Translations under genes and position numbers: made by a program
Shown: positions 1-64,000 of the stretch, piece by piece
Numbering within the stretch: position 1 is the stretch's first letter
Layout of the letters: each line of letters begins with the position of its first letter
Assembly: GCF_016907815.1 (NCBI RefSeq)
Contig: NZ_JAFBCQ010000001.1
Coordinates: 2,914,001 to 2,978,000 of the forward strand
Direction of reading: 5' to 3'
Source: Microbacterium aurum
GTDB lineage: Bacteria > Actinomycetota > Actinomycetes > Actinomycetales > Microbacteriaceae
DNA: 64,000 nt
Notes under the pieces: generated by a model
The model's input: only the letters and a program-made list of their open reading frames with translations
Told to the model about the DNA's origin: nothing
The model's database searches: none

Positions 1-228
1 GAGCAGGTGCACAACCTGGCCGGTCTCCTCGACGCCTACGTCGGGTCGCAGGGCTATCACATGAACGTCAACGTGCTGAACCGCGAGACGCTCGAAGACG
101 CCATGGAGCACCCCGAGAACTACCCGCAGCTGACGATCCGCGTCTCGGGCTACGCCGTGAACTTCGTGCGGCTCACCCGCGAGCAGCAGCTCGACGTGCT
201 GTCGCGGACCTTCCACGGCTCGGTCTGA
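1..228 (+). CDS. pflB: Pyruvate formate-lyase (formate acetyltransferase), C-terminal end only
   Basis: The gene is open at the left edge; the last 75 codons are present. Pyruvate formate-lyase cleaves pyruvate with CoA to acetyl-CoA and formate by a glycyl-radical mechanism in anaerobic metabolism. The glycyl-radical loop RVSGYAV is at visible residues 47-53, so the radical glycine is residue 50, followed by the usual C-terminal tail with [14 protein letters not shown]. The activase gene begins 22 bases downstream on the same strand, which fixes the identity. Other glycyl-radical enzymes share the loop, but the pflA neighbour and the tail favour PflB. Confidence 0.93.
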
Positions 229-250
229 GCCCTCCCCGGAGCCGACGATC

Positions 251-1159
251 ATGGCCGCCACGATGCTTCCCGCCGTCCTTCCCGAGGACGTGGTGGCCCT
301 GGACCTCCCCGTCCAGGGCGCCGCGCCCGGGCGGCGGGCCGGCGCGGGCCTGGACGGATGGACCGTCGAGGACGTCGACCGGCACGAGCGTCTCACCGCG
401 ATGCGCGAGGGCCGGCTCGGATCGGTGCACTCGTGGGAGCTCGTGACCGCCGTGGACGGCCCGGGGACGCGCCTGACGACGTTCCTCAGCGGCTGCCCGC
501 TGCAGTGCCTGTACTGCCACAATCCCGACACGCTCGCGATGAAGGACGGCAAGCCGGTCACGAGCGACGAGCTGCTGGCCCGCATCGCGCGGTACACGGG
601 CGTCTTCCGCGCCACCGGCGGCGGCATCACCCTCTCCGGCGGCGAGGTGCTGATGCAGCCCGCCTTCGCGGCGCGGATCCTCCGCGGCGCGAAGGAACTC
701 GGCGTCCACACCGCCATCGACACGTCCGGATACCTGGGCGCCGCGGCATCCGACGCCCTGCTCGACGACGTCGACCTCGTGCTGCTGGACGTCAAGAGCG
801 GCGACCCCGACACCTACACGAAGGTCACCGGGCGCGAGCTGGAGCCCACGCTCGCCTTCGGACGGCGGCTGGCCGAGCGAGCGGGCGGTCCCGAGATCTG
901 GGTGCGGTTCGTGCTCGTCCCGGGTCTCACCGACGACGCCGAGAACATCGAGCTGGTCGCGCGGTACGCGGCATCGCTGAACGAGATCCGTCCCGGTGCG
1001 GTGAGCCGGGTCGAGGTGCTGCCGTTCCACCAGATGGGTCGCGACAAGTGGGAGGCCCTGGGCCGCACCTACGAACTCGCCGACACACCGCCGCCGACCC
1101 CGGAATCGACGGAGCGGGTGCGCGCGCAGTTCCGTGCGCACGGCCTCGTCACCTACTGA
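251..1159 (+). CDS. pflA: Pyruvate formate-lyase activating enzyme (radical SAM)
   Basis: This 302-residue radical-SAM protein installs the glycyl radical on PflB. The cluster motif is CPLQCLYC, with Cys82, Cys86 and Cys89 in the CX3CX2C spacing typical of the family. It is followed by the activase hallmark CHNPDT, the glycine-rich TGGGITLSGGE stretch and, further on, the VLPFHQMG segment. The homologous part starts near RLGSVHSWELV (residue 55), so the first 50 residues are extra; translation could also begin at Met51. GGAG lies nine bases before the chosen ATG. It follows pflB closely and is probably cotranscribed. The 3' end meets convergent dxr at a shared hairpin. Confidence 0.93.
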   Translation: MAATMLPAVLPEDVVALDLPVQGAAPGRRAGAGLDGWTVEDVDRHERLTAMREGRLGSVHSWELVTAVDGPGTRLTTFLSGCPLQCLYCHNPDTLAMKDGKPVTSDELLARIARYTGVFRATGGGITLSGGEVLMQPAFAARILRGAKELGVHTAIDTSGYLGAAASDALLDDVDLVLLDVKSGDPDTYTKVTGRELEPTLAFGRRLAERAGGPEIWVRFVLVPGLTDDAENIELVARYAASLNEIRPGAVSRVEVLPFHQMGRDKWEALGRTYELADTPPPTPESTERVRAQFRAHGLVTY

Positions 1160-1182
1160 CCGCTCCCCGGCGCGCGGTCAGT
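1155..1182. terminator. Bidirectional hairpin between convergent pflA and dxr
   Basis: A perfect 9-base inverted repeat (ACTGACCGC at 1155-1163 and GCGGTCAGT at 1174-1182) has a 10-base loop. It spans the two stop codons of the convergent genes and is well placed to end transcription from both sides, although no U-tract follows it. Confidence 0.6.
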
Positions 1183-2263
1183 CGGCGGCAGCGATGACGG
1201 CGTCGGCGGCGTCGCGCGCCCAGCGCTCGGCCTCGGCGAGCGTCTGCCGGGTGAGTTCGGCAGGTGCCGTGTGCGCGTCGACGACACGGGCGATCGTGTC
1301 GAGGATGCCGGGAAAGCCCAGCCTGCCGTCGTGGAACGCGTCCACGGCCTGCTCGTTGGCCGCGTTGAAGACGGCGGGGTAGGTGGCGCCGGCGCGGCCC
1401 ACCTGCTTCGCGAGCGCGACGGCGGGGAAGGCCGTCTCATCGAGCGGTTCGAACGTCCACGACTGCGCCGTCGTCCAGTCCAGCGGCGCGCCGACACCGG
1501 CGACGCGGTGCGGCCAGTCGAGGCTGAGCGAGATCGGCAAGCGCATGTCGGGCGGCGACGCCTGCGCGATCGTGGAGCCGTCGACGAACTCCACCATGGA
1601 GTGGACGATCGACTGCGGGTGGACGACGACGTCGATGGCGTCGTAGTCGATGCCGAACAGCAGGTGCGCCTCGATGACCTCGAGCCCCTTGTTGACGAGG
1701 GTCGCCGAGTTGGTCGTCACCACGCGCCCCATATCCCACGTGGGGTGCGCGAGCGCCTGCGCCGGCGTGACCGCTGCCAACTCCGCGCGACTGCGGCCGC
1801 GGAAGGGGCCGCCGGATGCCGTGACCACGAGCCGTCGCACCTCGGCATCCGTCCCCGCGCGCAGCGCCTGCGCCAGCGCCGAGTGCTCGGAGTCGACCGG
1901 CACGATCTGACCGGGGGCGGCGAGCGCCGTCACGAGCTCACCGCCGACGATGAGAGACTCCTTGTTGGCGAGGGCGAGCGTGCGGCCGGCCTCGAGCGCC
2001 GCGAGCGTCGGCCCGAGGCCCACGGATCCCGTGATGCCGTTGAGCACCACGTCGGCGTCGACGTCGCGGACGAGCTGCTCGGCGGCATCCACTCCCAGGG
2101 CAGTGTGCGCGACACCGAACTCGGCCGCCTGCGCGGCGAGCAGGTCGGCGTTGCGGCCGGCAGCGAGACCCACCACCTCGAAGCGGTCGCGGCGGTCGCG
2201 GATGACGTCGAGCGCCTGCGTCCCGATCGAGCCGGTGGAGCCGAGGATCAGGATGCGGCGCAT
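1178..2263 (-). CDS. dxr: 1-deoxy-D-xylulose 5-phosphate reductoisomerase
   Basis: This enzyme of the MEP isoprenoid pathway converts DXP to 2-C-methyl-D-erythritol 4-phosphate with NADPH. The 361-residue length fits. The N-terminal dinucleotide-binding motif is [14 protein letters not shown] (residues 7-20). The substrate loop [14 protein letters not shown] and the [13 protein letters not shown] segment, with the metal-binding Asp/Glu, follow, then the flexible-loop region [10 protein letters not shown] and the [14 protein letters not shown] block. The start lies seven bases after a TAGGCT -10 box, so the message is probably leaderless. It is convergent with pflA. Confidence 0.97.
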
Positions 2264-2270
2264 GACGATC

Positions 2271-2276
2271 AGCCTA
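2271..2276 (-). promoter_or_regulatory. -10 element for dxr
   Basis: On the minus strand TAGGCT is followed seven bases later by the dxr ATG, the spacing expected for a leaderless transcript. No clear -35 element was seen. Confidence 0.5.
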
Positions 2277-2298
2277 TCGAGCGCGACCGGGGCGTAGC

Positions 2299-2321
2299 GG
2301 CCGGGCGCCGTACGCCCGGCC
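2299..2321 (-). terminator. GC-rich hairpin downstream of the FKBP gene
   Basis: A perfect 9-base stem (GGCCGGGCG with CGCCCGGCC) around a 5-base loop sits just after the FKBP stop and before the dxr promoter. It probably ends the FKBP transcript. There is no U-tract. Confidence 0.55.
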
Positions 2322-2329
2322 GGGCGCGA

Positions 2330-3301
2330 TCACTCGGTCGAGGTCGGCGTCGCCTGCTGAGCGCCGAGGATGTCGACGACGAAGACGAGGGTCTCGCCCT
2401 TCAGGTCGGTCGAGTTGATCTCGCCCTCTCCGTAGCCCTCGGCGGGAGGCATCACCACGAGCACCTGGGACCCGACGGTCTGCCCTTCGAGAGCCTTCTG
2501 GAAGCCCGTGACGACGCCCGTCGTCGAGAACGACGTGGGCACGCCACCCTTGTCCCAGGTGGAGTCGAACGTCTCGCCGTTCGACCACCGCACGCCCGTG
2601 TACTGCACGAGCACCTGGTCGCCGGTCTGAACCGTGTAGCCGTCGCCCTTCTTCAGCACCGCGACCTGCGTCTCGGTGGGCGCGTCGCCACCGGGCAGGG
2701 TGATCGTGGGGGCGCCGTTGTCGGCGAGCGCGACGGTCGGCATCCCCTCGACGGGGGCCTGCTCCTCGCCCCATGCCGCGCTCGGCACGATGCTCAGCAG
2801 GTCGACCACGTACACCTGAGCGGCCGACGACTCGCTCGCCGGGAACGCGGCGACGACGCGCTCGCCGGGCGCACCGCAGCCCAGCACCTGGCCGAGCGGG
2901 CTGTCGGCGGAGATCTGCGTGGGCATGAGCTGCCCGGGCTCGTAGCCGATCTGACCGATCTCCTCGCCGCTGTCGGCGTCGTACGCCGTCATCGCGTACG
3001 AGACGAAGTCTCCTGCCGTGATGGGCGTGCCCGATCCCTCCGACACGACGGTGGCCTGCAGTTCGCTGACATCGAGCGGCGAGGTGAACGCCACCGTCGG
3101 GGCCGCGCCGGCATCACCCGAGACGGTGACGGCGTCGGAGGCGGCGCCGGCGGGGGCCTGCGCGTCGCAGAGGTCGACCGCGGCGGCATCCGTCGCACTC
3201 GGCGACGCGCTCGTGTTGCCTCCGCCCAGGCCGGAGCACCCAGCGAGCAGAACGACCGAGACGGCGGCGGCGGACAGGGCGGCGAACGGGCGCAGGCGCA
3301 A
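2330..3301 (-). CDS. FKBP-type peptidyl-prolyl isomerase lipoprotein
   Basis: This is a 323-residue surface lipoprotein: an N-terminal hydrophobic segment ends in the lipobox LLAGC (Cys at about 22). The C-terminal FKBP domain (about 210-315) shows the family signatures VQYTGVRWSNGETFDSTW, a GFQKALEGQTVG stretch and PPAEGYGEG. Residues about 75-195 look like a second, degenerate FKBP domain. Such proteins speed prolyl isomerisation of secreted proteins outside the membrane. The start codon is TTG, with GAGG seven bases upstream. It is divergent from the acyltransferase gene. Confidence 0.9.
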   Translation of the reverse strand: MRLRPFAALSAAAVSVVLLAGCSGLGGGNTSASPSATDAAAVDLCDAQAPAGAASDAVTVSGDAGAAPTVAFTSPLDVSELQATVVSEGSGTPITAGDFVSYAMTAYDADSGEEIGQIGYEPGQLMPTQISADSPLGQVLGCGAPGERVVAAFPASESSAAQVYVVDLLSIVPSAAWGEEQAPVEGMPTVALADNGAPTITLPGGDAPTETQVAVLKKGDGYTVQTGDQVLVQYTGVRWSNGETFDSTWDKGGVPTSFSTTGVVTGFQKALEGQTVGSQVLVVMPPAEGYGEGEINSTDLKGETLVFVVDILGAQQATPTSTE

Positions 3302-3427
3302 GAGAAGACCTCACAGAAGGGGAGACGGGAACCCCACCATCCTGGCGCACTTTCTTCTGTGCCCGCTGGGAGCATCGCCTCGCCCGCCATGCGCGAAGCG
3401 GAATGGATTCGGGAGTACCCTCGTCTG

Positions 3428-4228
3428 GTGACCGCCCCGACTCCCGCTGCCGACGCACCCGGTTCGGAGCCCCCCGCGGCGAGTGACATCGACGAGGGTC
3501 AGGTCCCCGGCATCGGCGCGACGTACGTGTTGGGCCGTTGGGTGATCGCCCCGCTCGCACGTCTCATCTACCGGCCGCGCATCGAGGGCCGCAAGAACTT
3601 CCCGCGCAAGGGCGCGGTCATCCTGGCGAGCAACCACCTGTCGTTCATCGACTCGTTCGTCATCCCGATGGCCGCTCCCCGCCCGGTGCGCTTTCTCGCC
3701 AAGTCGAGCTACTTCGACGGCAAGGGTGTGAAGGGCTGGTTCTCGCGGGAGTTCTTCTACGCCGTCGGTGCGTTCCCGGTGCAGCGCGGCGCGGGGCAGG
3801 CGGCGCTGGATGCGCTCGACCAGCAGCGTCGCATGCTCGAGGCCGGATGGTCGACCGCGCTCTATCCCGAGGGCACCCGGTCGCTCGACGGCCGGCTGTA
3901 CAAGGGTCGCACCGGCGTCGCGTTCCTCGCGCTGCAGACCGGCGCGCCGGTCATCCCGGTCGGGCTCGTCGGCACGAACGAGATCATGCCGGTCGGGGCG
4001 AAGTTCCCGCGGCTGCGTCCGCGCGTGACGGTGCGCTTCGGCGAGCCGCTCGACCTCTCGCACCACGGATCGGCGGAGTCGGGCAAGGCCCGGCGCCTCG
4101 CCACCGACGAGATCATGGCGGCCATCCATGCGCTGTCGGGTCAGGAGCTGGCGAACGCCTACAACGAGGCGCCCGCCGCGAACCCGGTGGAACGCCTCAA
4201 GCAGGTGCTCCCGCACGAGCGCCGCTGA
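3428..4228 (+). CDS. plsC: 1-acyl-sn-glycerol-3-phosphate acyltransferase family protein
   Basis: PlsC-type enzymes acylate lysophosphatidic acid in phospholipid synthesis at the membrane. The catalytic HX4D motif is NHLSFIDS and the second block is YPEGTRSLDG; the glycerophosphate-binding and P-loop blocks lie between and after them. The chosen start is GTG at 3428, giving VTAPTPAADAPG. The reading frame continues upstream to an ATG at 3389 (MREAEWIREY), but that part looks like promoter DNA. The protein is 266 residues. The stop is followed at once by the tandem palindromic repeats. Confidence 0.85.
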   Translation: MTAPTPAADAPGSEPPAASDIDEGQVPGIGATYVLGRWVIAPLARLIYRPRIEGRKNFPRKGAVILASNHLSFIDSFVIPMAAPRPVRFLAKSSYFDGKGVKGWFSREFFYAVGAFPVQRGAGQAALDALDQQRRMLEAGWSTALYPEGTRSLDGRLYKGRTGVAFLALQTGAPVIPVGLVGTNEIMPVGAKFPRLRPRVTVRFGEPLDLSHHGSAESGKARRLATDEIMAAIHALSGQELANAYNEAPAANPVERLKQVLPHERR

Positions 4229-4273
4229 CCCCGGGTCTGCGTCGCGGGGGCCGCTGGCTGCGGGTCGGCGTTC

Positions 4274-4341
4274 CGAAAGCAGGCTGAAACGACCGATTCG
4301 GCCGTCGCGAGCCCCGCCGAGACCGTTTCAGCCTGCTTTCG
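4274..4341. repeat. Palindromic repeat family 1, copy 1
   Basis: Perfect 17-base arms, CGAAAGCAGGCTGAAAC and its complement, enclose about 34 bases containing GACCGATTCGGCCGTCGCG. This is the first of three tandem units with a period of 142-144 bases, including conserved flanks such as GACGGCGCGCCCCACCCACG. Confidence 0.9.
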
Positions 4342-4417
4342 CGACGGCGCGCCCCACCCACGCCGCCGCCGCGCGCCGCGCCGACTCCCCGAACGCCGCT
4401 GACCGCGGGACGGCGTT

Positions 4418-4486
4418 CCGGAAGCAGGCTGAAACGACCGATTCGGCCGTCGCGAGCCCCGCCGAGACCGTTTCAGCCTGCTTTCG
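4418..4486. repeat. Palindromic repeat family 1, copy 2
   Basis: This copy has the same arms and loop as copy 1, with one change in the left arm (CGGAAGC for CGAAAGC). The right arm and the downstream flank are identical to copy 1. Confidence 0.9.
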
Positions 4487-4559
4487 CGACGGCGCGCCCC
4501 ACCCACGCCGACATCGCGCGGTCGACTCCCCGAACGCCGCTGACCGCGGGACGGCGTTC

Positions 4560-4627
4560 CGAAAGCAGGCTGAATCGACCGATTCGGCCGCCACGGCCCC
4601 CACCGAGACCGTTTCAGCCTGCTTTCG
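4560..4627. repeat. Palindromic repeat family 1, copy 3
   Basis: The left arm ends GAATC instead of GAAAC; the right arm is perfect. The loop keeps GACCGATTCGGCCG but then diverges. Together, copies 1-3 fill most of the 533-base gap between plsC and the DUF559 gene, which otherwise holds no gene. Confidence 0.9.
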
Positions 4628-4761
4628 CGACGGCGCGCCCGTCGAACGTCGCCACCGCGCACGGCTCATCGCTCTCTCCCCAGGTCGCGGTTTCGGCGAT
4701 CTCTCCACAGTTCGGCCTCTCCCGCCGCACCGCAGGGCCGCGGGGGACAAGGCTGACCGTC

Positions 4762-5607
4762 ATGTTCAGATCCCGTCCGCCGGACGCCGGCCCTGCCCCC
4801 TCCTTCTTCCGCACCCGCGACCTGGTGGAACGGGGATGGCGCGGCCGCGACATCCGCACCGCCGCCGGCCTCGGCAGGCTGGTCACGGTGCGCCGCGGCG
4901 CCTACTGCACGGCCGACACCGACGCCGACTGCGTCGAGGCGGGACGGACGCGCGGGCGGCTCGCCTGCATCTCGGAGCTGCGCCGACGCGGCGTCTTCGT
5001 CCTGGACCATTCGACACGGCACATCCACGTCACCGCGGACGCGGCGCGCCTGCCCGCGATGAGCGCGCACGGCCGTGTACATCGCGAGCAGCTGTCGCGC
5101 ACGCCGCATCCGCGGTCGATGAGCGTGGACGTCTTCGACGCGCTGCGTGAGGCGGTCCTCTGCCAGCCACCCCGCGCGGCGATCGCCACCATCGACTCGG
5201 CGCTGCACCTCGGCGTCTTCCCGCACGACGAGTTGGACGAACTGTTCGCGGCTCTGCCCCGCCGCTACCGGCGGCTGCGGCGACTCCTGGATTCACGGGC
5301 GGAATCGGGGCCGGAGACCCTCATGCGCTTGATCCTGCGTTCGATCGGATGCGTCTTCGACATCCAGGTCGTGATCGCCGGCGTCGGGAGGGTCGACTTC
5401 GTGGTGAACGGCTGGCTCATCATCGAGTGCGACAGCGAGGAGCACCACTCGTCGTGGGCGGACCAGAAGCGGGACCGGCGCCGCGACCAGGCGGCCGCCG
5501 CCCGCGGATACGCCACCTACCGGCCGATCGCCGAAGACATCCTCTGGCATTCGGACGAGGTCCGAGCCGCGATCGTCGGCCTGCTCGCGGCTCGCGCGAC
5601 CATCTGA
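4762..5607 (+). CDS. AbiEi-like wHTH plus DUF559 (Vsr-fold nuclease-like) protein
   Basis: This 281-residue protein joins an N-terminal winged-helix-like part (FFRTRDLVERGWRGRDIRTA, then LVTVRRGAYC, about residues 14-55), of the type seen in AbiEi antitoxins, to a C-terminal DUF559 domain of the Vsr/PD-(D/E)XK fold (about 190-281). The nuclease-like core shows VDFVVNGWLIIECDSEEHH, with the candidate acidic residues Asp and Glu, then a basic helix [15 protein letters not shown]. The family is frequent in Microbacteriaceae and no function is proven. It is bracketed by family 1 palindromes: three upstream and one 17 bases downstream. Confidence 0.75.
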   Translation: MFRSRPPDAGPAPSFFRTRDLVERGWRGRDIRTAAGLGRLVTVRRGAYCTADTDADCVEAGRTRGRLACISELRRRGVFVLDHSTRHIHVTADAARLPAMSAHGRVHREQLSRTPHPRSMSVDVFDALREAVLCQPPRAAIATIDSALHLGVFPHDELDELFAALPRRYRRLRRLLDSRAESGPETLMRLILRSIGCVFDIQVVIAGVGRVDFVVNGWLIIECDSEEHHSSWADQKRDRRRDQAAAARGYATYRPIAEDILWHSDEVRAAIVGLLAARATI

Positions 5608-5623
5608 CGGTGCGATCGTGTCG

Positions 5624-5691
5624 CGAAAGCAGGCTGAACAGTGCGTCGGGACGCTCAAGGGCGGCTGCGGGGTCGATTCAGCCTGCTTTCG
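5624..5691. repeat. Palindromic repeat family 1, copy 4
   Basis: 15-base arms (CGAAAGCAGGCTGAA and complement) enclose an unrelated loop. The arms alone are conserved with copies 1-3, so the arms rather than the loop appear to be the maintained part. It lies just after the stop of the DUF559 gene. Confidence 0.88.
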
Positions 5692-5702
5692 GAACAGCAT
5701 CG

Positions 5703-5772
5703 CCCCGGAACGGGATCGGGTGCGGGCCGCGGGTCGGCCGCGGAGCGCGGGCAGACCCCGGAACGGGATCGG
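5703..5772. repeat. GC-rich direct repeat in the gap before osmC
   Basis: The 17-mer CCCCGGAACGGGATCGG occurs at 5703-5719 and again at 5756-5772, in a run of GCGGGCCGCGG-type sequence. No gene is visible in 5692-5857. Confidence 0.6.
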
Positions 5773-5857
5773 CCGCGGGCCACAGGGCGCGGGCCGCGAC
5801 CACGGAGCGCTGGCCGCGGCGGCGCGCCGCGCACCGCGGCACGCGCAGCGCGGCGCG

Positions 5858-6334
5858 TCAGTCGCCGAGGGCGGTGACCACGGCGTCGTGGCGCACCGGG
5901 AAGTTCACCGAGTTGGCGATGAAACACCACTCGTGAGCCTGCGCGTGCGCGGCCTCGGCCGGCTCGATCATGGATGCCGACGCCACCACGACCCGCGGAT
6001 GCAGCGTCACCTCGGTGAACGCTCCGCCGCCGCGGCCGTCCTCGGTCATGAGCCCCGTCGCGTCGTCGTCGTAGGAGACGACGACGACGCCCGCCTGCAC
6101 GCACGCGTGCAGGTACGACAGCAGGTGACACTCCGACAGCGCCGCCAGCAGCAGATCCTCCGGGTTCCACTTCGCGCCGTCGCCGCGGAACGGGCGGTCG
6201 CTCGAGGCGGCGAGGTCCGGCTTGCCGTCGATCGAGATCGTGACCGAGCGGTCGTAGTCGCGGTATCCGCTCGTCCCGGTTCCCCGGTTGCCCGTCCAGC
6301 GACTGCGCAGCGCGTAGCGATGTTCACCCAGCAT
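5858..6334 (-). CDS. OsmC/Ohr-family peroxide reductase
   Basis: This 158-residue OsmC-fold protein probably reduces organic hydroperoxides with two cysteines. The first conserved cysteine is in SECHLLSYLHAC and the second in EWCFIANSVNFPV; an N-terminal strand region with SRWTGNRGTGTSGYRDY precedes them. The open frame extends further upstream, but MLGEHRYALRSRW is the natural start, because the extra 28 residues come from a tandem CACC repeat. OsmC proper and other YhfA-like members share these features, so the subfamily is not fixed. Confidence 0.85.
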   Translation of the reverse strand: MLGEHRYALRSRWTGNRGTGTSGYRDYDRSVTISIDGKPDLAASSDRPFRGDGAKWNPEDLLLAALSECHLLSYLHACVQAGVVVVSYDDDATGLMTEDGRGGGAFTEVTLHPRVVVASASMIEPAEAAHAQAHEWCFIANSVNFPVRHDAVVTALGD

Positions 6335-6375
6335 CCGGTCAGTCTGCCACGGTGCCAGGATGCACGGGCGGATGC

Positions 6376-6430
6376 CGGCACCACCCCGGCACCACCCCGG
6401 CACCCCCGGCACCACCACGGCACCACCACT
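6376..6430. repeat. Short tandem repeat of GGCACCACCCC/GGCACCACCA units
   Basis: Five imperfect units of about 11 bases lie in the divergent promoter region between osmC and the asparaginase gene. They precede the asparaginase -10 box by about 30 bases. The role is unknown; a slippage-prone spacer is possible. Confidence 0.75.
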
Positions 6431-6462
6431 CGGGCCACCCCGGCCGGAACGGCGCGCGACGA

Positions 6463-6468
6463 TAGGCT
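6463..6468 (+). promoter_or_regulatory. -10 element for the asparaginase gene
   Basis: TAGGCT is followed six bases later by the GTG start, fitting a leaderless message. Confidence 0.5.
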
Positions 6469-6474
6469 GACGGG

Positions 6475-7464
6475 GTGGCAGAGACCTTTCCGGTGACCGG
6501 GGCCGTCGAGCTCGCCGTCGTCGAGCGCAGCGGCTTCGTGGAGTCGCGCCACGCGGGAGCGGCGATCGTGCTCGACCCGGACGGCGTGGTCCAGACCACG
6601 CTCGGCGACGTCGACACGCCGATCCTCCCCCGCTCCAGCCTCAAGCCGCTGCAGGCCCTCGGGTGCCTCACCGCCGGCGTGACGCTGGACGGCGAGCGCC
6701 TCGCCCTGGCCACCGCGAGCCACGCGGGCACCGACCGTCACGTCGCCGTCGTCCGCGACATCCTCCACTCCGCCGGCCTCGGCGAAGACGACCTCGGCTG
6801 CCCGCCGTCCTGGCCCACCGATACCGCCACTCGCGACGAGATGGTCCGCGAGCTCGGCCGGCCGGAGCGGGTGCGCATGAACTGCTCCGGCAAGCACGCC
6901 ACCATGCTGGCCGCTTGCGTCGCGCGCGGCTGGGACACCGCCGGGTATCTCGATCCCGAGCATCCGCTGCAGCTGCACATCCGCGAGGTCGTCGAGCGGC
7001 TGACGGGCGCGAAGGTCGCCGCGACCGCCGTCGACGGCTGCGGCGCACCCGTGCACGCGATGAGCCTGACGGCGCTCGCGCGCGCCGCGCACCGCATCGG
7101 CACCGCCTCCGAACGCTCGCCGTTCGGGCTGCACCGTCTGGCGGGCACGCTCGTGCGGGCGGTGCGCGAGAACCCGTGGGCCATCGACGGCCCTGGACGC
7201 CCCGACACGATCGCCATCGAGCGCCTGGGCGTGTTCGCGAAGGGCGGCGCCGAAGGCGTCATGATCATGACCGCGCCGAACGGGGTGACCGTCGCCCTCA
7301 AGGTGCTCGACGGCAGCGGACGCGCCGCGACCGCCATCGCCCTCACGCTGCTCGTACGCGCCGGCGCCCTCGCGGCCGCCGATGTCGCCGGCGTGATCAC
7401 CCAGCTTCCATTGACCGTGACCGGCGGCGGAAACCCGGTCGGCCTCATCCGGCCGACGATATAG
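6475..7464 (+). CDS. L-asparaginase of the rhizobial-type (AnsA-II-like) family
   Basis: The protein has 329 residues and a GTG start. It lacks the bacterial type I/II TGGTI motif. Instead it matches the distinct asparaginase family typified by Rhizobium etli, with SSLKPLQALGCL (residues about 45-56), CPPSWPTD, RMNCSGKHATMLAAC and VDGCGAPVHAMSL. The serine/lysine and cysteine blocks of that family are therefore present. It would hydrolyse asparagine to aspartate and ammonia. Alanine dehydrogenase follows 44 bases later on the same strand, so the pair may serve amino-acid nitrogen use. Confidence 0.85.
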   Translation: MAETFPVTGAVELAVVERSGFVESRHAGAAIVLDPDGVVQTTLGDVDTPILPRSSLKPLQALGCLTAGVTLDGERLALATASHAGTDRHVAVVRDILHSAGLGEDDLGCPPSWPTDTATRDEMVRELGRPERVRMNCSGKHATMLAACVARGWDTAGYLDPEHPLQLHIREVVERLTGAKVAATAVDGCGAPVHAMSLTALARAAHRIGTASERSPFGLHRLAGTLVRAVRENPWAIDGPGRPDTIAIERLGVFAKGGAEGVMIMTAPNGVTVALKVLDGSGRAATAIALTLLVRAGALAAADVAGVITQLPLTVTGGGNPVGLIRPTI

Positions 7465-7508
7465 CCGTCCCGACGCTCACGAGGCCGACGGACTCAAGGA
7501 GGAGTCTC

Positions 7509-8624
7509 ATGCGCATCTGTGTCCCCACCGAGATCAAGAACAACGAGTACCGGGTGGCCCTGACCCCCGCGGGGGTCCATGACCTCACCGCCGCCGGCCA
7601 CGAGGTCGCGGTGCAGCGCGGCGCCGGCGCCGGCTCGTCGATGAGCGACGACGAGTATGCCGCGGCCGGCGCGATCCTGCTCGACGACCCCGCCGAGATC
7701 TGGGCGCGCGCCGAACTGCTGCTGAAGGTGAAGGAGCCGATCGCCGCGGAGTACGACTACTTCCGCGACGACCTCGTGCTGTTCACCTATCTGCACCTGG
7801 CGGCCGATCGACCACTGACCGAGCGCCTGCTCGCCGACGGCGTCACCGCGATCGCCTACGAAACCGTGCAGCTGCCGGGCGGCACGCTGCCGCTGCTCGC
7901 GCCGATGAGCGAGGTCGCGGGACGTCTCGCCCCGACCGTGGGGGCGGCGACGCTGCTGCGCTCCGCGGGCGGACTCGGACTGCTGATGTCGGGCGTGCCG
8001 GGCACCCGCCCGGCATCCGTCACGGTCATCGGCGGCGGCGTCGCGGGCGCCAACGCCGCCGTGATCGCTGCAGGGCTGGGGGCGGACGTCACCATCTTCG
8101 ACACGAACATCCAGCGCCTGCGCTTTCTCGACGACCACTTCCAGGGGCGCGTCAAGACCGCCGCATCGAACCCGCTGGACCTCGACCGCGCCGTTGTCGG
8201 CTCTGACCTCGTCATCGGGTCGGTGCTCATCCCGGGCGCGAAGGCGCCGAAGCTCGTGACCAACGACATGGTCGCGCGGATGCGGCCCGGTTCGGTGCTC
8301 GTCGACATTGCCGTGGACCAGGGCGGATGCTTCGAGGACACCCATCCGACCACGCACGCCGATCCGACCTTCCCGGTGCACGGCAGCGTGTTCTACTGCG
8401 TCGCCAACATGCCCGGCGCCGTGCCGAACACGTCGACCTCGGCGCTGACCAACGCGACACTGCCCTACGTCCGTCGGATCGCCTCGGCGGGATGGCGCGA
8501 GGCGCTGCGCACCGACCCCGCGCTGGCGCTCGGCCTGAACACGGCGGGCGGCCACGCCGTCAATGCCGGTGTCGCCGCGGCGCACGACCTGTCGGCCGCC
8601 GCTCTCGAGGACGTCCTCGTCTGA
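7509..8624 (+). CDS. ald: Alanine dehydrogenase
   Basis: This 371-residue NAD-dependent enzyme interconverts L-alanine and pyruvate plus ammonia. The start MRICVPTEIKNNEYRVALTP is classical and is preceded by a strong AAGGAGGAG five bases from the ATG. The pyruvate-binding Arg and Lys blocks (EYRVALTPAGV; LLKVKEPIAAEY) are followed by the HLAAD segment, the Rossmann motif VIGGGVAGANAA (about 177-188) and the DQGGCFE block. It is convergent with the FtsK-like gene. Confidence 0.97.
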   Translation: MRICVPTEIKNNEYRVALTPAGVHDLTAAGHEVAVQRGAGAGSSMSDDEYAAAGAILLDDPAEIWARAELLLKVKEPIAAEYDYFRDDLVLFTYLHLAADRPLTERLLADGVTAIAYETVQLPGGTLPLLAPMSEVAGRLAPTVGAATLLRSAGGLGLLMSGVPGTRPASVTVIGGGVAGANAAVIAAGLGADVTIFDTNIQRLRFLDDHFQGRVKTAASNPLDLDRAVVGSDLVIGSVLIPGAKAPKLVTNDMVARMRPGSVLVDIAVDQGGCFEDTHPTTHADPTFPVHGSVFYCVANMPGAVPNTSTSALTNATLPYVRRIASAGWREALRTDPALALGLNTAGGHAVNAGVAAAHDLSAAALEDVLV

Positions 8625-8669
8625 CCGCGACGGGAGCGCGGGCGGCCCGATCGGCGCCAGCCGCGGTCA
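8622..8669. terminator. Bidirectional hairpin between ald and the FtsK-like gene
   Basis: An 8-base inverted repeat, TGACCGCG (8622-8629) and CGCGGTCA (8662-8669), begins at the ald stop codon and runs into the end of the convergent gene. A GC-rich interior can pair further. Confidence 0.5.
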
Positions 8670-11645
8670 CCGCGGCAGGACGACGCGCGCGACGTCGCCG
8701 CCCGGACGAAGCAGCCACGCACGACCCGCGCCGGGGCTGGCGTACGGCGGCAGCTCGCGCCGCCCGGTGAGGGAGCGGTACTCCGGCGCGCACTCCGCCG
8801 CGATCACGACGTCGCACGCCGCCCGCATCGCGGCGAGCAGCCGCCACTGCCCGAGCCACGCCTCCGGCGTGCCCCAGACGACGGTCCCCGGCGCCGCAGC
8901 CGCTCCGGTGCCCGCCGCAGCCGATCCGGCGCCCGCCGCGGTCGCCCCGGCAGGACCGGCGGATGCCGCGGCCTCGTCCACCGTGGACAGGCGCACGCCT
9001 CCGCCGGCGAACCGCTCGGCCGACACCCCGGGTGGCAGCACGAGGGCCGTGGGCGTCCGCCCGGGCCGCCAGGATCGCGGCTGCCCGGATGCCGCACCCC
9101 CGGCGGCGCCGGGCACAGCACCGGGCACAGCATCGGGCACAGCACTCGGCCCCGCACCCTGCGCCGCACCCCGGGCCGAGCCCGGGACCGCGGCCGGGAA
9201 CGCCGCGCCGGCCGGCGGCGCATCCGGCATCGCGAACTGCACGAGCCGCCGCCCCCACCGGCCGCGTCCGGGCGGCTGATCGCCGGCGTAGTCGGCCGAT
9301 TCGCCACCCGCCGCGACGTGATCGGCGCGGGAGGCCAGCGGCAGCAGCGCCCGCCCCGGCAGAAGCTCGATCGTCCGCGACAGCGCACCCGACACACGCG
9401 CTGCCGCCACGACGACGAGCATCCCCCGGCCGCGCGCCTCGCGCGCGGCGCGCTCCAGCCGCGCCAGCCATTCCGCGGCGTACTCGGCGGGCAATCGACC
9501 GGCGATGACGTCGGCATCGTCGACGAGCAGCGCCGTCCCGCCCGGCGCCGCATCCACCGCGGCCAGCGCGTCCCACGCCCCCTCCGGGTCGGCGGGGACC
9601 CACATGACCCGCGGATGCTGGGCCGCGACCGTCCGCAGCAGCGTCGTGCGACCGCTGCCCGACGCTCCCACCACAGCGAACCCGCCGCACGCGCCGACGG
9701 CGTCCCCGCCTGATGCACCCCCGACCGCAGCATTCGCCCCGCCCGCCGCCGCCACCACGCCCGGCAGCAGCAGCGCCGGTTGCCGCTGATGCTCGGGCTC
9801 GTCGACGAGTCCGAGCGCGATCCGACCGGGTTCCGCGACGCGCGACAGCGGCACGAGGGCGGGGAGCGCGGGCAGCCACGGCGCCCGGGCACGCTCGGCC
9901 GTGGGCGCCGAACCGGCGACCGCGGCGAGATCGCCGGGCGCGCACCGTGCGACGCGTACGCGGAGAGCCGCGGAGTCGGCGGCTCGACGCACGAACGCCA
10001 CGCCCCGGGCGCTGGGCGCGCCGGGCAGGTGCGCGGCTTCGTCGGTGCCGAGCACGGCGCGCGAGTCGGCGGCATCGGTCACCCGCAGCGCGATCCGCAG
10101 CGGCGCGTTGGCGAGCACCGCGTCGCGGAACGATCCGGCGGCGCGCTGCGAGGCGAGCACCAGGTGCATGCCGAGCGCGCGGCCGCGCGCGGCGATGTCA
10201 CCGAACAGCTCGTGAAGCCCCGGGTGGGCGGCCACGAGCGCGGCGTACTCGTCGACGACGATCACGAGGCGCGACAGGATGCCGGGGTCATCGCCGATCT
10301 CCCGCGCCCCGGCCTCGGCGAGCACCCGCTCGCGGTGCCGGATCTCGGCGCGCAGGCTCTCGACGGCGCGGAGCGCCTCGGCGTCATCGAGGTCGGTCAG
10401 CACCCCCGCCACGTGCGGCAGACCGGCGAGTGCGTCGAAGGTGCGGCCGCCCTTGAAGTCGACGAGCAGGAACGAGACCTCCCGCGCGCTGCGGCCGCGG
10501 CACATCCCCGCGACCCAGGTGGTCAGCAGCTCGCTCTTGCCCGACCCGGTGACCCCGATGACGACGGCATGAGGGCCGTCGGCGACGAGATCGACGAGGA
10601 CGGCCTCTCCCCCGGACGATCCGATCCACGTCGCCAACGATTCCGCCGACGGCGCCGCGGCGGGCAGATCCGCGAACGCGACCGCCCCGTCGATCCGCTG
10701 CCCCAGCTGCGCGGCCCGCGCCGCGAGTTCGTCGGCGACGGTGAGCGCCTGACCGGCGGACACCGCCTCGACGCGGATCTCGCGCGTGGCGCCGCCGTGC
10801 TCCAGCCGCGCCCGCCCCGGCGCCGTCAGCGTCAGCACCGCCGCGCACCGCGGTGGCGGGGGCGCGCCGTCCGCGACGCGCACGATCGGGATGTCGACGT
10901 CGTCCGGCACGCTGCGCCCGTGCGGTGCCACGAGCAGGGTCGCGCCGCCGGCGGCCTCGCGCTGCGGCAGCCGCGCCGGCAGCGCGTCGGCATCCCGCTC
11001 CCCGGCACCCACGACGCGCACACGGCCCGGCGGATGCGCGAGACACACCTGCAGCGCGAGCGCCCGCGCGACCGCCGCGGCGGCGGGTGCGGGTCCGCAG
11101 ACCGCGATGCCCGCTTGCAGCGGCACCGCGACGGGCGCGTCCTCGAGCAGCCGCGCGCGTCGCCGCACGGCGCGGGCGGCGTCGTCGTGCGGCTCGCCGT
11201 CCACGCGCACCGCGCTCCGGGCGGTGCCGCGACCGACGACGACGACCTCCTCCCGCCCCGGAACCTGACGCCAGATCTCGCCGGGCGCGGCGCAGTATCC
11301 CGCGACGTCGGGCGTCCGCGCCCAGGCCCGGCGACGTTCGTCGGCGTGACGCTCGGCGAGCGCCGCGTCGATCGCGGCCAGTTCCGTCGTCGCCTGACGG
11401 CGTGCCCGGCGGGCGACGCGTCGCGATCCGCGCAGCCCGTCGGCGAACCCGGCGATCGCCAGCACCGGGCCGAGGGCGGCGAACCAGAGCGAATACACCG
11501 AACCTGTCAGCCGCCAGAGGACCACGGCGCCGATGACGGGCACGACGGCGGTGAGGAGCGGAATCGCCGGTCGCGGTGGCGCCGGCGGGGGTGCGGGCAG
11601 CCGGATCGCGTCGCCGGCATCCGTGTCGAGGTCCTCGTGATGCAT
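8667..11645 (-). CDS. FtsK/SpoIIIE-domain ATPase, EccC-like
   Basis: This 992-residue protein has two hydrophobic segments near the N-terminus (about 26-68) and two FtsK/SpoIIIE-type ATPase modules. The first has a full Walker A, GVTGSGKSELLTT (about 364), with LLVDFKGG and LVIVVDEYAALV after it. The second has ASGSGRTTLLR (about 663), where arginine replaces the Walker lysine, so it is probably not a working ATPase. That layout resembles EccC motor proteins of type VII secretion more than FtsK translocases. A Pro/Ala/Gly-rich repeat (about 9105-9185) lies in the last third. No WXG100, EccB or EccD gene is nearby. Confidence 0.8.
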   Translation of the reverse strand: MHHEDLDTDAGDAIRLPAPPPAPPRPAIPLLTAVVPVIGAVVLWRLTGSVYSLWFAALGPVLAIAGFADGLRGSRRVARRARRQATTELAAIDAALAERHADERRRAWARTPDVAGYCAAPGEIWRQVPGREEVVVVGRGTARSAVRVDGEPHDDAARAVRRRARLLEDAPVAVPLQAGIAVCGPAPAAAAVARALALQVCLAHPPGRVRVVGAGERDADALPARLPQREAAGGATLLVAPHGRSVPDDVDIPIVRVADGAPPPPRCAAVLTLTAPGRARLEHGGATREIRVEAVSAGQALTVADELAARAAQLGQRIDGAVAFADLPAAAPSAESLATWIGSSGGEAVLVDLVADGPHAVVIGVTGSGKSELLTTWVAGMCRGRSAREVSFLLVDFKGGRTFDALAGLPHVAGVLTDLDDAEALRAVESLRAEIRHRERVLAEAGAREIGDDPGILSRLVIVVDEYAALVAAHPGLHELFGDIAARGRALGMHLVLASQRAAGSFRDAVLANAPLRIALRVTDAADSRAVLGTDEAAHLPGAPSARGVAFVRRAADSAALRVRVARCAPGDLAAVAGSAPTAERARAPWLPALPALVPLSRVAEPGRIALGLVDEPEHQRQPALLLPGVVAAAGGANAAVGGASGGDAVGACGGFAVVGASGSGRTTLLRTVAAQHPRVMWVPADPEGAWDALAAVDAAPGGTALLVDDADVIAGRLPAEYAAEWLARLERAAREARGRGMLVVVAAARVSGALSRTIELLPGRALLPLASRADHVAAGGESADYAGDQPPGRGRWGRRLVQFAMPDAPPAGAAFPAAVPGSARGAAQGAGPSAVPDAVPGAVPGAAGGAASGQPRSWRPGRTPTALVLPPGVSAERFAGGGVRLSTVDEAAASAGPAGATAAGAGSAAAGTGAAAAPGTVVWGTPEAWLGQWRLLAAMRAACDVVIAAECAPEYRSLTGRRELPPYASPGAGRAWLLRPGGDVARVVLPR

Positions 11646-11712
11646 GCGCGACAGTCAAGCGCGTCGCCGCGCCGCGCGGCGCCCGAAAGGGCGGATCGGT
11701 GGAGGACTCGCG

Positions 11713-12507
11713 TCAGTCGGCCGCTGGGGAGGAGGCGATGCGGCGCACGTTCAGCACGATGATCGTGATGTTGTCGCGCCCGCCGTTCTCCAGCGCCGCC
11801 TCGAGCATGTCGACCGCGGCCTCGGTGGGGTCCTCGTGCTGCAGCAGGAAGTGCAGGATGCCGTAGTCGGTGAGTTCTTTCGTGAGACCGTCGCTGCACA
11901 CCACGAACCGGTCGCCGTCCTGCACCTCGAGACGCACGTAGTCCGGCGAGACGCCGTCCGACGGCCCGACGGCGCGGGTGATCACGTTGCCGTAGGGGTG
12001 GTTCTCGGCCTCCTCGGGGCTGAGGCGCCCCGCGGAGATGAGCTCCTGGACGACCGAATGGTCGGTCGTGACCTGCGCGAGCCCGCCGTCGCGGAACAGG
12101 TACACCCGCGAGTCCCCGATGTTGAGAGTCACCCACGTCGGTTCGGGGGTGGAGGTGTCGAGGTACACGCCGGTGACCGTCGTGCCGGTCCCGTCGTCGG
12201 TGGCTTCGGGGTGGGAGGCGATGTCGGCGACGGCCCGGGCCAGCGCCTTCTCGATCGTCTTCGGCGTCACCTCGCCCTTGCCGACGACGGCGCGCAGCCG
12301 CTCGATCGTGCGGGAACTCGCGATCTCGCCGCCAATGTGGCCGCCCATACCGTCGGCCACGACGAACAGCGGATACTCGGCGAGCACGGCGTCCTGGTTC
12401 ACCTCGCGGCGGCGACCGGTGTGGGTGATCGCCGACCACTGCAGTTCCAGCGCACCGTCCTGCAGCGGGACGGTGCGCGACTGGGTCGCGGCTTCGGGCA
12501 CGGTCAC
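11713..12507 (-). CDS. PP2C-family serine/threonine phosphatase
   Basis: This 264-residue soluble phosphatase has the metal-binding PP2C motifs in order: [56 protein letters not shown] and [11 protein letters not shown]. Such proteins dephosphorylate targets of Ser/Thr kinases. The first GTG overlaps the stop of the broken ABC gene (GTGA). A TAGAGT box abuts that GTG and is six bases from a second in-frame GTG at 12501, so a leaderless start at 12501 is equally likely. It may be linked to the FtsK/EccC-like gene that follows on the same strand. Confidence 0.92.
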
Positions 12508-13339
12508 ACTCTAGTGGACGCCTCCCCCGCCCACGGCGCGACGGGCGTGCCGGGCGCCGCATCGCCCTCGTCGATGGCGGCTTCGAACTGCGCGTCGTAC
12601 AGCCGGCGGTACGCGCCATGCGCGGCCAGCAGTTCGTCGTGTGCGCCTTGCTCGACGATCGCGCCGTCCTCCATCACCAGGATGAGGTCGGCGTCGCGGA
12701 TCGTAGACAGCCGGTGCGCGATGACGAACGCGGTCCGGTCGGCCCGCAGCCGCGACATGGCGCGCTGGATCAGCAGCTCGGTGCGCGTGTCGACCGAGCT
12801 GGTCGCCTCGTCGAGGATGAGGATGCGGGGGTCGGCGAGGAACGCGCGCGCGATCGTCACGAGCTGACGCTCACGTTCATGACGAGCATGACGGCCGGGA
12901 ACTTCAGCGCCATGAGATTGCCCGCGCGCAGCCCGGTCACCATGGCGTCCGCGCTCGCCGCCGTGAAGCGGGTGCGCTCCTCGTCTTCGCGGACGAAGGC
13001 ACGGACGACGCGGATGCCGGTGAGCTGCTCCCGCATGATCTGGTTGATGCGGTCGATGCGCGCCTGCATCTTCGTGAACGCGGGCACCATCCGCACGACG
13101 ATGAGCGAGACGATCACCAGCAGCACCGGCACCGAGACGGCCATCAGCCACGACAGGCCCACGTCTTGGCGCACCGCCATCACGATGCCGCCGATCGCGA
13201 GCATGGCGGCCGACACCATGACCGTCGCCGACATCTGCACGAGCATCTGCACCTGCTGTACGTCGTTGGTGTTGCGGGTGATCAGCGACGGCGCCCCGAA
13301 CTGCCCGACCTCGCGCTGCGAGAACGCGACGACCCGGTA
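12504..13339 (-). pseudogene. Remnant of a multidrug-type ABC exporter with an internal deletion
   Basis: Two pieces of one exporter remain. The upstream piece (about 12880-13339) is the middle of the membrane domain, from [13 protein letters not shown] through VMLVMNVS. The downstream piece (12504-12885) is the end of the nucleotide-binding domain, [27 protein letters not shown] and IAHRLSTI. They meet at about 12880 in different frames. The rest of the membrane domain, Walker A and most of the signature are gone, roughly 230 codons. The N-terminal end is also missing and abuts the promoter of the DUF4282 gene. No partner ABC gene is beside it. Confidence 0.85.
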
Positions 13340-13343
13340 GCCT
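13338..13343 (+). promoter_or_regulatory. -10 element for the DUF4282 gene
   Basis: TAGCCT lies 28 bases before the start of the DUF4282 gene, with GGGAGGA at 13360-13366 as the ribosome site. The box sits exactly at the broken end of the ABC remnant. Confidence 0.4.
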
Positions 13344-13370
13344 GGCCACAGCATCCACAGGGAGGACCCC

Positions 13371-13856
13371 ATGACCGACGCGAACACCCCCACCCCGCCG
13401 CCGCTGCCGGACCGACCCGCCGCCGAGGCGGCGCGCGCCGGCGCGACCCCCGCGGGCGGCGAGGACACCGTGGGCATCGCCGGGGTCGACGACACCGGCG
13501 TCCCGCGCCTGGTCGGCGACCTCGACGACATCGGGCGCGGCTTCCTCGCCGCGCTGTTCGACCTGACCTTCACCCGGTTCATCACGCGTCGGCTGGCGAG
13601 CGTGTTCTACCTCGTGGGGCTCGTCGCCATCGGCATCTCGTTCGTCGCGGCGTTCGTCGGCGGCATCGTGTCGGGCATCGGCGCCCTGTGGTGGAACCCG
13701 GGCGGCGGCATCGCGCTGATCGTGTCGACGATCATCGTCGTCCCGGTGCTGGCGTTCCTCGCGGTCGTCGTGCTCCGCTTCGTGATCGAAGCGGGTGTCG
13801 CCCTCGTCGCGATCGCCGAGAACACCGAGCGCACGGCGGCGAACACGCGGCGCTGA
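13371..13856 (+). CDS. DUF4282 membrane protein
   Basis: The protein has 161 residues. A disordered Pro/Ala-rich head (about 1-45) precedes the DUF4282 core, with [20 protein letters not shown] and a second membrane segment ending [20 protein letters not shown]. Two to three membrane helices are visible. The function of the family is unknown. The ribosome site GGGAGGA is five bases from the ATG. The stop lies two bases from the stop of the convergent yaaA. Confidence 0.85.
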
Positions 13857-13858
13857 GC

Positions 13859-14608
13859 TCACACGACGAGGTCGAGCTCGCCGTCCGCTCCGGCGCGGAG
13901 TTCCAGGCCGGTAGCGCCCGCCCAGTCCATGAGGCTCTGCGCCGTCGCGACGCGGGGCCGCGAGGCCGCCAGAGCCCGCACGAGGTCGCCCTTGGCGTGC
14001 TTGTTGAAGTGGTTGAGCGCGCGCGTCGTGCCGTCGTCGCCGCGCGTGACGACACGCAGGTACGCCGAACGGATGCCGGCGGGCACCGGCCCGAGCGCCG
14101 CGTACGCCTCCGAGCGCAGGTCGAGCACGAACGTCGGCGCCGCCGCGGCCAGGGCGTCGGTGACGGCGTCGGCCCACAGCCGGCGCAGCGGCGGCAGGCC
14201 CGGCAACGTCGTGCCGGCGGCGAGTCGGTACGCCGGGATGGCGTCGAGCGCTCCCACCGGGCCGAACGGCGCGGAGTGGATGAGGACGTGGCCGCCGAGC
14301 CACCGCCGCGCGGCTCCGTCGAGCGTCCCGGCATCCAGCGCGTCGTAGAGCACCCCCGTGTAGCGGTCGACAGCGGGGAGCGTCGGCGCCGTGCGCAGCA
14401 GGGCGTTGCCGGCGATCTCGCCGCGCTGGCGGGGTGACAGCTTCAGCACGCGCGCGGCGGCGTCCTCGTCGGCGCTCAGGGCGCCCAGCGCCTCGATCAC
14501 CGCCGCGCGCTGCGGCGCGAGCTGCGGCAGCGCGAGGGAGCCGAGGTCGAGGGGGCGCGCCCGGCCCCCGGGTCGCTTGGTCTCGCTCGGCGGCAGCAAG
14601 ATCAGCAT
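13859..14608 (-). CDS. yaaA: YaaA family peroxide-stress protein
   Basis: This 249-residue UPF0246/YaaA protein belongs to a family tied in E. coli to limiting free iron during peroxide stress. The family start [15 protein letters not shown] is used here, although the frame is open 15 residues further. Other family blocks are YTGVLYDAL (about 87-95), the [21 protein letters not shown] stretch (two motifs), and the C-terminal [16 protein letters not shown]. The start is followed upstream by palindrome family 2. Confidence 0.88.
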
Positions 14609-14623
14609 CCGTGCCCTTTCATG

Positions 14624-14690
14624 CGAGAAACCACTCCCCGCGGGAGAAACCACGCGTGACGTGGTTTCTCGAGCGGAAAGTGGTTTCTCG
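14624..14690. repeat. Nested palindrome, family 2, copy 1
   Basis: Two palindromes lie one inside the other. The outer arms are CGAGAAACCACT (14624-14635) and AGTGGTTTCTCG (14679-14690). The inner arms are GAGAAACCACG (14644-14654) and CGTGGTTTCTC (14660-14670). All four arms share AGAAACCAC or its complement. It fills the gap between the yaaA start and the atpC stop, where it could also end the ATP synthase transcript. Confidence 0.88.
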
Positions 14691-14701
14691 GCGGGAGGTG
14701 A

Positions 14702-14962
14702 TCAGGACTGCAGGCTGGCGTGTCCGGCGACGATGGTGAGCTCGTCGTTCTCCATCGACAGGAACCCGTCGTCGGCGCTCGCGATCACCTTGGAGCCGTC
14801 GGCCTGGGTGATGCGCACCTGGCCCTCGGCGAGGATCGCCAGCACCGGCTCGTGGCCCGACATGAAGCCGATCTCGCCCTCGACGGTCTTCGCCACGACG
14901 AGGGAGGCCTCGCCGTGCCAGACCTCCTCCTCGGCGGAGACGAGGGTGACGGTCAGAGCCAT
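14702..14962 (-). CDS. atpC: ATP synthase F1 epsilon subunit
   Basis: This 86-residue epsilon subunit is of the short actinobacterial form: only the beta-sandwich domain is clear (LTVTLVSAEEEVWHGEASLV, then EGEIGFMSGHEPVLAIL), and the C-terminal helical hairpin is nearly absent. It joins the central stalk of F1. It is the last gene of the ATP synthase operon, starting one base after the atpD stop codon. Confidence 0.95.
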   Translation of the reverse strand: MALTVTLVSAEEEVWHGEASLVVAKTVEGEIGFMSGHEPVLAILAEGQVRITQADGSKVIASADDGFLSMENDELTIVAGHASLQS

Positions 14963-14963
14963 G

Positions 14964-16457
<1,494 letters not shown>

Positions 16458-17372
16458 TTACTTGCCCGACGCGAGCGCGTCGGCGCCGCCGACGATCTCG
16501 GCGATCTGCTGGGTGATCTCGGCCTGACGCGCGTTGTTGCGCAGCCGGGTGTAGTCGGTGATGAGCTTGTCGGCGTTGTCGCTCGCGCTCTTCATCGCCT
16601 TCTGCGTCGCGGCGTGCTTGGCGGCCGAGGACTGCAGCAGCGCGTTGAACACGCGGCTCTGCACGTACACCGGCAGCAGCGCGTCGAGGACGACCTCGGG
16701 GCTCGGCTCGAACTCGTACAGCGGGTACACCGCGTTCGGAGCGGAAGTGGCGGCTTCCACCTCGTCGGCCTCCACGACCTCCAGCGGCAGCAGGCGCACC
16801 GTCTCGGGCTCCTGCGTCATCATGCTGACGAAGCGGTTGTAGACGAGGTGGATCTCGTCGACGCCGCCCTGCTCCTCGCCGCCGCGGTCGTAGGCGTCCA
16901 GGAGGGCGCCCGCGATCTGCTCGGCGGTGTTGAAGTGCGGGGTGTCGGTGTCGCCGGTCCACTCCCCCGCCGCCGACATGCGACGGAACTGGAAGTAGCC
17001 GACGGCCTTGCGGCCGACGAGGAAGTACTCGACCTCTTTGCCCTGCGACCGCAGCAGCTCGCCCAACTGCAGGCCCTCACGGAGGATCTGCGAGTTGAAC
17101 GCGCCGGCCAGGCCCCGGTCACTGGCGAAGATGACCACCGCCGAGCGGCGGATCGTCTCGCGCTCGGTCGTGAGCGGGTGCTGGATGTTCGAGTGGGTCG
17201 CCACGGCGGAGACGGCGCGCGTCACGGCCCGCGCGAAGGGCGAGGATGCGCGCACGCGCGCCATCGCCTTCTGAATGCGCGAAGCCGCGATGAGTTCCAT
17301 CGCCTTCGTGATCTTCTTGGTCGTCTGAGCAGAAGCGATCTTCTGCTTGTAGACCCGGAGTTGTGCGCCCAT
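16458..17372 (-). CDS. atpG: ATP synthase F1 gamma subunit
   Basis: This 304-residue central-stalk subunit starts [20 protein letters not shown], with the conserved [16 protein letters not shown] helix. The [18 protein letters not shown] block and the C-terminal helix, with [20 protein letters not shown] and [16 protein letters not shown], complete the family pattern. The frame is open further upstream inside atpA, but this start is one base after the atpA stop and matches the family. Confidence 0.97.
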
Positions 17373-17373
17373 A

Positions 17374-19014
17374 TCAGCCGCGGCGGCCCTTGACGATCTT
17401 CTCCTGGTTGACGTCCTCTTCGTGCGCGGCGGCGACCTCTTCGTGACCCGGCTTGTTGATGGCCTGGCCCTTGCCGCCCTGGAACTCCAGGATGAACTCG
17501 TCGGTGACCTTCTCGAGCTCTGCAGCCGTGGCGTCGTCGAAGACGTTGGTGTCGCGGAGCGTGTCGAGGATCGTCGTGTTGCGCTTGAGGTAGTCGAGCA
17601 GCTCGCGCTCGAAGCGGAGCACATCCTCGACCTCGATGGTGTCGAGCTTGCCGTTGGTGCCGGCCCAGATCGACACCACCTGCTCCTCGACCGGGTACGG
17701 GTCGTACTGCGGCTGCTTGAGCAGCTCGGTCAGACGCGCACCGCGCTCGAGCTGACGGCGCGAGGCGGCGTCGAGGTCGGAGGCGAACATCGCGAACGCC
17801 TCGAGCGAGCGGTACTGGGCGAGCTCGAGCTTGAGCGTGCCGGAGACCTTCTTGATCGACTTGACCTGGGCGTCACCGCCGACGCGCGACACCGAGATGC
17901 CCACGTCGACCGCGGGACGCTGGTTGGCGTTGAACAGGTCGGACTGCAGGAAGATCTGGCCGTCGGTGATCGAGATGACGTTCGTCGGGATATAGGCCGA
18001 CACGTCGTTGGCCTTCGTCTCGATGATCGGAAGGCCCGTCATGGAGCCCGCACCGAGTTCGTCCGAGAGCTTCGCGCAGCGCTCGAGCAGACGCGAGTGC
18101 AGGTAGAAGACATCGCCGGGGTAGGCCTCGCGGCCCGGCGGGCGGCGCAGCAGCAGCGACACGGCGCGGTACGCCTCGGCCTGCTTGGACAGGTCGTCGA
18201 AGATGATCAGGACGTGCTTGCCCTCGTACATCCAGTGCTGGCCGATGGCCGAGCCGGTGTAGGGGGCGAGGTACTTGAAGCCGGCAGGGTCGGATGCCGG
18301 GGCCGCGACGATCGTCGTGTACTCCATCGCACCGGCATCCTCGAGCGCGCCCTTGACGGAGGCGATGGTGGAGCCCTTCTGACCGATGGCGACGTAGATG
18401 CAGCGCACCTGCTTGGTGACGTCGCCCGACTCCCAGTTGGCCTTCTGGTTGATGATCGTGTCGATCGCGATGGCGGTCTTGCCGGTCTGGCGGTCGCCGA
18501 TGATCAGCTGACGCTGACCGCGGCCGACGGGGATCATGGCGTCGATGGCCTTGATGCCGGTCTGCATCGGCTCGTGCACACTCTTGCGCTGCATGACGCC
18601 CGGCGCCTGGAGCTCGAGCGCGCGGCGACCGGTGGTCGCGACCTCGCCGAGACCGTCGATCGGGTTGCCGAGCGGGTCGACGACGCGGCCGAGGTAGCCG
18701 TCGCCGACGGCGACGGAGAGCACCTCACCGGTGCGGGTGACCTTCTGGCCGGCGTTGATGCCCGAGAAGTCGCCGAGCACGACGACACCGATCTCGTTCT
18801 CGTCGAGGTTCAGCGCCAAGCCCTCGACGCCGTTGGCGAACCGGACGAGCTCGTTGGCCATGACGCCGGGAAGGCCCTCGACGTGCGCGATGCCGTCGGC
18901 GGCGTCGACGACGGTGCCGACCTCGGTCGCGGCAGCGGCCGACGGCTCGTACGCGGCGACGAAGTCTTTCAGCGCGTCACGGATGACGTCGGGGCTGATG
19001 GTCAGATCTGCCAT
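17374..19014 (-). CDS. atpA: ATP synthase F1 alpha subunit
   Basis: This 546-residue non-catalytic nucleotide-binding subunit has [15 protein letters not shown] as its P-loop (about 170), the [12 protein letters not shown] block and the [20 protein letters not shown] signature. The start [15 protein letters not shown] is preferred over upstream codons because it fits the family and lies after the intergenic leader. It is followed one base later by atpG. Confidence 0.98.
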
Positions 19015-19084
19015 GGTGTTCCTTCTTGTGGGATGTCTGTCGCCGGGCGGCCCCGGCATGTCCGCTCACCTCGAGCGGGAAGTT

Positions 19085-19873
19085 CTAGCCTGCGAGTCGC
19101 TGCCGCAGGTCGTTCAGGCGCGACGAGACGGTGGCATCGATGACGTCGTCACCGATCTCCACGCGCACGCCGCCGACCACCTTCGGATCCACGACGACGT
19201 TCAGCGCCACGTCGCTGCCGTAGCGCTGCGACAGACCCGAGCGCAGACGCTCGAGCTGCGCGGCATCCAGCGGCTGCGCCACGTGCACGCTCGCGACCGT
19301 GCGGCCGCGCTGGTCGGCGACCAGTCGGAGCGCCCGTGACAGCAGCGCGCGCACGCGCCGCCCCCGCGGCTGCTGGACGAGCTCGGACACGATCAGCGTC
19401 GTGGCCTCGCTCGCGCGGCCGTCGAGAATGCGGGCGACGAGCGCGCCCTTCGCGGCGGCATCGCCCAGGCGGCTGCCGAGCGCGAGCTCGAGGTCGGGGT
19501 TGTCGGCGACGACCCGGGACACCTCGAACAGCTCCTGCTCGACGTCGACACGGGGAGCGCCCAGTGCCGCGGCGCGGATCGCCAGCTCCTCGATGCCCGA
19601 GATGAGGTCGGACGTCGAGGACCAGCGCTCGGCGACGGCGGCGGTGACGAGGGAGCGGGCGGTCGGCTGCAGCGCGGCGAAGACCTGTTCGGCCACCTTC
19701 GCCCGCGCCTGCCCCGGAACGCCCCAGGCCGACAGCGCGCCGCTCAGCTGCGACGACTCGCCGAGCGTGCGCGCCGCGACGAACAGCTCCCGAGCGATGC
19801 TCAGGTCGTCGACGGTGGCCGTGTTCAGCGCCGACGTGGTCGCCGCCAGAGCCTGAGTGGTCGCGCTGCCCAT
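19085..19873 (-). CDS. atpH: ATP synthase F1 delta subunit
   Basis: This 262-residue peripheral-stalk subunit is long for a delta subunit but normal for actinobacteria. The C-terminal OSCP motif is seen as VVDPKVVGGVRVEIGDDVID with the SSRLNDLRQRL end. Its ATG overlaps the atpF stop (TAATG), implying coupled translation. Confidence 0.93.
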   Translation of the reverse strand: MGSATTQALAATTSALNTATVDDLSIARELFVAARTLGESSQLSGALSAWGVPGQARAKVAEQVFAALQPTARSLVTAAVAERWSSTSDLISGIEELAIRAAALGAPRVDVEQELFEVSRVVADNPDLELALGSRLGDAAAKGALVARILDGRASEATTLIVSELVQQPRGRRVRALLSRALRLVADQRGRTVASVHVAQPLDAAQLERLRSGLSQRYGSDVALNVVVDPKVVGGVRVEIGDDVIDATVSSRLNDLRQRLAG

Positions 19874-20409
19874 TACTTGACCTTCTCGAGATCTGCGAGG
19901 AAGCGGTCGACGACGCCCTTCGCCTTGGCGTCGTCGGAGAGGGTCTCACCGATCACGCGGCCGGCGAGGTCGAGCGCCAGGGTGCCGACCTCGCTGCGCA
20001 GCGACACGAGCGCCGACTGGCGCTCCGCCTCGATCTGCGTGTGGGCGGCCGCCGTCAGGCGCGCAGCCTCAGCAGACGCGATCTCGCGCGCCTCGGTGAT
20101 GATCTTCTTGCCGTCCTCACGGGCGGCATCGCGGATCTCACCGGCCTCCTTGCGGGCTTCGGCGAGCTGGGCCGTGTACTCCTCGAGCGCGGCCTCGGCC
20201 TTGCGCTGCGCCTCGTCGGCCTTGGCGATGTTGCCCTCGATGGCGGCAGCGCGCTGGTCGAGCAGGGTCTTCATCTTCGGCAGGGCAACCCGCCAGAAGA
20301 CGAAGAGGATGATGACGAAGCAGACCGCCGACCAGAGAATGTCGTACGGGGCGGGCAGAAGCGGGTTGTGGCCCGCCTCTTCCGCGGCGTACGCGACAAG
20401 ACTGTGCAT
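19873..20409 (-). CDS. atpF: ATP synthase F0 b subunit
   Basis: This 178-residue subunit has one N-terminal membrane helix (about 23-42, DILWSAVCFVIILFVFW), followed by the long charged coiled-coil helix (about 55-150) that forms the stator. It sits between atpE and atpH, in the usual order. Confidence 0.95.
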   Translation of the reverse strand: MHSLVAYAAEEAGHNPLLPAPYDILWSAVCFVIILFVFWRVALPKMKTLLDQRAAAIEGNIAKADEAQRKAEAALEEYTAQLAEARKEAGEIRDAAREDGKKIITEAREIASAEAARLTAAAHTQIEAERQSALVSLRSEVGTLALDLAGRVIGETLSDDAKAKGVVDRFLADLEKVK

Positions 20410-20438
20410 CCTGTCTCCTTAAGAACTGGTGAGGGCGA

Positions 20439-21531
<1,093 letters not shown>

Positions 21532-21550
21532 CGCTGGCTCCAGCTTCGGG

Positions 21551-21568
21551 GCACCGGCGAGCCGGTGC
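21551..21568 (-). promoter_or_regulatory. Perfect hairpin in the atpB 5' leader
   Basis: GCACCGGC and GCCGGTGC flank a two-base loop, ending about 20 bases before the CTG start of atpB. It may affect translation of the unusual start or end transcription from atpI. Which of these applies is not decided by the sequence. Confidence 0.45.
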
Positions 21569-21648
21569 GACGATGGTCGGTGTGAGCGTCACTGCGCACG
21601 CGTTGCACTGCTGGTGTGGGCGGCGCGAACGGGCGCAGAGAAAGCCTA

Positions 21649-22212
21649 TCAGGCGCGGGGAGTGCCCGCGTCCGCATCGGGGGCGTCGGCACCGGCATCC
21701 CCCTCTTCCGGCAGGCCCTCCGGACTCTCGGACTGACGCGGCCCTCGGGCCTCGTCGATGACGTCGGCGAGCGTCGGCAGGCTCACGTCACTCGCGTGGG
21801 GCATGCGCATGCGCAGCATGACGACGACGTCGATCACGAGGGAGAGCACGACGCTGACGACGAGCGCGACGAAGAAGACGGTTGCGTTCAGCCACGGCTG
21901 CCCGCGCAGCACGATCAGCACGACGATGAAGACGACGAACTTCAGGATCCAACCGCCCATGACCGATCCGAAGAAGATCGGCACGTACAGCGGATCGCCG
22001 AACCAGCGGTTCGCGATGAGGATGGTCGCGCCGGTGAAGCCGAGGAAGACGGCGGCGAGGAGGATCGCGATGAGCGCGCTCCACAGTCCCGACCAGCCGG
22101 CGACGGCGAAGCCGATGACGGCGCCGGCGATCGCGAGGATGCCGGTGGCCACGGCCGACCAGAGCAGGGTCGTGCGCAGGACGGGTGTGCTGGAGACGGT
22201 GGGGGCGGTCAT
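21649..22212 (-). CDS. AtpI-like membrane protein upstream of the ATP synthase operon
   Basis: This 187-residue protein has four hydrophobic segments (about 12-35, 40-62, 80-103 and 112-132) and an acidic C-terminal tail. Its position directly before atpB is that of the AtpI/Atp1 assembly proteins in actinobacteria, and the size and topology fit. The first ATG overlaps the stop of the glycosyltransferase gene (ATGA). Sequence conservation of AtpI is weak, so the name rests partly on position. Confidence 0.7.
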   Translation of the reverse strand: MTAPTVSSTPVLRTTLLWSAVATGILAIAGAVIGFAVAGWSGLWSALIAILLAAVFLGFTGATILIANRWFGDPLYVPIFFGSVMGGWILKFVVFIVVLIVLRGQPWLNATVFFVALVVSVVLSLVIDVVVMLRMRMPHASDVSLPTLADVIDEARGPRQSESPEGLPEEGDAGADAPDADAGTPRA

Positions 22213-23375
22213 GGCGTCCTCGGTTCGGGTGCCGCGACGGGCGCGGCCGGAGTGCGGGGTGTGGGAAGCAGGGTGACGACGAGGCAGGCGGCGATGCCGA
22301 GGAGGACGTAGCCGACGCCGAACAGGTAGTCGCCGGGCCAGTCCTGTGTCGTTCCGATGTACATCAGCAGCACGCCGATGGAGACGACCGCCGTCCACGC
22401 GTAGAACACCAGCACCGCGTCGCGGTCGCTGTGGCCCATGTCGAGCATGCGGTGGTGGAGGTGCTTGCGGTCGGGTGAGAAGGGCGAAAGTCCCCGGCCC
22501 ATGCGCCGGATGATCGCCATCCCGAAGTCCAGCAGCGGCAGCAGCACGATGACGACCGGCAGCAGGATCGGGATGAAGGCACCGAGCAGCTGGGAACGGC
22601 CGAACACGTCGTTGTCGCTGAGCAGGTTCGGGTCCAATCCCCCCGTGAGGACGATCGCGGAGGCCGCCATAAGCAGGCCGAGCAGCAACGCGCCGGAGTC
22701 GCCCATGAAGAGCTTGGACGGGCTCCAGTTCATCGGCAGGAATCCGAGGCACACGCCGATGAGCGCGGCGGCGAGGAACGAGGCGAGGTTGAAGTAGCTC
22801 GACTCGCCGAGGTCGCGCACGACGAGGTAGCTGTAGACGAAGAACACGACGTTCGCGATGAGGGCGACGCCGGCGACCAGGCCATCGAGCCCGTCGATGA
22901 AGTTGACGGCGTTCATGACGATGACGATCGCGAACACCGACAGCGTGAAGCTCGCCCAGCTGGAGACGACGATCTGCGCGCCCAGCGGGATGAAGAAGAT
23001 CTGGATGCCCCCGAGCCCCACGACGATGCCGGCGGCGACGAACTGCGCGCCGAGCTTGATCATCCAGTCGAGGTCCCACAGATCGTCGGCGACCCCGACG
23101 ATGACGATGAGAAGCGCCGCCCCCAGGATCGACCAGATCGCCTCGGGGTCGCTCCAGATGATCGAGAAGTACGAGATCTGCGACGACAGTGCGAAGGCGA
23201 CCAGCACTCCGAGGAACATCGCGACCCCGCCCACGCGCGGCTTGGGCGTCGTGTGCACGTCGCGCTCGCGGATCTCCGGGTACAGCCGGTAGCGCATGCC
23301 GATCCGCCACACCACCCAGGTCAGCGCGAGCGTGGCCACCGCCGTCAGTACGACGGTCAGAACGTAGAACTTCAT
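22209..23375 (-). CDS. WecA/TagO-like polyprenyl-phosphate N-acetylhexosamine-1-phosphate transferase
   Basis: This 388-residue membrane protein of glycosyltransferase family 4 has about 11 hydrophobic segments. Family motifs are RDVHTTPKPRVGGVAMFLG near the start, the acidic VGVADDLWDLDWMIKLGAQ, NFIDGLDGLVAGVA, LFMGDSGALLLG and the HHRMLDMGHSDRDAVLVFY histidine motif. It attaches a sugar phosphate to undecaprenyl phosphate, starting cell-wall glycopolymer synthesis. The gene overlaps its neighbours on both sides by four bases, implying coupled translation. Confidence 0.93.
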   Translation of the reverse strand: MKFYVLTVVLTAVATLALTWVVWRIGMRYRLYPEIRERDVHTTPKPRVGGVAMFLGVLVAFALSSQISYFSIIWSDPEAIWSILGAALLIVIVGVADDLWDLDWMIKLGAQFVAAGIVVGLGGIQIFFIPLGAQIVVSSWASFTLSVFAIVIVMNAVNFIDGLDGLVAGVALIANVVFFVYSYLVVRDLGESSYFNLASFLAAALIGVCLGFLPMNWSPSKLFMGDSGALLLGLLMAASAIVLTGGLDPNLLSDNDVFGRSQLLGAFIPILLPVVIVLLPLLDFGMAIIRRMGRGLSPFSPDRKHLHHRMLDMGHSDRDAVLVFYAWTAVVSIGVLLMYIGTTQDWPGDYLFGVGYVLLGIAACLVVTLLPTPRTPAAPVAAPEPRTP

Positions 23376-24139
23376 GGGGCGGGCACAGGGCCGTCGGGCG
23401 CGGCGTCGCCCGCCGCGGGGCCGTCGCCGGCGGGCTCGTCGCGCCGCGCGCCGTCGCCGGGCAGCGGCGCGTCGGGGTCGTCGGGCTCGAGCAGCTCGCC
23501 CAGCACGTCGCGCAGACGCTGCCGCGACACGGCGCCGTCGCGGAGCACGCGGACCGCGCGGGTTCCGCCGACGAGGCCGGTGGCGTCGACGATGGTCGAG
23601 GCGACGCCGTGCGTGGAGGGACCGCCGTCGAGGTAGACCGCGACGCTGTCGCGGAGCATCTCCCGGGCACCGTGCACGTCGATGGCCGCCGCGCGGCCGG
23701 TGAGGTTGGCGCTGGAGACCGCGAGCGGGCCGCATTCCTCCAGCATCTCCAGGGCGATCCGCTCGGCCGGCATCCGCACCGCCACCGTGCCGTTGGTGTC
23801 CCCGAGGTCCCACGACAGCGACGGCTGCGCCGGCAGCACGATCGTGAGGCCACCCGGCCAGAACTCCTCGACCAGGCGCTCCACGGGTTCCGGCACCTCC
23901 GCCACGAGCGCGCGCATCGTCGCGAGCCCCGCGACGAGCACCGGCGGCGGGGACTGCCGGCCGCGGCCCTTGGCGGCCAGAAGCGATGCGACGGCGCCGG
24001 CGCTGAACGCGTCGGCGGCGATGCCGTAGACCGTGTCGGTCGGCATGACGACCAGCTCGCCCCGCCCGATGGCCTGACGGGCCCGTCGCAGCCCCGGCAG
24101 CAGCTGCTCGGGGTCACGGCAGTCGAAGAGCTCGGACAT
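23372..24139 (-). CDS. tsaC: L-threonylcarbamoyladenylate synthase (TsaC/Sua5/YrdC)
   Basis: This 255-residue enzyme makes threonylcarbamoyl-AMP for the t6A37 modification of tRNA. The core is LVVMPTDTVYGIAADAFS (30-47), the AKGRGRQSPPPVLV block with the KxR-type motif, and the SSANLTGRAAA motif late in the domain. A 40-residue acidic tail follows the catalytic core. It overlaps the following WecA-like gene by four bases and follows prmC, so both act on translation. Confidence 0.93.
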   Translation of the reverse strand: MSELFDCRDPEQLLPGLRRARQAIGRGELVVMPTDTVYGIAADAFSAGAVASLLAAKGRGRQSPPPVLVAGLATMRALVAEVPEPVERLVEEFWPGGLTIVLPAQPSLSWDLGDTNGTVAVRMPAERIALEMLEECGPLAVSSANLTGRAAAIDVHGAREMLRDSVAVYLDGGPSTHGVASTIVDATGLVGGTRAVRVLRDGAVSRQRLRDVLGELLEPDDPDAPLPGDGARRDEPAGDGPAAGDAAPDGPVPAP

Positions 24140-24166
24140 ATCCGCCCCAGTCTACGGCGTGCCCCT

Positions 24167-25072
24167 TCAGGGACGGATGCCGGTGGTCGCGCGGTCGCGC
24201 GTGGTGAGGTCGGGGTGCGTCGCCTTCGCGCACCAGCCGTCGGCGGCCAGCAGCTCGCGAATGGGCTCTCCCTGCCATTCGCCGTGCTCGATCACCAGGG
24301 TGCCGCCGGGACGCAGCAGCCGCAGGCCGACGCGCGAGAGGGTGCGCACGACGTCGAGGCCGTCCGCTCCCCCGTACAGGGCCGCCGGCGGGTCCCAGAA
24401 GCGCACCTCCGGGTCGCGCGGGATCGCGGCATCCGGAACGTACGGCGGATTGGAGACGAGCACCGAGACGGTGCCGTCGAGCTCGCCGAACGCCTCCGCG
24501 AGGTCGATGAAGGCGAGGCGGGCGTGGGGCGCGATGCGCGCGAAGTTCTCCTTGGCCCAGATGAAGGCATCGACGGAGTTCTCCGCCGCGTGGACCCGCG
24601 CGTGCGGCACCTCGGTCGCCATCGCCAGTGCGATCGCGCCCGAACCGGTGCCGAGGTCGACGGCGATCGGCTCGGCATCCGCCGTCGCGCGCAACGCGTC
24701 GATCGCGAGCTGGGCGACCATCTCGGTCTCGGGCCGCGGGACGAACACCCCGGGCCCGACGCGCAGCTCGAGGTGGCGGAAGGGAGCCGTGCCGGTGAGG
24801 TGCTGCAGCGGCTCACGGGCGGCGCGGCGCTCGATCAGCTCGGCGAAGACGGCGAGGTCGCCGGCATCCCGTCCGCCGTCGCCGGCCGCGTCGCCGCGGA
24901 GGGATGCCGCCGCGAGCTCTCCCCGCGACAGTCCGAACACGTGACCGGCGACCAGTTCGGCGTCGACGTCGGGCGTCGGGACGCCCGCCGCGGCGAGGGT
25001 GTCGGTGGCGGCGCGCAGCAGCGCGGACAGCGACAGCGGCCGTGGCGCGTCGGGATCGTGCTCGCAGCTCAT
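24167..25072 (-). CDS. prmC: Release factor glutamine methyltransferase
   Basis: This 301-residue SAM-dependent enzyme methylates the GGQ glutamine of release factors. It shows the SAM motif VDLGTGSGAIALAMA (about 140) and the catalytic VLVSNPPYVPD (NPPY), plus an N-terminal helical domain with the SRGEL stretch. A TAGGCT box lies 11 bases before the ATG (25084-25089). Its substrate RF1 is encoded 3 kb away on the same strand. Confidence 0.95.
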   Translation of the reverse strand: MSCEHDPDAPRPLSLSALLRAATDTLAAAGVPTPDVDAELVAGHVFGLSRGELAAASLRGDAAGDGGRDAGDLAVFAELIERRAAREPLQHLTGTAPFRHLELRVGPGVFVPRPETEMVAQLAIDALRATADAEPIAVDLGTGSGAIALAMATEVPHARVHAAENSVDAFIWAKENFARIAPHARLAFIDLAEAFGELDGTVSVLVSNPPYVPDAAIPRDPEVRFWDPPAALYGGADGLDVVRTLSRVGLRLLRPGGTLVIEHGEWQGEPIRELLAADGWCAKATHPDLTTRDRATTGIRP

Positions 25073-25111
25073 GGGAGTCTCCAGCCTAGCCGTGAAGAAT
25101 CGTCACAATCC

Positions 25112-25129
25112 GCACGGGAATAGCCGTGC
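25112..25129. promoter_or_regulatory. Palindrome in the prmC/cysK divergent promoter region
   Basis: GCACGG and CCGTGC are separated by six bases, just before a CCTAGGCT (-10 like) that points to cysK. Position and symmetry suit an operator controlling the cysteine genes, but no regulator is identified. Confidence 0.35.
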
Positions 25130-25218
25130 CGCCTAGGCTGGTTCGATCTGTGGGGCGCGTCCTCGCGTGCCCGCGCGGCTGACGACCAGCCCCACCCCGA
25201 CCGCACGAAAGGCAGACC

Positions 25219-26157
25219 ATGTCCGGCATCCACTCCGACATCACGAGCGCATTCGGCAACACCCCCCTCGTCACGCTCAACCGCGTCTCGGAAGGCCTGC
25301 CCGGCACCGTGATCGCCAAGCTCGAGTACTTCAACCCCGGGTCGAGCGTGAAGGACCGCATCGGCATCGCCATCATCGACGCCGCGGAGGCCTCGGGCGA
25401 GCTGAAGCCGGGCGGCACGATCGTGGAGGGCACGAGCGGCAACACCGGCATCGCGCTGGCCCTCGTCGGTGCCGCGCGCGGCTACAAGGTCATCCTGACG
25501 ATGCCCTCGTCGATGTCGATCGAGCGCCGCCAGCTGCTGAAGCGCTTCGGCGCCGAGCTCGTGCTCACCGACCCCGCCGGTGGCATGAAGGCGGCCGTCG
25601 CGAAGGCGCAGGAGATCGTCGCGGAGACCCCCGGCGCGATCCTCGCCCGTCAGTTCGAGAACGCCGCCAACCCCGAAATCCACCGCAAGACCACCGCCGA
25701 GGAGATCTGGCGCGACACCGACGGCGCCGTCGACATCTTCGTCGCCGGCATCGGCACCGGCGGCACCATCACGGGCGTCGGCCAGGTGCTGAAGCAGCGC
25801 AAGCCCGGCGTCAAGGTCGTCGCCGTCGAGCCGTCGGCGTCGCCGCTGCTGTCCACCGGCACCCCCGGACCGGCGAAAATCCAGGGCATCGGCCCCAACT
25901 TCGTCCCCCCGATCCTCGACCGCGACGTGTTCGACGAGATCGTCACCGTCGAGTTCGACGACGCGATCGCCACCGCCCGCGACCTCGCCGCGAAGGAGGG
26001 CATCTTCGCCGGCATCTCGTCCGGCGCGGCCGTCTGGGCCGCCCTGCAGGTCGCCGCTCGCGAGGAGAACGCCGGCAAGAACATCGTCGTGATCGTCCCC
26101 GACACCGGCGAGCGCTACCTGTCGACCGCGCTGTTCGACGACCTGCGCGAGGACTGA
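25219..26157 (+). CDS. cysK: Cysteine synthase A (O-acetylserine sulfhydrylase), copy 1
   Basis: This 312-residue PLP enzyme makes cysteine from O-acetylserine and sulfide. The PLP lysine is Lys45 in GSSVKDRIG; the substrate loop is [12 protein letters not shown] and the PLP-phosphate loop is [13 protein letters not shown]. The C-terminal [12 protein letters not shown] and [12 protein letters not shown] are standard. GAAAGG is the ribosome site. A second copy follows eight bases later. The residues differ from copy 2 throughout, so these are paralogues rather than a recent duplication. Confidence 0.95.
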
Positions 26158-26165
26158 TCGCGCAC

Positions 26166-27122
26166 GTGCCCGGCATCCATCACGACATCACCACCGCCTT
26201 CGGCGAGACCCCCCTCGTGCGCCTCAACGCGCTCACGGAGGGACTCGGCGCCGAGGTGCTCGCCAAACTCGAGTTCTACAACCCGGGCTCGTCGGTCAAG
26301 GACCGCCTAGGGTACGCGCTCGTCGAGGCGGCCGAGCAGTCCGGCCAGCTGCGGCCCGGCGGGACGATCGTGGAGTCCACGAGCGGGAACACCGGGATCT
26401 CGCTCGCGCTGATCGGGGCGGCGCGGGGTTACCGCGTGGTGCTGACGATGCCGGCATCCATGTCGAAGGAGCGCCGCACGCTGCTGAAGGCGTACGGCGC
26501 CGAGCTCGTGCTGACCGATCCGTACAAGGGCATGACCGAGGCGGTCGAGGCGGCGAAGCGCATCGTGGCCGAGACGCCCGGAGCGGTCCTCGCCCGGCAA
26601 TTCGAGAGCGAGGCGAACGCCGCCGTCCACCGTCGCACCACGGCGGAGGAGATCTGGCGCGACACCGACGGCCGGGTGGACTGGTTCGTCGCGGGGTCGG
26701 GCACCGGCGGCACCATCACCGGCGTCGGCCAGGTGCTCAAGGAGCGCAACCCCGACGTGAAGGTCGTGCTCGTCGAGCCGGCCGACTCCCCCGTGATCAG
26801 CGAGGGCCGCGCCGGAGGACACCGCATCCAGGGCATCGGGCCGAACTTCGTGCCCGACGTACTGGATCGGTCGGTGATCGACGAGGTCGTCACCGTCGCG
26901 TTCGACGACGCGATCTCCGTGGCGCGCGAGCTCGCGACGCGCGAGGGGATCCTCGCCGGCATGTCGGCCGGCGCGGCCGTGTGGGCGGCGCTGCAGATCG
27001 CCGCGCGAGCGGATGCCGCGGGCGCGCGCATCGTCGTCGTGGTGCCCGACTCGGGTGAGCGGTACCTGTCGACGGCGCTGTACGAGCACCTCCGCGAAGA
27101 GCCGCGCGAGGGCGCGAAGTGA
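26166..27122 (+). CDS. Cysteine synthase family protein, copy 2
   Basis: This 318-residue paralogue of the preceding CysK starts at GTG ([20 protein letters not shown]). It keeps the PLP lysine in [34 protein letters not shown] and [12 protein letters not shown]. The EST in place of EGT in the substrate loop and a final Glu/Lys tail distinguish it from copy 1. It overlaps cysE by GTGA. Which of the two copies binds CysE cannot be read from sequence; copy 2 could prefer another acceptor or sulfur donor. Confidence 0.9.
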
Positions 27123-27706
27123 CCGGCCGGGCGCGCATCGGCGCGGTCGCGCGCGTGCGGGAAGACATCGCGGCGGCGAAGCTCCGCGACCCCGCGGCGC
27201 GCAGCGGACTCGAGATCGCGGTGCTCTACTCGGGCCTGCACGCCATCTGGTCGTACCGGCTCGCTCATGCCCTGTGGACGCGCGGCCTGCGCTTCCCGGC
27301 GCGCGCGCTGTCGCAGGTGACGCGATGGCTCACGGGCATCGAGATCCACCCGGGCGCCGTCATCGGCCGCCGCTTCTTCATCGACCACGGCATGGGTGTC
27401 GTCATCGGCGAAACGGCCGAGGTGGGCGACGACGTCATGCTGTACCACGGCGTCACCCTCGGCGGCCGCACGCGCGATGCCGGCAAGCGTCACCCCACTC
27501 TCGGCGACGGGGTGGCGGTGGGCGCCGGGGCGAAGATCCTCGGACCGATCACGATCGGCGCCGGGTCGGTCGTCGGCGCGAACGCCGTCGTCACCCGTGA
27601 CGCCCCGGAGGACTCCGTGCTCGTGGGCGTGCCCGCGAAGCCGCGCAAGCGCGGCGCCGGCGACGACACCCGCGCCCTGCTCACCGCGCCCGAGTACTTC
27701 ATCTGA
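27119..27706 (+). CDS. cysE: Serine O-acetyltransferase
   Basis: This 195-residue hexapeptide-repeat enzyme makes O-acetylserine, the substrate of the two preceding enzymes. It shows the N-terminal SAT helices, [40 protein letters not shown] and the left-handed helix repeats to PAKPRKR. The C-terminus ends in an Ile (LLTAPEYFI), the residue that docks into CysK in known cysteine synthase complexes. The gene order cysK-cysK-cysE gives a complete route from serine to cysteine. Confidence 0.95.
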
Positions 27707-27787
27707 CCCCGCATCCGCCCGCCCCGTCTCCGGCCCGGCATCCGCCCCCGCCACCGCCGCGCCACCCACCCGGCATCCGCCCGAACG

Positions 27788-27863
27788 AACTGCAAGGCTT
27801 TGCGGCCGACACGCGGGCCGCAGCGGCGCTGTCACGGCGTGTCGCACGCCATCCCTTGCAGTT
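27788..27863. repeat. Nested palindrome, family 3
   Basis: Outer arms AACTGCAAGG (27788-27797) and CCTTGCAGTT (27854-27863) enclose inner arms CGACACGC (27807-27814) and GCGTGTCG (27837-27844). It is a single copy in this window, in the gap after cysE. Both the nesting and the length resemble family 2. Confidence 0.75.
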
Positions 27864-27898
27864 AGCACGTCGCGCGCGGCGCGCGGCGGCCGGCGCGG

Positions 27899-28110
27899 TC
27901 AGGCGCGGCGCTCGGCCAGCTTCTTCTTGATGAACAGCGGCGGCAGCAGCCAGGTCGCGAGCGCCGTGACGATCCAGACGATCACGGGCGCGAGGAACCA
28001 CGCCATCGGCTCGGAGATCGTGAGCCCCGCCTGCGGGATCAGCACCACGATCACGATCGCCACGAACGTCGCGATGATCCCGATGCCGCCGAGGAACTCC
28101 GGGGCGCCAT
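27899..28110 (-). CDS. Small membrane protein of unknown function with an apparent frameshift near its start
   Basis: From codon 4 on, the frame reads EFLGGIGIIATFVAIV and continues to LPPLFIKKKLAERRA, with two membrane helices and a basic tail, so a real protein is likely. In that frame no ATG precedes the first helix; the nearest GTG, at 28063, would cut into it. An ATG at 28108-28110 sits six or seven bases after a TACCCT -10 box but is one base out of frame. Adding one base to the four-G run at 28101-28104 joins them as MAPPEFLGG. Either the gene carries a one-base deletion, or this is a sequence error. Confidence 0.5.
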
Positions 28111-28163
28111 GGGCGACAGGGTAGACCAGCGCCGGCGCGCGCGTCAGTCCTGCGGCTCAGCCG

Positions 28164-29240
28164 TCAGTCGCCGCCCAGCGCCGCCAGGCGCGCCTCCTCG
28201 TCCGCCGCGATCGCCGACTCGACGATCGGCCCCAGCGCGCCGTCCATCACCTGATCGAGGTTGTAGGCCTTGTACCCGGTGCGGTGATCGGCGATGCGAT
28301 TCTCCGGGAAGTTATACGTGCGGATGCGCTCGGAGCGGTCCATCCCGCGGATCTGCGAACGACGGGCGTCGGATGCCGCGGCATCCCGTTCTTCCTGCTG
28401 CTTGGCCAGCAGGCGGGCACGCAGCACCCGCATGCCCGCCTCGCGGTTCTGCAGCTGGCTCTTCTCGTTCTGCATCGACACGACGATCCCGGTGGGCACG
28501 TGCGTGATGCGCACGGCCGAGTCGGTCGTGTTGACCGACTGGCCGCCGGGCCCCGACGAGCGGAACACGTCGATCTTGAGGTCGTTCGCGTCGATCTGCA
28601 CCTCTTCGGGCTCGTCCACTTCGGGAAAGACCAGCACGCCCGTCGTGGAGGTGTGGATGCGCCCCTGCGACTCCGTCGCCGGCACGCGCTGCACGCGGTG
28701 CACGCCGCCCTCGTACTTCAGGTGCGCCCACACGCCCTGCGCGGGGTCGGACGAGGAGCCCTTGATCGCGACCTGCACGTCCTTGTAGCCGCCGAGATCG
28801 CTCTCGGTGCGCTCCAGCAGCTCGGTCTTCCAGCCCTGCGACGCCGCGTACTGCAGGTACATCCGCAGGAGGTCGGCGGCGAACAGCGCCGACTCGGCGC
28901 CGCCCTCCCCCGCCTTGATCTCCATGATGACGTCGCGCGCGTCGTCGGGGTCGCGCGGAATCAGCAGCCGGCGCAGCTTCTCCTGCGCGGCGGCCAGCCG
29001 ATCCTCGAGCGCCGGGACCTCATCGGCGAACGCGTCGTCCTCCCGGGCGAGTTCACGCGCGGCCTCCAGATCGGCGGATGCCGCGACCCAGGCGTCGTGG
29101 GCCGCCACGATGCGCGACAGCTCGGCGTAGCGCCGGTTGACGCGCTTCGCCCGGGCGGCGTCGGCGTGCACGGCCGGGTCGGAGAGCTCCTCCTGGACGG
29201 CCTTGTGCTCCGCGATCAGCCCGGCGACGGACTCGAACAC
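28164..29240 (-). CDS. prfA: Peptide chain release factor 1
   Basis: This 358-residue factor reads UAA and UAG stop codons. The catalytic GGQ is in [14 protein letters not shown] (about 225). The RF1 codon-reading PxT motif is in [14 protein letters not shown]. Length and layout are normal. It follows rho by two bases and is probably cotranscribed with it. Confidence 0.97.
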
Positions 29241-29242
29241 GA

Positions 29243-31309
29243 TCAGCGGATGCTGTTCTCGTGCCCGTGGCTGTGACCGCCGCCGGTCGGCGTCGGGATC
29301 GACTTCTGCATCTGCACCAGGAACTCGACGTTGGAGCTCGTCTCCTTGAGCTTGCCGAGGACGACCTCCAGGGCCTGCTGCGGGTCGAGGCCGGCGAGGG
29401 CGCGACGCAGCTTCCAGGTGATCTTGACCTCGTCGGGGCTCAGCAGCATCTCCTCGCGGCGGGTGGACGACGCGTTGACGTCGACGGCCGGGAAGATGCG
29501 CTTGTCGGCGAGCTGACGGCTCAGGCGCAGCTCGCTGTTGCCGGTGCCCTTGAACTCCTCGAAGATGACCTCGTCCATCTTGGACCCGGTCTCCACGAGC
29601 GCGGTCGCGAGGATCGTGAGCGATCCGCCGTTCTCGATGTTGCGCGCGGCGCCGAAGAAGCGCTTGGGCGGGTACAGCGCCGACGCGTCCACGCCGCCGG
29701 AGAGCACACGACCGCTCGTGGGCGCCGAGATGTTGTAGGCGCGGCCGAGGCGGGTGATCGAGTCGAGCAGCACGACGACGTCGCGACCGAGCTCCACAAG
29801 ACGCTTCGCCCGCTCGATGGCGAGCTCGGCGACGGTAGTGTGGTCCTCGGCGGGACGGTCGAAGGTCGAGGCGATGACCTCGCCCTTGACGGTGCGCTGC
29901 ATGTCGGTGACCTCTTCGGGACGCTCATCGACGAGCACGACCATGAGGTGGACCTCGGGGTTGTTCGTCGCGATCGCGTTCGCGATCTGCTGCAGCACGA
30001 TGGTCTTGCCGGCCTTGGGCGGCGCGACGATGAGGCCGCGCTGACCCTTGCCGATCGGGGCGACGAGGTCGATGATGCGCTGGGTCAGCTTCTCGGGCGC
30101 CGTCTCCAGGCGCAGGCGCTCCTGCGGGTACAGTGGGGTGAGCTTGCCGAACTCGACGCGGTTCGCGGCGTCATCGACCGACAGGCCGTTGATCGCGTCG
30201 ACCTTGACGAGCGCGTTGTACTTCTGGCGGCTGGACTGCTCACCCTCGCGCGGCTGCTTGATCGCGCCGACGACGGCGTCGCCCTTGCGCAGGTTGTACT
30301 TCTTGACCTGGCCGAGCGAGACGTAGACGTCGCTCGTGCCGGGGAGATACCCCGTCGTGCGCACGAACGCGTAGTTGTCGAGCACATCGAGGATGCCGGC
30401 GATCGGGATCAGGACGTCGTCCTCGCCGATCTCGGTCTCGAACTCGTCGCCCGTGCTGTTCTGGCCGCGACGCTTGTTGCGCTGACGGCCGCGCCCCGAG
30501 GACTGCTCGTCCTCCGGCGCGGGCGCGCTCTCCTCGGCGGGCGCGCCGGACTGTGCACCCTGCGCGTTCTGGCCGTTCTGCGCCGGCTGACTGTTCTGGC
30601 CGTTGTCGGACTTCTGACCGCGGTTGCGGCTGCGGCTGCGCGACCGGCTGCGGCTGCGGCCGGTGGACTCGCCCTCGGCGGGCGCCTCGACCCGCGCGGC
30701 GTCGCCCTCGGCGGGCGCGTCGGTCGCGGCGCTCTCGTCGGCCGTGGTGCTCGCAGCACTGTCGTCGATCGGGGTCTCCGACGCGGCGGCGGCCTCGTCG
30801 ACGGTCTCGTCGCCCGCGGGGGCGGATGCTGGCGTCTCGTCCGCGGCGGCGTCGGATGCCGGCGTCTGGGCAGCGGTGTCGGCGGGGGCCTCGGCAGGCA
30901 CATCGGTGCTCTTGGCGCGGCGCGGCGCACGCTTGCGCGGCGCCTTGACGGGCGCGGCGGCGGCCTCTTCGGCGACGGCCGGCGCCTCCTCCGCGGCGGG
31001 AGCCTCAGCGGGCACCTCCTCCGCGGCGGGCTCCTCAGCAGCTGCCGGCGCGGCGGCGTCAGCGGGCACCTCGACGTCGGGCGCCTCGGTCTGCACGGCG
31101 GCGGCCGCCTCAGCGGCGGGCTCCTCCACCGCAGCGGCCGCCTCAGCGGCGGGCTCCTCCTCGGCGGCGGGGGCCTCTTCGGCGGCGGGGGCCTCGGCCG
31201 GCTGGTCCTCGGCGGGCGCGGCGGCGGTGGGGGTCTCGGTCACCTCGGCGGCGGCATCCTCGCGCGCCTCATCGGTGTTCTCGGTCTGGATCTCGGAGAG
31301 GGACTCCAC
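29243..31309 (-). CDS. rho: Transcription termination factor Rho with long N-terminal insert
   Basis: This 688-residue hexameric RNA helicase ends transcription. The first 280 or so residues are low-complexity: Ala/Glu-rich acidic repeats ([17 protein letters not shown]), then Arg/Ser and Gln/Asn-rich stretches. This is typical of actinobacterial Rho and possibly prone to condensation. The conserved part has the RNA-binding cold-shock-like domain, then the P-loop [28 protein letters not shown] and the R-loop. The start is GTG at 31309 with AAGGAG six bases before it. The frame stays open upstream, but that DNA is leader. Confidence 0.96.
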
Positions 31310-31428
31310 GAGTTCTCCTTCTGGGACATGTGGATTGGACAGGTCCGCATGAGCGCCGTCCACGACAGGCGCGACCTTTCGGTGCACGCATCTGCGTCCG
31401 TGACGGACGGCCGATACAGCGCCGGGGG

Positions 31429-31476
31429 TTATGCGGGGGTTCGCAGAATTGCGACGGAGGCCAGATTCACGGTCAC
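31429..31476 (-). CDS. Possible rho leader peptide (15 codons)
   Basis: On the minus strand GTG ACC GTG AAT leads to [15 protein letters not shown] and a TAA stop, 119 bases before the rho start. GGAGG lies about ten bases upstream of the GTG, next to a candidate -10. A leader peptide before rho is known in enterobacteria, but this one shares no visible sequence with it. It may be chance. Confidence 0.25.
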   Translation of the reverse strand: MTVNLASVAILRTPA

Positions 31477-32402
31477 GCCGTGGCACCCTCCGTATAGTCC
31501 CTCACTGTACCACCCTTGACGTCGACGGCCAGCATGAGCGGCTCCCACGGGGTGTCGGTGACGGTGGCGGCGAGCTCGGCCGCGGCCAGGCGCTGCCCGG
31601 GTCCGTCGGCGAGCACGAGCACGCTCGGCCCGGCGCCGGAGACGACGGCGGCGAAGCCCTGCGCGCGCAGCGCGCGCACGAGCTGATCGGTCGCCGGCAT
31701 CGCCTGCGCCCGGTAGGACTGGTGCAGCTTGTCCTCCGTGGCCGCCAGCAGCAGTTCGGGGCTCTGTGTGAGCGCCGCGATCAGCAGCGCCGAGCGGGAG
31801 ACGTTGAAGACGGCATCCTCTCGCGTCACCTGCAACGGCGCGAGGCCGCGCGCGACCGACGTCGACATCGTGAAGTCGGGCACGAACACCAGCGGCGAGA
31901 CGCCGCGATGCACGAGGAGCTTCTTGTGCTGCGGACCGCCCTCGTCCATCCACGCGATCGTCAGGCCGCCGAACAGGGCCGGCGCGACGTTGTCGGGGTG
32001 GCCCTCCAGCTCGGTGGCCAGGCGCAGCAGGGTGTCGTCGCCGAGTTCGACGTCGCCGGCCAGCAGCCCCTTGGCCGCGAGGAGCCCCGCGACGACGGCC
32101 GCACCGGACGAGCCCATGCCGCGTCCGTGCGGAATCGTGTTGTGCGCGACGAGACGGATGCCGGGAAGCGACCGCCCGCACGCCTCGAATGCGTACGCCA
32201 TCGCCCGCACGACGAGGTGCGATGCGTCGGTGGGGACATCCGCCGCACCCTCGCCGCTCACCACGATCTCGAGCCCGGGTTCGGGCAGAGCCGTGACGAC
32301 GAGCTCGTCGTACACGCTCAGCGCGAGGCCCAGGGTGTCGAAGCCGGGGCCGAGGTTCGCGCTCGTGGCGGGAACCCGGACCGCGACGCTCCGCTCGCTC
32401 AT
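31473..32402 (-). CDS. thrB: Homoserine kinase
   Basis: This 309-residue GHMP kinase phosphorylates homoserine. It shows [21 protein letters not shown], the ATP loop [20 protein letters not shown] and the C-terminal [14 protein letters not shown]. Its ATG overlaps the thrC stop (ATGA), so the last two threonine genes are translationally coupled. Confidence 0.97.
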
Positions 32403-33469
32403 GCCAGGTCGAGCACCGCGGCGACCTCGCTGGTCGACGCGTCCACGACGGTGGGGGCGATCTCGCTGCCGTCGGCGTTGCGCAGCGCCCACTGCGGGTC
32501 CTTGAGGCCGTGGCCGGTGACCGTGAGCACGACCTTCGCGCCGGCGGGAACGAGTCCCGCTTCGGCCCGGTCGAGCAGGCCCGCGACGCTGATCGCCGAC
32601 GCCGGCTCGACGAAGACGCCGGCGGTCGCGGCGAGCAGCTTCTGCGCCGCGAGGATCCGGTCGTCGTCGATCGCGCCGAACCAGCCGTCGGTGGCGTCGC
32701 GCGCCTCCAGGGCCAGCTCCCACGAGGCGGGGTTGCCGATGCGGATCGCCGAGGCGACCGTCTCGGGGCTCTTGACGACCTCGCCGCGCACGAGCGGTGC
32801 CGACCCCTCCGCCTGGAAGCCGAACATGCGCGGCACCTTCGTCGCGACGCCGCGGGCGGCCTCTTCGCGGTAGCCCCGGGCGTAGGCGGTGTAGTTACCG
32901 GCGTTGCCGACCGGGATGAAGTGGAAGTCCGGCGCGTCGCCGAGCTGCGAGACGACCTCGTAGGCGGCGGTCTTCTGCCCGTCGATGCGGTCGGGGTTGA
33001 CCGAGTTCACGAGGTGCACCGGGTAGTTGTCCGCGAGCTCCCGGGCGATCTCGAGGCAGTCGTCGAAGTTGCCGCGCACCTGGATGAGCCGGCCGCCGTG
33101 GATGACGGCCTGGCTGAGCTTGCCCATCGCGATCTTGCCCTCGGGGACGAGGACGGCGGCGGTGATGCCGGCGTGCGCGGCATAGGCGGCGGCGGATGCC
33201 GACGTGTTGCCCGTCGACGCGCAGATGACGGCCTTCGCGCCGTGCTCGACGGCTCGCGAGAGCGCGACGGTCATGCCGCGGTCCTTGAAGGAGCCGGTCG
33301 GGTTCATGCCCTCGAACTTGACGTAGACCTCCGCGCCGGTGCGCTGCGAGAGGGCCGCGGCGGGAATGAGCGGCGTGCCACCCTCGCCGAGCGTGACGAC
33401 GGTCGAGGCGTCGGTGACGCCCAGCCGGTCGGCGAATTCGCGCAGGACTCCCTGCCAGACGTGGACCAT
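32399..33469 (-). CDS. thrC: Threonine synthase
   Basis: This 356-residue PLP enzyme turns O-phosphohomoserine into threonine. The PLP lysine is in [29 protein letters not shown] and the [14 protein letters not shown] phosphate loop follow. The short form is typical of gram-positive bacteria. It lies between hom and thrB in the operon. Confidence 0.97.
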
Positions 33470-33470
33470 G

Positions 33471-34799
33471 TCAGTCTCCTTCTACTCGCAATACCGATTC
33501 GACACGTCCGACCACGCCGCTGGCGGCGAGGCGGTCGACGGTCTCGCTGAGATCCTGCTCGAGCGCCGTGTGGGTGCCGATGACGAGCCGCGCGGTTCCG
33601 GGCTCGCCGTTCGCGTTCCGCAGCACCGTCTGCTCGACAGTCGCGATCGAGACGCGCCCGTCGCTGAGGATGCCGGCGACCGTCGCGAGCACGCCGGGGG
33701 TGTCGGTGACCTCGAGCGTGATCTGATAGCGCGTCGTGACGCGGCCGATCGGCAGCACCGGCAGGTTCGCCCGGGTGGACTCCCCCACCCCGACGCCGCC
33801 GGCGATGTGCCGGCGCGCCGCCGAGACGACGTCTCCCAGCACTGCCGAGGCGGTCTGCACGCCGCCGGCGCCGGCGCCGTAGAACATGAGGTTGCCGGCG
33901 GCCTCGGCCTGCACGAAGACGGCGTTGTTCGCGCCGTGGACGCTCGCCAGCGGGTGCTCGCGCGGGATCAGCGCGGGGTAGACGCGCACCGAGATCGCCT
34001 CGCCGGTGGGCGAGTCGACGCCCGGCCCGGTGAGGCGCTCGCACACCGCGAGCAGCTTGATGACGTAGCCGGCGTGGCGCGCGGCATCCATCATCTGCGC
34101 GTCGATCTGCGTGATGCCCTCGCGATGCACGGCGTCCAGCGGCACGGCTGTGTGGAAGGCGAGGGAGGCGAGGAGCGCGGCCTTCTGCGCGGCGTCGTAT
34201 CCCTCGACGTCGGCGGTCGGATCGGCCTCGGCGTAGCCGAGCGCCTGCGCGTCGGCCAGCACGTCGGCGAAGTCGCTGCCCTCGCGGTCCATCCGGTCGA
34301 GGATGTAATTGGTCGTCCCGTTGACGATGCCCATGATCCGCTGCACGCGGTCGCCCGCGAGCGAGTCGCGCAGCGGCCGGATGATCGGGATCGCGCCGGC
34401 GGCGGCGGCCTCGTAGTACACCGAGGCACCGACCTGGTCGGCGGCGTCGAAGATCTCCGGGCCGTGCGTGGCCAGCAGCGCTTTGTTGGCGGTGACGACG
34501 TCGGCGCCGGAGTTCAGCGCGAGCAGGATGTCGGTGCGGGCCGGCTCGATGCCGCCCATGAGTTCGATGACGATGTCGGCGCCGACGATCAGCTGCTCGG
34601 AGTCGGTCGTGAACAGCTCGCGCGGCAGGTCGACGTCGCGGGGGGCGTCGGGGTTGCGCACCGCGATGCCGACGAGGTCGAGCGCGGCGCCGGCGCGGTC
34701 GGCGAGCTCATCCCCGTGCTTGCGCAGCAGCCCCGCGACCTGGGAGCCCACGGCTCCCGCACCCAGCAGAGCCACGCGCAGACGGCGGTAGTCGGTCAC
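33471..34799 (-). CDS. hom: Homoserine dehydrogenase
   Basis: This 442-residue NAD(P)-dependent enzyme has a C-terminal ACT domain. It shows the Rossmann motif [15 protein letters not shown] near residue 10, the catalytic [10 protein letters not shown] lysine stretch, [11 protein letters not shown] and the [12 protein letters not shown] block. The ACT domain begins about residue 350 with [17 protein letters not shown] and is the likely threonine feedback site. The GTG start overlaps the lysA stop (GTGA). Confidence 0.97.
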
Positions 34800-36244
34800 T
34801 CGGAGTCCTCCCATACGGTCACGTTCGACGCGGATGCCGGGGACCAGCCCGCGTCCCGCGCGAGCAGGTCGTCGACGGTCTCGCCGCGCACGATCACCCG
34901 CGCCCGGCCGCCGGAGACGGCGACGACGGGCGGGCGGGGCACGTAGTTGTAGTTGCTCGCGAGCGAGAAGCAGTATGCGCCGGTCGCGGGCACCGCCAGC
35001 AGATCTCCGGGGGTGACGTCGGCGGGCAGGTACTCCGCGTCGACGACGATGTCGCCCGACTCGCAGTGACGACCCACGACGCGAGCGAGGGCGGGCGCGG
35101 CATCCGAGGTGCGCGACGCGATGCGTGCGGAGTACTGCGCGCCGTACAGCGCGGGGCGGGCGTTGTCGCTCATGCCCCCGTCGACGCTGACGTACAGCCG
35201 CTCGAGGGCGTCGCTGACCCGGACGGGCTTGACGGTGCCGACCTCGTACAGGGTGACGCCGGCGCGGCCGACGATGGCGCGCCCCGGCTCGAAGGCGAGG
35301 TTCGGCAGGGGGATGCCGCGGACCTCGCACTCGCGCGCGACGGCGTCGACGATGCCGTCGGCCAGCTGCGCGATCGGGGTCGGGGTGTCGACCGACGTGT
35401 AGGCGATGCCGAATCCGCCGCCGAGATTCAGCACCGGGATCTCGCCGCCGGCGAGAAGCTGCGCGTGCAGTTCGACGACGCGCGCGGCGGACTCCTCGAA
35501 GCCGCGCGTGCCGAAGATCTGCGAGCCGATGTGGCAGTGCAGGCCGGCGAAGCTCAGGCCCGGCAGCTCCCGGATGCGCGCGACGATCGCGGGCGCGTCC
35601 TCGAGGGCGAAGCCGAACTTCTGATCCTCGTGGGCGGTCGCGAGGAAGTCGTGCGTCTCGGCGTGGACGCCGCTGTTGACGCGCACGAGCACGCTCTGCG
35701 GCGCGCCGTCGGCGCGGGGCATGCGCTCGACGATCGCGGCGAGGCGCTCCAGCTCGATCGGCGAGTCGATCACGATCGACCCGACGCCGACCTCGACCGC
35801 GCGCTCGAGCTCGCGGGTGGACTTGTTGTTGCCGTGCACGCCGATGCGGGCGGGGTCCGCGCCACCGGCGAGCGCCACGGCGAGCTCTCCCCCCGTCGCG
35901 ACGTCGACGGCCAGGCCCTCGGCACTCACCCAACGCACGACCTCGGTCGACAGGAACGCCTTGCCGGCGTAGTAGACGCGCGCCTGCACACCGTGCCGCG
36001 CCGTCGCCGCGGTGAACGCCTCGCGCACCTCGCGGGCGCGGGCGCGCACGGCATCCTCGTCGAGCACATACAGGGGCGTGCCGAACTGCTCCCGCAGATC
36101 GCTGACCGCCACGCCCGCGAGCCGGAGCTCACCGTGCTCGTCGCGCTGCGCGGACGCCGGCCAGACCTCGTCGACGAGGGCGTTCACGTCCTCCGGAGAG
36201 GAGAGCCACTCCGGCACGAGCGGGCGGTCGGATGCGGCGGACAC
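34796..36244 (-). CDS. lysA: Diaminopimelate decarboxylase
   Basis: This 482-residue PLP enzyme performs the last step to lysine. The PLP lysine is in VYYAGKAFLSTEVVRW; HVGSQ appears as HCHIGSQIFG; the PLP-binding LNLGGGFGIAYT and the active-site Cys block GRHCESGDIVV follow. GTG at 36244 (VSAASDRPLVPEWLS) is chosen because family members in related genomes begin at this block and a TAGACT box lies 77 bases upstream. The open frame runs further. It heads the lysA-hom-thrC-thrB operon, so lysine and threonine branch genes are coexpressed. Confidence 0.93.
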   Translation of the reverse strand: MSAASDRPLVPEWLSSPEDVNALVDEVWPASAQRDEHGELRLAGVAVSDLREQFGTPLYVLDEDAVRARAREVREAFTAATARHGVQARVYYAGKAFLSTEVVRWVSAEGLAVDVATGGELAVALAGGADPARIGVHGNNKSTRELERAVEVGVGSIVIDSPIELERLAAIVERMPRADGAPQSVLVRVNSGVHAETHDFLATAHEDQKFGFALEDAPAIVARIRELPGLSFAGLHCHIGSQIFGTRGFEESAARVVELHAQLLAGGEIPVLNLGGGFGIAYTSVDTPTPIAQLADGIVDAVARECEVRGIPLPNLAFEPGRAIVGRAGVTLYEVGTVKPVRVSDALERLYVSVDGGMSDNARPALYGAQYSARIASRTSDAAPALARVVGRHCESGDIVVDAEYLPADVTPGDLLAVPATGAYCFSLASNYNYVPRPPVVAVSGGRARVIVRGETVDDLLARDAGWSPASASNVTVWEDSE

Positions 36245-36320
36245 GGGGACAACCAATCGGGTGGGAAGCTGGTCGCCGGCGGTCACGTCACGCTCGGCGG
36301 TCCTGGACGGCGGTCCTTGA

Positions 36321-36326
36321 AGTCTA
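36321..36326 (-). promoter_or_regulatory. -10 element for the lysA operon
   Basis: TAGACT on the minus strand lies 77 bases before the lysA GTG. The leader of about 70 bases is GC-rich and too short for a lysine riboswitch. Confidence 0.4.
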
Positions 36327-36372
36327 GGGCACCGGCTCATGCGGCTCCGCGCATGTGTCGACGGGCTCGCGC

Positions 36373-37224
36373 TCAGGCGCATGTGCCGTTCTGCTGCAGC
36401 GCAGGGTCGGTGATGATCGCGCCGTCGATGTCGAAGTCGGCGACGACCTCCTGCCCGACGACCTGCACGGAGGTGAGCGTCAGCCCGGCGGGCAGGTACT
36501 GCGCGATGCAGACGTCCCAATCCCGCACGATCGTCGTCGCGATGGCGCCGAACTGGGCGACGAGGGCGTCGGCGGAGATCTCGGCATCCGCCACCCGGAA
36601 GGTCCGCGGAGTGAGGACGAGGTCTCCCGCGGAGGCGCTCGGGGTGAGGCTCACGCCGACCGGGACCGTCAGGGCGAACAGCTGCAGCTCCGTCGTCATC
36701 ACGACATCGGGTTCGGCGAGCGTCACCGTCTCGGAGGGGAAGCCGTCCACGCTCGCCAGCAGCGTGCGCACCTCCGCCTCGTCGAGGGTGACCGTGGCAG
36801 AGCCGGACTCGGCAGGGGCGTCACCGCGGATCGGGATGCCGGTGGCGCGCACCACGACGTCGCCGCTGAGACCCCCGAACGGCACGTCGGCGCTCGAGAC
36901 GGTGACCGAGTCCAGGCGCCCCGAGATCAGCTGAGGCAGGATCTGACCGGGGATGTCGACGTCGATCTGCTGATCGGCGGGCAGATCGAGGTGGGTGATC
37001 AGCTGGTCGCGGATCGTCCGTTCCACGATGCCGCGGGCGATGTACTCCCCCGCGAACCAGGCGCCGACGACGAGCGCGGCGACGGCGAGGAGGGCGACGA
37101 GCCAGGGCCAGCGTCGACGCCGGGTCGGGGCGCCGGGCGCGGATGCCGGCGCCCCGGCATCCGTCGACAGCACCCACTGCGCCCGGGGGTCGGGCAGCGG
37201 CTGGGTCGGGTGCTCGTCGCTCAT
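36373..37224 (-). CDS. DUF2993 (LmeA-like) membrane-anchored protein
   Basis: The protein has 283 residues: a Pro-rich cytoplasmic head, basic TRRRRWPW, one membrane helix (about 41-62) and an extracytoplasmic DUF2993 domain with DQQIDVDIPGQILPQLISGR and LDSVTVSSADVPFGGLSGD. LmeA from mycobacteria belongs to this family and takes part in mannosylated lipid maturation; whether that role holds here is not known. It follows argS by five bases. Confidence 0.85.
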   Translation of the reverse strand: MSDEHPTQPLPDPRAQWVLSTDAGAPASAPGAPTRRRRWPWLVALLAVAALVVGAWFAGEYIARGIVERTIRDQLITHLDLPADQQIDVDIPGQILPQLISGRLDSVTVSSADVPFGGLSGDVVVRATGIPIRGDAPAESGSATVTLDEAEVRTLLASVDGFPSETVTLAEPDVVMTTELQLFALTVPVGVSLTPSASAGDLVLTPRTFRVADAEISADALVAQFGAIATTIVRDWDVCIAQYLPAGLTLTSVQVVGQEVVADFDIDGAIITDPALQQNGTCA

Positions 37225-37229
37225 GTCGG

Positions 37230-38894
37230 TCACATGCGCTCGGGGGCACTCACGCCGAGGAGGGTCAGGCCGTTGCGCAGCACCTGACCGGTGGCGTCGT
37301 TGAGCCATAGGCGGGTGCGGTGCAGGTCGGTGACCTCCTCGTCGCCGAGAGGGGTGACGCGGCAGTTGTCGTACCAGCGGTGGTAGAGGCCGGCGAGTTC
37401 CTCGAGGTAGCGCGCGACGCGGTGCGGCTCGCGCACCTCGGCGGCGTAGGCCACGACGCGCGGGAACTCCTGCAGGGCGCCGAGGAGCGCCGACTCGGTC
37501 TCGTGGTCGAGGAGCTCGGGCACGAAGGCGTCACGGGTCACGCCCAGGCTCGCCGCGTTGCGGGCGACGTTGTGGGTGCGGGCATGGGCGTACTGCACGT
37601 AGAAGACGGGGTTGTCGTTCGTCCGCTTCTGCAGCACGTCGAGGTCGACGTCGAGGTTCGAGTCGGCGGAGCTGCGGGTGAGCGCGTAGCGCGCGGCATC
37701 CGTCCCCACGATCTCCACGAGGTCTTCGAGGGTCACGACGGTGCCGGCGCGCTTGGACATCCGCACGGGCTGGCCGTCCTTGACGAGGTTCACCATCTGG
37801 CCGATGAGGATCTGCAGGTTGACGTAGGGCTCGTCGCCGAACGCCGCCGTCATCGCCATGAGGCGCTGCACGTAGCCGTGATGGTCCGCGCCGAGCATGA
37901 TGATGCACCGGTTGAAGCCGCGCTCGCGCTTGTCGAGGTAGTACGCGAGGTCGCCGGAGATGTAGGCCGGGTTGCCGTCGCTCTTGATGACGACGCGGTC
38001 CTTGTCGTCGCCGAACTCGGTCGAGCGCAACCAGGTGGCACCGTCGGCCTCGTAGATGTGGCCGAGCTCCCGCAGGCGCGCGACGGCTCGCTCGACGGCG
38101 CCCGTCTCGTGCAGGTGGTTCTCGTGGAAGTACACGTCGAAGTCGACACCGAAGTCGTGCAGCGACTTCTTGATCTCGTCGAACATCAGGCCGACGCCGA
38201 TCTCGCGGAACGCCTCCTGCTTGGCCGCGGGCTCGAGTTCGTCGATGTCGCCCTGGTATGCGAGCGCGACGCGGCGGGCGATGTCGTCGATGTAGCCGCC
38301 GCCATAGCCGTCCTCGGGCGTCGGGCGGCCCTCGTGGGCGGCGACGAGGCTGCGCGCGAAGCGGTCGATCTGCGCACCGTGGTCGTTGAAGTAATACTCG
38401 CGCGTCACCTGCGCGCCCTGGCTGGCGAGGATGCGGGCGAGGGCGTCGCCGACGGCGGCCCACCGCGTACCGCCGAGGTGGATCGGTCCGGTGGGGTTGG
38501 CGCTCACGAACTCGAGGTTGATGATCTCGTCGGCGCGGGACGTGTTGGTGCCGAACGCGGCACCCGCCTCGACGATCGTCTTCGCGAGGGCGCCGGCGGC
38601 GCCGGCCTCGAGGCGGATGTTGATGAAGCCGGGGCCCGCGACCTCGACGCTCGCGATGCCCTCGGCATCCGCCAGCGCCGTCGCGATCTCCTGCGCGAAC
38701 TCGCGCGGGTTCGCCCCCACCGCCTTGCCGAGCTTGAGGGCGGCGTTCGAGGCCCAGTCGCCGTGGTCGCGGTTGCGCGGGCGCTCCAGCGGCAGGTCGG
38801 CGACGGTCAGGTCCGCGGCGGCACCGGGTCGTCGCGCCTCGGCGAGCGGGGCGATGACGGCGAGGAGGGCTGCGGAGAGGGCATCAGGATTCAT
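37230..38894 (-). CDS. argS: Arginyl-tRNA synthetase
   Basis: This 554-residue class I synthetase charges tRNA-Arg. The HIGH-equivalent is [12 protein letters not shown] and the KMSKS-equivalent is [11 protein letters not shown]. The N-terminal Add-1 domain and the C-terminal DALR anticodon domain ([16 protein letters not shown] onward) are complete. A tRNA-Arg gene lies 1.8 kb away. Confidence 0.97.
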
Positions 38895-38934
38895 GGCCCG
38901 ACCAGTCTACGAGCGCGGTCTCCGAGAGCCGTCC

Positions 38935-39780
38935 TCAGCCGAGGATGACGAGCTCGGCGGCGTCGTCGAGGGCGGGGTCGGATGCCGCGGCCGCGGCATC
39001 CTGCGCCGCCACATCCGACGCGTCGTCCGGCACGGTGCAGGCATCGACCCGCATGCGCTCGAGGCCCACATAGCCGCCGTGATAGCTGAGGAACGCGCAG
39101 TCAGCGGCGTCCCTCCCCGTCGCGATCCGCACGAGAGAGCGTCGGTTGCTGAGCCGCGTGGCGTCGATGACGTACCAGCTGCCGTCGAGGTAGGCCTCGG
39201 CGACGGCATGGAAGTCCATCGGGCGCAGCCCCGGCGCGAAGCACGCGGCATAGCGCGCGGGCATGTCCATTGCCCGCAGCAGCGCGATCACGACGTGCGC
39301 GTAGTCGCGGCACACCCCTTGACCCGTCATGAGGGTCGTCACGGCCGAGTCGGTGCCCTGGCTGAGCCCGGGCGTATACGTGGTGCTGGAGGCGACGAAC
39401 TCGCTCACCGCGTTGATCAGATCCATGCCCCGCAGCCCGCGGAACTGGCGTCGCGCCTGCGAGAAGACCTCGTCGGACTGGCAGTAGCGGCTCGGGCGCA
39501 GGTAGGTGATGGCTTCGAGGTCGCTCGTGGCGCGTGGGGAGACGTGCCCGTCGATGAGCGCTTCGTAGCGCACCTCGAGGCGTCCCGCGTCGCCCTGCAG
39601 ACGGTGCAGGCGGCTGCCGGACTGGTCGACGATCTCGCTCGGCGTGTACACGCGATCGCCCTGCGTGAAGGTCAGCTCCTCGCGGATGACCGGTGCCGGC
39701 TGGGCGGCGGCGATCTGGAAGATCAGGTCGACGGAGGACCCCAGTTCCAGGTCGAGTTCAGCGGTCACGAGGCGTTGCAC
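38935..39780 (-). CDS. Transglutaminase-like cysteine peptidase-fold protein
   Basis: The protein has 281 residues. An N-terminal beta-rich domain (about 1-115) precedes a transglutaminase core with catalytic Cys in GQGVCRDYAHVVIALLR, His in MDFHAVAEAYL and Asp in YVIDATRLS. GTG at 39780 is preferred (VQRLVTAELDLELG), as a GGATACT-like box precedes it by a few bases. Such proteins often act as proteases or ligases, and no partner genes are next to it. It diverges from the SGNH gene. Confidence 0.88.
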   Translation of the reverse strand: MQRLVTAELDLELGSSVDLIFQIAAAQPAPVIREELTFTQGDRVYTPSEIVDQSGSRLHRLQGDAGRLEVRYEALIDGHVSPRATSDLEAITYLRPSRYCQSDEVFSQARRQFRGLRGMDLINAVSEFVASSTTYTPGLSQGTDSAVTTLMTGQGVCRDYAHVVIALLRAMDMPARYAACFAPGLRPMDFHAVAEAYLDGSWYVIDATRLSNRRSLVRIATGRDAADCAFLSYHGGYVGLERMRVDACTVPDDASDVAAQDAAAAASDPALDDAAELVILG

Positions 39781-39894
39781 CGGAGTATCCTCGCACGCTC
39801 GCGACGGTGCGCCGCACACGTGTGTGGATGCCGGTGCGACCGCCCGCGGCGGCGGGGTTTCCGGTTTGTCCGGAACGTGACTTACCGTAGGCGC

Positions 39895-40655
39895 ATGCTC
39901 GCCGTCCGCACGCCTCGCTCGCGCGTCTCGGCGGGGCTCACGGTGCTGGTCGCGGGCCTCGTCGCGGCGATCGTCGTGGTCGGGTTCTGGCGCCCGTGGG
40001 CGACGCCCGCCGCCACCGTCGCGGCCGGCGCGGGCGACGGCGCCGTCCCGCTCACACCCGCCGCCCTGGAGCTGCCCGAGAACCCGACCGTGCTGATCTT
40101 CGGCGACTCGTGGACATACGGCTCGGCGGCGGCCGCGCCGACGCTCGGCTACGCCTACGTCGTGGCACAGCTGGCCGGGTGGACGACCATCGTCGACGGC
40201 GTCCGCGGCTCGGGATACCTGAAGCCCGGCATCGACGGTCCCGACTTCGGCACCCGCATCGCGGCGCTCGACCCGGCGCTGGACCCCGACCTCGTCATCG
40301 TGCAGGGCTCGATCAACGACCGGAAGCTCCCCGCCGACGCCTACCGCGCCGCGGTGGATGCGGCGTGGGATGACCTGGCAGAGCCACCTACCCGCGGGCG
40401 CAGATCGTCATCCTCGGCCCCGCGCCGCAGGTGCTTCCGGTCGAAGCGGCGACGGCGCGCATCGACCGCGACCTCGCGGCGGCCGCCGCCGCGCGCGGCT
40501 GGTGGTACATCTCCCCCCTCATGCAGGACTGGATCACCACCGACAACTACGCCGCCGTCATCGACACCGGCATCGGGCGCTACCACCCGACCACGCTGGG
40601 CCACCGGTACCTGGCGGAGCGGCTCGCGGCGGCGGTCGGCGCGCTCACTCGGTGA
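39895..40655 (+). pseudogene. SGNH/GDSL-type hydrolase with a frameshift
   Basis: The first part has a signal-anchor (about 12-33), FGDSWTYGSA (nucleophile Ser) and VQGSINDRK (block III). The second part, in another frame, reads IVILGPAPQVLPVEAATARI and ends with HPTTLGHRYLAERL, the block V histidine. The frames change between about 40370 and 40395. A one-base insertion or two-base deletion there would join them. Both parts keep the catalytic motifs, so the break is recent or is a sequence error. A TACCGT box precedes the ATG. Confidence 0.85.
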
Positions 40656-40671
40656 TAACCTCGATCGGTAC

Positions 40672-40744
40672 GCCTCCGTAGCTCAGGGGATAGAGCGTTG
40701 GTTTCCGGTACCAAAGGTCGCAGGTTCGATTCCTGTCGGGGGCA
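40672..40744 (+). tRNA. tRNA-Arg (anticodon CCG)
   Basis: The cloverleaf is complete: acceptor GCCTCCG with CGGGGGC, a D arm GCTCAGGGGATAGAGC, and an anticodon stem TTGGT/ACCAA around the loop TTCCGGT (anticodon CCG at 40705-40707, reading CGG). The T arm is CAGGTTCGATTCCTG. The CCA end is not encoded. Accessory DNA begins directly after it. Confidence 0.95.
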
Positions 40745-40754
40745 CAACAACCGT

Positions 40755-40783
40755 AAGGGGACTCGGGCAACCGGGTCCCCTTT
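40755..40783 (+). terminator. Intrinsic terminator after tRNA-Arg
   Basis: AAGGGGACTCGG pairs with CCGGGTCCCCTT around GCAA and is followed by T residues. This is a normal terminator for the tRNA transcript. Confidence 0.8.
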
Positions 40784-40884
40784 GGTGTAGACGTCACTGC
40801 ATCCCATCACGTCTCACTGCCGCGCTGCGCCCCTGGATGGGCGACACGATCCCCGGCGTGCGCGGCGGCTGACAACGACAAAGA

Positions 40885-40917
40885 CGCCCCCTCCCGTCCG
40901 AAGACGAGAGAGGGGCG
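40885..40917. terminator. Hairpin with unclear owner
   Basis: CGCCCCCTCCCGTC pairs with GACGAGAGAGGGGCG around CGAA, with one bulge. It has the look of a terminator or attenuator but no gene ends here. Apart from this hairpin and the tRNA terminator nothing is seen in 40784-41061. Confidence 0.45.
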
Positions 40918-41061
40918 GCGGGCCGAACTGGGTTCGCCAGCGCGGGGAGGGTCGAGCTGAACTTTCGTGTTCGAGCGTTGTGTTGCGCGGATGATTCAGG
41001 AGCGTAAACCAAGGACGCGACGCGTAAGTGCACCGGTTCCGCCATCCTGACTACGCGGCGC

Positions 41062-41199
41062 TCACACTGCGACTCCGGGATGCGGGTGACCCGCGAGCGT
41101 GCGCTGGAGGTTGCGGGCGAGCTTGCCGAACACGGTCACGTCGACCGGGTCGAACATCACGACGCGGCCCGTTCGCCACTGTGATTCACTCGGTGGCAT
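41062..41199 (-). CDS. Possible 45-residue protein, unknown
   Basis: An ATG inside the palindrome GCATGC, shared with the start of the opposite AIPR fragment, opens 45 codons: MPPSESQWRTGRVVMFDP through GKLARNLQRTLAGHPHPGVAV. The composition looks protein-like (hydrophobic strand, then an amphipathic basic helix), better than the overlapping plus-strand frame of 34 codons. It may be a small gene or the remnant of a longer one. No family is recognised. Confidence 0.3.
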   Translation of the reverse strand: MPPSESQWRTGRVVMFDPVDVTVFGKLARNLQRTLAGHPHPGVAV

Positions 41200-41340
41200 G
41201 CCCAACACGCCAGATCAGGATGTGCTCGAAGCCGCGTTCATGGAGTGGCGCGCAGCGAACTACCCAGGAATGGCGGATGGGGATGCCTACGAGTACTTCG
41301 CATCCACTCAGATCCTCAAGGAATACTCGCCCTCGACTAG
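41198..41340 (+). pseudogene. AIPR-type abortive infection gene, 5' fragment
   Basis: These are the first 47 codons (MPNTPDQDVLEAAFMEWRAA, then AYEYFASTQILKEYSPST) of a gene of the AIPR family. They match the N-terminal pattern of a region ending in QILKxYxL before an acidic/glycine loop. The frame breaks at CTAG (41337-41340), where the IS701-family element is inserted. The 3' part resumes at 43877. AIPR proteins confer phage abortive infection in some bacteria. Confidence 0.7.
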
Positions 41341-42740
41341 TAGTACTTGGTTAGGTTGGTCCGGCTCTTCGGCAGTAGGGGCAACATGACATGAGACGGA
41401 TGACCGCGGTCTGGAGTTCGCGGAGGGTCTCGTAGAAGGTCAGGCTGCCCCGGCCGCTTTTGGGGCTGTGGTGAGGCGCTGTGTCGTGACGAAGAGGTGC
41501 GCCGCGGTCACGAGGGTGACGTGGTGGTGCCAGCCCAGCCAGGTGCGGCCTTCGAAGTGGTCCAGGCCGAGGCCGTGTTTGAGTTCGCGGTAGTCGTGCT
41601 CGATGCGCCAGCGGATCTTCCCAAGCCGGACCAGCTCGGCGATCGGCGTGTCCTCGGCGAGAGTGGATAGCCAGTAGTCGGTGGGCTCGGTGGCGTCTTC
41701 GGGCCATTCGACGAGGAGCCAGCAGTCGGGCAGCGACCCGTCCGGATTCTTGGGCAGGTTCCGGTTCGCGGGACGCACGCGGGCTGCGGTGAATCGGCTG
41801 GTCATGATCCCCTTGGAGCCTTGCCGCCAGGACACCTCCGCGAACGCGCTGGCTGGCAGCGCCTGGGCGTAGGTCTTCGCTTGCACCGGCGTGCCCTGGT
41901 AACTCGCCTGCGTGAACGGTCGCCCCGGCTTCCCTGTCGGGGTGGGTATCTCGAACCGGGCCTGGGCGTCGTGCAGGCTGGTGGATGACTTCACCTGCAC
42001 CACGTAGGGGATCTCTCGCTCGGTCAGGCCGGTGCGGAAGTACCCGATCTCCCCGTAGCCGGCATCACCGACCATCACCGGCGGGACAAGGCCCCAGGCG
42101 CGAAGCTCGTCGATCATCTCCAACGCAAGCTCCCACTTCGCGCGGTGCCGGACCGTGTCCGGGATCTGCGCCTTGACCCGTCGGGCAGCGACCAGCTCGG
42201 CGTGTTCGTTGCTCTCCGAACAGGTGTCGTCCCACGCCTCGGGGAGGAACAGTCGCCAGTCCAACGGGCACGACGCAGTGTCCGTCACGGCGTGCACGGT
42301 GACGCCGATCTGCACGTTCCCGACCTTCCCGAGCGTGCCCGAGTACTGCCTGGCGACCCCCGGGGATGCCGGGCCGTCCTTGACGAACCCGGTGTCATCG
42401 ACCACCCACGCCTCCGGCCCGATCAGCCCCACCGCCTTCCGCGCGAGCTGCCGGCGCACCGGTTCCACCGGCCACGGCGACGAGGACACGAACTGCTGCA
42501 GCTGCTGATAGTCGATCCCGAGCCGATCCCCCATCGGCTGCATCGACTTGCGGCGCCCCTCCAGCATCAGCCCCCGCAGATACCAGCCGCCCTTGGCCCG
42601 CTGATCCTTCCGCGCAAGCGACGCGAACACCTCCCCGACGAACCCGTCCAACTCGGCCCGCACCCGCTCGATCTCATCCGCCCGCACGCCGCGAGGTTAA
42701 CAGTCATCACGACCATTAACAAGAACCTAACCAAGTACTA
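41341..42740 (-). mobile_element. IS701-family insertion sequence, complete
   Basis: This 1400-bp element has perfect 17-base terminal inverted repeats (TAGTACTTGGTTAGGTT) and the 4-base target duplication CTAG on both sides (41337-41340 and 42741-42744). The CTAG-type duplication is characteristic of the family. It carries one transposase gene and is inserted in the AIPR gene. It looks intact. Confidence 0.92.
41440..42687 (-). CDS. IS701-family DDE transposase
   Basis: This 415-residue transposase has the catalytic triad visible as AWVVDDTGFVK (first Asp), MVGDAGYGEIGYF (second Asp) and the IEHDYRELKHGLGLDHFEG block (Glu). The N-terminal WYLRGLMLEGRRKSMQPM is typical of the family. It is full length, with no stop or frameshift, so the element may still be active. 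Confidence 0.93.
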   Translation of the reverse strand: MRADEIERVRAELDGFVGEVFASLARKDQRAKGGWYLRGLMLEGRRKSMQPMGDRLGIDYQQLQQFVSSSPWPVEPVRRQLARKAVGLIGPEAWVVDDTGFVKDGPASPGVARQYSGTLGKVGNVQIGVTVHAVTDTASCPLDWRLFLPEAWDDTCSESNEHAELVAARRVKAQIPDTVRHRAKWELALEMIDELRAWGLVPPVMVGDAGYGEIGYFRTGLTEREIPYVVQVKSSTSLHDAQARFEIPTPTGKPGRPFTQASYQGTPVQAKTYAQALPASAFAEVSWRQGSKGIMTSRFTAARVRPANRNLPKNPDGSLPDCWLLVEWPEDATEPTDYWLSTLAEDTPIAELVRLGKIRWRIEHDYRELKHGLGLDHFEGRTWLGWHHHVTLVTAAHLFVTTQRLTTAPKAAGAA

Positions 42741-43832
42741 CTAGTGTCCTGATCCGTTAATTCGTTTCAGGTATCGGGCGATGGAGTCGAGGATGTCTTC
42801 GGCGGTCTTGGTCCAGATGAATGGTTTCGGGTTCTCGTTCCAGGCTTTCACCCAGTCGCGGAGGTCTCTCTCCAGGGACTGAACGTTGCGGTGGTCGGAG
42901 CGTTGCAACAGGTCGCGGGTGACTTCGGCGAAGAGCCGCTCGACCTGGTTGATCCAGGAGGAGTACGTCGGGGTGAAGTGCATGTGGAACCGGGGATGCT
43001 TCTCCAGCCACGCCTTCACAGTCGGATGTTTGTGCGTGGAGTAGTTGTCGCAGACGACGTGCACGTCGAGGTGTTCGGGAACGTTCTTGTCGATCTTGGT
43101 CAGGAACTTCTTGAACTCAACCGAGCGGTGCTTGCGATGCACCGAGGAGATCACCGTGCCGTCGGCGACGTTCATCGCGGCGAACAGGCTCGTCGTGCCA
43201 TGCCGGACATAGTCGTGCGTGCGCCGCTCGGGGACGCCCGGCATCAGCGGGAACGCGGGCTGCGAGCGGGCCAACGCCTGCACCTGGCTCTTCTCGTCGA
43301 CGCTGAGCACGACGGCAGACTCCGGCGGGTTCAGGTAGAGCCCGACGATGTCGTAGACCTTCTCCGTGAACAATGGGTCGTTGGAGAGCTTGAAACCCTC
43401 CTCCAGATGGGGCTTGAGTCCGAATGCCTTCCAGATCCGCCCCACCGTCGAGCGCGACAGCCCGGAACGTTCGGCCATCTTCGCCCTCGACCAGTGCGTC
43501 GCATTCTTCGGGGTCGATTCCAGAGTGTCGACGATGACCTGCTCAACCCGGTCCACTCCGATCAGCGGCGGCCGTCCCGGCCGCGGCTCGTCGACGAGCC
43601 CATCGAGACGCTGCTCAAGGAACCGGGTCCGCCACTTGCGCACCGTGGGCAATGACACCAACAGCCGCCTGGATACCTCGGAGTTGGAGCTGCCCGTCGC
43701 GCATTCCAGCACGATCCTCGAACGCAGAGCGAGATCCTGCGCCGACTTGCGGCGACGCACCCACCGCTCCAGCTGATCACGCTCCACATCCGAGAGGGTC
43801 AGCTCGGGAAGCACAGGTCCTCGTCGCGACAT
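42741..43832 (-). CDS. IS630-family DDE transposase
   Basis: This 363-residue transposase has an N-terminal helix-turn-helix (RRLLVSLPTVRKWRTRFLEQ) and a second DNA-binding part. The catalytic motifs are VVLSVDEKSQVQALARS (Asp), VVCDNYSTHKHPTV (Asp) and FTPTYSSWINQVERLFAEVT (Glu). The last codon of the element is CAC. The stop TAG is made from the target-site TA duplication plus the next base. It is intact. Confidence 0.93.
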   Translation of the reverse strand: MSRRGPVLPELTLSDVERDQLERWVRRRKSAQDLALRSRIVLECATGSSNSEVSRRLLVSLPTVRKWRTRFLEQRLDGLVDEPRPGRPPLIGVDRVEQVIVDTLESTPKNATHWSRAKMAERSGLSRSTVGRIWKAFGLKPHLEEGFKLSNDPLFTEKVYDIVGLYLNPPESAVVLSVDEKSQVQALARSQPAFPLMPGVPERRTHDYVRHGTTSLFAAMNVADGTVISSVHRKHRSVEFKKFLTKIDKNVPEHLDVHVVCDNYSTHKHPTVKAWLEKHPRFHMHFTPTYSSWINQVERLFAEVTRDLLQRSDHRNVQSLERDLRDWVKAWNENPKPFIWTKTAEDILDSIARYLKRINGSGH

Positions 43833-43876
43833 ACTCCATTCTACAAAACTAGAAATGAATTAGCGGTGCAACACAC
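42744..43876 (-). mobile_element. IS630-family insertion sequence, complete, inside the IS701 target duplication
   Basis: This 1133-bp element is bounded by TA duplications (42742-42743 and 43877-43878) and imperfect 20-base inverted repeats (GTGTCCTGATCCGTTAATTC and GTGTGTTGCACCGCTAATTC). The left TA is the middle of the right-hand CTAG of the IS701 element. It therefore inserted after the IS701 element. Confidence 0.9.
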
Positions 43877-44460
43877 TAGTGACGTGGCGAAGGGGGTCGT
43901 AAAGAAGGCGAAGGACGGTGGCATCGATAGCTTCTACGTAGTTCTCAACGAGAACGAAATTCTCGATATAGACAGCCCTGTCGTTGCTGGCCAGGCGAGC
44001 GCCGTCAATGCGATCGCGCAGGGGCCTCGACTCGACGTCTTCGTGATCCAGTCGAAATGGAGTCCCAGTTGGAAGAGCGATCCCATCACTCGCGCTCGGG
44101 ATTCCCTTACACAGCTTCTGCCGAGGACCGCGGATGAGAAGTCGCTCGAGGCTGTGTATGAGACCACACTGCTCGAGCGAACGCGAATCTATCGATCGGT
44201 CTACACTCATCTGCTCGCGAAGTCCCCGGTGGTGCACGTTCACTTCCTGTACGCCACCAAGGGTGCTGAAGACATCCTCAAGAGCTCTCACGACCAAGCG
44301 AACAAGGCTGGACTGCTAAAGGGCGCAGTGGAGCCGCTACTACCCACAGGCGGCACCGTGGACGTCGAACTGCTGGGCGCCACAGCGATGTGCGAACTCC
44401 TCCGGTACACCCCGGCGACGAAGGTCCCGCTACAGTTCAGCCACGATCTCGTCCGAGCGA
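43877..44460 (+). pseudogene. AIPR-type abortive infection gene, 3' fragment
   Basis: The frame resumes as SDVAKGVVKKAKDGGIDSFY with the diagnostic DGGIDSFYVVLN, then DVFVIQSKWSP and a conserved VEPLLPTGGTVDVELLGA region, and is lost after LQFSHDLVRAT, where an IS5-like end is reached. The translated frame runs on to a stop at 44486, but the last residues are IS sequence. Family members are far longer, so the C-terminal two thirds are missing. The base composition is clearly lower in GC than in the core genes. Confidence 0.7.
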
Positions 44461-44530
44461 CTAGGGCGTGTCTCCTAACCGTTTGAGCCAGAGGGTGATG
44501 GCTCGGAGGATGGCGCCGCCGCCGTCGCGG
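44461..44530 (-). pseudogene. C-terminal remnant of an IS5-family-like transposase
   Basis: On the minus strand the last codons read AILRAITLWLKRLGDTP and a TAG stop, which resembles the end of IS5-group transposases (AxILxWLxRL.DTP). The rest of the gene is not present. It truncates the AIPR gene. The call rests on a short match. Confidence 0.5.
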
Positions 44531-44821
44531 CGACGACCATCACGAAGACCGCGACGACGACGTCGACGACGTCGCTGTTGATGATCGTCATGACGATGAC
44601 GACGACGATCAAGAAGACGACGACCGGGAAACGAAGAGAATCGCGTCAGCGGCTATGGCGTCCAGTGCGGTGGAGCGCCGCGGCGCTTCTTGCCCACCGC
44701 CGGGGATAGGCTTCGGCACTGCGGTTGCCTCGCGACGAACGTCAGAGCGGGCTCGGGCCGGCTCCCGCCCTATGCGCGGGGTAGACCTGCCCAAACCGCC
44801 CTTGAGTGAGCCGGCTTCAGG
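44531..44821. other. Gap with GAC/GTC triplet-rich low-complexity DNA
   Basis: Between 44540 and 44635 the sequence is nearly all ACG/GAC/ATC triplets; the minus strand reads VVVFLIVVVIVMTIINSDVV without a proper start. It may be the decayed end of a membrane protein gene. No convincing gene is seen up to the Fic stop codon. Confidence 0.5.
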
Positions 44822-46063
44822 TCAGCGCGCCGACATCCGGCGGATCACCGAGGCGTACGAGTCAAGGACCTCGAAGATGGCGCGGTGCTGCCAGACGCGG
44901 CCACGGCTCTTCCCCGTGGTCTCGGTGAGCACGTCCCGCTCCGTCAGCGCGTCCAGCGCGCGCAGCGCGGCCATCTCGCCGAGGCCGAGCGCGCTCTTCA
45001 GGTACCTCACGTTCACCGCAGGTTGGCCGACGAGAGTGGGCAGAATTTTCCACGCCGCGGCATCCGCACGGATGCCGGTCATCTTCTCGCGCGACTCGTC
45101 GAGCTGCTCGACGAGATCATCGACGAGCTGTGTTCCCGTGGTCGCCGCGATCCGGCTCGCGTTCGCGAAGTCGCGGATTATAGGGCCAGCGTCACCCTCC
45201 CTGAAGGAGCTGAGCGCGTCGAAATAGCGGTGGACGTCCACAAGGAGGCCGGCCGAGATCGGCACCGCGGTCGAGCCGACCACGCCCTTGTTGCGAAGAA
45301 TCGACTGTGCCAGCGCGCGGCCGGTCCGGCCATTGCCGTCCGGGAACGGGTGGATCGTCTCGAATTGAGCGTGGGCGACGGCGACCTGGACGAGCACGGG
45401 GACATCCTGTCGCTTGACGAAGTCGACGAGGTCCTCGATCGCACCGGAGATCCGGTTATGATGCGGGGCGACGAAGTCGGCCAGGCGGGGGCCGGCTTCA
45501 CCTCGACCGATCCACACCTGTTCCTGGCGGTACCGGCCGGCGTCCTCGGGCGGGAAGCCAGTCTGGTGGAGCATCAGCGCCCTGTGCATGGCAAGGATGG
45601 AGTCCTCGCTGATGTCGTCGGCCAGAGCGAGCGCTGCTTCCATGGCGCGCACGTTGCCGACGACGGTGAGCGCGTTCCGCTTGTCGCCCTCGTCGATCTC
45701 CGCGAGGGCGAGTTGCTTGGCCGACGTCGTCAGCTGCTCGATTTGTGAGGACGACGCGGACTCCGTGCGCAGCAGGATCGCAGTCATCGGTCCGAGCGCG
45801 GGGTTGTCAGTGCCGAGCTTCTTCTGTGCGTGCTGGTCGAACTCGACCAGCTGGCGGGTGGCGTCCTCAACGTCGGCGGCGTCTTCCGCCGACACAACCG
45901 GGGACCAGGCTGCGATCTGCGGCGTAATCGCAGCATCGTAGGGGCCGGTCTGGCGCTGCAGCTCGGCGCGAGAGTACAGCTCCGGCGTGCGCGGCTTCCA
46001 GTCGAGCGTCTCGTAGGAGACCGGGTCGATCGGGATCTGCGTGGGAGCCGCACGTGTGGACAT
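44822..46063 (-). CDS. Fic-domain protein (probable AMP-transferase) with C-terminal winged helix
   Basis: The protein has 413 residues. An N-terminal Fic-associated region is followed by the regulatory motif SSSQIEQL (about 100-115), close to the (S/T)XXXE(G/N) inhibitory helix but ending in Gln. The catalytic loop HPFPDGNGRTGR is complete (about 232). A C-terminal domain (about 330-413, LKSALGLGEMAALRALDALT) resembles a winged helix. This is the class II Fic layout seen in self-regulated modifiers. Its own promoter carries a palindrome that it may bind. No antitoxin gene precedes it. Confidence 0.9.
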   Translation of the reverse strand: MSTRAAPTQIPIDPVSYETLDWKPRTPELYSRAELQRQTGPYDAAITPQIAAWSPVVSAEDAADVEDATRQLVEFDQHAQKKLGTDNPALGPMTAILLRTESASSSQIEQLTTSAKQLALAEIDEGDKRNALTVVGNVRAMEAALALADDISEDSILAMHRALMLHQTGFPPEDAGRYRQEQVWIGRGEAGPRLADFVAPHHNRISGAIEDLVDFVKRQDVPVLVQVAVAHAQFETIHPFPDGNGRTGRALAQSILRNKGVVGSTAVPISAGLLVDVHRYFDALSSFREGDAGPIIRDFANASRIAATTGTQLVDDLVEQLDESREKMTGIRADAAAWKILPTLVGQPAVNVRYLKSALGLGEMAALRALDALTERDVLTETTGKSRGRVWQHRAIFEVLDSYASVIRRMSAR

Positions 46064-46072
46064 GGGTAAATC

Positions 46073-46104
46073 TTACCAACATTTAGCTTAACAAGTGTTG
46101 GTAA
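46073..46104 (-). promoter_or_regulatory. Inverted repeat in the fic promoter (candidate operator)
   Basis: TTACCAACA (46073-46081) and TGTTGGTAA (46096-46104) form perfect 9-base arms with a 14-base AT-rich spacer, 10-41 bases before the Fic start. Such A+T richness is unusual in this window. Autoregulation by the Fic C-terminal winged helix is a plausible use. Confidence 0.6.
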
Positions 46105-46416
46105 TACGACTCATAACAAACAGATTCGCGCGCCGTTCGACGGCCAACAAGTACCGATTAAACGAGACCGCGGTGCCGGGCGCGAGGCTGTGCAGCACCG
46201 CCACTAGATGCGACATTGTCCGTCCTGCCCAACTCTAGCTACGCCAGCCCAACGAGCTTCCACGTTGGGTCAGTTTCGCGCTCTCGCGCGCCCGCGTGGA
46301 CGGTCTTCTCCAGCCCTTCTCCAGCCGTCAAGAGCCAGCCCCACGTCCTCTCCGGCCGAGGTCAATGTGGTGGCGAGCAGAACGGGCTGCGGTACAGGCC
46401 ACCCCGCGCGGTCGCA
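46105..46416. other. Gap with no gene seen
   Basis: This lies between the Fic promoter and the end of the EcsC-like gene. Short open frames are present on both strands, but none has a start signal, codon pattern or motif. A small inverted repeat (CCAACG ... CGTTGG at about 46249-46267) is visible. Confidence 0.5.
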
Positions 46417-47145
46417 TCAGTCGGGGTCGGGCCCTGGAACTGCTAATCCAAGCAGGTCACCCGCGGCCGCCCCGGGCGCTTTTCTATCCCACTCATTCGG
46501 AAGGGGGCCAAGGATCTTTCGGCCGGACTTCACGAGAAACCAACCGAGCAACCCGTTACCGCCACCACCGATGGCGGCACCGATCATGAAGGGGATCTGC
46601 TTGCCGAGTACAAGCACTCCCGTCTTCGCGCCCCACTTAGTGACGAACCGGGGCCCAAGCACATGATTCACCCGCTTGATCGCTTCCATGGGGATCGCCT
46701 CCACGATTTTCCGCCCCCAGTACGGAACAGAGCGACCGATCACTTTTTCCAGGACCTGCGTCGATGCGGAGTTCCCGACGAGGACGGCGGTGACGAGTAG
46801 ACGGCGACGTTCGGCGTCCTCGAGGTGCAGGCCGTGGACTTCGGCAACTGAGAGCGTGTAGAGCACCGACGCTTCGAGGTATGCGGCAAGGTCGACCAAT
46901 GCTGCCGGAACCTGGACAAACCCGTTAGGAACAACAGCCGCCATCCCAGCGCCGGCCCCCGTACCCGCCACCGTCGCGATGTACCACTTGTCGAGGTATG
47001 CAACGAGTTCGGCTGGGCTCTTGTCCGGGTGAACTCGACGAAGGCGTTCGACGTTAGCGACGGCCACTGGTTGTTGCGCTTGCAGTGCGCGGCTCAGGCC
47101 GGACGACACCACCGCCCTGGGATCCAGCTTCTTGTGCTCGCTCAC
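46417..47145 (-). CDS. EcsC-like glycine-rich membrane-associated protein
   Basis: The protein has 242 residues. A helical N-terminal part contains VERLRRVHPDKSPAELVAYL; glycine-rich hydrophobic stretches follow (VAGTGAGAGMAAVVP, about 58-75, and MIGAAIGGGGNGLLGWFLV, about 195-212), with a Glu/Leu-rich middle. This pattern resembles EcsC-family proteins, whose function is unknown. It is alone between Fic and an unknown gene. It could be a pore-forming defence effector, but nothing proves that. Confidence 0.45.
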   Translation of the reverse strand: MSEHKKLDPRAVVSSGLSRALQAQQPVAVANVERLRRVHPDKSPAELVAYLDKWYIATVAGTGAGAGMAAVVPNGFVQVPAALVDLAAYLEASVLYTLSVAEVHGLHLEDAERRRLLVTAVLVGNSASTQVLEKVIGRSVPYWGRKIVEAIPMEAIKRVNHVLGPRFVTKWGAKTGVLVLGKQIPFMIGAAIGGGGNGLLGWFLVKSGRKILGPLPNEWDRKAPGAAAGDLLGLAVPGPDPD

Positions 47146-47235
47146 GCGACCAGCATCCCAGGCGCGCGCCTTTTCCGTAACAATCAGACCTTGTTATCCC
47201 TACTTCAGCGCGGTGCGCTGGTTCCGACAGTTAAG

Positions 47236-47867
47236 TCAAGACGCGGCCGGGTAAGCCCGCGCCTCCAGCGAAGCCCGTACCTGCGGAGGATCCACGGCAA
47301 CTCGCCCGTAAAGGACGTCATCGACTGTCGCACCATTGACGCGGTCATAGATCGAGATCCGCGCAAGCCGCACCACGCCGACCGACGCAGCGAAATCCTT
47401 CATCGCGTCATACAGCGCTCGCTGCTTCGCTCGCGCACTCCCCCGCTTCCCGAACACGCCGACGGGATCCGAAGCGCCGAACATCTTCTCGGTCGACGGG
47501 CTCGTCCACCGCCCACCGCCCCGAGCCGCAGCCGACTCGAACTGTGCGCAGTAGTCGAAGTATGGCCCAGCCCAAGGGAGGGCTCCGAGCCGCTTGATCC
47601 GCAACGTCATCGCCCGGTATCGGGTGAAGTGGAACTGTTCGTCGAGCTCCACCGCCAACCCGTCCCTCGTGATCAAGTCCCAGCCGCCAGGCGCGAATCG
47701 AGGATCCGAACGAACCCCGCCCAGTTCCTCGTAGAGCTGGCTTACCGCCTCCCGTACTCTGCGGGGAGAGCGTCCATCCGCAACGGGCACGTGCCGTCGA
47801 CGAACTCCATGCCCGCCGCGGATAGCAACGATCGCAACACTGCCGCGCGAGCTCCCGTCCTCACCAT
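47236..47867 (-). pseudogene. Unrecognised gene with a one-base frameshift near its start
   Basis: The main frame runs VPVADGRSPRRVREAVSQLY, through WDLITRDGLAVELDEQFHF, to a stop at 47236. Upstream, another frame gives MVRTGARAAVLRSLLSAAGM followed by EFVDG, starting at 47867 a few bases after a CATACTGT (-10 like) box. The two meet at about 47788, and adding one base there would give a 211-codon gene. ELDEQFHF and the basic/aromatic surroundings could belong to a nuclease-like fold, but no family is recognised. Confidence 0.55.
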
Positions 47868-48074
47868 GAGGAACAGTATGGCCGCTGCCGGGACGCCGCC
47901 CACTTCAGTTCGGCGCACCACCTGGTTCGACGGCCAGAGGATTATCGAGCCGAGCGCAGAGGATTACGCTCCCCGAACCCCCTTCAGACCCGAGGAATCA
48001 CGCGGCAAAACAGGTTCCGCGTACAACCCACTCCACCACTTCCTGCGTGTTCGCGCGTCGGCGCGTCTCGCGCG

Positions 48075-48149
48075 CGGCGCGTTGACCTGTCAGTTGTGGC
48101 TGCCTCGTGCGAGGGAAGCAGCCACAACTGCCCACCCCACGGCCTCGGC
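48075..48149. repeat. Palindromic repeat family 4, copy A
   Basis: This 75-bp unit has perfect 13-base arms, CAGTTGTGGCTGC (48091-48103) and GCAGCCACAACTG (48118-48130). It differs from copy B at only four or five positions, flanks included. It ends about 18 bases before the -10 box of the toxin-antitoxin operon. The remaining gap, 47868-48074, holds no convincing gene. Confidence 0.92.
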
Positions 48150-48178
48150 GGTCGATATCGCCTCGCTATCATGAGGTC

Positions 48179-48637
48179 ATGATGGTTCCCTACGGCGACG
48201 ACCTCCGGCGCCGCCGGCGGGAATCCGGGCTGACTCAGCGGGAGCTGGCATCTCGCTCCGGAGTTCCTCAGCCGAATATCGCGGCCTACGAACGCGGCAG
48301 GCGAGTTCCCGCTGCAGCTACCAGGGAAAAGCTTGAGTCGACACTCAGCATTCCCACTCTCGAGCGTGTTCGCGCGCTGCGAGGTCCCCTCCTTGAGGCG
48401 GCGAAGGCGCGACGGCTCGGAGATGTCCGCGTCTTCGGCTCCGTCGCCCGAGGACGGGCCGGCACGGGCTCCGACGTCGACCTTCTCGTCCATCCTCTGC
48501 CGGATGCCTCGGTTTTCGACCTCGCCGGATTCATGGTCGACGCGGCGGACTTGCTCGGCGTCGACGTCGACGTGGTCTCCGATCGCGGCACGGGGCCGGC
48601 GATCGACCACATCCGCGCGGAGGCGGTTGCCCTATGA
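48179..48637 (+). CDS. Helix-turn-helix plus MNT nucleotidyltransferase antitoxin
   Basis: The protein has 152 residues. An XRE-type helix-turn-helix (about 12-45, LRRRRRESGLTQRELASRSG) is fused to a minimal nucleotidyltransferase with RVFGSVARGRAGTGSDVDLL (GSX10DXD type, about 82-101). It is the antitoxin partner of the following HEPN protein, which MNT antitoxins neutralise by AMPylation in known pairs. The HTH probably represses the operon. The ATG is six bases after a TATCAT box, so leaderless. A second ATG follows directly. Confidence 0.9.
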   Translation: MMVPYGDDLRRRRRESGLTQRELASRSGVPQPNIAAYERGRRVPAAATREKLESTLSIPTLERVRALRGPLLEAAKARRLGDVRVFGSVARGRAGTGSDVDLLVHPLPDASVFDLAGFMVDAADLLGVDVDVVSDRGTGPAIDHIRAEAVAL

Positions 48638-48978
48638 ACGACCCCGGCGACAGGATCCCCGCGATCCTCGCCGACATCGCCCGCTTCGCGGTCACCGCCC
48701 GACGCGTTGCGGAGCGTGGACGAGACCGATTCGTCGACCCCGACGACGATGACCAGCGTCGCATCGCGCGGTCTCTTCTCATGGACCTCTCCGCGGCGGC
48801 CGACCGCCTGCCGGAGCGCTTTCGCACGGCTCATCCCGAGGTCGACTGGCGCGGGATCCGCGCCGTGCGGAACTTCATCGCGCACGACTACGACGGCACG
48901 GACGAGGAGATCCTCTGGCAGGCCATCACGGTGCAATTTCCCGCAATCGTCGCGGCGATCACCGCGGCGGAACGCTGA
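48634..48978 (+). CDS. hepT: HEPN-domain toxin (HepT-like RNase)
   Basis: This 114-residue all-helical protein has the HEPN catalytic motif RNFIAHDY (RX4HXY), near residue 79. It overlaps the antitoxin gene by four bases (ATGA), so the two are made together. HEPN toxins of this kind cleave RNA. The pair as a whole (HTH-MNT then HEPN) is a type VII-like toxin-antitoxin module. Confidence 0.92.
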   Translation: MNDPGDRIPAILADIARFAVTARRVAERGRDRFVDPDDDDQRRIARSLLMDLSAAADRLPERFRTAHPEVDWRGIRAVRNFIAHDYDGTDEEILWQAITVQFPAIVAAITAAER

Positions 48979-48989
48979 TACTCGCTTGA

Positions 48990-49064
48990 CGGCGCGTTGA
49001 TCTGTCAGTTGTGGCTGCCTCGCGCGAGGGAAGCAGCCACAACTGCCCACCCCGCGGACTCGGC
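48990..49064. repeat. Palindromic repeat family 4, copy B
   Basis: Direct repeat of copy A, in the same orientation and length. The 13-base arms at 49006-49018 and 49033-49045 are perfect. Copies A and B enclose exactly the HTH-MNT/HEPN pair. B begins 11 bases after the HEPN stop codon. Confidence 0.92.
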
Positions 49065-49149
49065 CTCGCGCGGGACATCATCCTGCAGGCGGATGCGGTT
49101 CACCCCGGCGGACGACGCGGTGCGCGCCGCGGCTTCGTAGCGTCGGAGT

Positions 49150-49389
49150 ATGACCACCGCGACGATCTCCCTCTCCCCCACCGGAAGGCCCACCGCCGGC
49201 CGGAGCGCCACCCCCGGCCGGACGACGCCGGCGGGCGCCACCCCGGCATCCGCCCTGTCGACGACACGTGCGGCCGTGCTGTCGGTGCTCGGCAGCATGC
49301 TGGCGATTGGCGTCGCAGCGATCGGCGTGCTCGTCGTGCCGATCGCCGCGCTCGTCGCGTTCGGACCGGCTCTGTTGCAGGCCTTCTGA
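49150..49389 (+). CDS. Small single-helix membrane protein, unknown
   Basis: The protein has 79 residues: a Thr/Ala/Pro-rich head (about 1-38) and one long hydrophobic helix (LSVLGSMLAIGVAAIGVLVVPIAALV split over two lengths, about 45-72). A TAGCGT box lies six bases before the ATG, so the message is leaderless. A strong terminator follows. These signals favour a real gene, although the product is not recognised. Confidence 0.6.
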   Translation: MTTATISLSPTGRPTAGRSATPGRTTPAGATPASALSTTRAAVLSVLGSMLAIGVAAIGVLVVPIAALVAFGPALLQAF

Positions 49390-49423
49390 GGCGACGAACT
49401 CGACACCCCGCGGGCACAACGAA

Positions 49424-49455
49424 GATCGCCCCGGGGCCGAAGCCTCGGGGCGATC
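49424..49455 (+). terminator. Strong hairpin after the small membrane protein
   Basis: GATCGCCCCGGGGC pairs with GCCTCGGGGCGATC around CGAA, with one mismatch. It is followed by ATCATC rather than T's. It sits 35 bases after the stop codon. Confidence 0.7.
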
Positions 49456-49560
49456 ATCAATGCGGTGTCGGTCTCTGTTTCGGGATCTCTTTCGAGTTCT
49501 TTCTGTCTCCGTTGTCCTTCGCAGAACCCAAGATACTCAGCGCCGATCCGGCGTCAAGAG

Positions 49561-49599
49561 TTCACCTCGAAGTCACCTGACCGTCAGGTTGAAGGTGAA
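49561..49599. terminator. Nested hairpin between the small gene and gdx
   Basis: ACCTGAC-C-GTCAGGT (49575-49589) sits inside TTCACCT/AGGTGAA arms (49561-49567 and 49593-49599). It ends 20 bases from the gdx stop codon and probably ends its message. Nothing else is seen in 49456-49618. Confidence 0.5.
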
Positions 49600-49618
49600 C
49601 GACAGGGCGGATGCCGCG

Positions 49619-49939
49619 TCACTCGTGGCCGACGAGCTTGAGGCCCACGACGCATCCGACGAGCCCCAGGATGAGCAGCATCTTGATGAGGGAGAATTGC
49701 TCGTCGCCGGTGATCATCGCGTAGGCGACGGTGAGCGACGCGCCGATGCCGACCCACACGGCGTAGGCCGTGCCGGTGGAGATGTCGCGCATCGCCCATG
49801 CGAGACCGCCCATGCTGGCGACCAGGGCGACGCCGAACACGATCGTCGGGGCGAGCTTGGTGAAGCCCTCGGACTTGCCGAGCGCGGTGGCCCAGACGGC
49901 CTCGAGCATTCCGGAGATGATGAGGATGACCCACGACAT
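49619..49939 (-). CDS. gdx: Guanidinium exporter of the SMR family (Gdx/SugE-like)
   Basis: This 106-residue small multidrug resistance protein has four membrane helices. Family motifs are MLEAVWATALGKSEGFTKL, with the proton/substrate-binding Glu in helix 1, GTAYAVWVGIGASLTVAY and the final GLVGCVVGLKLVGHE. The Gdx subgroup, rather than multidrug EmrE-type, is favoured by the guanidine-III riboswitch upstream, which is normally found with guanidinium exporters. GAAAGG is the ribosome site. Confidence 0.9.
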   Translation of the reverse strand: MSWVILIISGMLEAVWATALGKSEGFTKLAPTIVFGVALVASMGGLAWAMRDISTGTAYAVWVGIGASLTVAYAMITGDEQFSLIKMLLILGLVGCVVGLKLVGHE

Positions 49940-49952
49940 GACGTGACCTTTC

Positions 49953-49994
49953 GGCCAGTCTTGTCGCTCACCGGGTACTGAACCCTCGTCCGGG
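49953..49994 (-). promoter_or_regulatory. Guanidine-III riboswitch upstream of gdx
   Basis: On the minus strand the leader reads CCGGACGAGG, then GTACCCGGT, then GACAAGAC in order, matching the conserved core of the guanidine-III (mini-ykkC-type III) class, including the CCGG/CCGG stem and the pseudoknot GACAAGAC. It ends about 14 bases before the gdx start, close to the GAAAGG ribosome site, so ligand binding should govern translation. A TATGAT box at 50017-50022 lies upstream. Confidence 0.88.
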
Positions 49995-50063
49995 GACCGG
50001 TTGTGGTCCGCGTCCGATCATAGCGACCCGCCCTGATCAGCACCTGGGCACGACGTGAGGACC

Positions 50064-50912
50064 TCAGGGCGAGACGAGGAACACCGCGTCCAGCAGCCCC
50101 GGGTTGTGAGCGTGGACGAGCACCGCGAACACGACCGCGTCGAACAGCAGATGCACCGTGACGACGTACCCCAGCGACCGGGTCTTCAAGAAGATGACGG
50201 CCTGCAGCAGCGCGAACGGAATCGTCAGCACCGGTCCCCAGGCGCGGTAGCCGAGCTCCCACAGGAACGAGACGAAGACGATGGCCTGCAGCACGTTGGC
50301 CGCGGCATCCGCGAAATGTCGGCGCAGCAGGGCGAACACCGTGCAGATGAAGAACAGCTCGTCCCAGATGCCGACCGCTCCCACCCCGATGAACAGCCGC
50401 CCGATGAGGTCCGGGGTGTCCACGACGGGCCAGTTGAGGTAGACGCCCGACGTGATGAAGTAGAACGGCAGGATCAGCCAGCCGAGCACGAGCACGGCAC
50501 CCAGCCACGCCCACTGCCATCCGCGCCAGCGCCCACCGCCGCGCCACGGGAAGGCGATCGCCCGGTCGCGGTAGACCCACCGCGACACCGCGTACGGCAC
50601 GACGACCGCGCCGCCGAGCGCGAGCATGAACCGCAGCATCGACAGGTCGTCGAGCTCGGCCTCCAGCGAGATCGCGCTGACGATCAGCATCCCGAGCGCG
50701 ATGAGCGACAGGTCCCGGGTGAGCGACGGTCCGGGTGCCCGGACGCGCCCGCGCTCCATCAGCCACGCCGCCCCGACGCCCGCCGCGAGGAGGAGCCACC
50801 CGAGCCACGGCAGCAGCAGGACGAAGAACGCCGGCGCCGCGAGACAGACCAGCAGCGCGGGTGCCGTCCCCGCCGACAGCGAGGGGCGGGATGCCGCGAC
50901 GACCGGTCTCAT
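50064..50912 (-). CDS. CPBP-like intramembrane protease family protein
   Basis: The protein has 282 residues and about eight membrane helices. The CPBP (Abi) family motifs are partly kept: GAVGIWDELFFICTVFALL at the EEXXXR position (Asp-Glu, no Arg), FLWELGYRAWG, and a late VTVHLLFDAVVF with the histidine. The missing Arg may mean an altered or lost protease activity. The ATG overlaps the trmB stop codon (ATGA), so the two genes are coupled. Confidence 0.75.
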   Translation of the reverse strand: MRPVVAASRPSLSAGTAPALLVCLAAPAFFVLLLPWLGWLLLAAGVGAAWLMERGRVRAPGPSLTRDLSLIALGMLIVSAISLEAELDDLSMLRFMLALGGAVVVPYAVSRWVYRDRAIAFPWRGGGRWRGWQWAWLGAVLVLGWLILPFYFITSGVYLNWPVVDTPDLIGRLFIGVGAVGIWDELFFICTVFALLRRHFADAAANVLQAIVFVSFLWELGYRAWGPVLTIPFALLQAVIFLKTRSLGYVVTVHLLFDAVVFAVLVHAHNPGLLDAVFLVSP

Positions 50913-51658
50913 CCGCGGTCGCGCCGCCGGTAGGCGAGGTCGCGGATCTCGCGGCCCTTCGCGATGCCCTTGCGCTCGAACGCCGTCATCGTGCGCCCGT
51001 CGAAGCGGGGCGCCCAGTCGCCGTCGAAGGCCGGTGCGAACTCCGCGGCATCCGTCATCACGTCGCGCATCTGCAGGGCGTAGTCCTCCCAGTCCGTCGC
51101 GAGCCGCAGCATCCCGCCGCCCCGCAGCGCCCGCGCCGCCAGCGGCGGGAAGGCCGGTGCGATGAGCCGCCGCTTGTTGTGCTTTGCCTTGTGCCAGGGA
51201 TCGGGGAAGAAGATCCACACCTCGTCGACGCTCGCCTCGGGCAGCAGATGCTCGAGCACCTCGGGCGCGTTCGCCTCGACGAGGCGGAGGTTTCGCACGC
51301 CGGCGCGATCGGCGTCGAGCATGGTGCGGGCAAGCCCCGCGCGGAACACCTCGACCGCGAGGAAGTCGGTGTCCGGATGCGCCGCCGCGGCATGCACGAT
51401 CGCGTGCCCCTGCCCCGAGCCGATCTCGACGACGAGCGGCGCACGGCGCCCGAAGACGGATGCCGGGTCGATCCCGGTGCCGGGGAGGATGCTCGTGGCC
51501 GCCGCATCCCGCTGCACCTCGAGGACGTAGCGCGGCGCCAGCTCGGCCCAAGCGCGCTCCTGCGCGTCGCTCATCCGGCCGCTGCGGCGGACGAACGAGA
51601 CGGGCTTGTCGCGGAACCGCGGGGTGTCGGGCATGCTGTCGGGGCTGGCATCCGGCAT
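50909..51658 (-). CDS. trmB: tRNA (guanine-N7-)-methyltransferase
   Basis: This 249-residue SAM enzyme makes m7G46 in tRNA. The SAM motif is VVEIGSGQGHAIVHAA; the TrmB signature IFFPDPWHKAKHNKRR and the C-terminal LATDWEDYALQM with DGRTMTAFERKG are present. An extra 40-residue N-terminal head (MPDASPDSMPDTPRFRD) precedes it. The start is followed upstream by the DUF3097 gene, which runs the same way. Confidence 0.96.
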   Translation of the reverse strand: MPDASPDSMPDTPRFRDKPVSFVRRSGRMSDAQERAWAELAPRYVLEVQRDAAATSILPGTGIDPASVFGRRAPLVVEIGSGQGHAIVHAAAAHPDTDFLAVEVFRAGLARTMLDADRAGVRNLRLVEANAPEVLEHLLPEASVDEVWIFFPDPWHKAKHNKRRLIAPAFPPLAARALRGGGMLRLATDWEDYALQMRDVMTDAAEFAPAFDGDWAPRFDGRTMTAFERKGIAKGREIRDLAYRRRDRG

Positions 51659-51743
51659 CCGTCCAGCGTACCCGCGCGCTCTCCCTCTCCCCCGCGAGGC
51701 GCGGAACGGGCGACCTCGGCGCCGGGGCGGTACCCGCGAGGGG

Positions 51744-52589
51744 TCAGGCGGTCACGAAGTCGATGAGCTCCTCGACGCGGCCGAGCAACGCAGGGTCGAG
51801 GTCGCGGTAGCTGTTCACGGCGCCGAGGATGCGCTGCCACGTGCGGCCGAGGTCGGCCTGGTCGCGCGCCGGCCAGCCGAGAGCGCGGCTGACGCCCACC
51901 TTCCACTCGATGGTGCGCGGGACCTCAGGCCACGCCGCGATGCCGATGGCGCGCGGCAGCACGCACTGCCACACGTCGATGTGCGGATGCCCCACGATGC
52001 GCACGTGCGCGCCGTGCGGGCCGCGCTCCACCGCCTGCGCGATGCGCGACTCCTTCGACCCCGGCACGAGGTGGTCCACGAGCACGCCGTAGCGCCGGTC
52101 GGGGCCCGGCGGCTCGTCGCGCAATACCGACTCCAAGAGGTCGACGCCCTGCAGATACTCCACGACGACGCCCTCGGCGCGCAGATCGTCGCCCCACACC
52201 TTCTCGACGAGTTCGGCGTCATGCCGACCCTCGACGAGGATGCGGGACGCACGCGCGACCCGCGCCCGCGTCTCGGGAGCCGCGAACGACCCGGATGCCG
52301 TGCGTCTCGGCGCGGCGACGGCGGCCGCCGGGGGCGTCAGCACGACGGCGGCGCCGTCGATCAGAAAGCCCCCGCCGAGGGGGAACACCCGGCGCCTGCC
52401 GACCCGGTCCTCCAACTCCACATGACCGCTGCGCACACCGGTCACCGCGCCGCAGAATCCGTCGCCGGCGACCTCGACGACGAGGTCGCGCTCGGCCGCG
52501 ACCTGCGGCACCACCGGCCGGCCCGCCTCGCGCCAGCCCTTCGCCAGGACGTCCGTCCCGTAGCGGTCGGCACCGAATCCGTCGCTCAT
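51744..52589 (-). CDS. DUF3097 family protein
   Basis: This 281-residue actinobacterial conserved protein has its family blocks as MSDGFGADRYGTDVLA, RILVEGRHDAELVEKVWGDD (toprim-like acidic pattern with EGRHDAELVEK), GVLVDHLVPGSKESRIA and VRIVGHPHIDVWQ. The toprim resemblance, as in OLD/DnaG-type folds, suggests a nucleic-acid role, but the function is unknown. Confidence 0.88.
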   Translation of the reverse strand: MSDGFGADRYGTDVLAKGWREAGRPVVPQVAAERDLVVEVAGDGFCGAVTGVRSGHVELEDRVGRRRVFPLGGGFLIDGAAVVLTPPAAAVAAPRRTASGSFAAPETRARVARASRILVEGRHDAELVEKVWGDDLRAEGVVVEYLQGVDLLESVLRDEPPGPDRRYGVLVDHLVPGSKESRIAQAVERGPHGAHVRIVGHPHIDVWQCVLPRAIGIAAWPEVPRTIEWKVGVSRALGWPARDQADLGRTWQRILGAVNSYRDLDPALLGRVEELIDFVTA

Positions 52590-52783
52590 GATCCACCCTC
52601 CGAAGCCGTCACCCTACCGGGCGTGCGCGGCGTGGCGGGACAGCGACGCTCGGGATCGGCGACGACCGGCGATTCATAGCCGATCCGCAGGCGACAGCCC
52701 TCGCGACGGCCTACCGGCACATGCACCGCGGGGCATAGGATCGGGGAAAGGGGGCAAACGTTCCCGCGCAGGAGGGATCCCGC

Positions 52784-54832
52784 ATGCGAACGCGACTGTT
52801 GCTGGCCATCACGGCCGCGGCGGCGATCATCTTCGGGGGTGCGGCGGCGGCATCGGCGACAGACCCGGTCACGCTCGGCTCGACCCGGGTCGTCGACCAG
52901 TCGGACGTGCTCTCCAGCGGCGAGGAATCCGCCGTCGACGCACGCCTGCGGGCGCTGAACTCCAGCTCGGGCGTGGACCTGTGGGTCGTGTACGTCCCCA
53001 CCTTCACCGACCCCTCCTCTCCCGAGGACTGGGCCAACACGACGGCGACGAACAACGGCCTCGGCCCCCACCAGTACCTCCTCGCGATCGCGACGGACGG
53101 GCGGACCTTCTACCTGTCGGGCTCTTCCGACGGTCCGGTCACCGAGGATCAGCTCGGAACGATCGAGCAGCAGCGCATCCAGCCGGCCCTCGACAGCGAG
53201 AACCCGGACTGGTCGGGCGCCGCCTTCGCGGCCGCCGACGGCCTCGCCGCCGCGATCGGCGGGGGATCCGGCGGCGCCGACGACGGCGGGGGCGCACTCG
53301 TGCCCATCCTCCTCATCGTCGTCGTGATCGCCCTCGCGGGCCTCGTCATCTGGATCGTGGTCCGCTCGCGGCGCAAGACGCGCCAGCCCGCGGTCGCGGG
53401 CGGCGCAGGTGCCGACGGCGCTCCGGTCGATCCGCTCGCGGGCCTCTCCACCGAAGAGCTCGGCCGCCGCGCGTCGTCTGCCCTCGTGCAGACCGACGAC
53501 GCCATCAAGACGAGTGAGCAGGAGCTCGGCTTCGCGCGGGCCGAGTTCGGCGACGCGGCGGCGAAAGAATTCGACGATGCCCTCACCGCGGCCCGGCACG
53601 ACCTCGACGAGGCGTTCGCGCTCAAGCAGAAGCTCGACGACGAGCAGCCGGATGCCGAGGGCGATGTCCGTGCGTGGAACACGCGGATCATCGAGCTGTG
53701 CGAGCACGCCGGGTCGGAGCTCGACGCCAAAGCCGCCGCGTTCGACGAACTCCGCAAGCTCGAGCAGAACGCGCCCGCGGCGCTCGCGCACGTGACCGAT
53801 CTGCACACCCAGGTCTCCGGTGAGCACGCCGCAGCGGTGGCCGCCCTGACCGCGCTGCAGCAGCGCTACGCCCCCGCCGCCCTCGCGACCGTCGCCGATG
53901 ACCCCGAGCAGGCCCAGCAGCGCCTCGACTTCGCCCGGGAGCAACTGGCCGCCGCGCAGCAGCAGCTCGACGCCGGCAACGGCGGCGGCGCTGCCTTCAG
54001 CATCCGTGCCGCCGAAGAGGCCGTCGCGCAGGCGCAACTGCTGCAGAACGCGATCGGCAAGCTCGGCGGCGATCTCGCGAAGGCCGAGACGGATGCCGCG
54101 GCCCTCATCGCCGACCTCGAGAAGGACATCGCCACGGCCAGCGCCCTGCCCGATCCCGATGGCCGGCTCGCTCCCGTCGTCGCCGCGACGCGGCAGCAGG
54201 TCGACGCCGCGCGCGCCCTGCTCACCGGCACCGCCCAGCAGCCCCTCGTCGCGCTGCAGGGTCTCGACAAGGCCAACCAGGAGATCGACGCGATGCTCGC
54301 CGGCATCCGGGACGCGCAGGAGCGGGCCGATCGCGCGCAGCACCAGCTCGGCGCCCTCATGACCCAGGCTCAGGCCCAGGTGTCGGCGGCCGAGGACTTC
54401 ATCACGTCCCGCCGCGGCGCGATCGGCGCCGAGGCCCGCACGCGGCTCGCCGAAGCCGGCGCTGCCCTCGTGCAGGCGCGGCAGCTGCAGCAGGCCGACC
54501 CGGCACAGGCCGTCCAGTACGCGCAGCGCGCGAACGACCTCGCCGCACAGGCGATCCAGTACGCCCAGAACGACGTCGGCGCGTTCGGCTCCGGCGCGGG
54601 CGGCATGTTCGGCGGTTCCGGAGGCTCGGGTTCCGGCGGCAACGTGATGGGCGCGATCCTCGGCGGCATCGTCATCAACTCGCTGCTGGGCGGTGGTGGC
54701 GGTGGCGGCCGCAGCCGCGGGGGCGGCGGTTTCGGCGGTGGCTTCGGCGGCGGTTCGCGCGGCGGGGGCATGAGCCCCGGCAGCTTCGGCGGCGGCGGCA
54801 CACGCTCGCGCCGCGGAGGGGGCCGCTTCTGA
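52784..54832 (+). CDS. TPM-domain (YgcG-like) secreted or membrane protein with coiled coil
   Basis: The protein has 682 residues. A signal peptide (about 1-27, ending AASA) is followed by a TPM domain (about 30-150, with VVDQSDVLSSGEESAVDARL). A membrane helix (about 178-196, LLIVVVIALAGLVIWIV) and a long Ala/Gln/Asp-rich coiled-coil region (about 230-600) follow. The Gly/Ser/Arg-rich tail resembles YgcG-family ends. AGGAGGG is the ribosome site. A PspA gene follows, so the two may act together in membrane stress. Confidence 0.85.
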   Translation: MRTRLLLAITAAAAIIFGGAAAASATDPVTLGSTRVVDQSDVLSSGEESAVDARLRALNSSSGVDLWVVYVPTFTDPSSPEDWANTTATNNGLGPHQYLLAIATDGRTFYLSGSSDGPVTEDQLGTIEQQRIQPALDSENPDWSGAAFAAADGLAAAIGGGSGGADDGGGALVPILLIVVVIALAGLVIWIVVRSRRKTRQPAVAGGAGADGAPVDPLAGLSTEELGRRASSALVQTDDAIKTSEQELGFARAEFGDAAAKEFDDALTAARHDLDEAFALKQKLDDEQPDAEGDVRAWNTRIIELCEHAGSELDAKAAAFDELRKLEQNAPAALAHVTDLHTQVSGEHAAAVAALTALQQRYAPAALATVADDPEQAQQRLDFAREQLAAAQQQLDAGNGGGAAFSIRAAEEAVAQAQLLQNAIGKLGGDLAKAETDAAALIADLEKDIATASALPDPDGRLAPVVAATRQQVDAARALLTGTAQQPLVALQGLDKANQEIDAMLAGIRDAQERADRAQHQLGALMTQAQAQVSAAEDFITSRRGAIGAEARTRLAEAGAALVQARQLQQADPAQAVQYAQRANDLAAQAIQYAQNDVGAFGSGAGGMFGGSGGSGSGGNVMGAILGGIVINSLLGGGGGGGRSRGGGGFGGGFGGGSRGGGMSPGSFGGGGTRSRRGGGRF

Positions 54833-54921
54833 GCCGTCCCCGATCGGCCGCGCAGGCGCCGGCATCCCTCGCCCCTCACTGAACGATTGACCCACAGCTT
54901 CCCGCTAGGAAAGGAAAACCG

Positions 54922-55659
54922 ATGGCAAAGCAGTCCATCTTCGGCCGCATCTCGACCCTCGTGAAGGCGAACATCAACGCGATGATCGACTCCGCTGAAG
55001 ACCCGCAGAAGATGCTCGACCAACTGGTGCGCGACTACACCAACAACATCGCCGACGCGGAGTCGGCGATCGCCGAGACGATCGGCAACCTGCGCCTGCT
55101 CGAGCGGGACCACGAGGAGGACGTCAAGGCGGCCACCGAGTGGGGCAACAAGGCCCTCGCGGCCAGCAAGAAGGCCGACGAGCTGCGCGGCACCGGCAAC
55201 ACGACGGATGCCGACAAGTTCGACAACCTGGCCAAGATCGCGCTGCAGCGCCAGATCACCGAGGAGAACGAGGCCAAGGCCCTCGCGCCGGCCATCGCAG
55301 CGCAGACCGAGGTCGTCGACAAGCTCAAGGACGGCCTCAACGGCATGAAGCAGAAGCTGGAGCAGCTGAAGTCGAAGCGCTCCGAGCTGCTGGCCCGTGC
55401 GAAGTCGGCCGAGGCGCAGAACAAGGTGCACGACGCCGTCAAGTCGATCGACGTGCTCGACCCGACGAGCGAGCTGGGCCGCTTCGAGGACAAGGTCCGC
55501 CGTCAGGAGGCCCTCGCCGCCGGCAAGGCCGAGATCGCCGCGTCGTCGCTGGACGCCCAGTTCAACCAGCTCGAGGACGTCGGCGAGCTCACCGAGGTCG
55601 AGGCGCGCCTGGCCGCGCTGAAGACCGGCGGCACCGCCGCTCCCGCCCTGGAGCAGTAA
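54922..55659 (+). CDS. pspA: PspA/IM30 family protein
   Basis: This 245-residue coiled-coil protein has IFGRISTLVKANINAMID at the start, the amphipathic helix that binds membranes. The family DPQKMLDQLVRDYTNNIADA follows, then a long charged coiled coil (about 30-210). PspA assemblies maintain the membrane under envelope stress. The ribosome site AGGAAAGG is six bases from the ATG. It follows the TPM-domain gene on the same strand. Confidence 0.9.
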   Translation: MAKQSIFGRISTLVKANINAMIDSAEDPQKMLDQLVRDYTNNIADAESAIAETIGNLRLLERDHEEDVKAATEWGNKALAASKKADELRGTGNTTDADKFDNLAKIALQRQITEENEAKALAPAIAAQTEVVDKLKDGLNGMKQKLEQLKSKRSELLARAKSAEAQNKVHDAVKSIDVLDPTSELGRFEDKVRRQEALAAGKAEIAASSLDAQFNQLEDVGELTEVEARLAALKTGGTAAPALEQ

Positions 55660-55694
55660 GACCACACCGCGCGGGGGCGGCAGCCCGCCCCGCG

Positions 55695-55760
55695 CGAGAC
55701 ACCATCTCCGGCGCGAGAAACCACGGCAGGCGTGGTTTCTCGCGCCGCGAGTGGTTTGTC
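55695..55760. repeat. Nested palindrome, family 2, copy 2
   Basis: The inner arms GCGCGAGAAACCACG (55711-55725) and CGTGGTTTCTCGCGC (55731-55745) are perfect over 15 bases. The outer arms CGAGACACCAT (55695-55705) and AGTGGTTTGTC (55750-55760) are decayed versions of those in copy 1. It lies in the gap between pspA and the arginase-family gene. Confidence 0.88.
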
Positions 55761-55789
55761 CAGGCTGTCAGGCACGAGAGGATGCTTGC

Positions 55790-56602
55790 ATGACCCGATT
55801 CCTCGTGGTCCCGCAGTGGCAGGGGTCTCCCGCCGCCCGGGCGATGCACCTCGTCGACGGTGCCGAGGCGATCGCCGGCGACCTTCCCCGCGCCTCCACC
55901 GCACGCGTCGAGGTGCCCGCCTCCGCCGGCGAGGCGCTGGGCACCGGCATCCGCCGGTACAGTGCCCTCGCCCGCATCGCCGACGCCGTCACGGACGCCC
56001 TCGGCCAGGCGGCCAAGCCCGCGATCGTCGTCGGCGGCGACTGCGGCGTCGCCGTCCCCGCCATCGCGCATGCCGCCGAGCAGCATCCCGACCTCGCCGT
56101 GGTGTGGTTCGACGCCCATGCCGACCTCAACTCCCCCGCCACCTCGCCGTCCGGCGCGTTCGCGGGGATGGCGCTGCGCGCGGTGTTCACCGACCTTCCG
56201 CTGCCCGGGAGCGGAGCCGTCGCCGCCGACCGCGTGGTCCTCGCCGGCGCCCGCGAGTTCGACCCTGCCGAGCAGGCCTTCGTCGACGAGGTGGGCCTGC
56301 GGGTGCTGTCGGTCGACGACCTCGCCGACCCCGGCGCCCCCGCCGAGGCGGTCGCCGCGACGCGGGCCTCCGCGGTGTACATCCACGTCGACCTCGACGT
56401 GCTCGACCCGGCCGTCATCACCGGGGTGGGCCTGCCCGTGCCCTTCGGCCTCACACTCGACCAGCTGACGAGCGCCATCGCCGCCGTCCGCGCCCGGCGG
56501 CCGCTCGTCGGCGCCTCGATCGCCGGTTTTGCCCCCGCCGACCCCGCCGCCGCGGTCGACGACCTCGGCACCATCCTCCGCGTCGTCGGGGCGCTCGCGT
56601 GA
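55790..56602 (+). CDS. Arginase/agmatinase-family metallohydrolase
   Basis: The protein has 270 residues. The binuclear manganese motifs are GGDCGVAV (family GGDHS, with Cys for His), WFDAHADLN (DAHXD) and IHVDLDVLDP (DXD). It therefore belongs to the arginase, agmatinase or formiminoglutamase family; the Cys at the first histidine position is common in actinobacterial members of unknown substrate. GTG overlap with the next gene implies coupled translation. Confidence 0.85.
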   Translation: MTRFLVVPQWQGSPAARAMHLVDGAEAIAGDLPRASTARVEVPASAGEALGTGIRRYSALARIADAVTDALGQAAKPAIVVGGDCGVAVPAIAHAAEQHPDLAVVWFDAHADLNSPATSPSGAFAGMALRAVFTDLPLPGSGAVAADRVVLAGAREFDPAEQAFVDEVGLRVLSVDDLADPGAPAEAVAATRASAVYIHVDLDVLDPAVITGVGLPVPFGLTLDQLTSAIAAVRARRPLVGASIAGFAPADPAAAVDDLGTILRVVGALA

Positions 56603-57057
56603 TCGCGACGCCACCGGCGGGCTGGCGGGAGCGGGCCGACCGTGCCGTCGCGCGCGGCGCGCGTCTGGACGCGATCATCCCGCGGATGCTGCTGGACTCG
56701 CCGCTGAGCCTGGCGGGCTACGCGTGGGGCACCGCCGTCGGGTGGGTCTGGGGAACGCTGTGGTCGACCGGTCGCATCGAGCGGCGTGCCGGGCTGTGGG
56801 TGTTCTCCGGCATGCCCGCGTGGACGTTCGGTCGCGGCGGCGTCTGCGTCGGCGGCTGCTACCTCACCGGCTCCGCTCCGGTCACCGACGCGGTGCTGCG
56901 GCACGAGGCGGTGCATGCGCGGCAGTGGCGCCGCTACGGCTTTCTCATGCCGCTGCTGTACCTGCTGGCAGGACGCAACCCGCTGACGAACCGGTTCGAG
57001 ATCCTCGCCGGCCTCGAGGACGGCAACTACGTGCCGCGGGGCCTCAGCGGGCGCTGA
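56599..57057 (+). CDS. Small protein with HEAVH motif
   Basis: The protein has 152 residues and a GTG start overlapping the arginase stop codon (GTGA). A short HEAVH motif lies in LRHEAVHARQWRRYGFLMPL (about 108-127), like the zinc HEXXH of small metallopeptidases. An earlier GYAWGTAVGWVWGTLW segment is hydrophobic. Related actinobacterial proteins are sometimes labelled Fe-S oxidoreductases, but no cysteine cluster supports that here (CVGGC only). Function unknown. Confidence 0.6.
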   Translation: MIATPPAGWRERADRAVARGARLDAIIPRMLLDSPLSLAGYAWGTAVGWVWGTLWSTGRIERRAGLWVFSGMPAWTFGRGGVCVGGCYLTGSAPVTDAVLRHEAVHARQWRRYGFLMPLLYLLAGRNPLTNRFEILAGLEDGNYVPRGLSGR

Positions 57058-57541
57058 GCAGTCCGAAGCGCTCCGGCGTGTGCACCCGCTCCGGGGCGAC
57101 GCCGAGCGCGTCGGTGAGGTGATCGAAGATGTCGGCCGTGCCGAGGTACCCGCCGAGCAGGTGGATGCGGGTGCCGTCGACGCACGCGGCATCCGTCTCG
57201 TCCGCCGGGCACAGCACTTCGTCGGCCCAGGCGTTCACGGCGCGGCTGAGCGCCTGACCGGGAGCGCAGGCACGGCCGGTGCCGGGGTCGCCGGTGCGGC
57301 GGGAGCGGTCGAGCCACGTCACGATCATGCGCACCGGAACGTCGACCGGTGAGATCCACGTCGCGTCGGGCACCTCGATGAACACGCGCCCGGTCGAGCA
57401 GATCGGCAGGGTCGCGAGCAGCGCGCCGAGCTCGGCGAGCGCGTTCTCGTCCGCGGTGATGAGATGCTGCACACGCGCGTGACGCGACGCCTTGCAGGCC
57501 GTCTCGTTGTGCGCGCTGAGATGCAGGACCGGGGAACTCAT
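57044..57541 (-). CDS. SIP-domain protein (siderophore-interacting C-terminal domain)
   Basis: This 165-residue protein contains the SIP-type NAD(P)H domain alone: HLITADENALAELGALLATL followed by RVFIEVPDA, as in the C-terminal half of siderophore-interacting ferric reductases. The FAD domain is missing, so it is either a truncated relative or a single-domain regulator of iron release. An IdeR-type box covers its promoter, so it should be induced when iron is low. The last 14 bases overlap the HEAVH gene end. Confidence 0.75.
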   Translation of the reverse strand: MSSPVLHLSAHNETACKASRHARVQHLITADENALAELGALLATLPICSTGRVFIEVPDATWISPVDVPVRMIVTWLDRSRRTGDPGTGRACAPGQALSRAVNAWADEVLCPADETDAACVDGTRIHLLGGYLGTADIFDHLTDALGVAPERVHTPERFGLLSAR

Positions 57542-57563
57542 GATGACTCTACTATAACCCCTT

Positions 57564-57582
57564 TAAGGGTAGCCTTACCTCA
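57564..57582 (-). promoter_or_regulatory. IdeR/DtxR-type iron box upstream of the SIP gene
   Basis: TGAGGTAAGGCTACCCTTA matches 15 of 19 positions of the IdeR consensus TTAGGTTAGGCTAACCTAA. It is followed by a TATAGT -10 box at 57551-57556 and the start 10 bases later. The box overlaps the stop codon of the upstream phosphatase gene. Confidence 0.8.
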
Positions 57583-58293
57583 ATCTCGGTCGATGAGGAC
57601 GTCCCGCAGGGCGCGGAGCTCGTCGTCGGCCATACCGCCGGCGCGCAGATAGTCCGCCGCGGAGCCGAACCGGGCGCTCACGTCCTCGAGCACCGTCCGC
57701 ATCACCGGCGCGGGCGAGCGCGTCGCGAGATCCTCGAGATGGCGCGCCTCCGGGTGCATCCGACGCAGGTGCGCGACGACCCGCGCGTTGCGCTCGCGCG
57801 GCAGCAGGGTCTCGGTGCGGGCGTAATCGCTGACGACGGCATCCTCCTCGACACCGGCGGCGGCCAGCAGCAGGGCGATCGTGACCCCGGTGCGGTCCTT
57901 GCCGACCGTGCAGTGCACGAGCACCGGCTGGTCGGCGATGACGGCGCGCGCGGCGGCGATGATGCGGTCTGCCGAGCCGTCGACGAGCGCACGGTACATC
58001 TCCGGCAGCGAGATGTCCTCGACGAAGAAGGATGCCGTGGACCCGAGGAACAGCGGAACGCGCACCGTCTCCACGGGCAGCGCCCCCAGACGGCTCGGCT
58101 CGCGGGCGAGCTCGTCGTCCTCGCGCAGGTCGACGATGCGACGGATGCCGAGCCGCGCCAGCACGGCGCGGCCGTCGTCGTCCAGCCGGGCGAGGTTGCC
58201 GGAGCGGAACAGCACGCCCGCGCGCGTCCGCGCCGCGCCGGCGGGAAGGCCCCCGACGTCGCGGAAGTTCAGCGCTCCGGGGACGTCGCTCAT
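57580..58293 (-). CDS. Tyrosine-protein phosphatase (Y_phosphatase3 type)
   Basis: The protein has 237 residues. The catalytic P-loop is VLVHCTVGKDRTGVTIAL (CX5R, about residue 128). The N-terminal ALNFRDVGGL and RSGNLARLDDDGR are typical of this bacterial family, which removes phosphate from Tyr or phosphoinositides. The first ATG overlaps the AhpD-like stop codon (ATGA). Confidence 0.88.
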   Translation of the reverse strand: MSDVPGALNFRDVGGLPAGAARTRAGVLFRSGNLARLDDDGRAVLARLGIRRIVDLREDDELAREPSRLGALPVETVRVPLFLGSTASFFVEDISLPEMYRALVDGSADRIIAAARAVIADQPVLVHCTVGKDRTGVTIALLLAAAGVEEDAVVSDYARTETLLPRERNARVVAHLRRMHPEARHLEDLATRSPAPVMRTVLEDVSARFGSAADYLRAGGMADDELRALRDVLIDRD

Positions 58294-58781
58294 GCCGGGT
58301 CGGTGCTCGCCCGCTCGCCGCGACGCGGCGGCACCGGGTACTTCCCGGCGATCGTGATGCGGTTGAACGCGTTGATCGACACCAGCAGCCAGCTGAGGGC
58401 GACGTACTCCTGCTCGGAGAGGATGCCGCCGACATGGTCGTACACGTCGTCGGGGATGCCTTCCTCGTGGATGTAGACGTAGCGCTCGGCGAGCTCGAGC
58501 GCCGCGCGCTCCCGCGCCGTGAACACGCCGGATTCGCGCCACACCGGCAGCTGGGCGATCTCGTCCGCGGTCAGTCCCGCCTGCACGCCGCGGTCCACGT
58601 GCACGCGCACGCAGTACGCGCACCCGTTCAACTGTGACGCGTGGATGAGGGCGATCTCCTTCATGCGGTCGTCGATGCCCGCCTCGGCGGCGATCGTGCC
58701 GACGGTCTGGGAGAACGCCTCCAGGGCGTCGTAGGCGGGACGGGCCGAGCGGGAGAGGTGGACGCGGCGTTCCGAGGTCAT
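58290..58781 (-). CDS. AhpD/carboxymuconolactone decarboxylase-like peroxidase
   Basis: This 163-residue helical protein has the redox motif NGCAYCVRVHVDRG (CXXC), after the family block MKEIALIHASQL. It may reduce peroxides with the Cys pair. It is the first gene of a two-gene unit with the tyrosine phosphatase. The function link between the two is not known. Confidence 0.88.
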   Translation of the reverse strand: MTSERRVHLSRSARPAYDALEAFSQTVGTIAAEAGIDDRMKEIALIHASQLNGCAYCVRVHVDRGVQAGLTADEIAQLPVWRESGVFTARERAALELAERYVYIHEEGIPDDVYDHVGGILSEQEYVALSWLLVSINAFNRITIAGKYPVPPRRGERASTDPA

Positions 58782-58897
58782 GCGCCCAGCCTACGGCGCA
58801 CCCCGCCTCCCCCGCCCCGTGCCCCGGGCCCGCATCGGCACCCGGCCCCGCGCGCCGGCCCGGAGACCCGGGGGCGGGCATGCACCACAATGGCGGG

Positions 58898-59824
58898 ATG
58901 GACGAGTTCTCCTTCCTCCCCGCGCAGGCTGCGGAGCTGCGCGCGGCGGGGACACCCGCCGAGGTGCCCTCGGTGCGACGCCTCACCCACGCTCTCCCCG
59001 ACGGTCGCACCGTCAGCGCGCTGGCCTACGGCGACGCTCCCCCGGTCGTCACCTTCCTCCACGGCGCGGGCCTCAACGCGCACACGTGGGACACCACGGT
59101 GCTCGCGCTGGGCCTGCCCGCCCTCGCGCTGGACCTGCCCGGGCACGGCGACTCCTCCTGGCGCGAGGATGCCGCGTACACCGGCCGCACGCTCGCCGCC
59201 GACATCGCCGACGCGATCGCGGCGTGGACCACGGCGCCCCAGGTGCTCGTCGGCCAGTCGCTGGGCGGCCTCACCGCGGCCGCTCTGGCCGCCACGCACC
59301 CGGATCTCGTCCGCGAACTCGTCATCGTGGACATCACCCCCGGGATCGACCCCAACGGCGACGCCGCGTCGATCGCGGCGTTCTTCGCGGGGCCGACCGA
59401 CTGGGCCAGCCGCGACGAACTCGTCGAGCGGGCGCTGTCGTTCGGCCTGGGCGGCTCCCGCGAGGCGGCCACCCGCGGCGTCTTCCTCAACTCCCGCATC
59501 CGCCCCGACGGCCGCGTCGAGTGGAAGCACCATTTCGCGCATCTGGCGAACGCCCTCGCCGCCGATCCCGCCGCCGCTCAGGCCGCGGGGGCGCAGCAGC
59601 GCACGCTGCGCGGCGCGCTCTCGGCATCCGGCTGGGAAGACCTCGCCGCCGTCACCGCGCCGATCACGCTCGTCCGCGGCGACCGCGGCTTCGTCACCCC
59701 CGCGGATGCCGACGAGTTCCGCCGCCGGGTGCCCGCGGCATCCGTCATCGACGTGGCCTCGGGCCACAACGTGCAGGAGGAGCAGCCGGTGGCGCTCGCC
59801 CGCCTCGTCGCACGGAACACGTGA
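58898..59824 (+). CDS. Alpha/beta hydrolase
   Basis: This 308-residue hydrolase has an alpha/beta fold with TFLHGAGLNAHTWDTT (oxyanion HG), nucleophile Ser in VLVGQSLGGLTA, the acid after a LVRGDRGFV stretch and the catalytic His in ASGHNVQEEQP. MDEFSFLPAQAAEL is the likely start, with a CACAAT-like box just before it; an ATG 18 bases upstream is also open. The substrate is unknown. It lies divergent from the AhpD-like gene. Confidence 0.9.
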   Translation: MDEFSFLPAQAAELRAAGTPAEVPSVRRLTHALPDGRTVSALAYGDAPPVVTFLHGAGLNAHTWDTTVLALGLPALALDLPGHGDSSWREDAAYTGRTLAADIADAIAAWTTAPQVLVGQSLGGLTAAALAATHPDLVRELVIVDITPGIDPNGDAASIAAFFAGPTDWASRDELVERALSFGLGGSREAATRGVFLNSRIRPDGRVEWKHHFAHLANALAADPAAAQAAGAQQRTLRGALSASGWEDLAAVTAPITLVRGDRGFVTPADADEFRRRVPAASVIDVASGHNVQEEQPVALARLVARNT

Positions 59825-59960
59825 CGCCCCGCGACGGTTTGAGACGGACGATGACCGTGCGCGGATGCGCAAAGCCTAGGCTGTAACGCGCACCCGAGTT
59901 CGCGGGCCGTGCGAAACAGCAACGACGCGCCCCCGCCCTTGCGAAAGGACACCCCCCCAC

Positions 59961-61472
59961 ATGCCTCGTCGCACCACCGTCGCCGCTGCCGCGCTGCTCG
60001 CGGCCGGCGCGCTGCTGCTCAGCGCCTGCACCGGCGGCAGCACCGCGTCGCCGACGGCCACCGCAGGACCGGCCGACCCCGACGCCTCCGTCGCGGTGCG
60101 CCTGGTCGCCGAGCCGAGCAACCTCGACATCCGCGAGACCGCCGGCGCCGCGCTCGATCAGATCCTCATCGACAACGTCTATCAGGGCCTCGTCTCGCGC
60201 ACGCCCGATCAGGAGATCGTCGACACCCTGGCCTCGCGCCACGAGGTCTCGGCGGACGGCCTGACCTACACCTTCACGCTCCGCGAGGGCGTCACGTTCC
60301 ACGACGGTCAGGAGCTGACCCCGCAGGACGTGGTGACGTCGCTGACCGAGGTGCGCGACAACGCGGACCACCGCGACTCCGCCCGCCTCGCGAACGTCAC
60401 GACGATCGCCGCGGACGGCCAGGACATCGTGCTGACCCTCAGCGCACCGGATTCCACCCTGCTGTGGAACCTCACCGGTCGCGCCGGACTGGTGTTCAAG
60501 GAGGGCGACACGACCGACCGCAAGACCAAGGCGAACGGCACCGGCCCCTACAAGCTCACCGACTGGAAGCAGGGCGACTCGATCACGTTCGAGCGCAACG
60601 ACGACTACTGGGGTGAGCCCGCCGGGGTCAAGGAGGTCGTCTTCGACTACATCCCCGACACGCAGGCGGCCCTCAACGGCGCCCTCGCCCGGGAGCTCGA
60701 CGTCGTGACCGGCTTCGACGCGAACCTCAAGGACCAGATCGAGGCGAACGGCGACTTCGCCGTCGTCGTCGGCAAGTCCACCGACAAGGGCACGCTCGCG
60801 ATGAACTCCACGACCGGGCCGCTCGCCGACAAGCGCGTGCGTCAGGCGATCCGTCAGGCGATCGATCACGACGCCATCATCGAGGCGCTCGGCGCCGGCC
60901 AGACGCTGTACGGTCCGATCCCGGAGCTCGACCCGGGCTACGAGGACCTCGAGTCGACGGCGCCGTTCGATCCGGATGCCGCGAAGAAGCTCCTCGCCGA
61001 CGCCGGCTTCAGCGACCTGACGCTGACGCTGACGATCCCGTCGTTCTACGGCACGACGGTCTCGCAGATCCTCGTCTCGAACCTCCACGACGTGGGCATC
61101 ACGCTGAAGGTCGATGCCGTCGAGTTCGGCGCCTGGCTGCAGAACGTCTACATCAACAAGGATTACGAGCTGAGCTTCGTGCTGCACACCGAGGCGCGTG
61201 ACTTCGAGAACTGGGCGAACCCGGACTACTACTTCACCTACGACAACCCCGAGGTTCAGGCGCTGTACGCCAAGTCGGTCGCCGCGACCGACCCCGACAC
61301 CGCCGCGGACTTCCTGAAGCAGGCCGCGAAGATCGTCGCCGAGGACCAGGCCGCCGACTGGCTGTACAACGGCGCCTCGGTCGTCGCCGTCGCCTCCGGG
61401 GTCACCGGCTTCCCGTCGGTGAACGTCAACGAGCGCCTCAACCTCTCCGAGCTGGCCAAGAGCCAGGGCTGA
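59961..61472 (+). CDS. ABC transporter substrate-binding lipoprotein (peptide/nickel family)
   Basis: This 503-residue family 5 solute-binding protein is anchored by a lipobox (LLLSAC, Cys about 23). Residues GLTYTFTLREGVTFHDGQEL (about 95-114) and ANGTGPYKLTDWKQGDSI are family hallmarks of DppA/OppA-type proteins. It starts a four-gene importer with two permeases and an ATPase. The cargo, probably peptides, cannot be read from the sequence. Confidence 0.93.
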   Translation: MPRRTTVAAAALLAAGALLLSACTGGSTASPTATAGPADPDASVAVRLVAEPSNLDIRETAGAALDQILIDNVYQGLVSRTPDQEIVDTLASRHEVSADGLTYTFTLREGVTFHDGQELTPQDVVTSLTEVRDNADHRDSARLANVTTIAADGQDIVLTLSAPDSTLLWNLTGRAGLVFKEGDTTDRKTKANGTGPYKLTDWKQGDSITFERNDDYWGEPAGVKEVVFDYIPDTQAALNGALARELDVVTGFDANLKDQIEANGDFAVVVGKSTDKGTLAMNSTTGPLADKRVRQAIRQAIDHDAIIEALGAGQTLYGPIPELDPGYEDLESTAPFDPDAAKKLLADAGFSDLTLTLTIPSFYGTTVSQILVSNLHDVGITLKVDAVEFGAWLQNVYINKDYELSFVLHTEARDFENWANPDYYFTYDNPEVQALYAKSVAATDPDTAADFLKQAAKIVAEDQAADWLYNGASVVAVASGVTGFPSVNVNERLNLSELAKSQG

Positions 61473-61482
61473 TCGACCGGAG

Positions 61483-62433
61483 GTGATCCGCTACGCGCTG
61501 ACGCGACTGGCCCTGCTGCTGCTGGGCCTCCTCGTCGCCAGCGCGCTGATCTTCCTCACGCTGCGGGTTCTTCCCGGCGATGTGGCACAGCTCATCGCCG
61601 GGATGAACTCCACCCCCGAGCAGATCGCGTCGCTGCGCGAGCGCATGGGCTTGAACGAGCCGCTGATCACGCAGTACCTCACCTGGATCGGCGGGATCCC
61701 CCGCGGCGATCTCGGCACGTCGCTGCTGACCGGGGCGCCGGTCGTCGACGAACTGCTCCAGAAGGGGCAGGTCACGATCCCCCTCGGGCTCATGTCGATG
61801 ACCGTCGCACTGCTGATCGCGCTCCCCTTCGGCGTCTTCTCGGCGATGCGGCGCGGTCACCGCGACGGGACCCTGATGAGCGTGGGGGCACAGGCCGTCG
61901 CCGCCGTCCCCGTCGTCTGGGCCGGCATGATGCTCGTGCTGGTCTTCGCGGTGTGGCTCGGGTGGCTGCCCGCCCAGGGATTTCCGCGCAGCGGGTGGTC
62001 CGAGCCCTCGCTCGCCTTCCGGTCGCTGCTGCTGCCGGCGGTGACGATCGGGGTCGTCGAGGGCGCCATGCTCATGCGCTTCGTGCGGTCGGCGACGCTG
62101 CAGGCGACCGGTCAGGACTTCGTCCGCACCGCCGCCGCGAAGGGCCTGACGCGCAACCAGGCGCTGGTGCGCCACGGGCTGCCCACCGTCGGCCTGTCGA
62201 TCATCACGGTGCTCGGCCTGCAGGTCGCCGGCATCATCGTGGGCGCCGTCGTCATCGAGCAGCTGTTCAGCCTGCCCGGCATCGGGCGGATGCTGGTGGC
62301 CGATGTCGGCAACCGCGACCTGCCGAAGGTGCAGGGCGAGCTGCTCGTGCTTACCGGATTCGTCCTCGTCGTCGGCTTCGTCGTCGACCTCGTCCACCGG
62401 GTCATCGACCCCCGGCAGCGGGAGGCGGAATGA
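61483..62433 (+). CDS. ABC transporter permease 1 (DppB-like)
   Basis: This 316-residue permease starts at GTG ten bases after the SBP stop. There are six membrane segments, from ALTRLALLLLGLLVASALIF to LTGFVLVVGFVVDLVHR. The EAA loop GQDFVRTAAAKGLTRNQALV interacts with the ATPase. The Shine-Dalgarno GGAGG runs into the start codon, so initiation may be coupled to the preceding gene. Confidence 0.93.
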   Translation: MIRYALTRLALLLLGLLVASALIFLTLRVLPGDVAQLIAGMNSTPEQIASLRERMGLNEPLITQYLTWIGGIPRGDLGTSLLTGAPVVDELLQKGQVTIPLGLMSMTVALLIALPFGVFSAMRRGHRDGTLMSVGAQAVAAVPVVWAGMMLVLVFAVWLGWLPAQGFPRSGWSEPSLAFRSLLLPAVTIGVVEGAMLMRFVRSATLQATGQDFVRTAAAKGLTRNQALVRHGLPTVGLSIITVLGLQVAGIIVGAVVIEQLFSLPGIGRMLVADVGNRDLPKVQGELLVLTGFVLVVGFVVDLVHRVIDPRQREAE

Positions 62434-63341
62434 CACCTCGACACCAGAGCCCGGGGACCGCCCGGTTCGCGTGGCTGCACCGGCTGTGGCACCTCGGCAC
62501 GGGGCGCTTCGGCCTCATCGTCGTCGCCGTGATCGGCCTCACGGCGCTCGTCGCCCGCTTCTGGCTGCCGTTCGACCCGCAGCGTGTCGACGTGTCGGGA
62601 CGCTGGGCGCCTCCCGGCTGGCCGCACCTGCTCGGGACCGACGGGTCGGGGCGCGACATCCTGAGCCTGCTCATGGCGGGCGCGCGCACGACGGTGTGGG
62701 TCGCGCTCGGTGCGGGCGTCGTGGCGACCCTCATCGGCGTCCTGCTGGCCGCCCTCGGCGCCCTCACCGCCCGCTGGCTGCGCGAGACCGTCGCCGTACT
62801 CGTCGACATCCTGATCGCCTTTCCCGTGCTGCTGATCGCGATGATGATCTCATCGGTGTGGGGCGGCTCGCTCTGGGTCGTGATCGTGTCGGTGGGCATG
62901 GGCTTCGGAGTGAACATCGCCCGCGTCACGCGGCCGGAACTGCGGCGCGTGCTGCACAGCGACTTCGTGCTGGCCGGGCGCGCGAGCGGCCTCACCCCGT
63001 TCCAGAACCTGTGGCGCCATCTACTGCCGAACGTGGCGCCGGTGTTCATCGTGCAGCTGTCGTGGGGCATGGCGGTCGCGGTCCTCGCCGAGGCCGGCCT
63101 CAGCTACCTCGGCTTCGGGGCGCCGCTGACCGAGCCGAGCTGGGGGCTGCTGTTGAAGGACCTGCAGACGTACATCTCCGTGCACCCCCTCACGGTGGTG
63201 TGGCCGGGGCTCGCGATCACCCTCACGGTGCTGGGGCTGAATCTGCTCGGGGACGGGCTGCGCGAGGCCACCGACCCGACGCTGTCCCGGCGCCGCGCCC
63301 GGCCCGAGGCGCAGACGCACACCCCGGCGGTGATCGCATGA
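62430..63341 (+). CDS. ABC transporter permease 2 (DppC-like)
   Basis: This 303-residue permease overlaps permease 1 by four bases (ATGA). The N-terminal helix is RFGLIVVAVIGLTALVARFW; the GTDGSGRDILSLLMAGART block is typical of DppC, and the EAA loop reads HSDFVLAGRASGLTPFQNLW. Together with permease 1 it forms the membrane channel. Confidence 0.93.
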   Translation: MTPRHQSPGTARFAWLHRLWHLGTGRFGLIVVAVIGLTALVARFWLPFDPQRVDVSGRWAPPGWPHLLGTDGSGRDILSLLMAGARTTVWVALGAGVVATLIGVLLAALGALTARWLRETVAVLVDILIAFPVLLIAMMISSVWGGSLWVVIVSVGMGFGVNIARVTRPELRRVLHSDFVLAGRASGLTPFQNLWRHLLPNVAPVFIVQLSWGMAVAVLAEAGLSYLGFGAPLTEPSWGLLLKDLQTYISVHPLTVVWPGLAITLTVLGLNLLGDGLREATDPTLSRRRARPEAQTHTPAVIA

Positions 63342-64000
63342 GCCTCGCCGTCCGCGATCTCGTCATCACGATCGACGGCCGCCGTGTCGTCGACGGCGTC
63401 TCGTTCGACGTCCCGGACGGCGCGCGGGTCGGCCTCATCGGCGAGTCCGCCTCGGGCAAGTCGCTCACCGCGCTCGCCGTGCTCGGGCTGCTGCCGGAGG
63501 GCGCGACGGCGACCGGCAGCATCCGCTGGAACGATCGCGAGCTGATCGGGCTGGCCGACCGCGAGCTCGCGCGCCTGCGCGGCGACGAGATCGGCATCGT
63601 CTTCCAGGAGCCCCGCACCGCCCTCAACCCCATCCGCACGGTGGGGCGCCAGATCGCCGAGTCGGTCCGCATCCACGAGGGGATCGGGCGGGCGGATGCC
63701 GCCGCGCGCGCGATCGCCGAGGCCGAGCGCGTGCGACTGCCCGACCCCGCGCAGATCGTGCGCCGCTATCCGCACCAGCTGTCCGGCGGACAGCGTCAGC
63801 GCGTCGCGATCGCGATGGCCCTCGCCTGCCGACCGCGGCTGCTGATCGCCGACGAGCCCACGACGGCGCTCGACGTCACGATCCAGGCGGATATCCTCGA
63901 GCTGCTGCACGGTCTGGTCGCGCAGGACGGCATGTCGCTCGTGTTCATCACGCACGACCTCGCCGTGCTGTCGCAGATCGCGACCGACGCGGTCGTCCTC
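63338..64000 (+). CDS. ABC transporter ATP-binding protein (DppD/OppD-like), 5' part
   Basis: The gene is open at the right edge; 221 codons are present. ATG overlaps the permease 2 stop codon (ATGA). Visible motifs are Walker [13 protein letters not shown], the [11 protein letters not shown]-loop, signature [15 protein letters not shown], Walker [14 protein letters not shown] and the H-loop FITHDLAVL. In related importers this gene is often a double ATPase of about 550 residues, so much may lie outside. Confidence 0.95.

Follow-up and report, generated by a model that had tools for sequence, protein, structure and literature searches.

A putative AIPR/AbiU defence gene of Microbacterium aurum interrupted by insertion sequences that share CTAG target sites

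A putative phage-defence gene of the AIPR/AbiU family in Microbacterium aurum has very probably been inactivated recently by insertion sequences (ISs) stacked at shared CTAG sites, in an order that is not recoverable, and the protein it once encoded is predicted to have been a FokI-type nuclease with a ParB-like domain. The gene lies in a 64-kb stretch of DNA, here called the window (positions 2914001-2978000 of one 3.41-Mb contig). Of the 120 relatives listed for the arginyl-tRNA synthetase of this organism, all those with an organism name belong to Microbacterium; the best of these is 92% identical, and three others are closer (97-99%). Across 41198-44460, the first 47 codons are followed by CTAG, an IS701-family element, CTAG, an IS630-family element, CTAG, a further 193 codons, and a CTAG that borders an IS5-like end. 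Three IS families (IS701, IS630, and IS5-like) are thus each found at a CTAG of the AIPR gene, and one CTAG is common to IS701 and IS630. The features are listed below, each with its basis in parentheses.

41167..41197, + strand: 31 nt upstream of the ATG in common with M. telephonicum (the alignment to its locus begins at 41167)
41198..41340, + strand: AIPR/AbiU gene, 5' piece, 47 codons plus two bases, with CTAG at its end (profile matches, M. telephonicum alignment)
41337..41340, no strand: CTAG, IS701 target copy on the left side (junction sequence)
41341..42740, - strand: IS701-family element, 1,400 bp (inverted ends, identical copy, transposase model)
41440..42687, - strand: IS701 transposase ORF, 415 aa, DDE_5 (Pfam and IS701 model)
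42741..42744, no strand: CTAG common to both elements, IS701 target copy on the right side and left TA of IS630 (junction sequence)
42741-42743, - strand: TAG stop of the IS630 transposase, within the shared CTAG (reading frame)
42744..43876, - strand: IS630-family element, 1,133 bp (four identical genome copies including this one, transposase model)
42744..43832, - strand: IS630 transposase reading frame, 363 codons, the element itself having no stop (ORF list, frame reading)
43876..43879, no strand: CTAG, right IS630/gene junction (junction sequence)
43881..44459, + strand: AIPR/AbiU gene, 3' surviving piece, 193 codons, with DGGID and QSK (profile matches, alignment)
44461..44464, no strand: CTAG, entry point of the IS5-like element; the intact gene also has CTAG here, at 5581-5584 of its locus (alignment with M. 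telephonicum)
44464..44525, - strand: IS5-like element remnant, about 60 bp, the end coding for the transposase C terminus (similarity to plasmid and IS5 relatives)

A check against the sequence confirmed the coordinates that a preliminary description of this DNA had given for both stacked elements. CTAG is scarce in the window, with 15 occurrences against 53 expected from shuffles (GATC, 538), and four of these 15 are the junctions at 41337, 42741, 43876, and 44461.

The assignment to an AIPR-type defence gene agreed with our searches, in which both pieces matched the N-terminal region of the PADLOC AbiU model in order. Searched alone, the left piece (48 aa) matched positions 2-40 of 537 (E 9.4e-4) and the right piece (193 aa) positions 43-213 (E 2.2e-31). 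A profile of eight intact relatives placed the left piece at 1-47 and the right piece at 49-237 of 582; ten loci had been extracted for it, and two minus-strand matches (L017 and L023), which gave only short frames by simple extraction, were left out. The proposed check against AIPR profiles was borne out by PADLOC AbiU and by the relatives' profile, but not by Pfam, where neither piece had a match, PF10592 (AIPR) included. This is because PF10592 covers only the missing part of the gene: in the five relatives scanned, the first residue of the domain lies at 255-276, and in the intact M. telephonicum homologue it lies at 271. The putative AIPR identification hence rests on PADLOC AbiU and the intact relatives, not on Pfam. 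PF10592 was also absent from the whole genome in a profile search (E <= 0.001), and therefore the missing part of the gene has not simply moved. The PADLOC AbiU matches of the window pieces are in line with the AbiU1/AIPR abortive-infection family (PF10592), and the M. telephonicum homologue bears the name AIPR family protein and reaches 130 bits for PF10592 against a cut-off of 25. The window copy differs in being a split pseudogene without the PF10592 domain.

The AIPR gene has a patchy distribution: matches to the right piece came from 7 of 295 genomes of the genus, four of these matches being weak, with an internal stop, and unverified, from 9 of 398 genomes at family level, and from 2 of 396 at phylum level (the organism's own genome is included each time, and the samples overlap). 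No match to the gene fragment was obtained in viral contigs and plasmids, nor to the flanks 40746-41200 and 44530-44830 in plasmids, and no att-type tRNA-Arg repeat of at least 18 nt was seen within 40660-50000.

We found an intact version of the gene in M. telephonicum S2T63, at the sole locus (L085) returned by one scan of a collection of species genomes with the right piece, a scan that detects close relatives only. There, the AIPR gene is a single ORF of 586 residues (4857-6617), which crosses one CTAG uninterrupted where the window holds the IS701 and IS630 elements. The in-frame empty site that the preliminary description had deduced by joining the two halves is thus a natural one, and so is the uninterrupted gene that it had suggested seeking in related genomes; because this natural empty site exists, the original observation is stronger than the sequence alone could show. 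Identity between the window and the M. telephonicum locus was 97.7% over 41167-41341 and 95.8% over 43875-44464, so that the match runs from 31 nt before the ATG to the CTAG of the IS5-like junction, and no other similarity was found at E <= 1e-5 between the 10.6-kb locus and the 64-kb window. The M. telephonicum gene lies next to genes for a TrwC relaxase, a Hypoth_Ymh protein, and a resolvase, and therefore it probably travels on mobile DNA.

The window retains approximately the first 241 of the 586 residues, and the last 345, including the whole PF10592 domain, are absent. We infer that this copy is non-functional. The split had been called reversible in principle; this is moot, because loss of both ISs would still leave a gene without its 345 C-terminal residues. 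Over 240 codons, the window and the intact gene differ at 27 positions, of which 26 are synonymous and one is nonsynonymous (dS, 0.148; dN, 0.0018). Neutral decay since the split would be expected to leave about 40 nonsynonymous changes on the window branch (0.148/2 x 544 sites); with one such change in total, the break was therefore late. It would fall within roughly the last eighth of the window branch or less, an estimate that interspecies transfer could distort. Recency also agrees with the 100% identity of both ISs to their other full-length copies in the genome.

The intact protein appears to combine an N-terminal PD-(D/E)XK nuclease of the FokI type with a ParB-like nucleotide-binding domain, and it is predicted to cut nucleic acid during infection. 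PD-(D/E)XK nucleases have a conserved acidic residue and a (D/E/Q)xK motif, and both are present in the N-domain. Among 34 aligned proteins, D60, D64, and Q105 are conserved in all, K107 in 33, and E32 in 32, and the window pieces keep D60, D64, Q105, and K107: in the 3' surviving piece, DGGID holds D60 and D64 and QSK holds Q105 and K107 of the predicted nuclease (intact-protein numbering). A structural model of the N-domain is an alpha/beta domain that aligns with nucleases. Sequence searches of the PDB gave one chance-level match only for the right piece (E 0.25) and none at E <= 0.1 for the 34-protein alignment. What remains in the window is thus predicted to be the FokI-like nuclease domain alone, split within codon 48. 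We also considered a HEPN domain at the N terminus of AIPR (PMC3506569) but did not adopt it for this branch, because the modelled domain is alpha/beta and can be aligned with nucleases. Within a partial search of the literature, no statement was found that joins a PD-(D/E)XK nuclease to a ParB-like domain in AIPR.

The IS701 element was described as having duplicated CTAG, and indeed CTAG stands on both sides of it, its inverted arms are perfect over 22 nt with the target included (41336-41357 and 42724-42745), and its transposase scores 410 bits against an NCBIfam IS701 cut-off of 150; the transposase, the 4-bp target duplication, and the inverted ends together place it in the family. The genome holds two full-length copies, 100% identical, the other at 1633862-1635261, and CTAG is present on both sides of each. 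The IS630 element likewise lies, as had been proposed, in the TA of a CTAG, with TA on both sides, inverted ends (48-nt arms, 71% complementary), and a transposase of 262 bits against a family cut-off of 100. All four full-length genome copies are 100% identical, and all four are arranged as C-TA[G...C]TA-G, with TA on both sides inside CTAG. The IS630 transposase frame runs to the last base of the element, and its TAG stop is supplied by the target in the four own full copies; the stop codon likewise comes from the target in all five relatives fetched (one, L088, with an internal stop). Because any Y-T-A-R target gives TAA or TAG, target choice and gene ending would fit together. IS630 is said to prefer the TA in CTAG, as Tenzen and Ohtsubo reportedly observed in 1991. 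The four full copies here share this preference, whereas the target-derived stop and the CTAG shared with IS701 are further features of the present case. Across 198 genomes of the genus, most of the DNA matches to the two elements were short and had low scores; of those inspected, one (L057) is an IS701 end right after CTAG, and two (L027 and L056) have no element end at the site.

The 3' end of the gene had been reported as missing at an IS5-like end at 44461, and this was upheld: the rest of the AIPR gene is absent along with most of the IS5-like element, and the intact gene has a CTAG at that point. The remnant, which is one end of the element only, shares 84% identity over 62 bp with the end of an annotated IS5-family transposase of M. 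paraoxydans, and a search of its own genome gave no second match. There are IS5/IS427-type elements that target CTAG, among them IS870, which takes its stop codon from the target. The remnant and its relatives likewise end the transposase on a CTAG-supplied TAG, although only about 60 bp are left here. Among plasmid relatives, all six loci fetched have CTAG at this end (three of them, L100-L102, share one flank), and the opposite end likewise has CTAG in all four loci where that end was located; the query had started with CTAG, which favours CTAG-bearing copies. The stop codon was TAG from CTAG in the six loci and in the window remnant. IS5-like insertion followed by an adjacent deletion would be the simplest account of the missing 3' part.

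We further examined the IS701-CTAG-IS630 junction beyond this locus. A 65-nt junction query matched 37 plasmid records. Among the 30 of these that were listed, eight loci were inspected, chosen since their match extends across the CTAG; the matches H111, H112, H115, and H116 do so too but were left out. A single CTAG was common to an IS701-type end and an IS630 end in all eight, from Corynebacterium callunae, C. glutamicum, Rhodococcus sp. USK10, S. vietnamensis, S. atratus, R. opacus (two loci), and Rhodococcus sp. DMU1; judging by their flanks, the two R. opacus plasmids carry the same event. IS701 transposase sequence adjoins the junction in seven loci (partial in C. callunae, weak in DMU1, and none in C. 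glutamicum), and IS630 transposase sequence adjoins it in all eight (partial in C. glutamicum), in differing orientations. In USK10 and R. opacus, the elements form IS701-IS630-IS701 chains. Among 396 genomes of the phylum, the exact junction pattern occurred only in the window's own; by eye, this pattern fits six of the eight plasmid junctions (not L093 and L099) and so undercounts. Another pattern, built on a guessed spacing, had no matches. One genome in 396 speaks against the junction being common in chromosomes. The plasmid recurrences may be due to nothing more than shared target choice.

The preliminary description had read an order of events from the locus, IS701 first and IS630 then into the right-hand CTAG. 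That order is fully compatible with the sequence, but we give it an even chance, since the reverse order, IS630 first and IS701 then into the CTAG at its left edge, yields an identical sequence. IS630 starts with G and ends with C, and because of this a CTAG that it enters is restored at either junction, as the four genome copies illustrate; a symbolic simulation of both orders gave identical products, and reading the IS630 duplication as CTAG rather than TA leaves the ambiguity in place. Besides, the genome holds no diverged copies that could date either element. As either order gives the same product, the claim of a readable order does not stand, and the order of the first two insertions appears unrecoverable from the sequence. 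A rival reading is a single insertion of IS701 and IS630 as one composite unit, and adjoining IS701/IS630 pairs do recur on plasmids of other genera. We consider it extremely unlikely: elsewhere in the genome, the second IS701 copy and the remaining three IS630 copies each occur singly and no composite pair was found, and the plasmid loci differ in relative orientation, with transposases about 25-85% identical to those of the window.

Nor is it at all likely that the fragment is still useful, although the right piece forms part of a 206-codon ORF (43866-44486) that starts at a GTG inside the IS630 end and could yield a free nuclease domain, and the 240-residue N-domain of the intact homologue was modelled alone with high confidence. 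That ORF lacks residues 1-47, which form two helices of the N-domain, and a simple promoter scan gave no plus-strand site and, on the minus strand, a single weak one close to the mean of the shuffles. Purifying selection on the pieces is accounted for by the time before the break. Recent inactivation by stacked insertions is the reading we retain.

With regard to mechanism, the IS701, IS630, and IS5-like families would share CTAG as a target, and every insertion would keep CTAG intact at each edge, an occupied site thereby staying open to the next element. As in nested ISs, one element lies at the edge of another, whereas here an exact 4-bp target is common to different families and is kept on both sides; therefore, nesting harms neither element and its order is not recorded. 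We tentatively propose, as a possibility somewhat short of even, that CTAG is a self-renewing landing pad for at least three unrelated actinobacterial IS families, two of which borrow their stop codon from it, and that mutually harmless chains, with a single CTAG separating neighbours, form in this way.

Each part of the case is of a known kind, and the CTAG chains are the part that deserves a wider count. For elements whose ends regenerate their target, the locus corrects the widespread assumption that the order of insertion can be read from nested ISs. It also provides an example of recent defence-gene loss with the intact gene in another Microbacterium species, and the reading of AIPR as a nuclease with a ParB-like switch offers a testable mechanism for a defence family. 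Shared-CTAG chains supply a simple, testable rule for IS accumulation in CTAG-poor genomes. If the landing-pad proposal is true, IS junctions would make up a growing share of the targets in a CTAG-depleted genome, which would direct IS traffic onto genes that have been hit once, such as defence genes.

The IS630 element inside the broken AIPR/AbiU gene (42744-43876, minus strand) has unequal ends, GTGTCCTG.. versus GTGTGTTG.., unlike its relatives at the five fetched plasmid loci, all of which carry GTGTCC at both ends. On the plasmid of Rhodococcus sp. DMU1 (locus L099, positions 707-4169), we observed consecutive transposase genes in the order IS630-like, IS701-like, and IS630.

Just past the IS5-like remnant that ends the broken gene lies a GAC/GAT low-complexity tract (44540-44640), and a BLAST search of 44530-44830 with the low-complexity filter on found no plasmid match. 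Adjoining the broken gene, we identified a Fic/SoFic-type protein (44822-46063, minus strand), which matched Pfam Fic at 71 bits and PADLOC SoFic with an E value of 5e-67 and scored below the NCBIfam SoFic cut-off. Two 75-nt direct repeats (48075-48149 and 48990-49064), 95% identical, are 915 nt apart. A Guanidine-III riboswitch (49950-50014, minus strand; 55 bits against a cut-off of 36) immediately precedes an ORF for an SMR-type transporter (49619-49939, minus strand), which is SugE-like at 82 bits, below the curated cut-off of 126 bits.

A tRNA-Arg(CCG) gene (40672-40745, plus strand) is situated approximately 450 nt upstream of the broken AIPR gene. No att repeat of this tRNA was seen among repeats of at least 18 nt in 40660-50000. 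The GC fraction is approximately 0.70-0.73 before the tRNA and 0.60-0.69 after it, a fall that resembles the pattern of an island.
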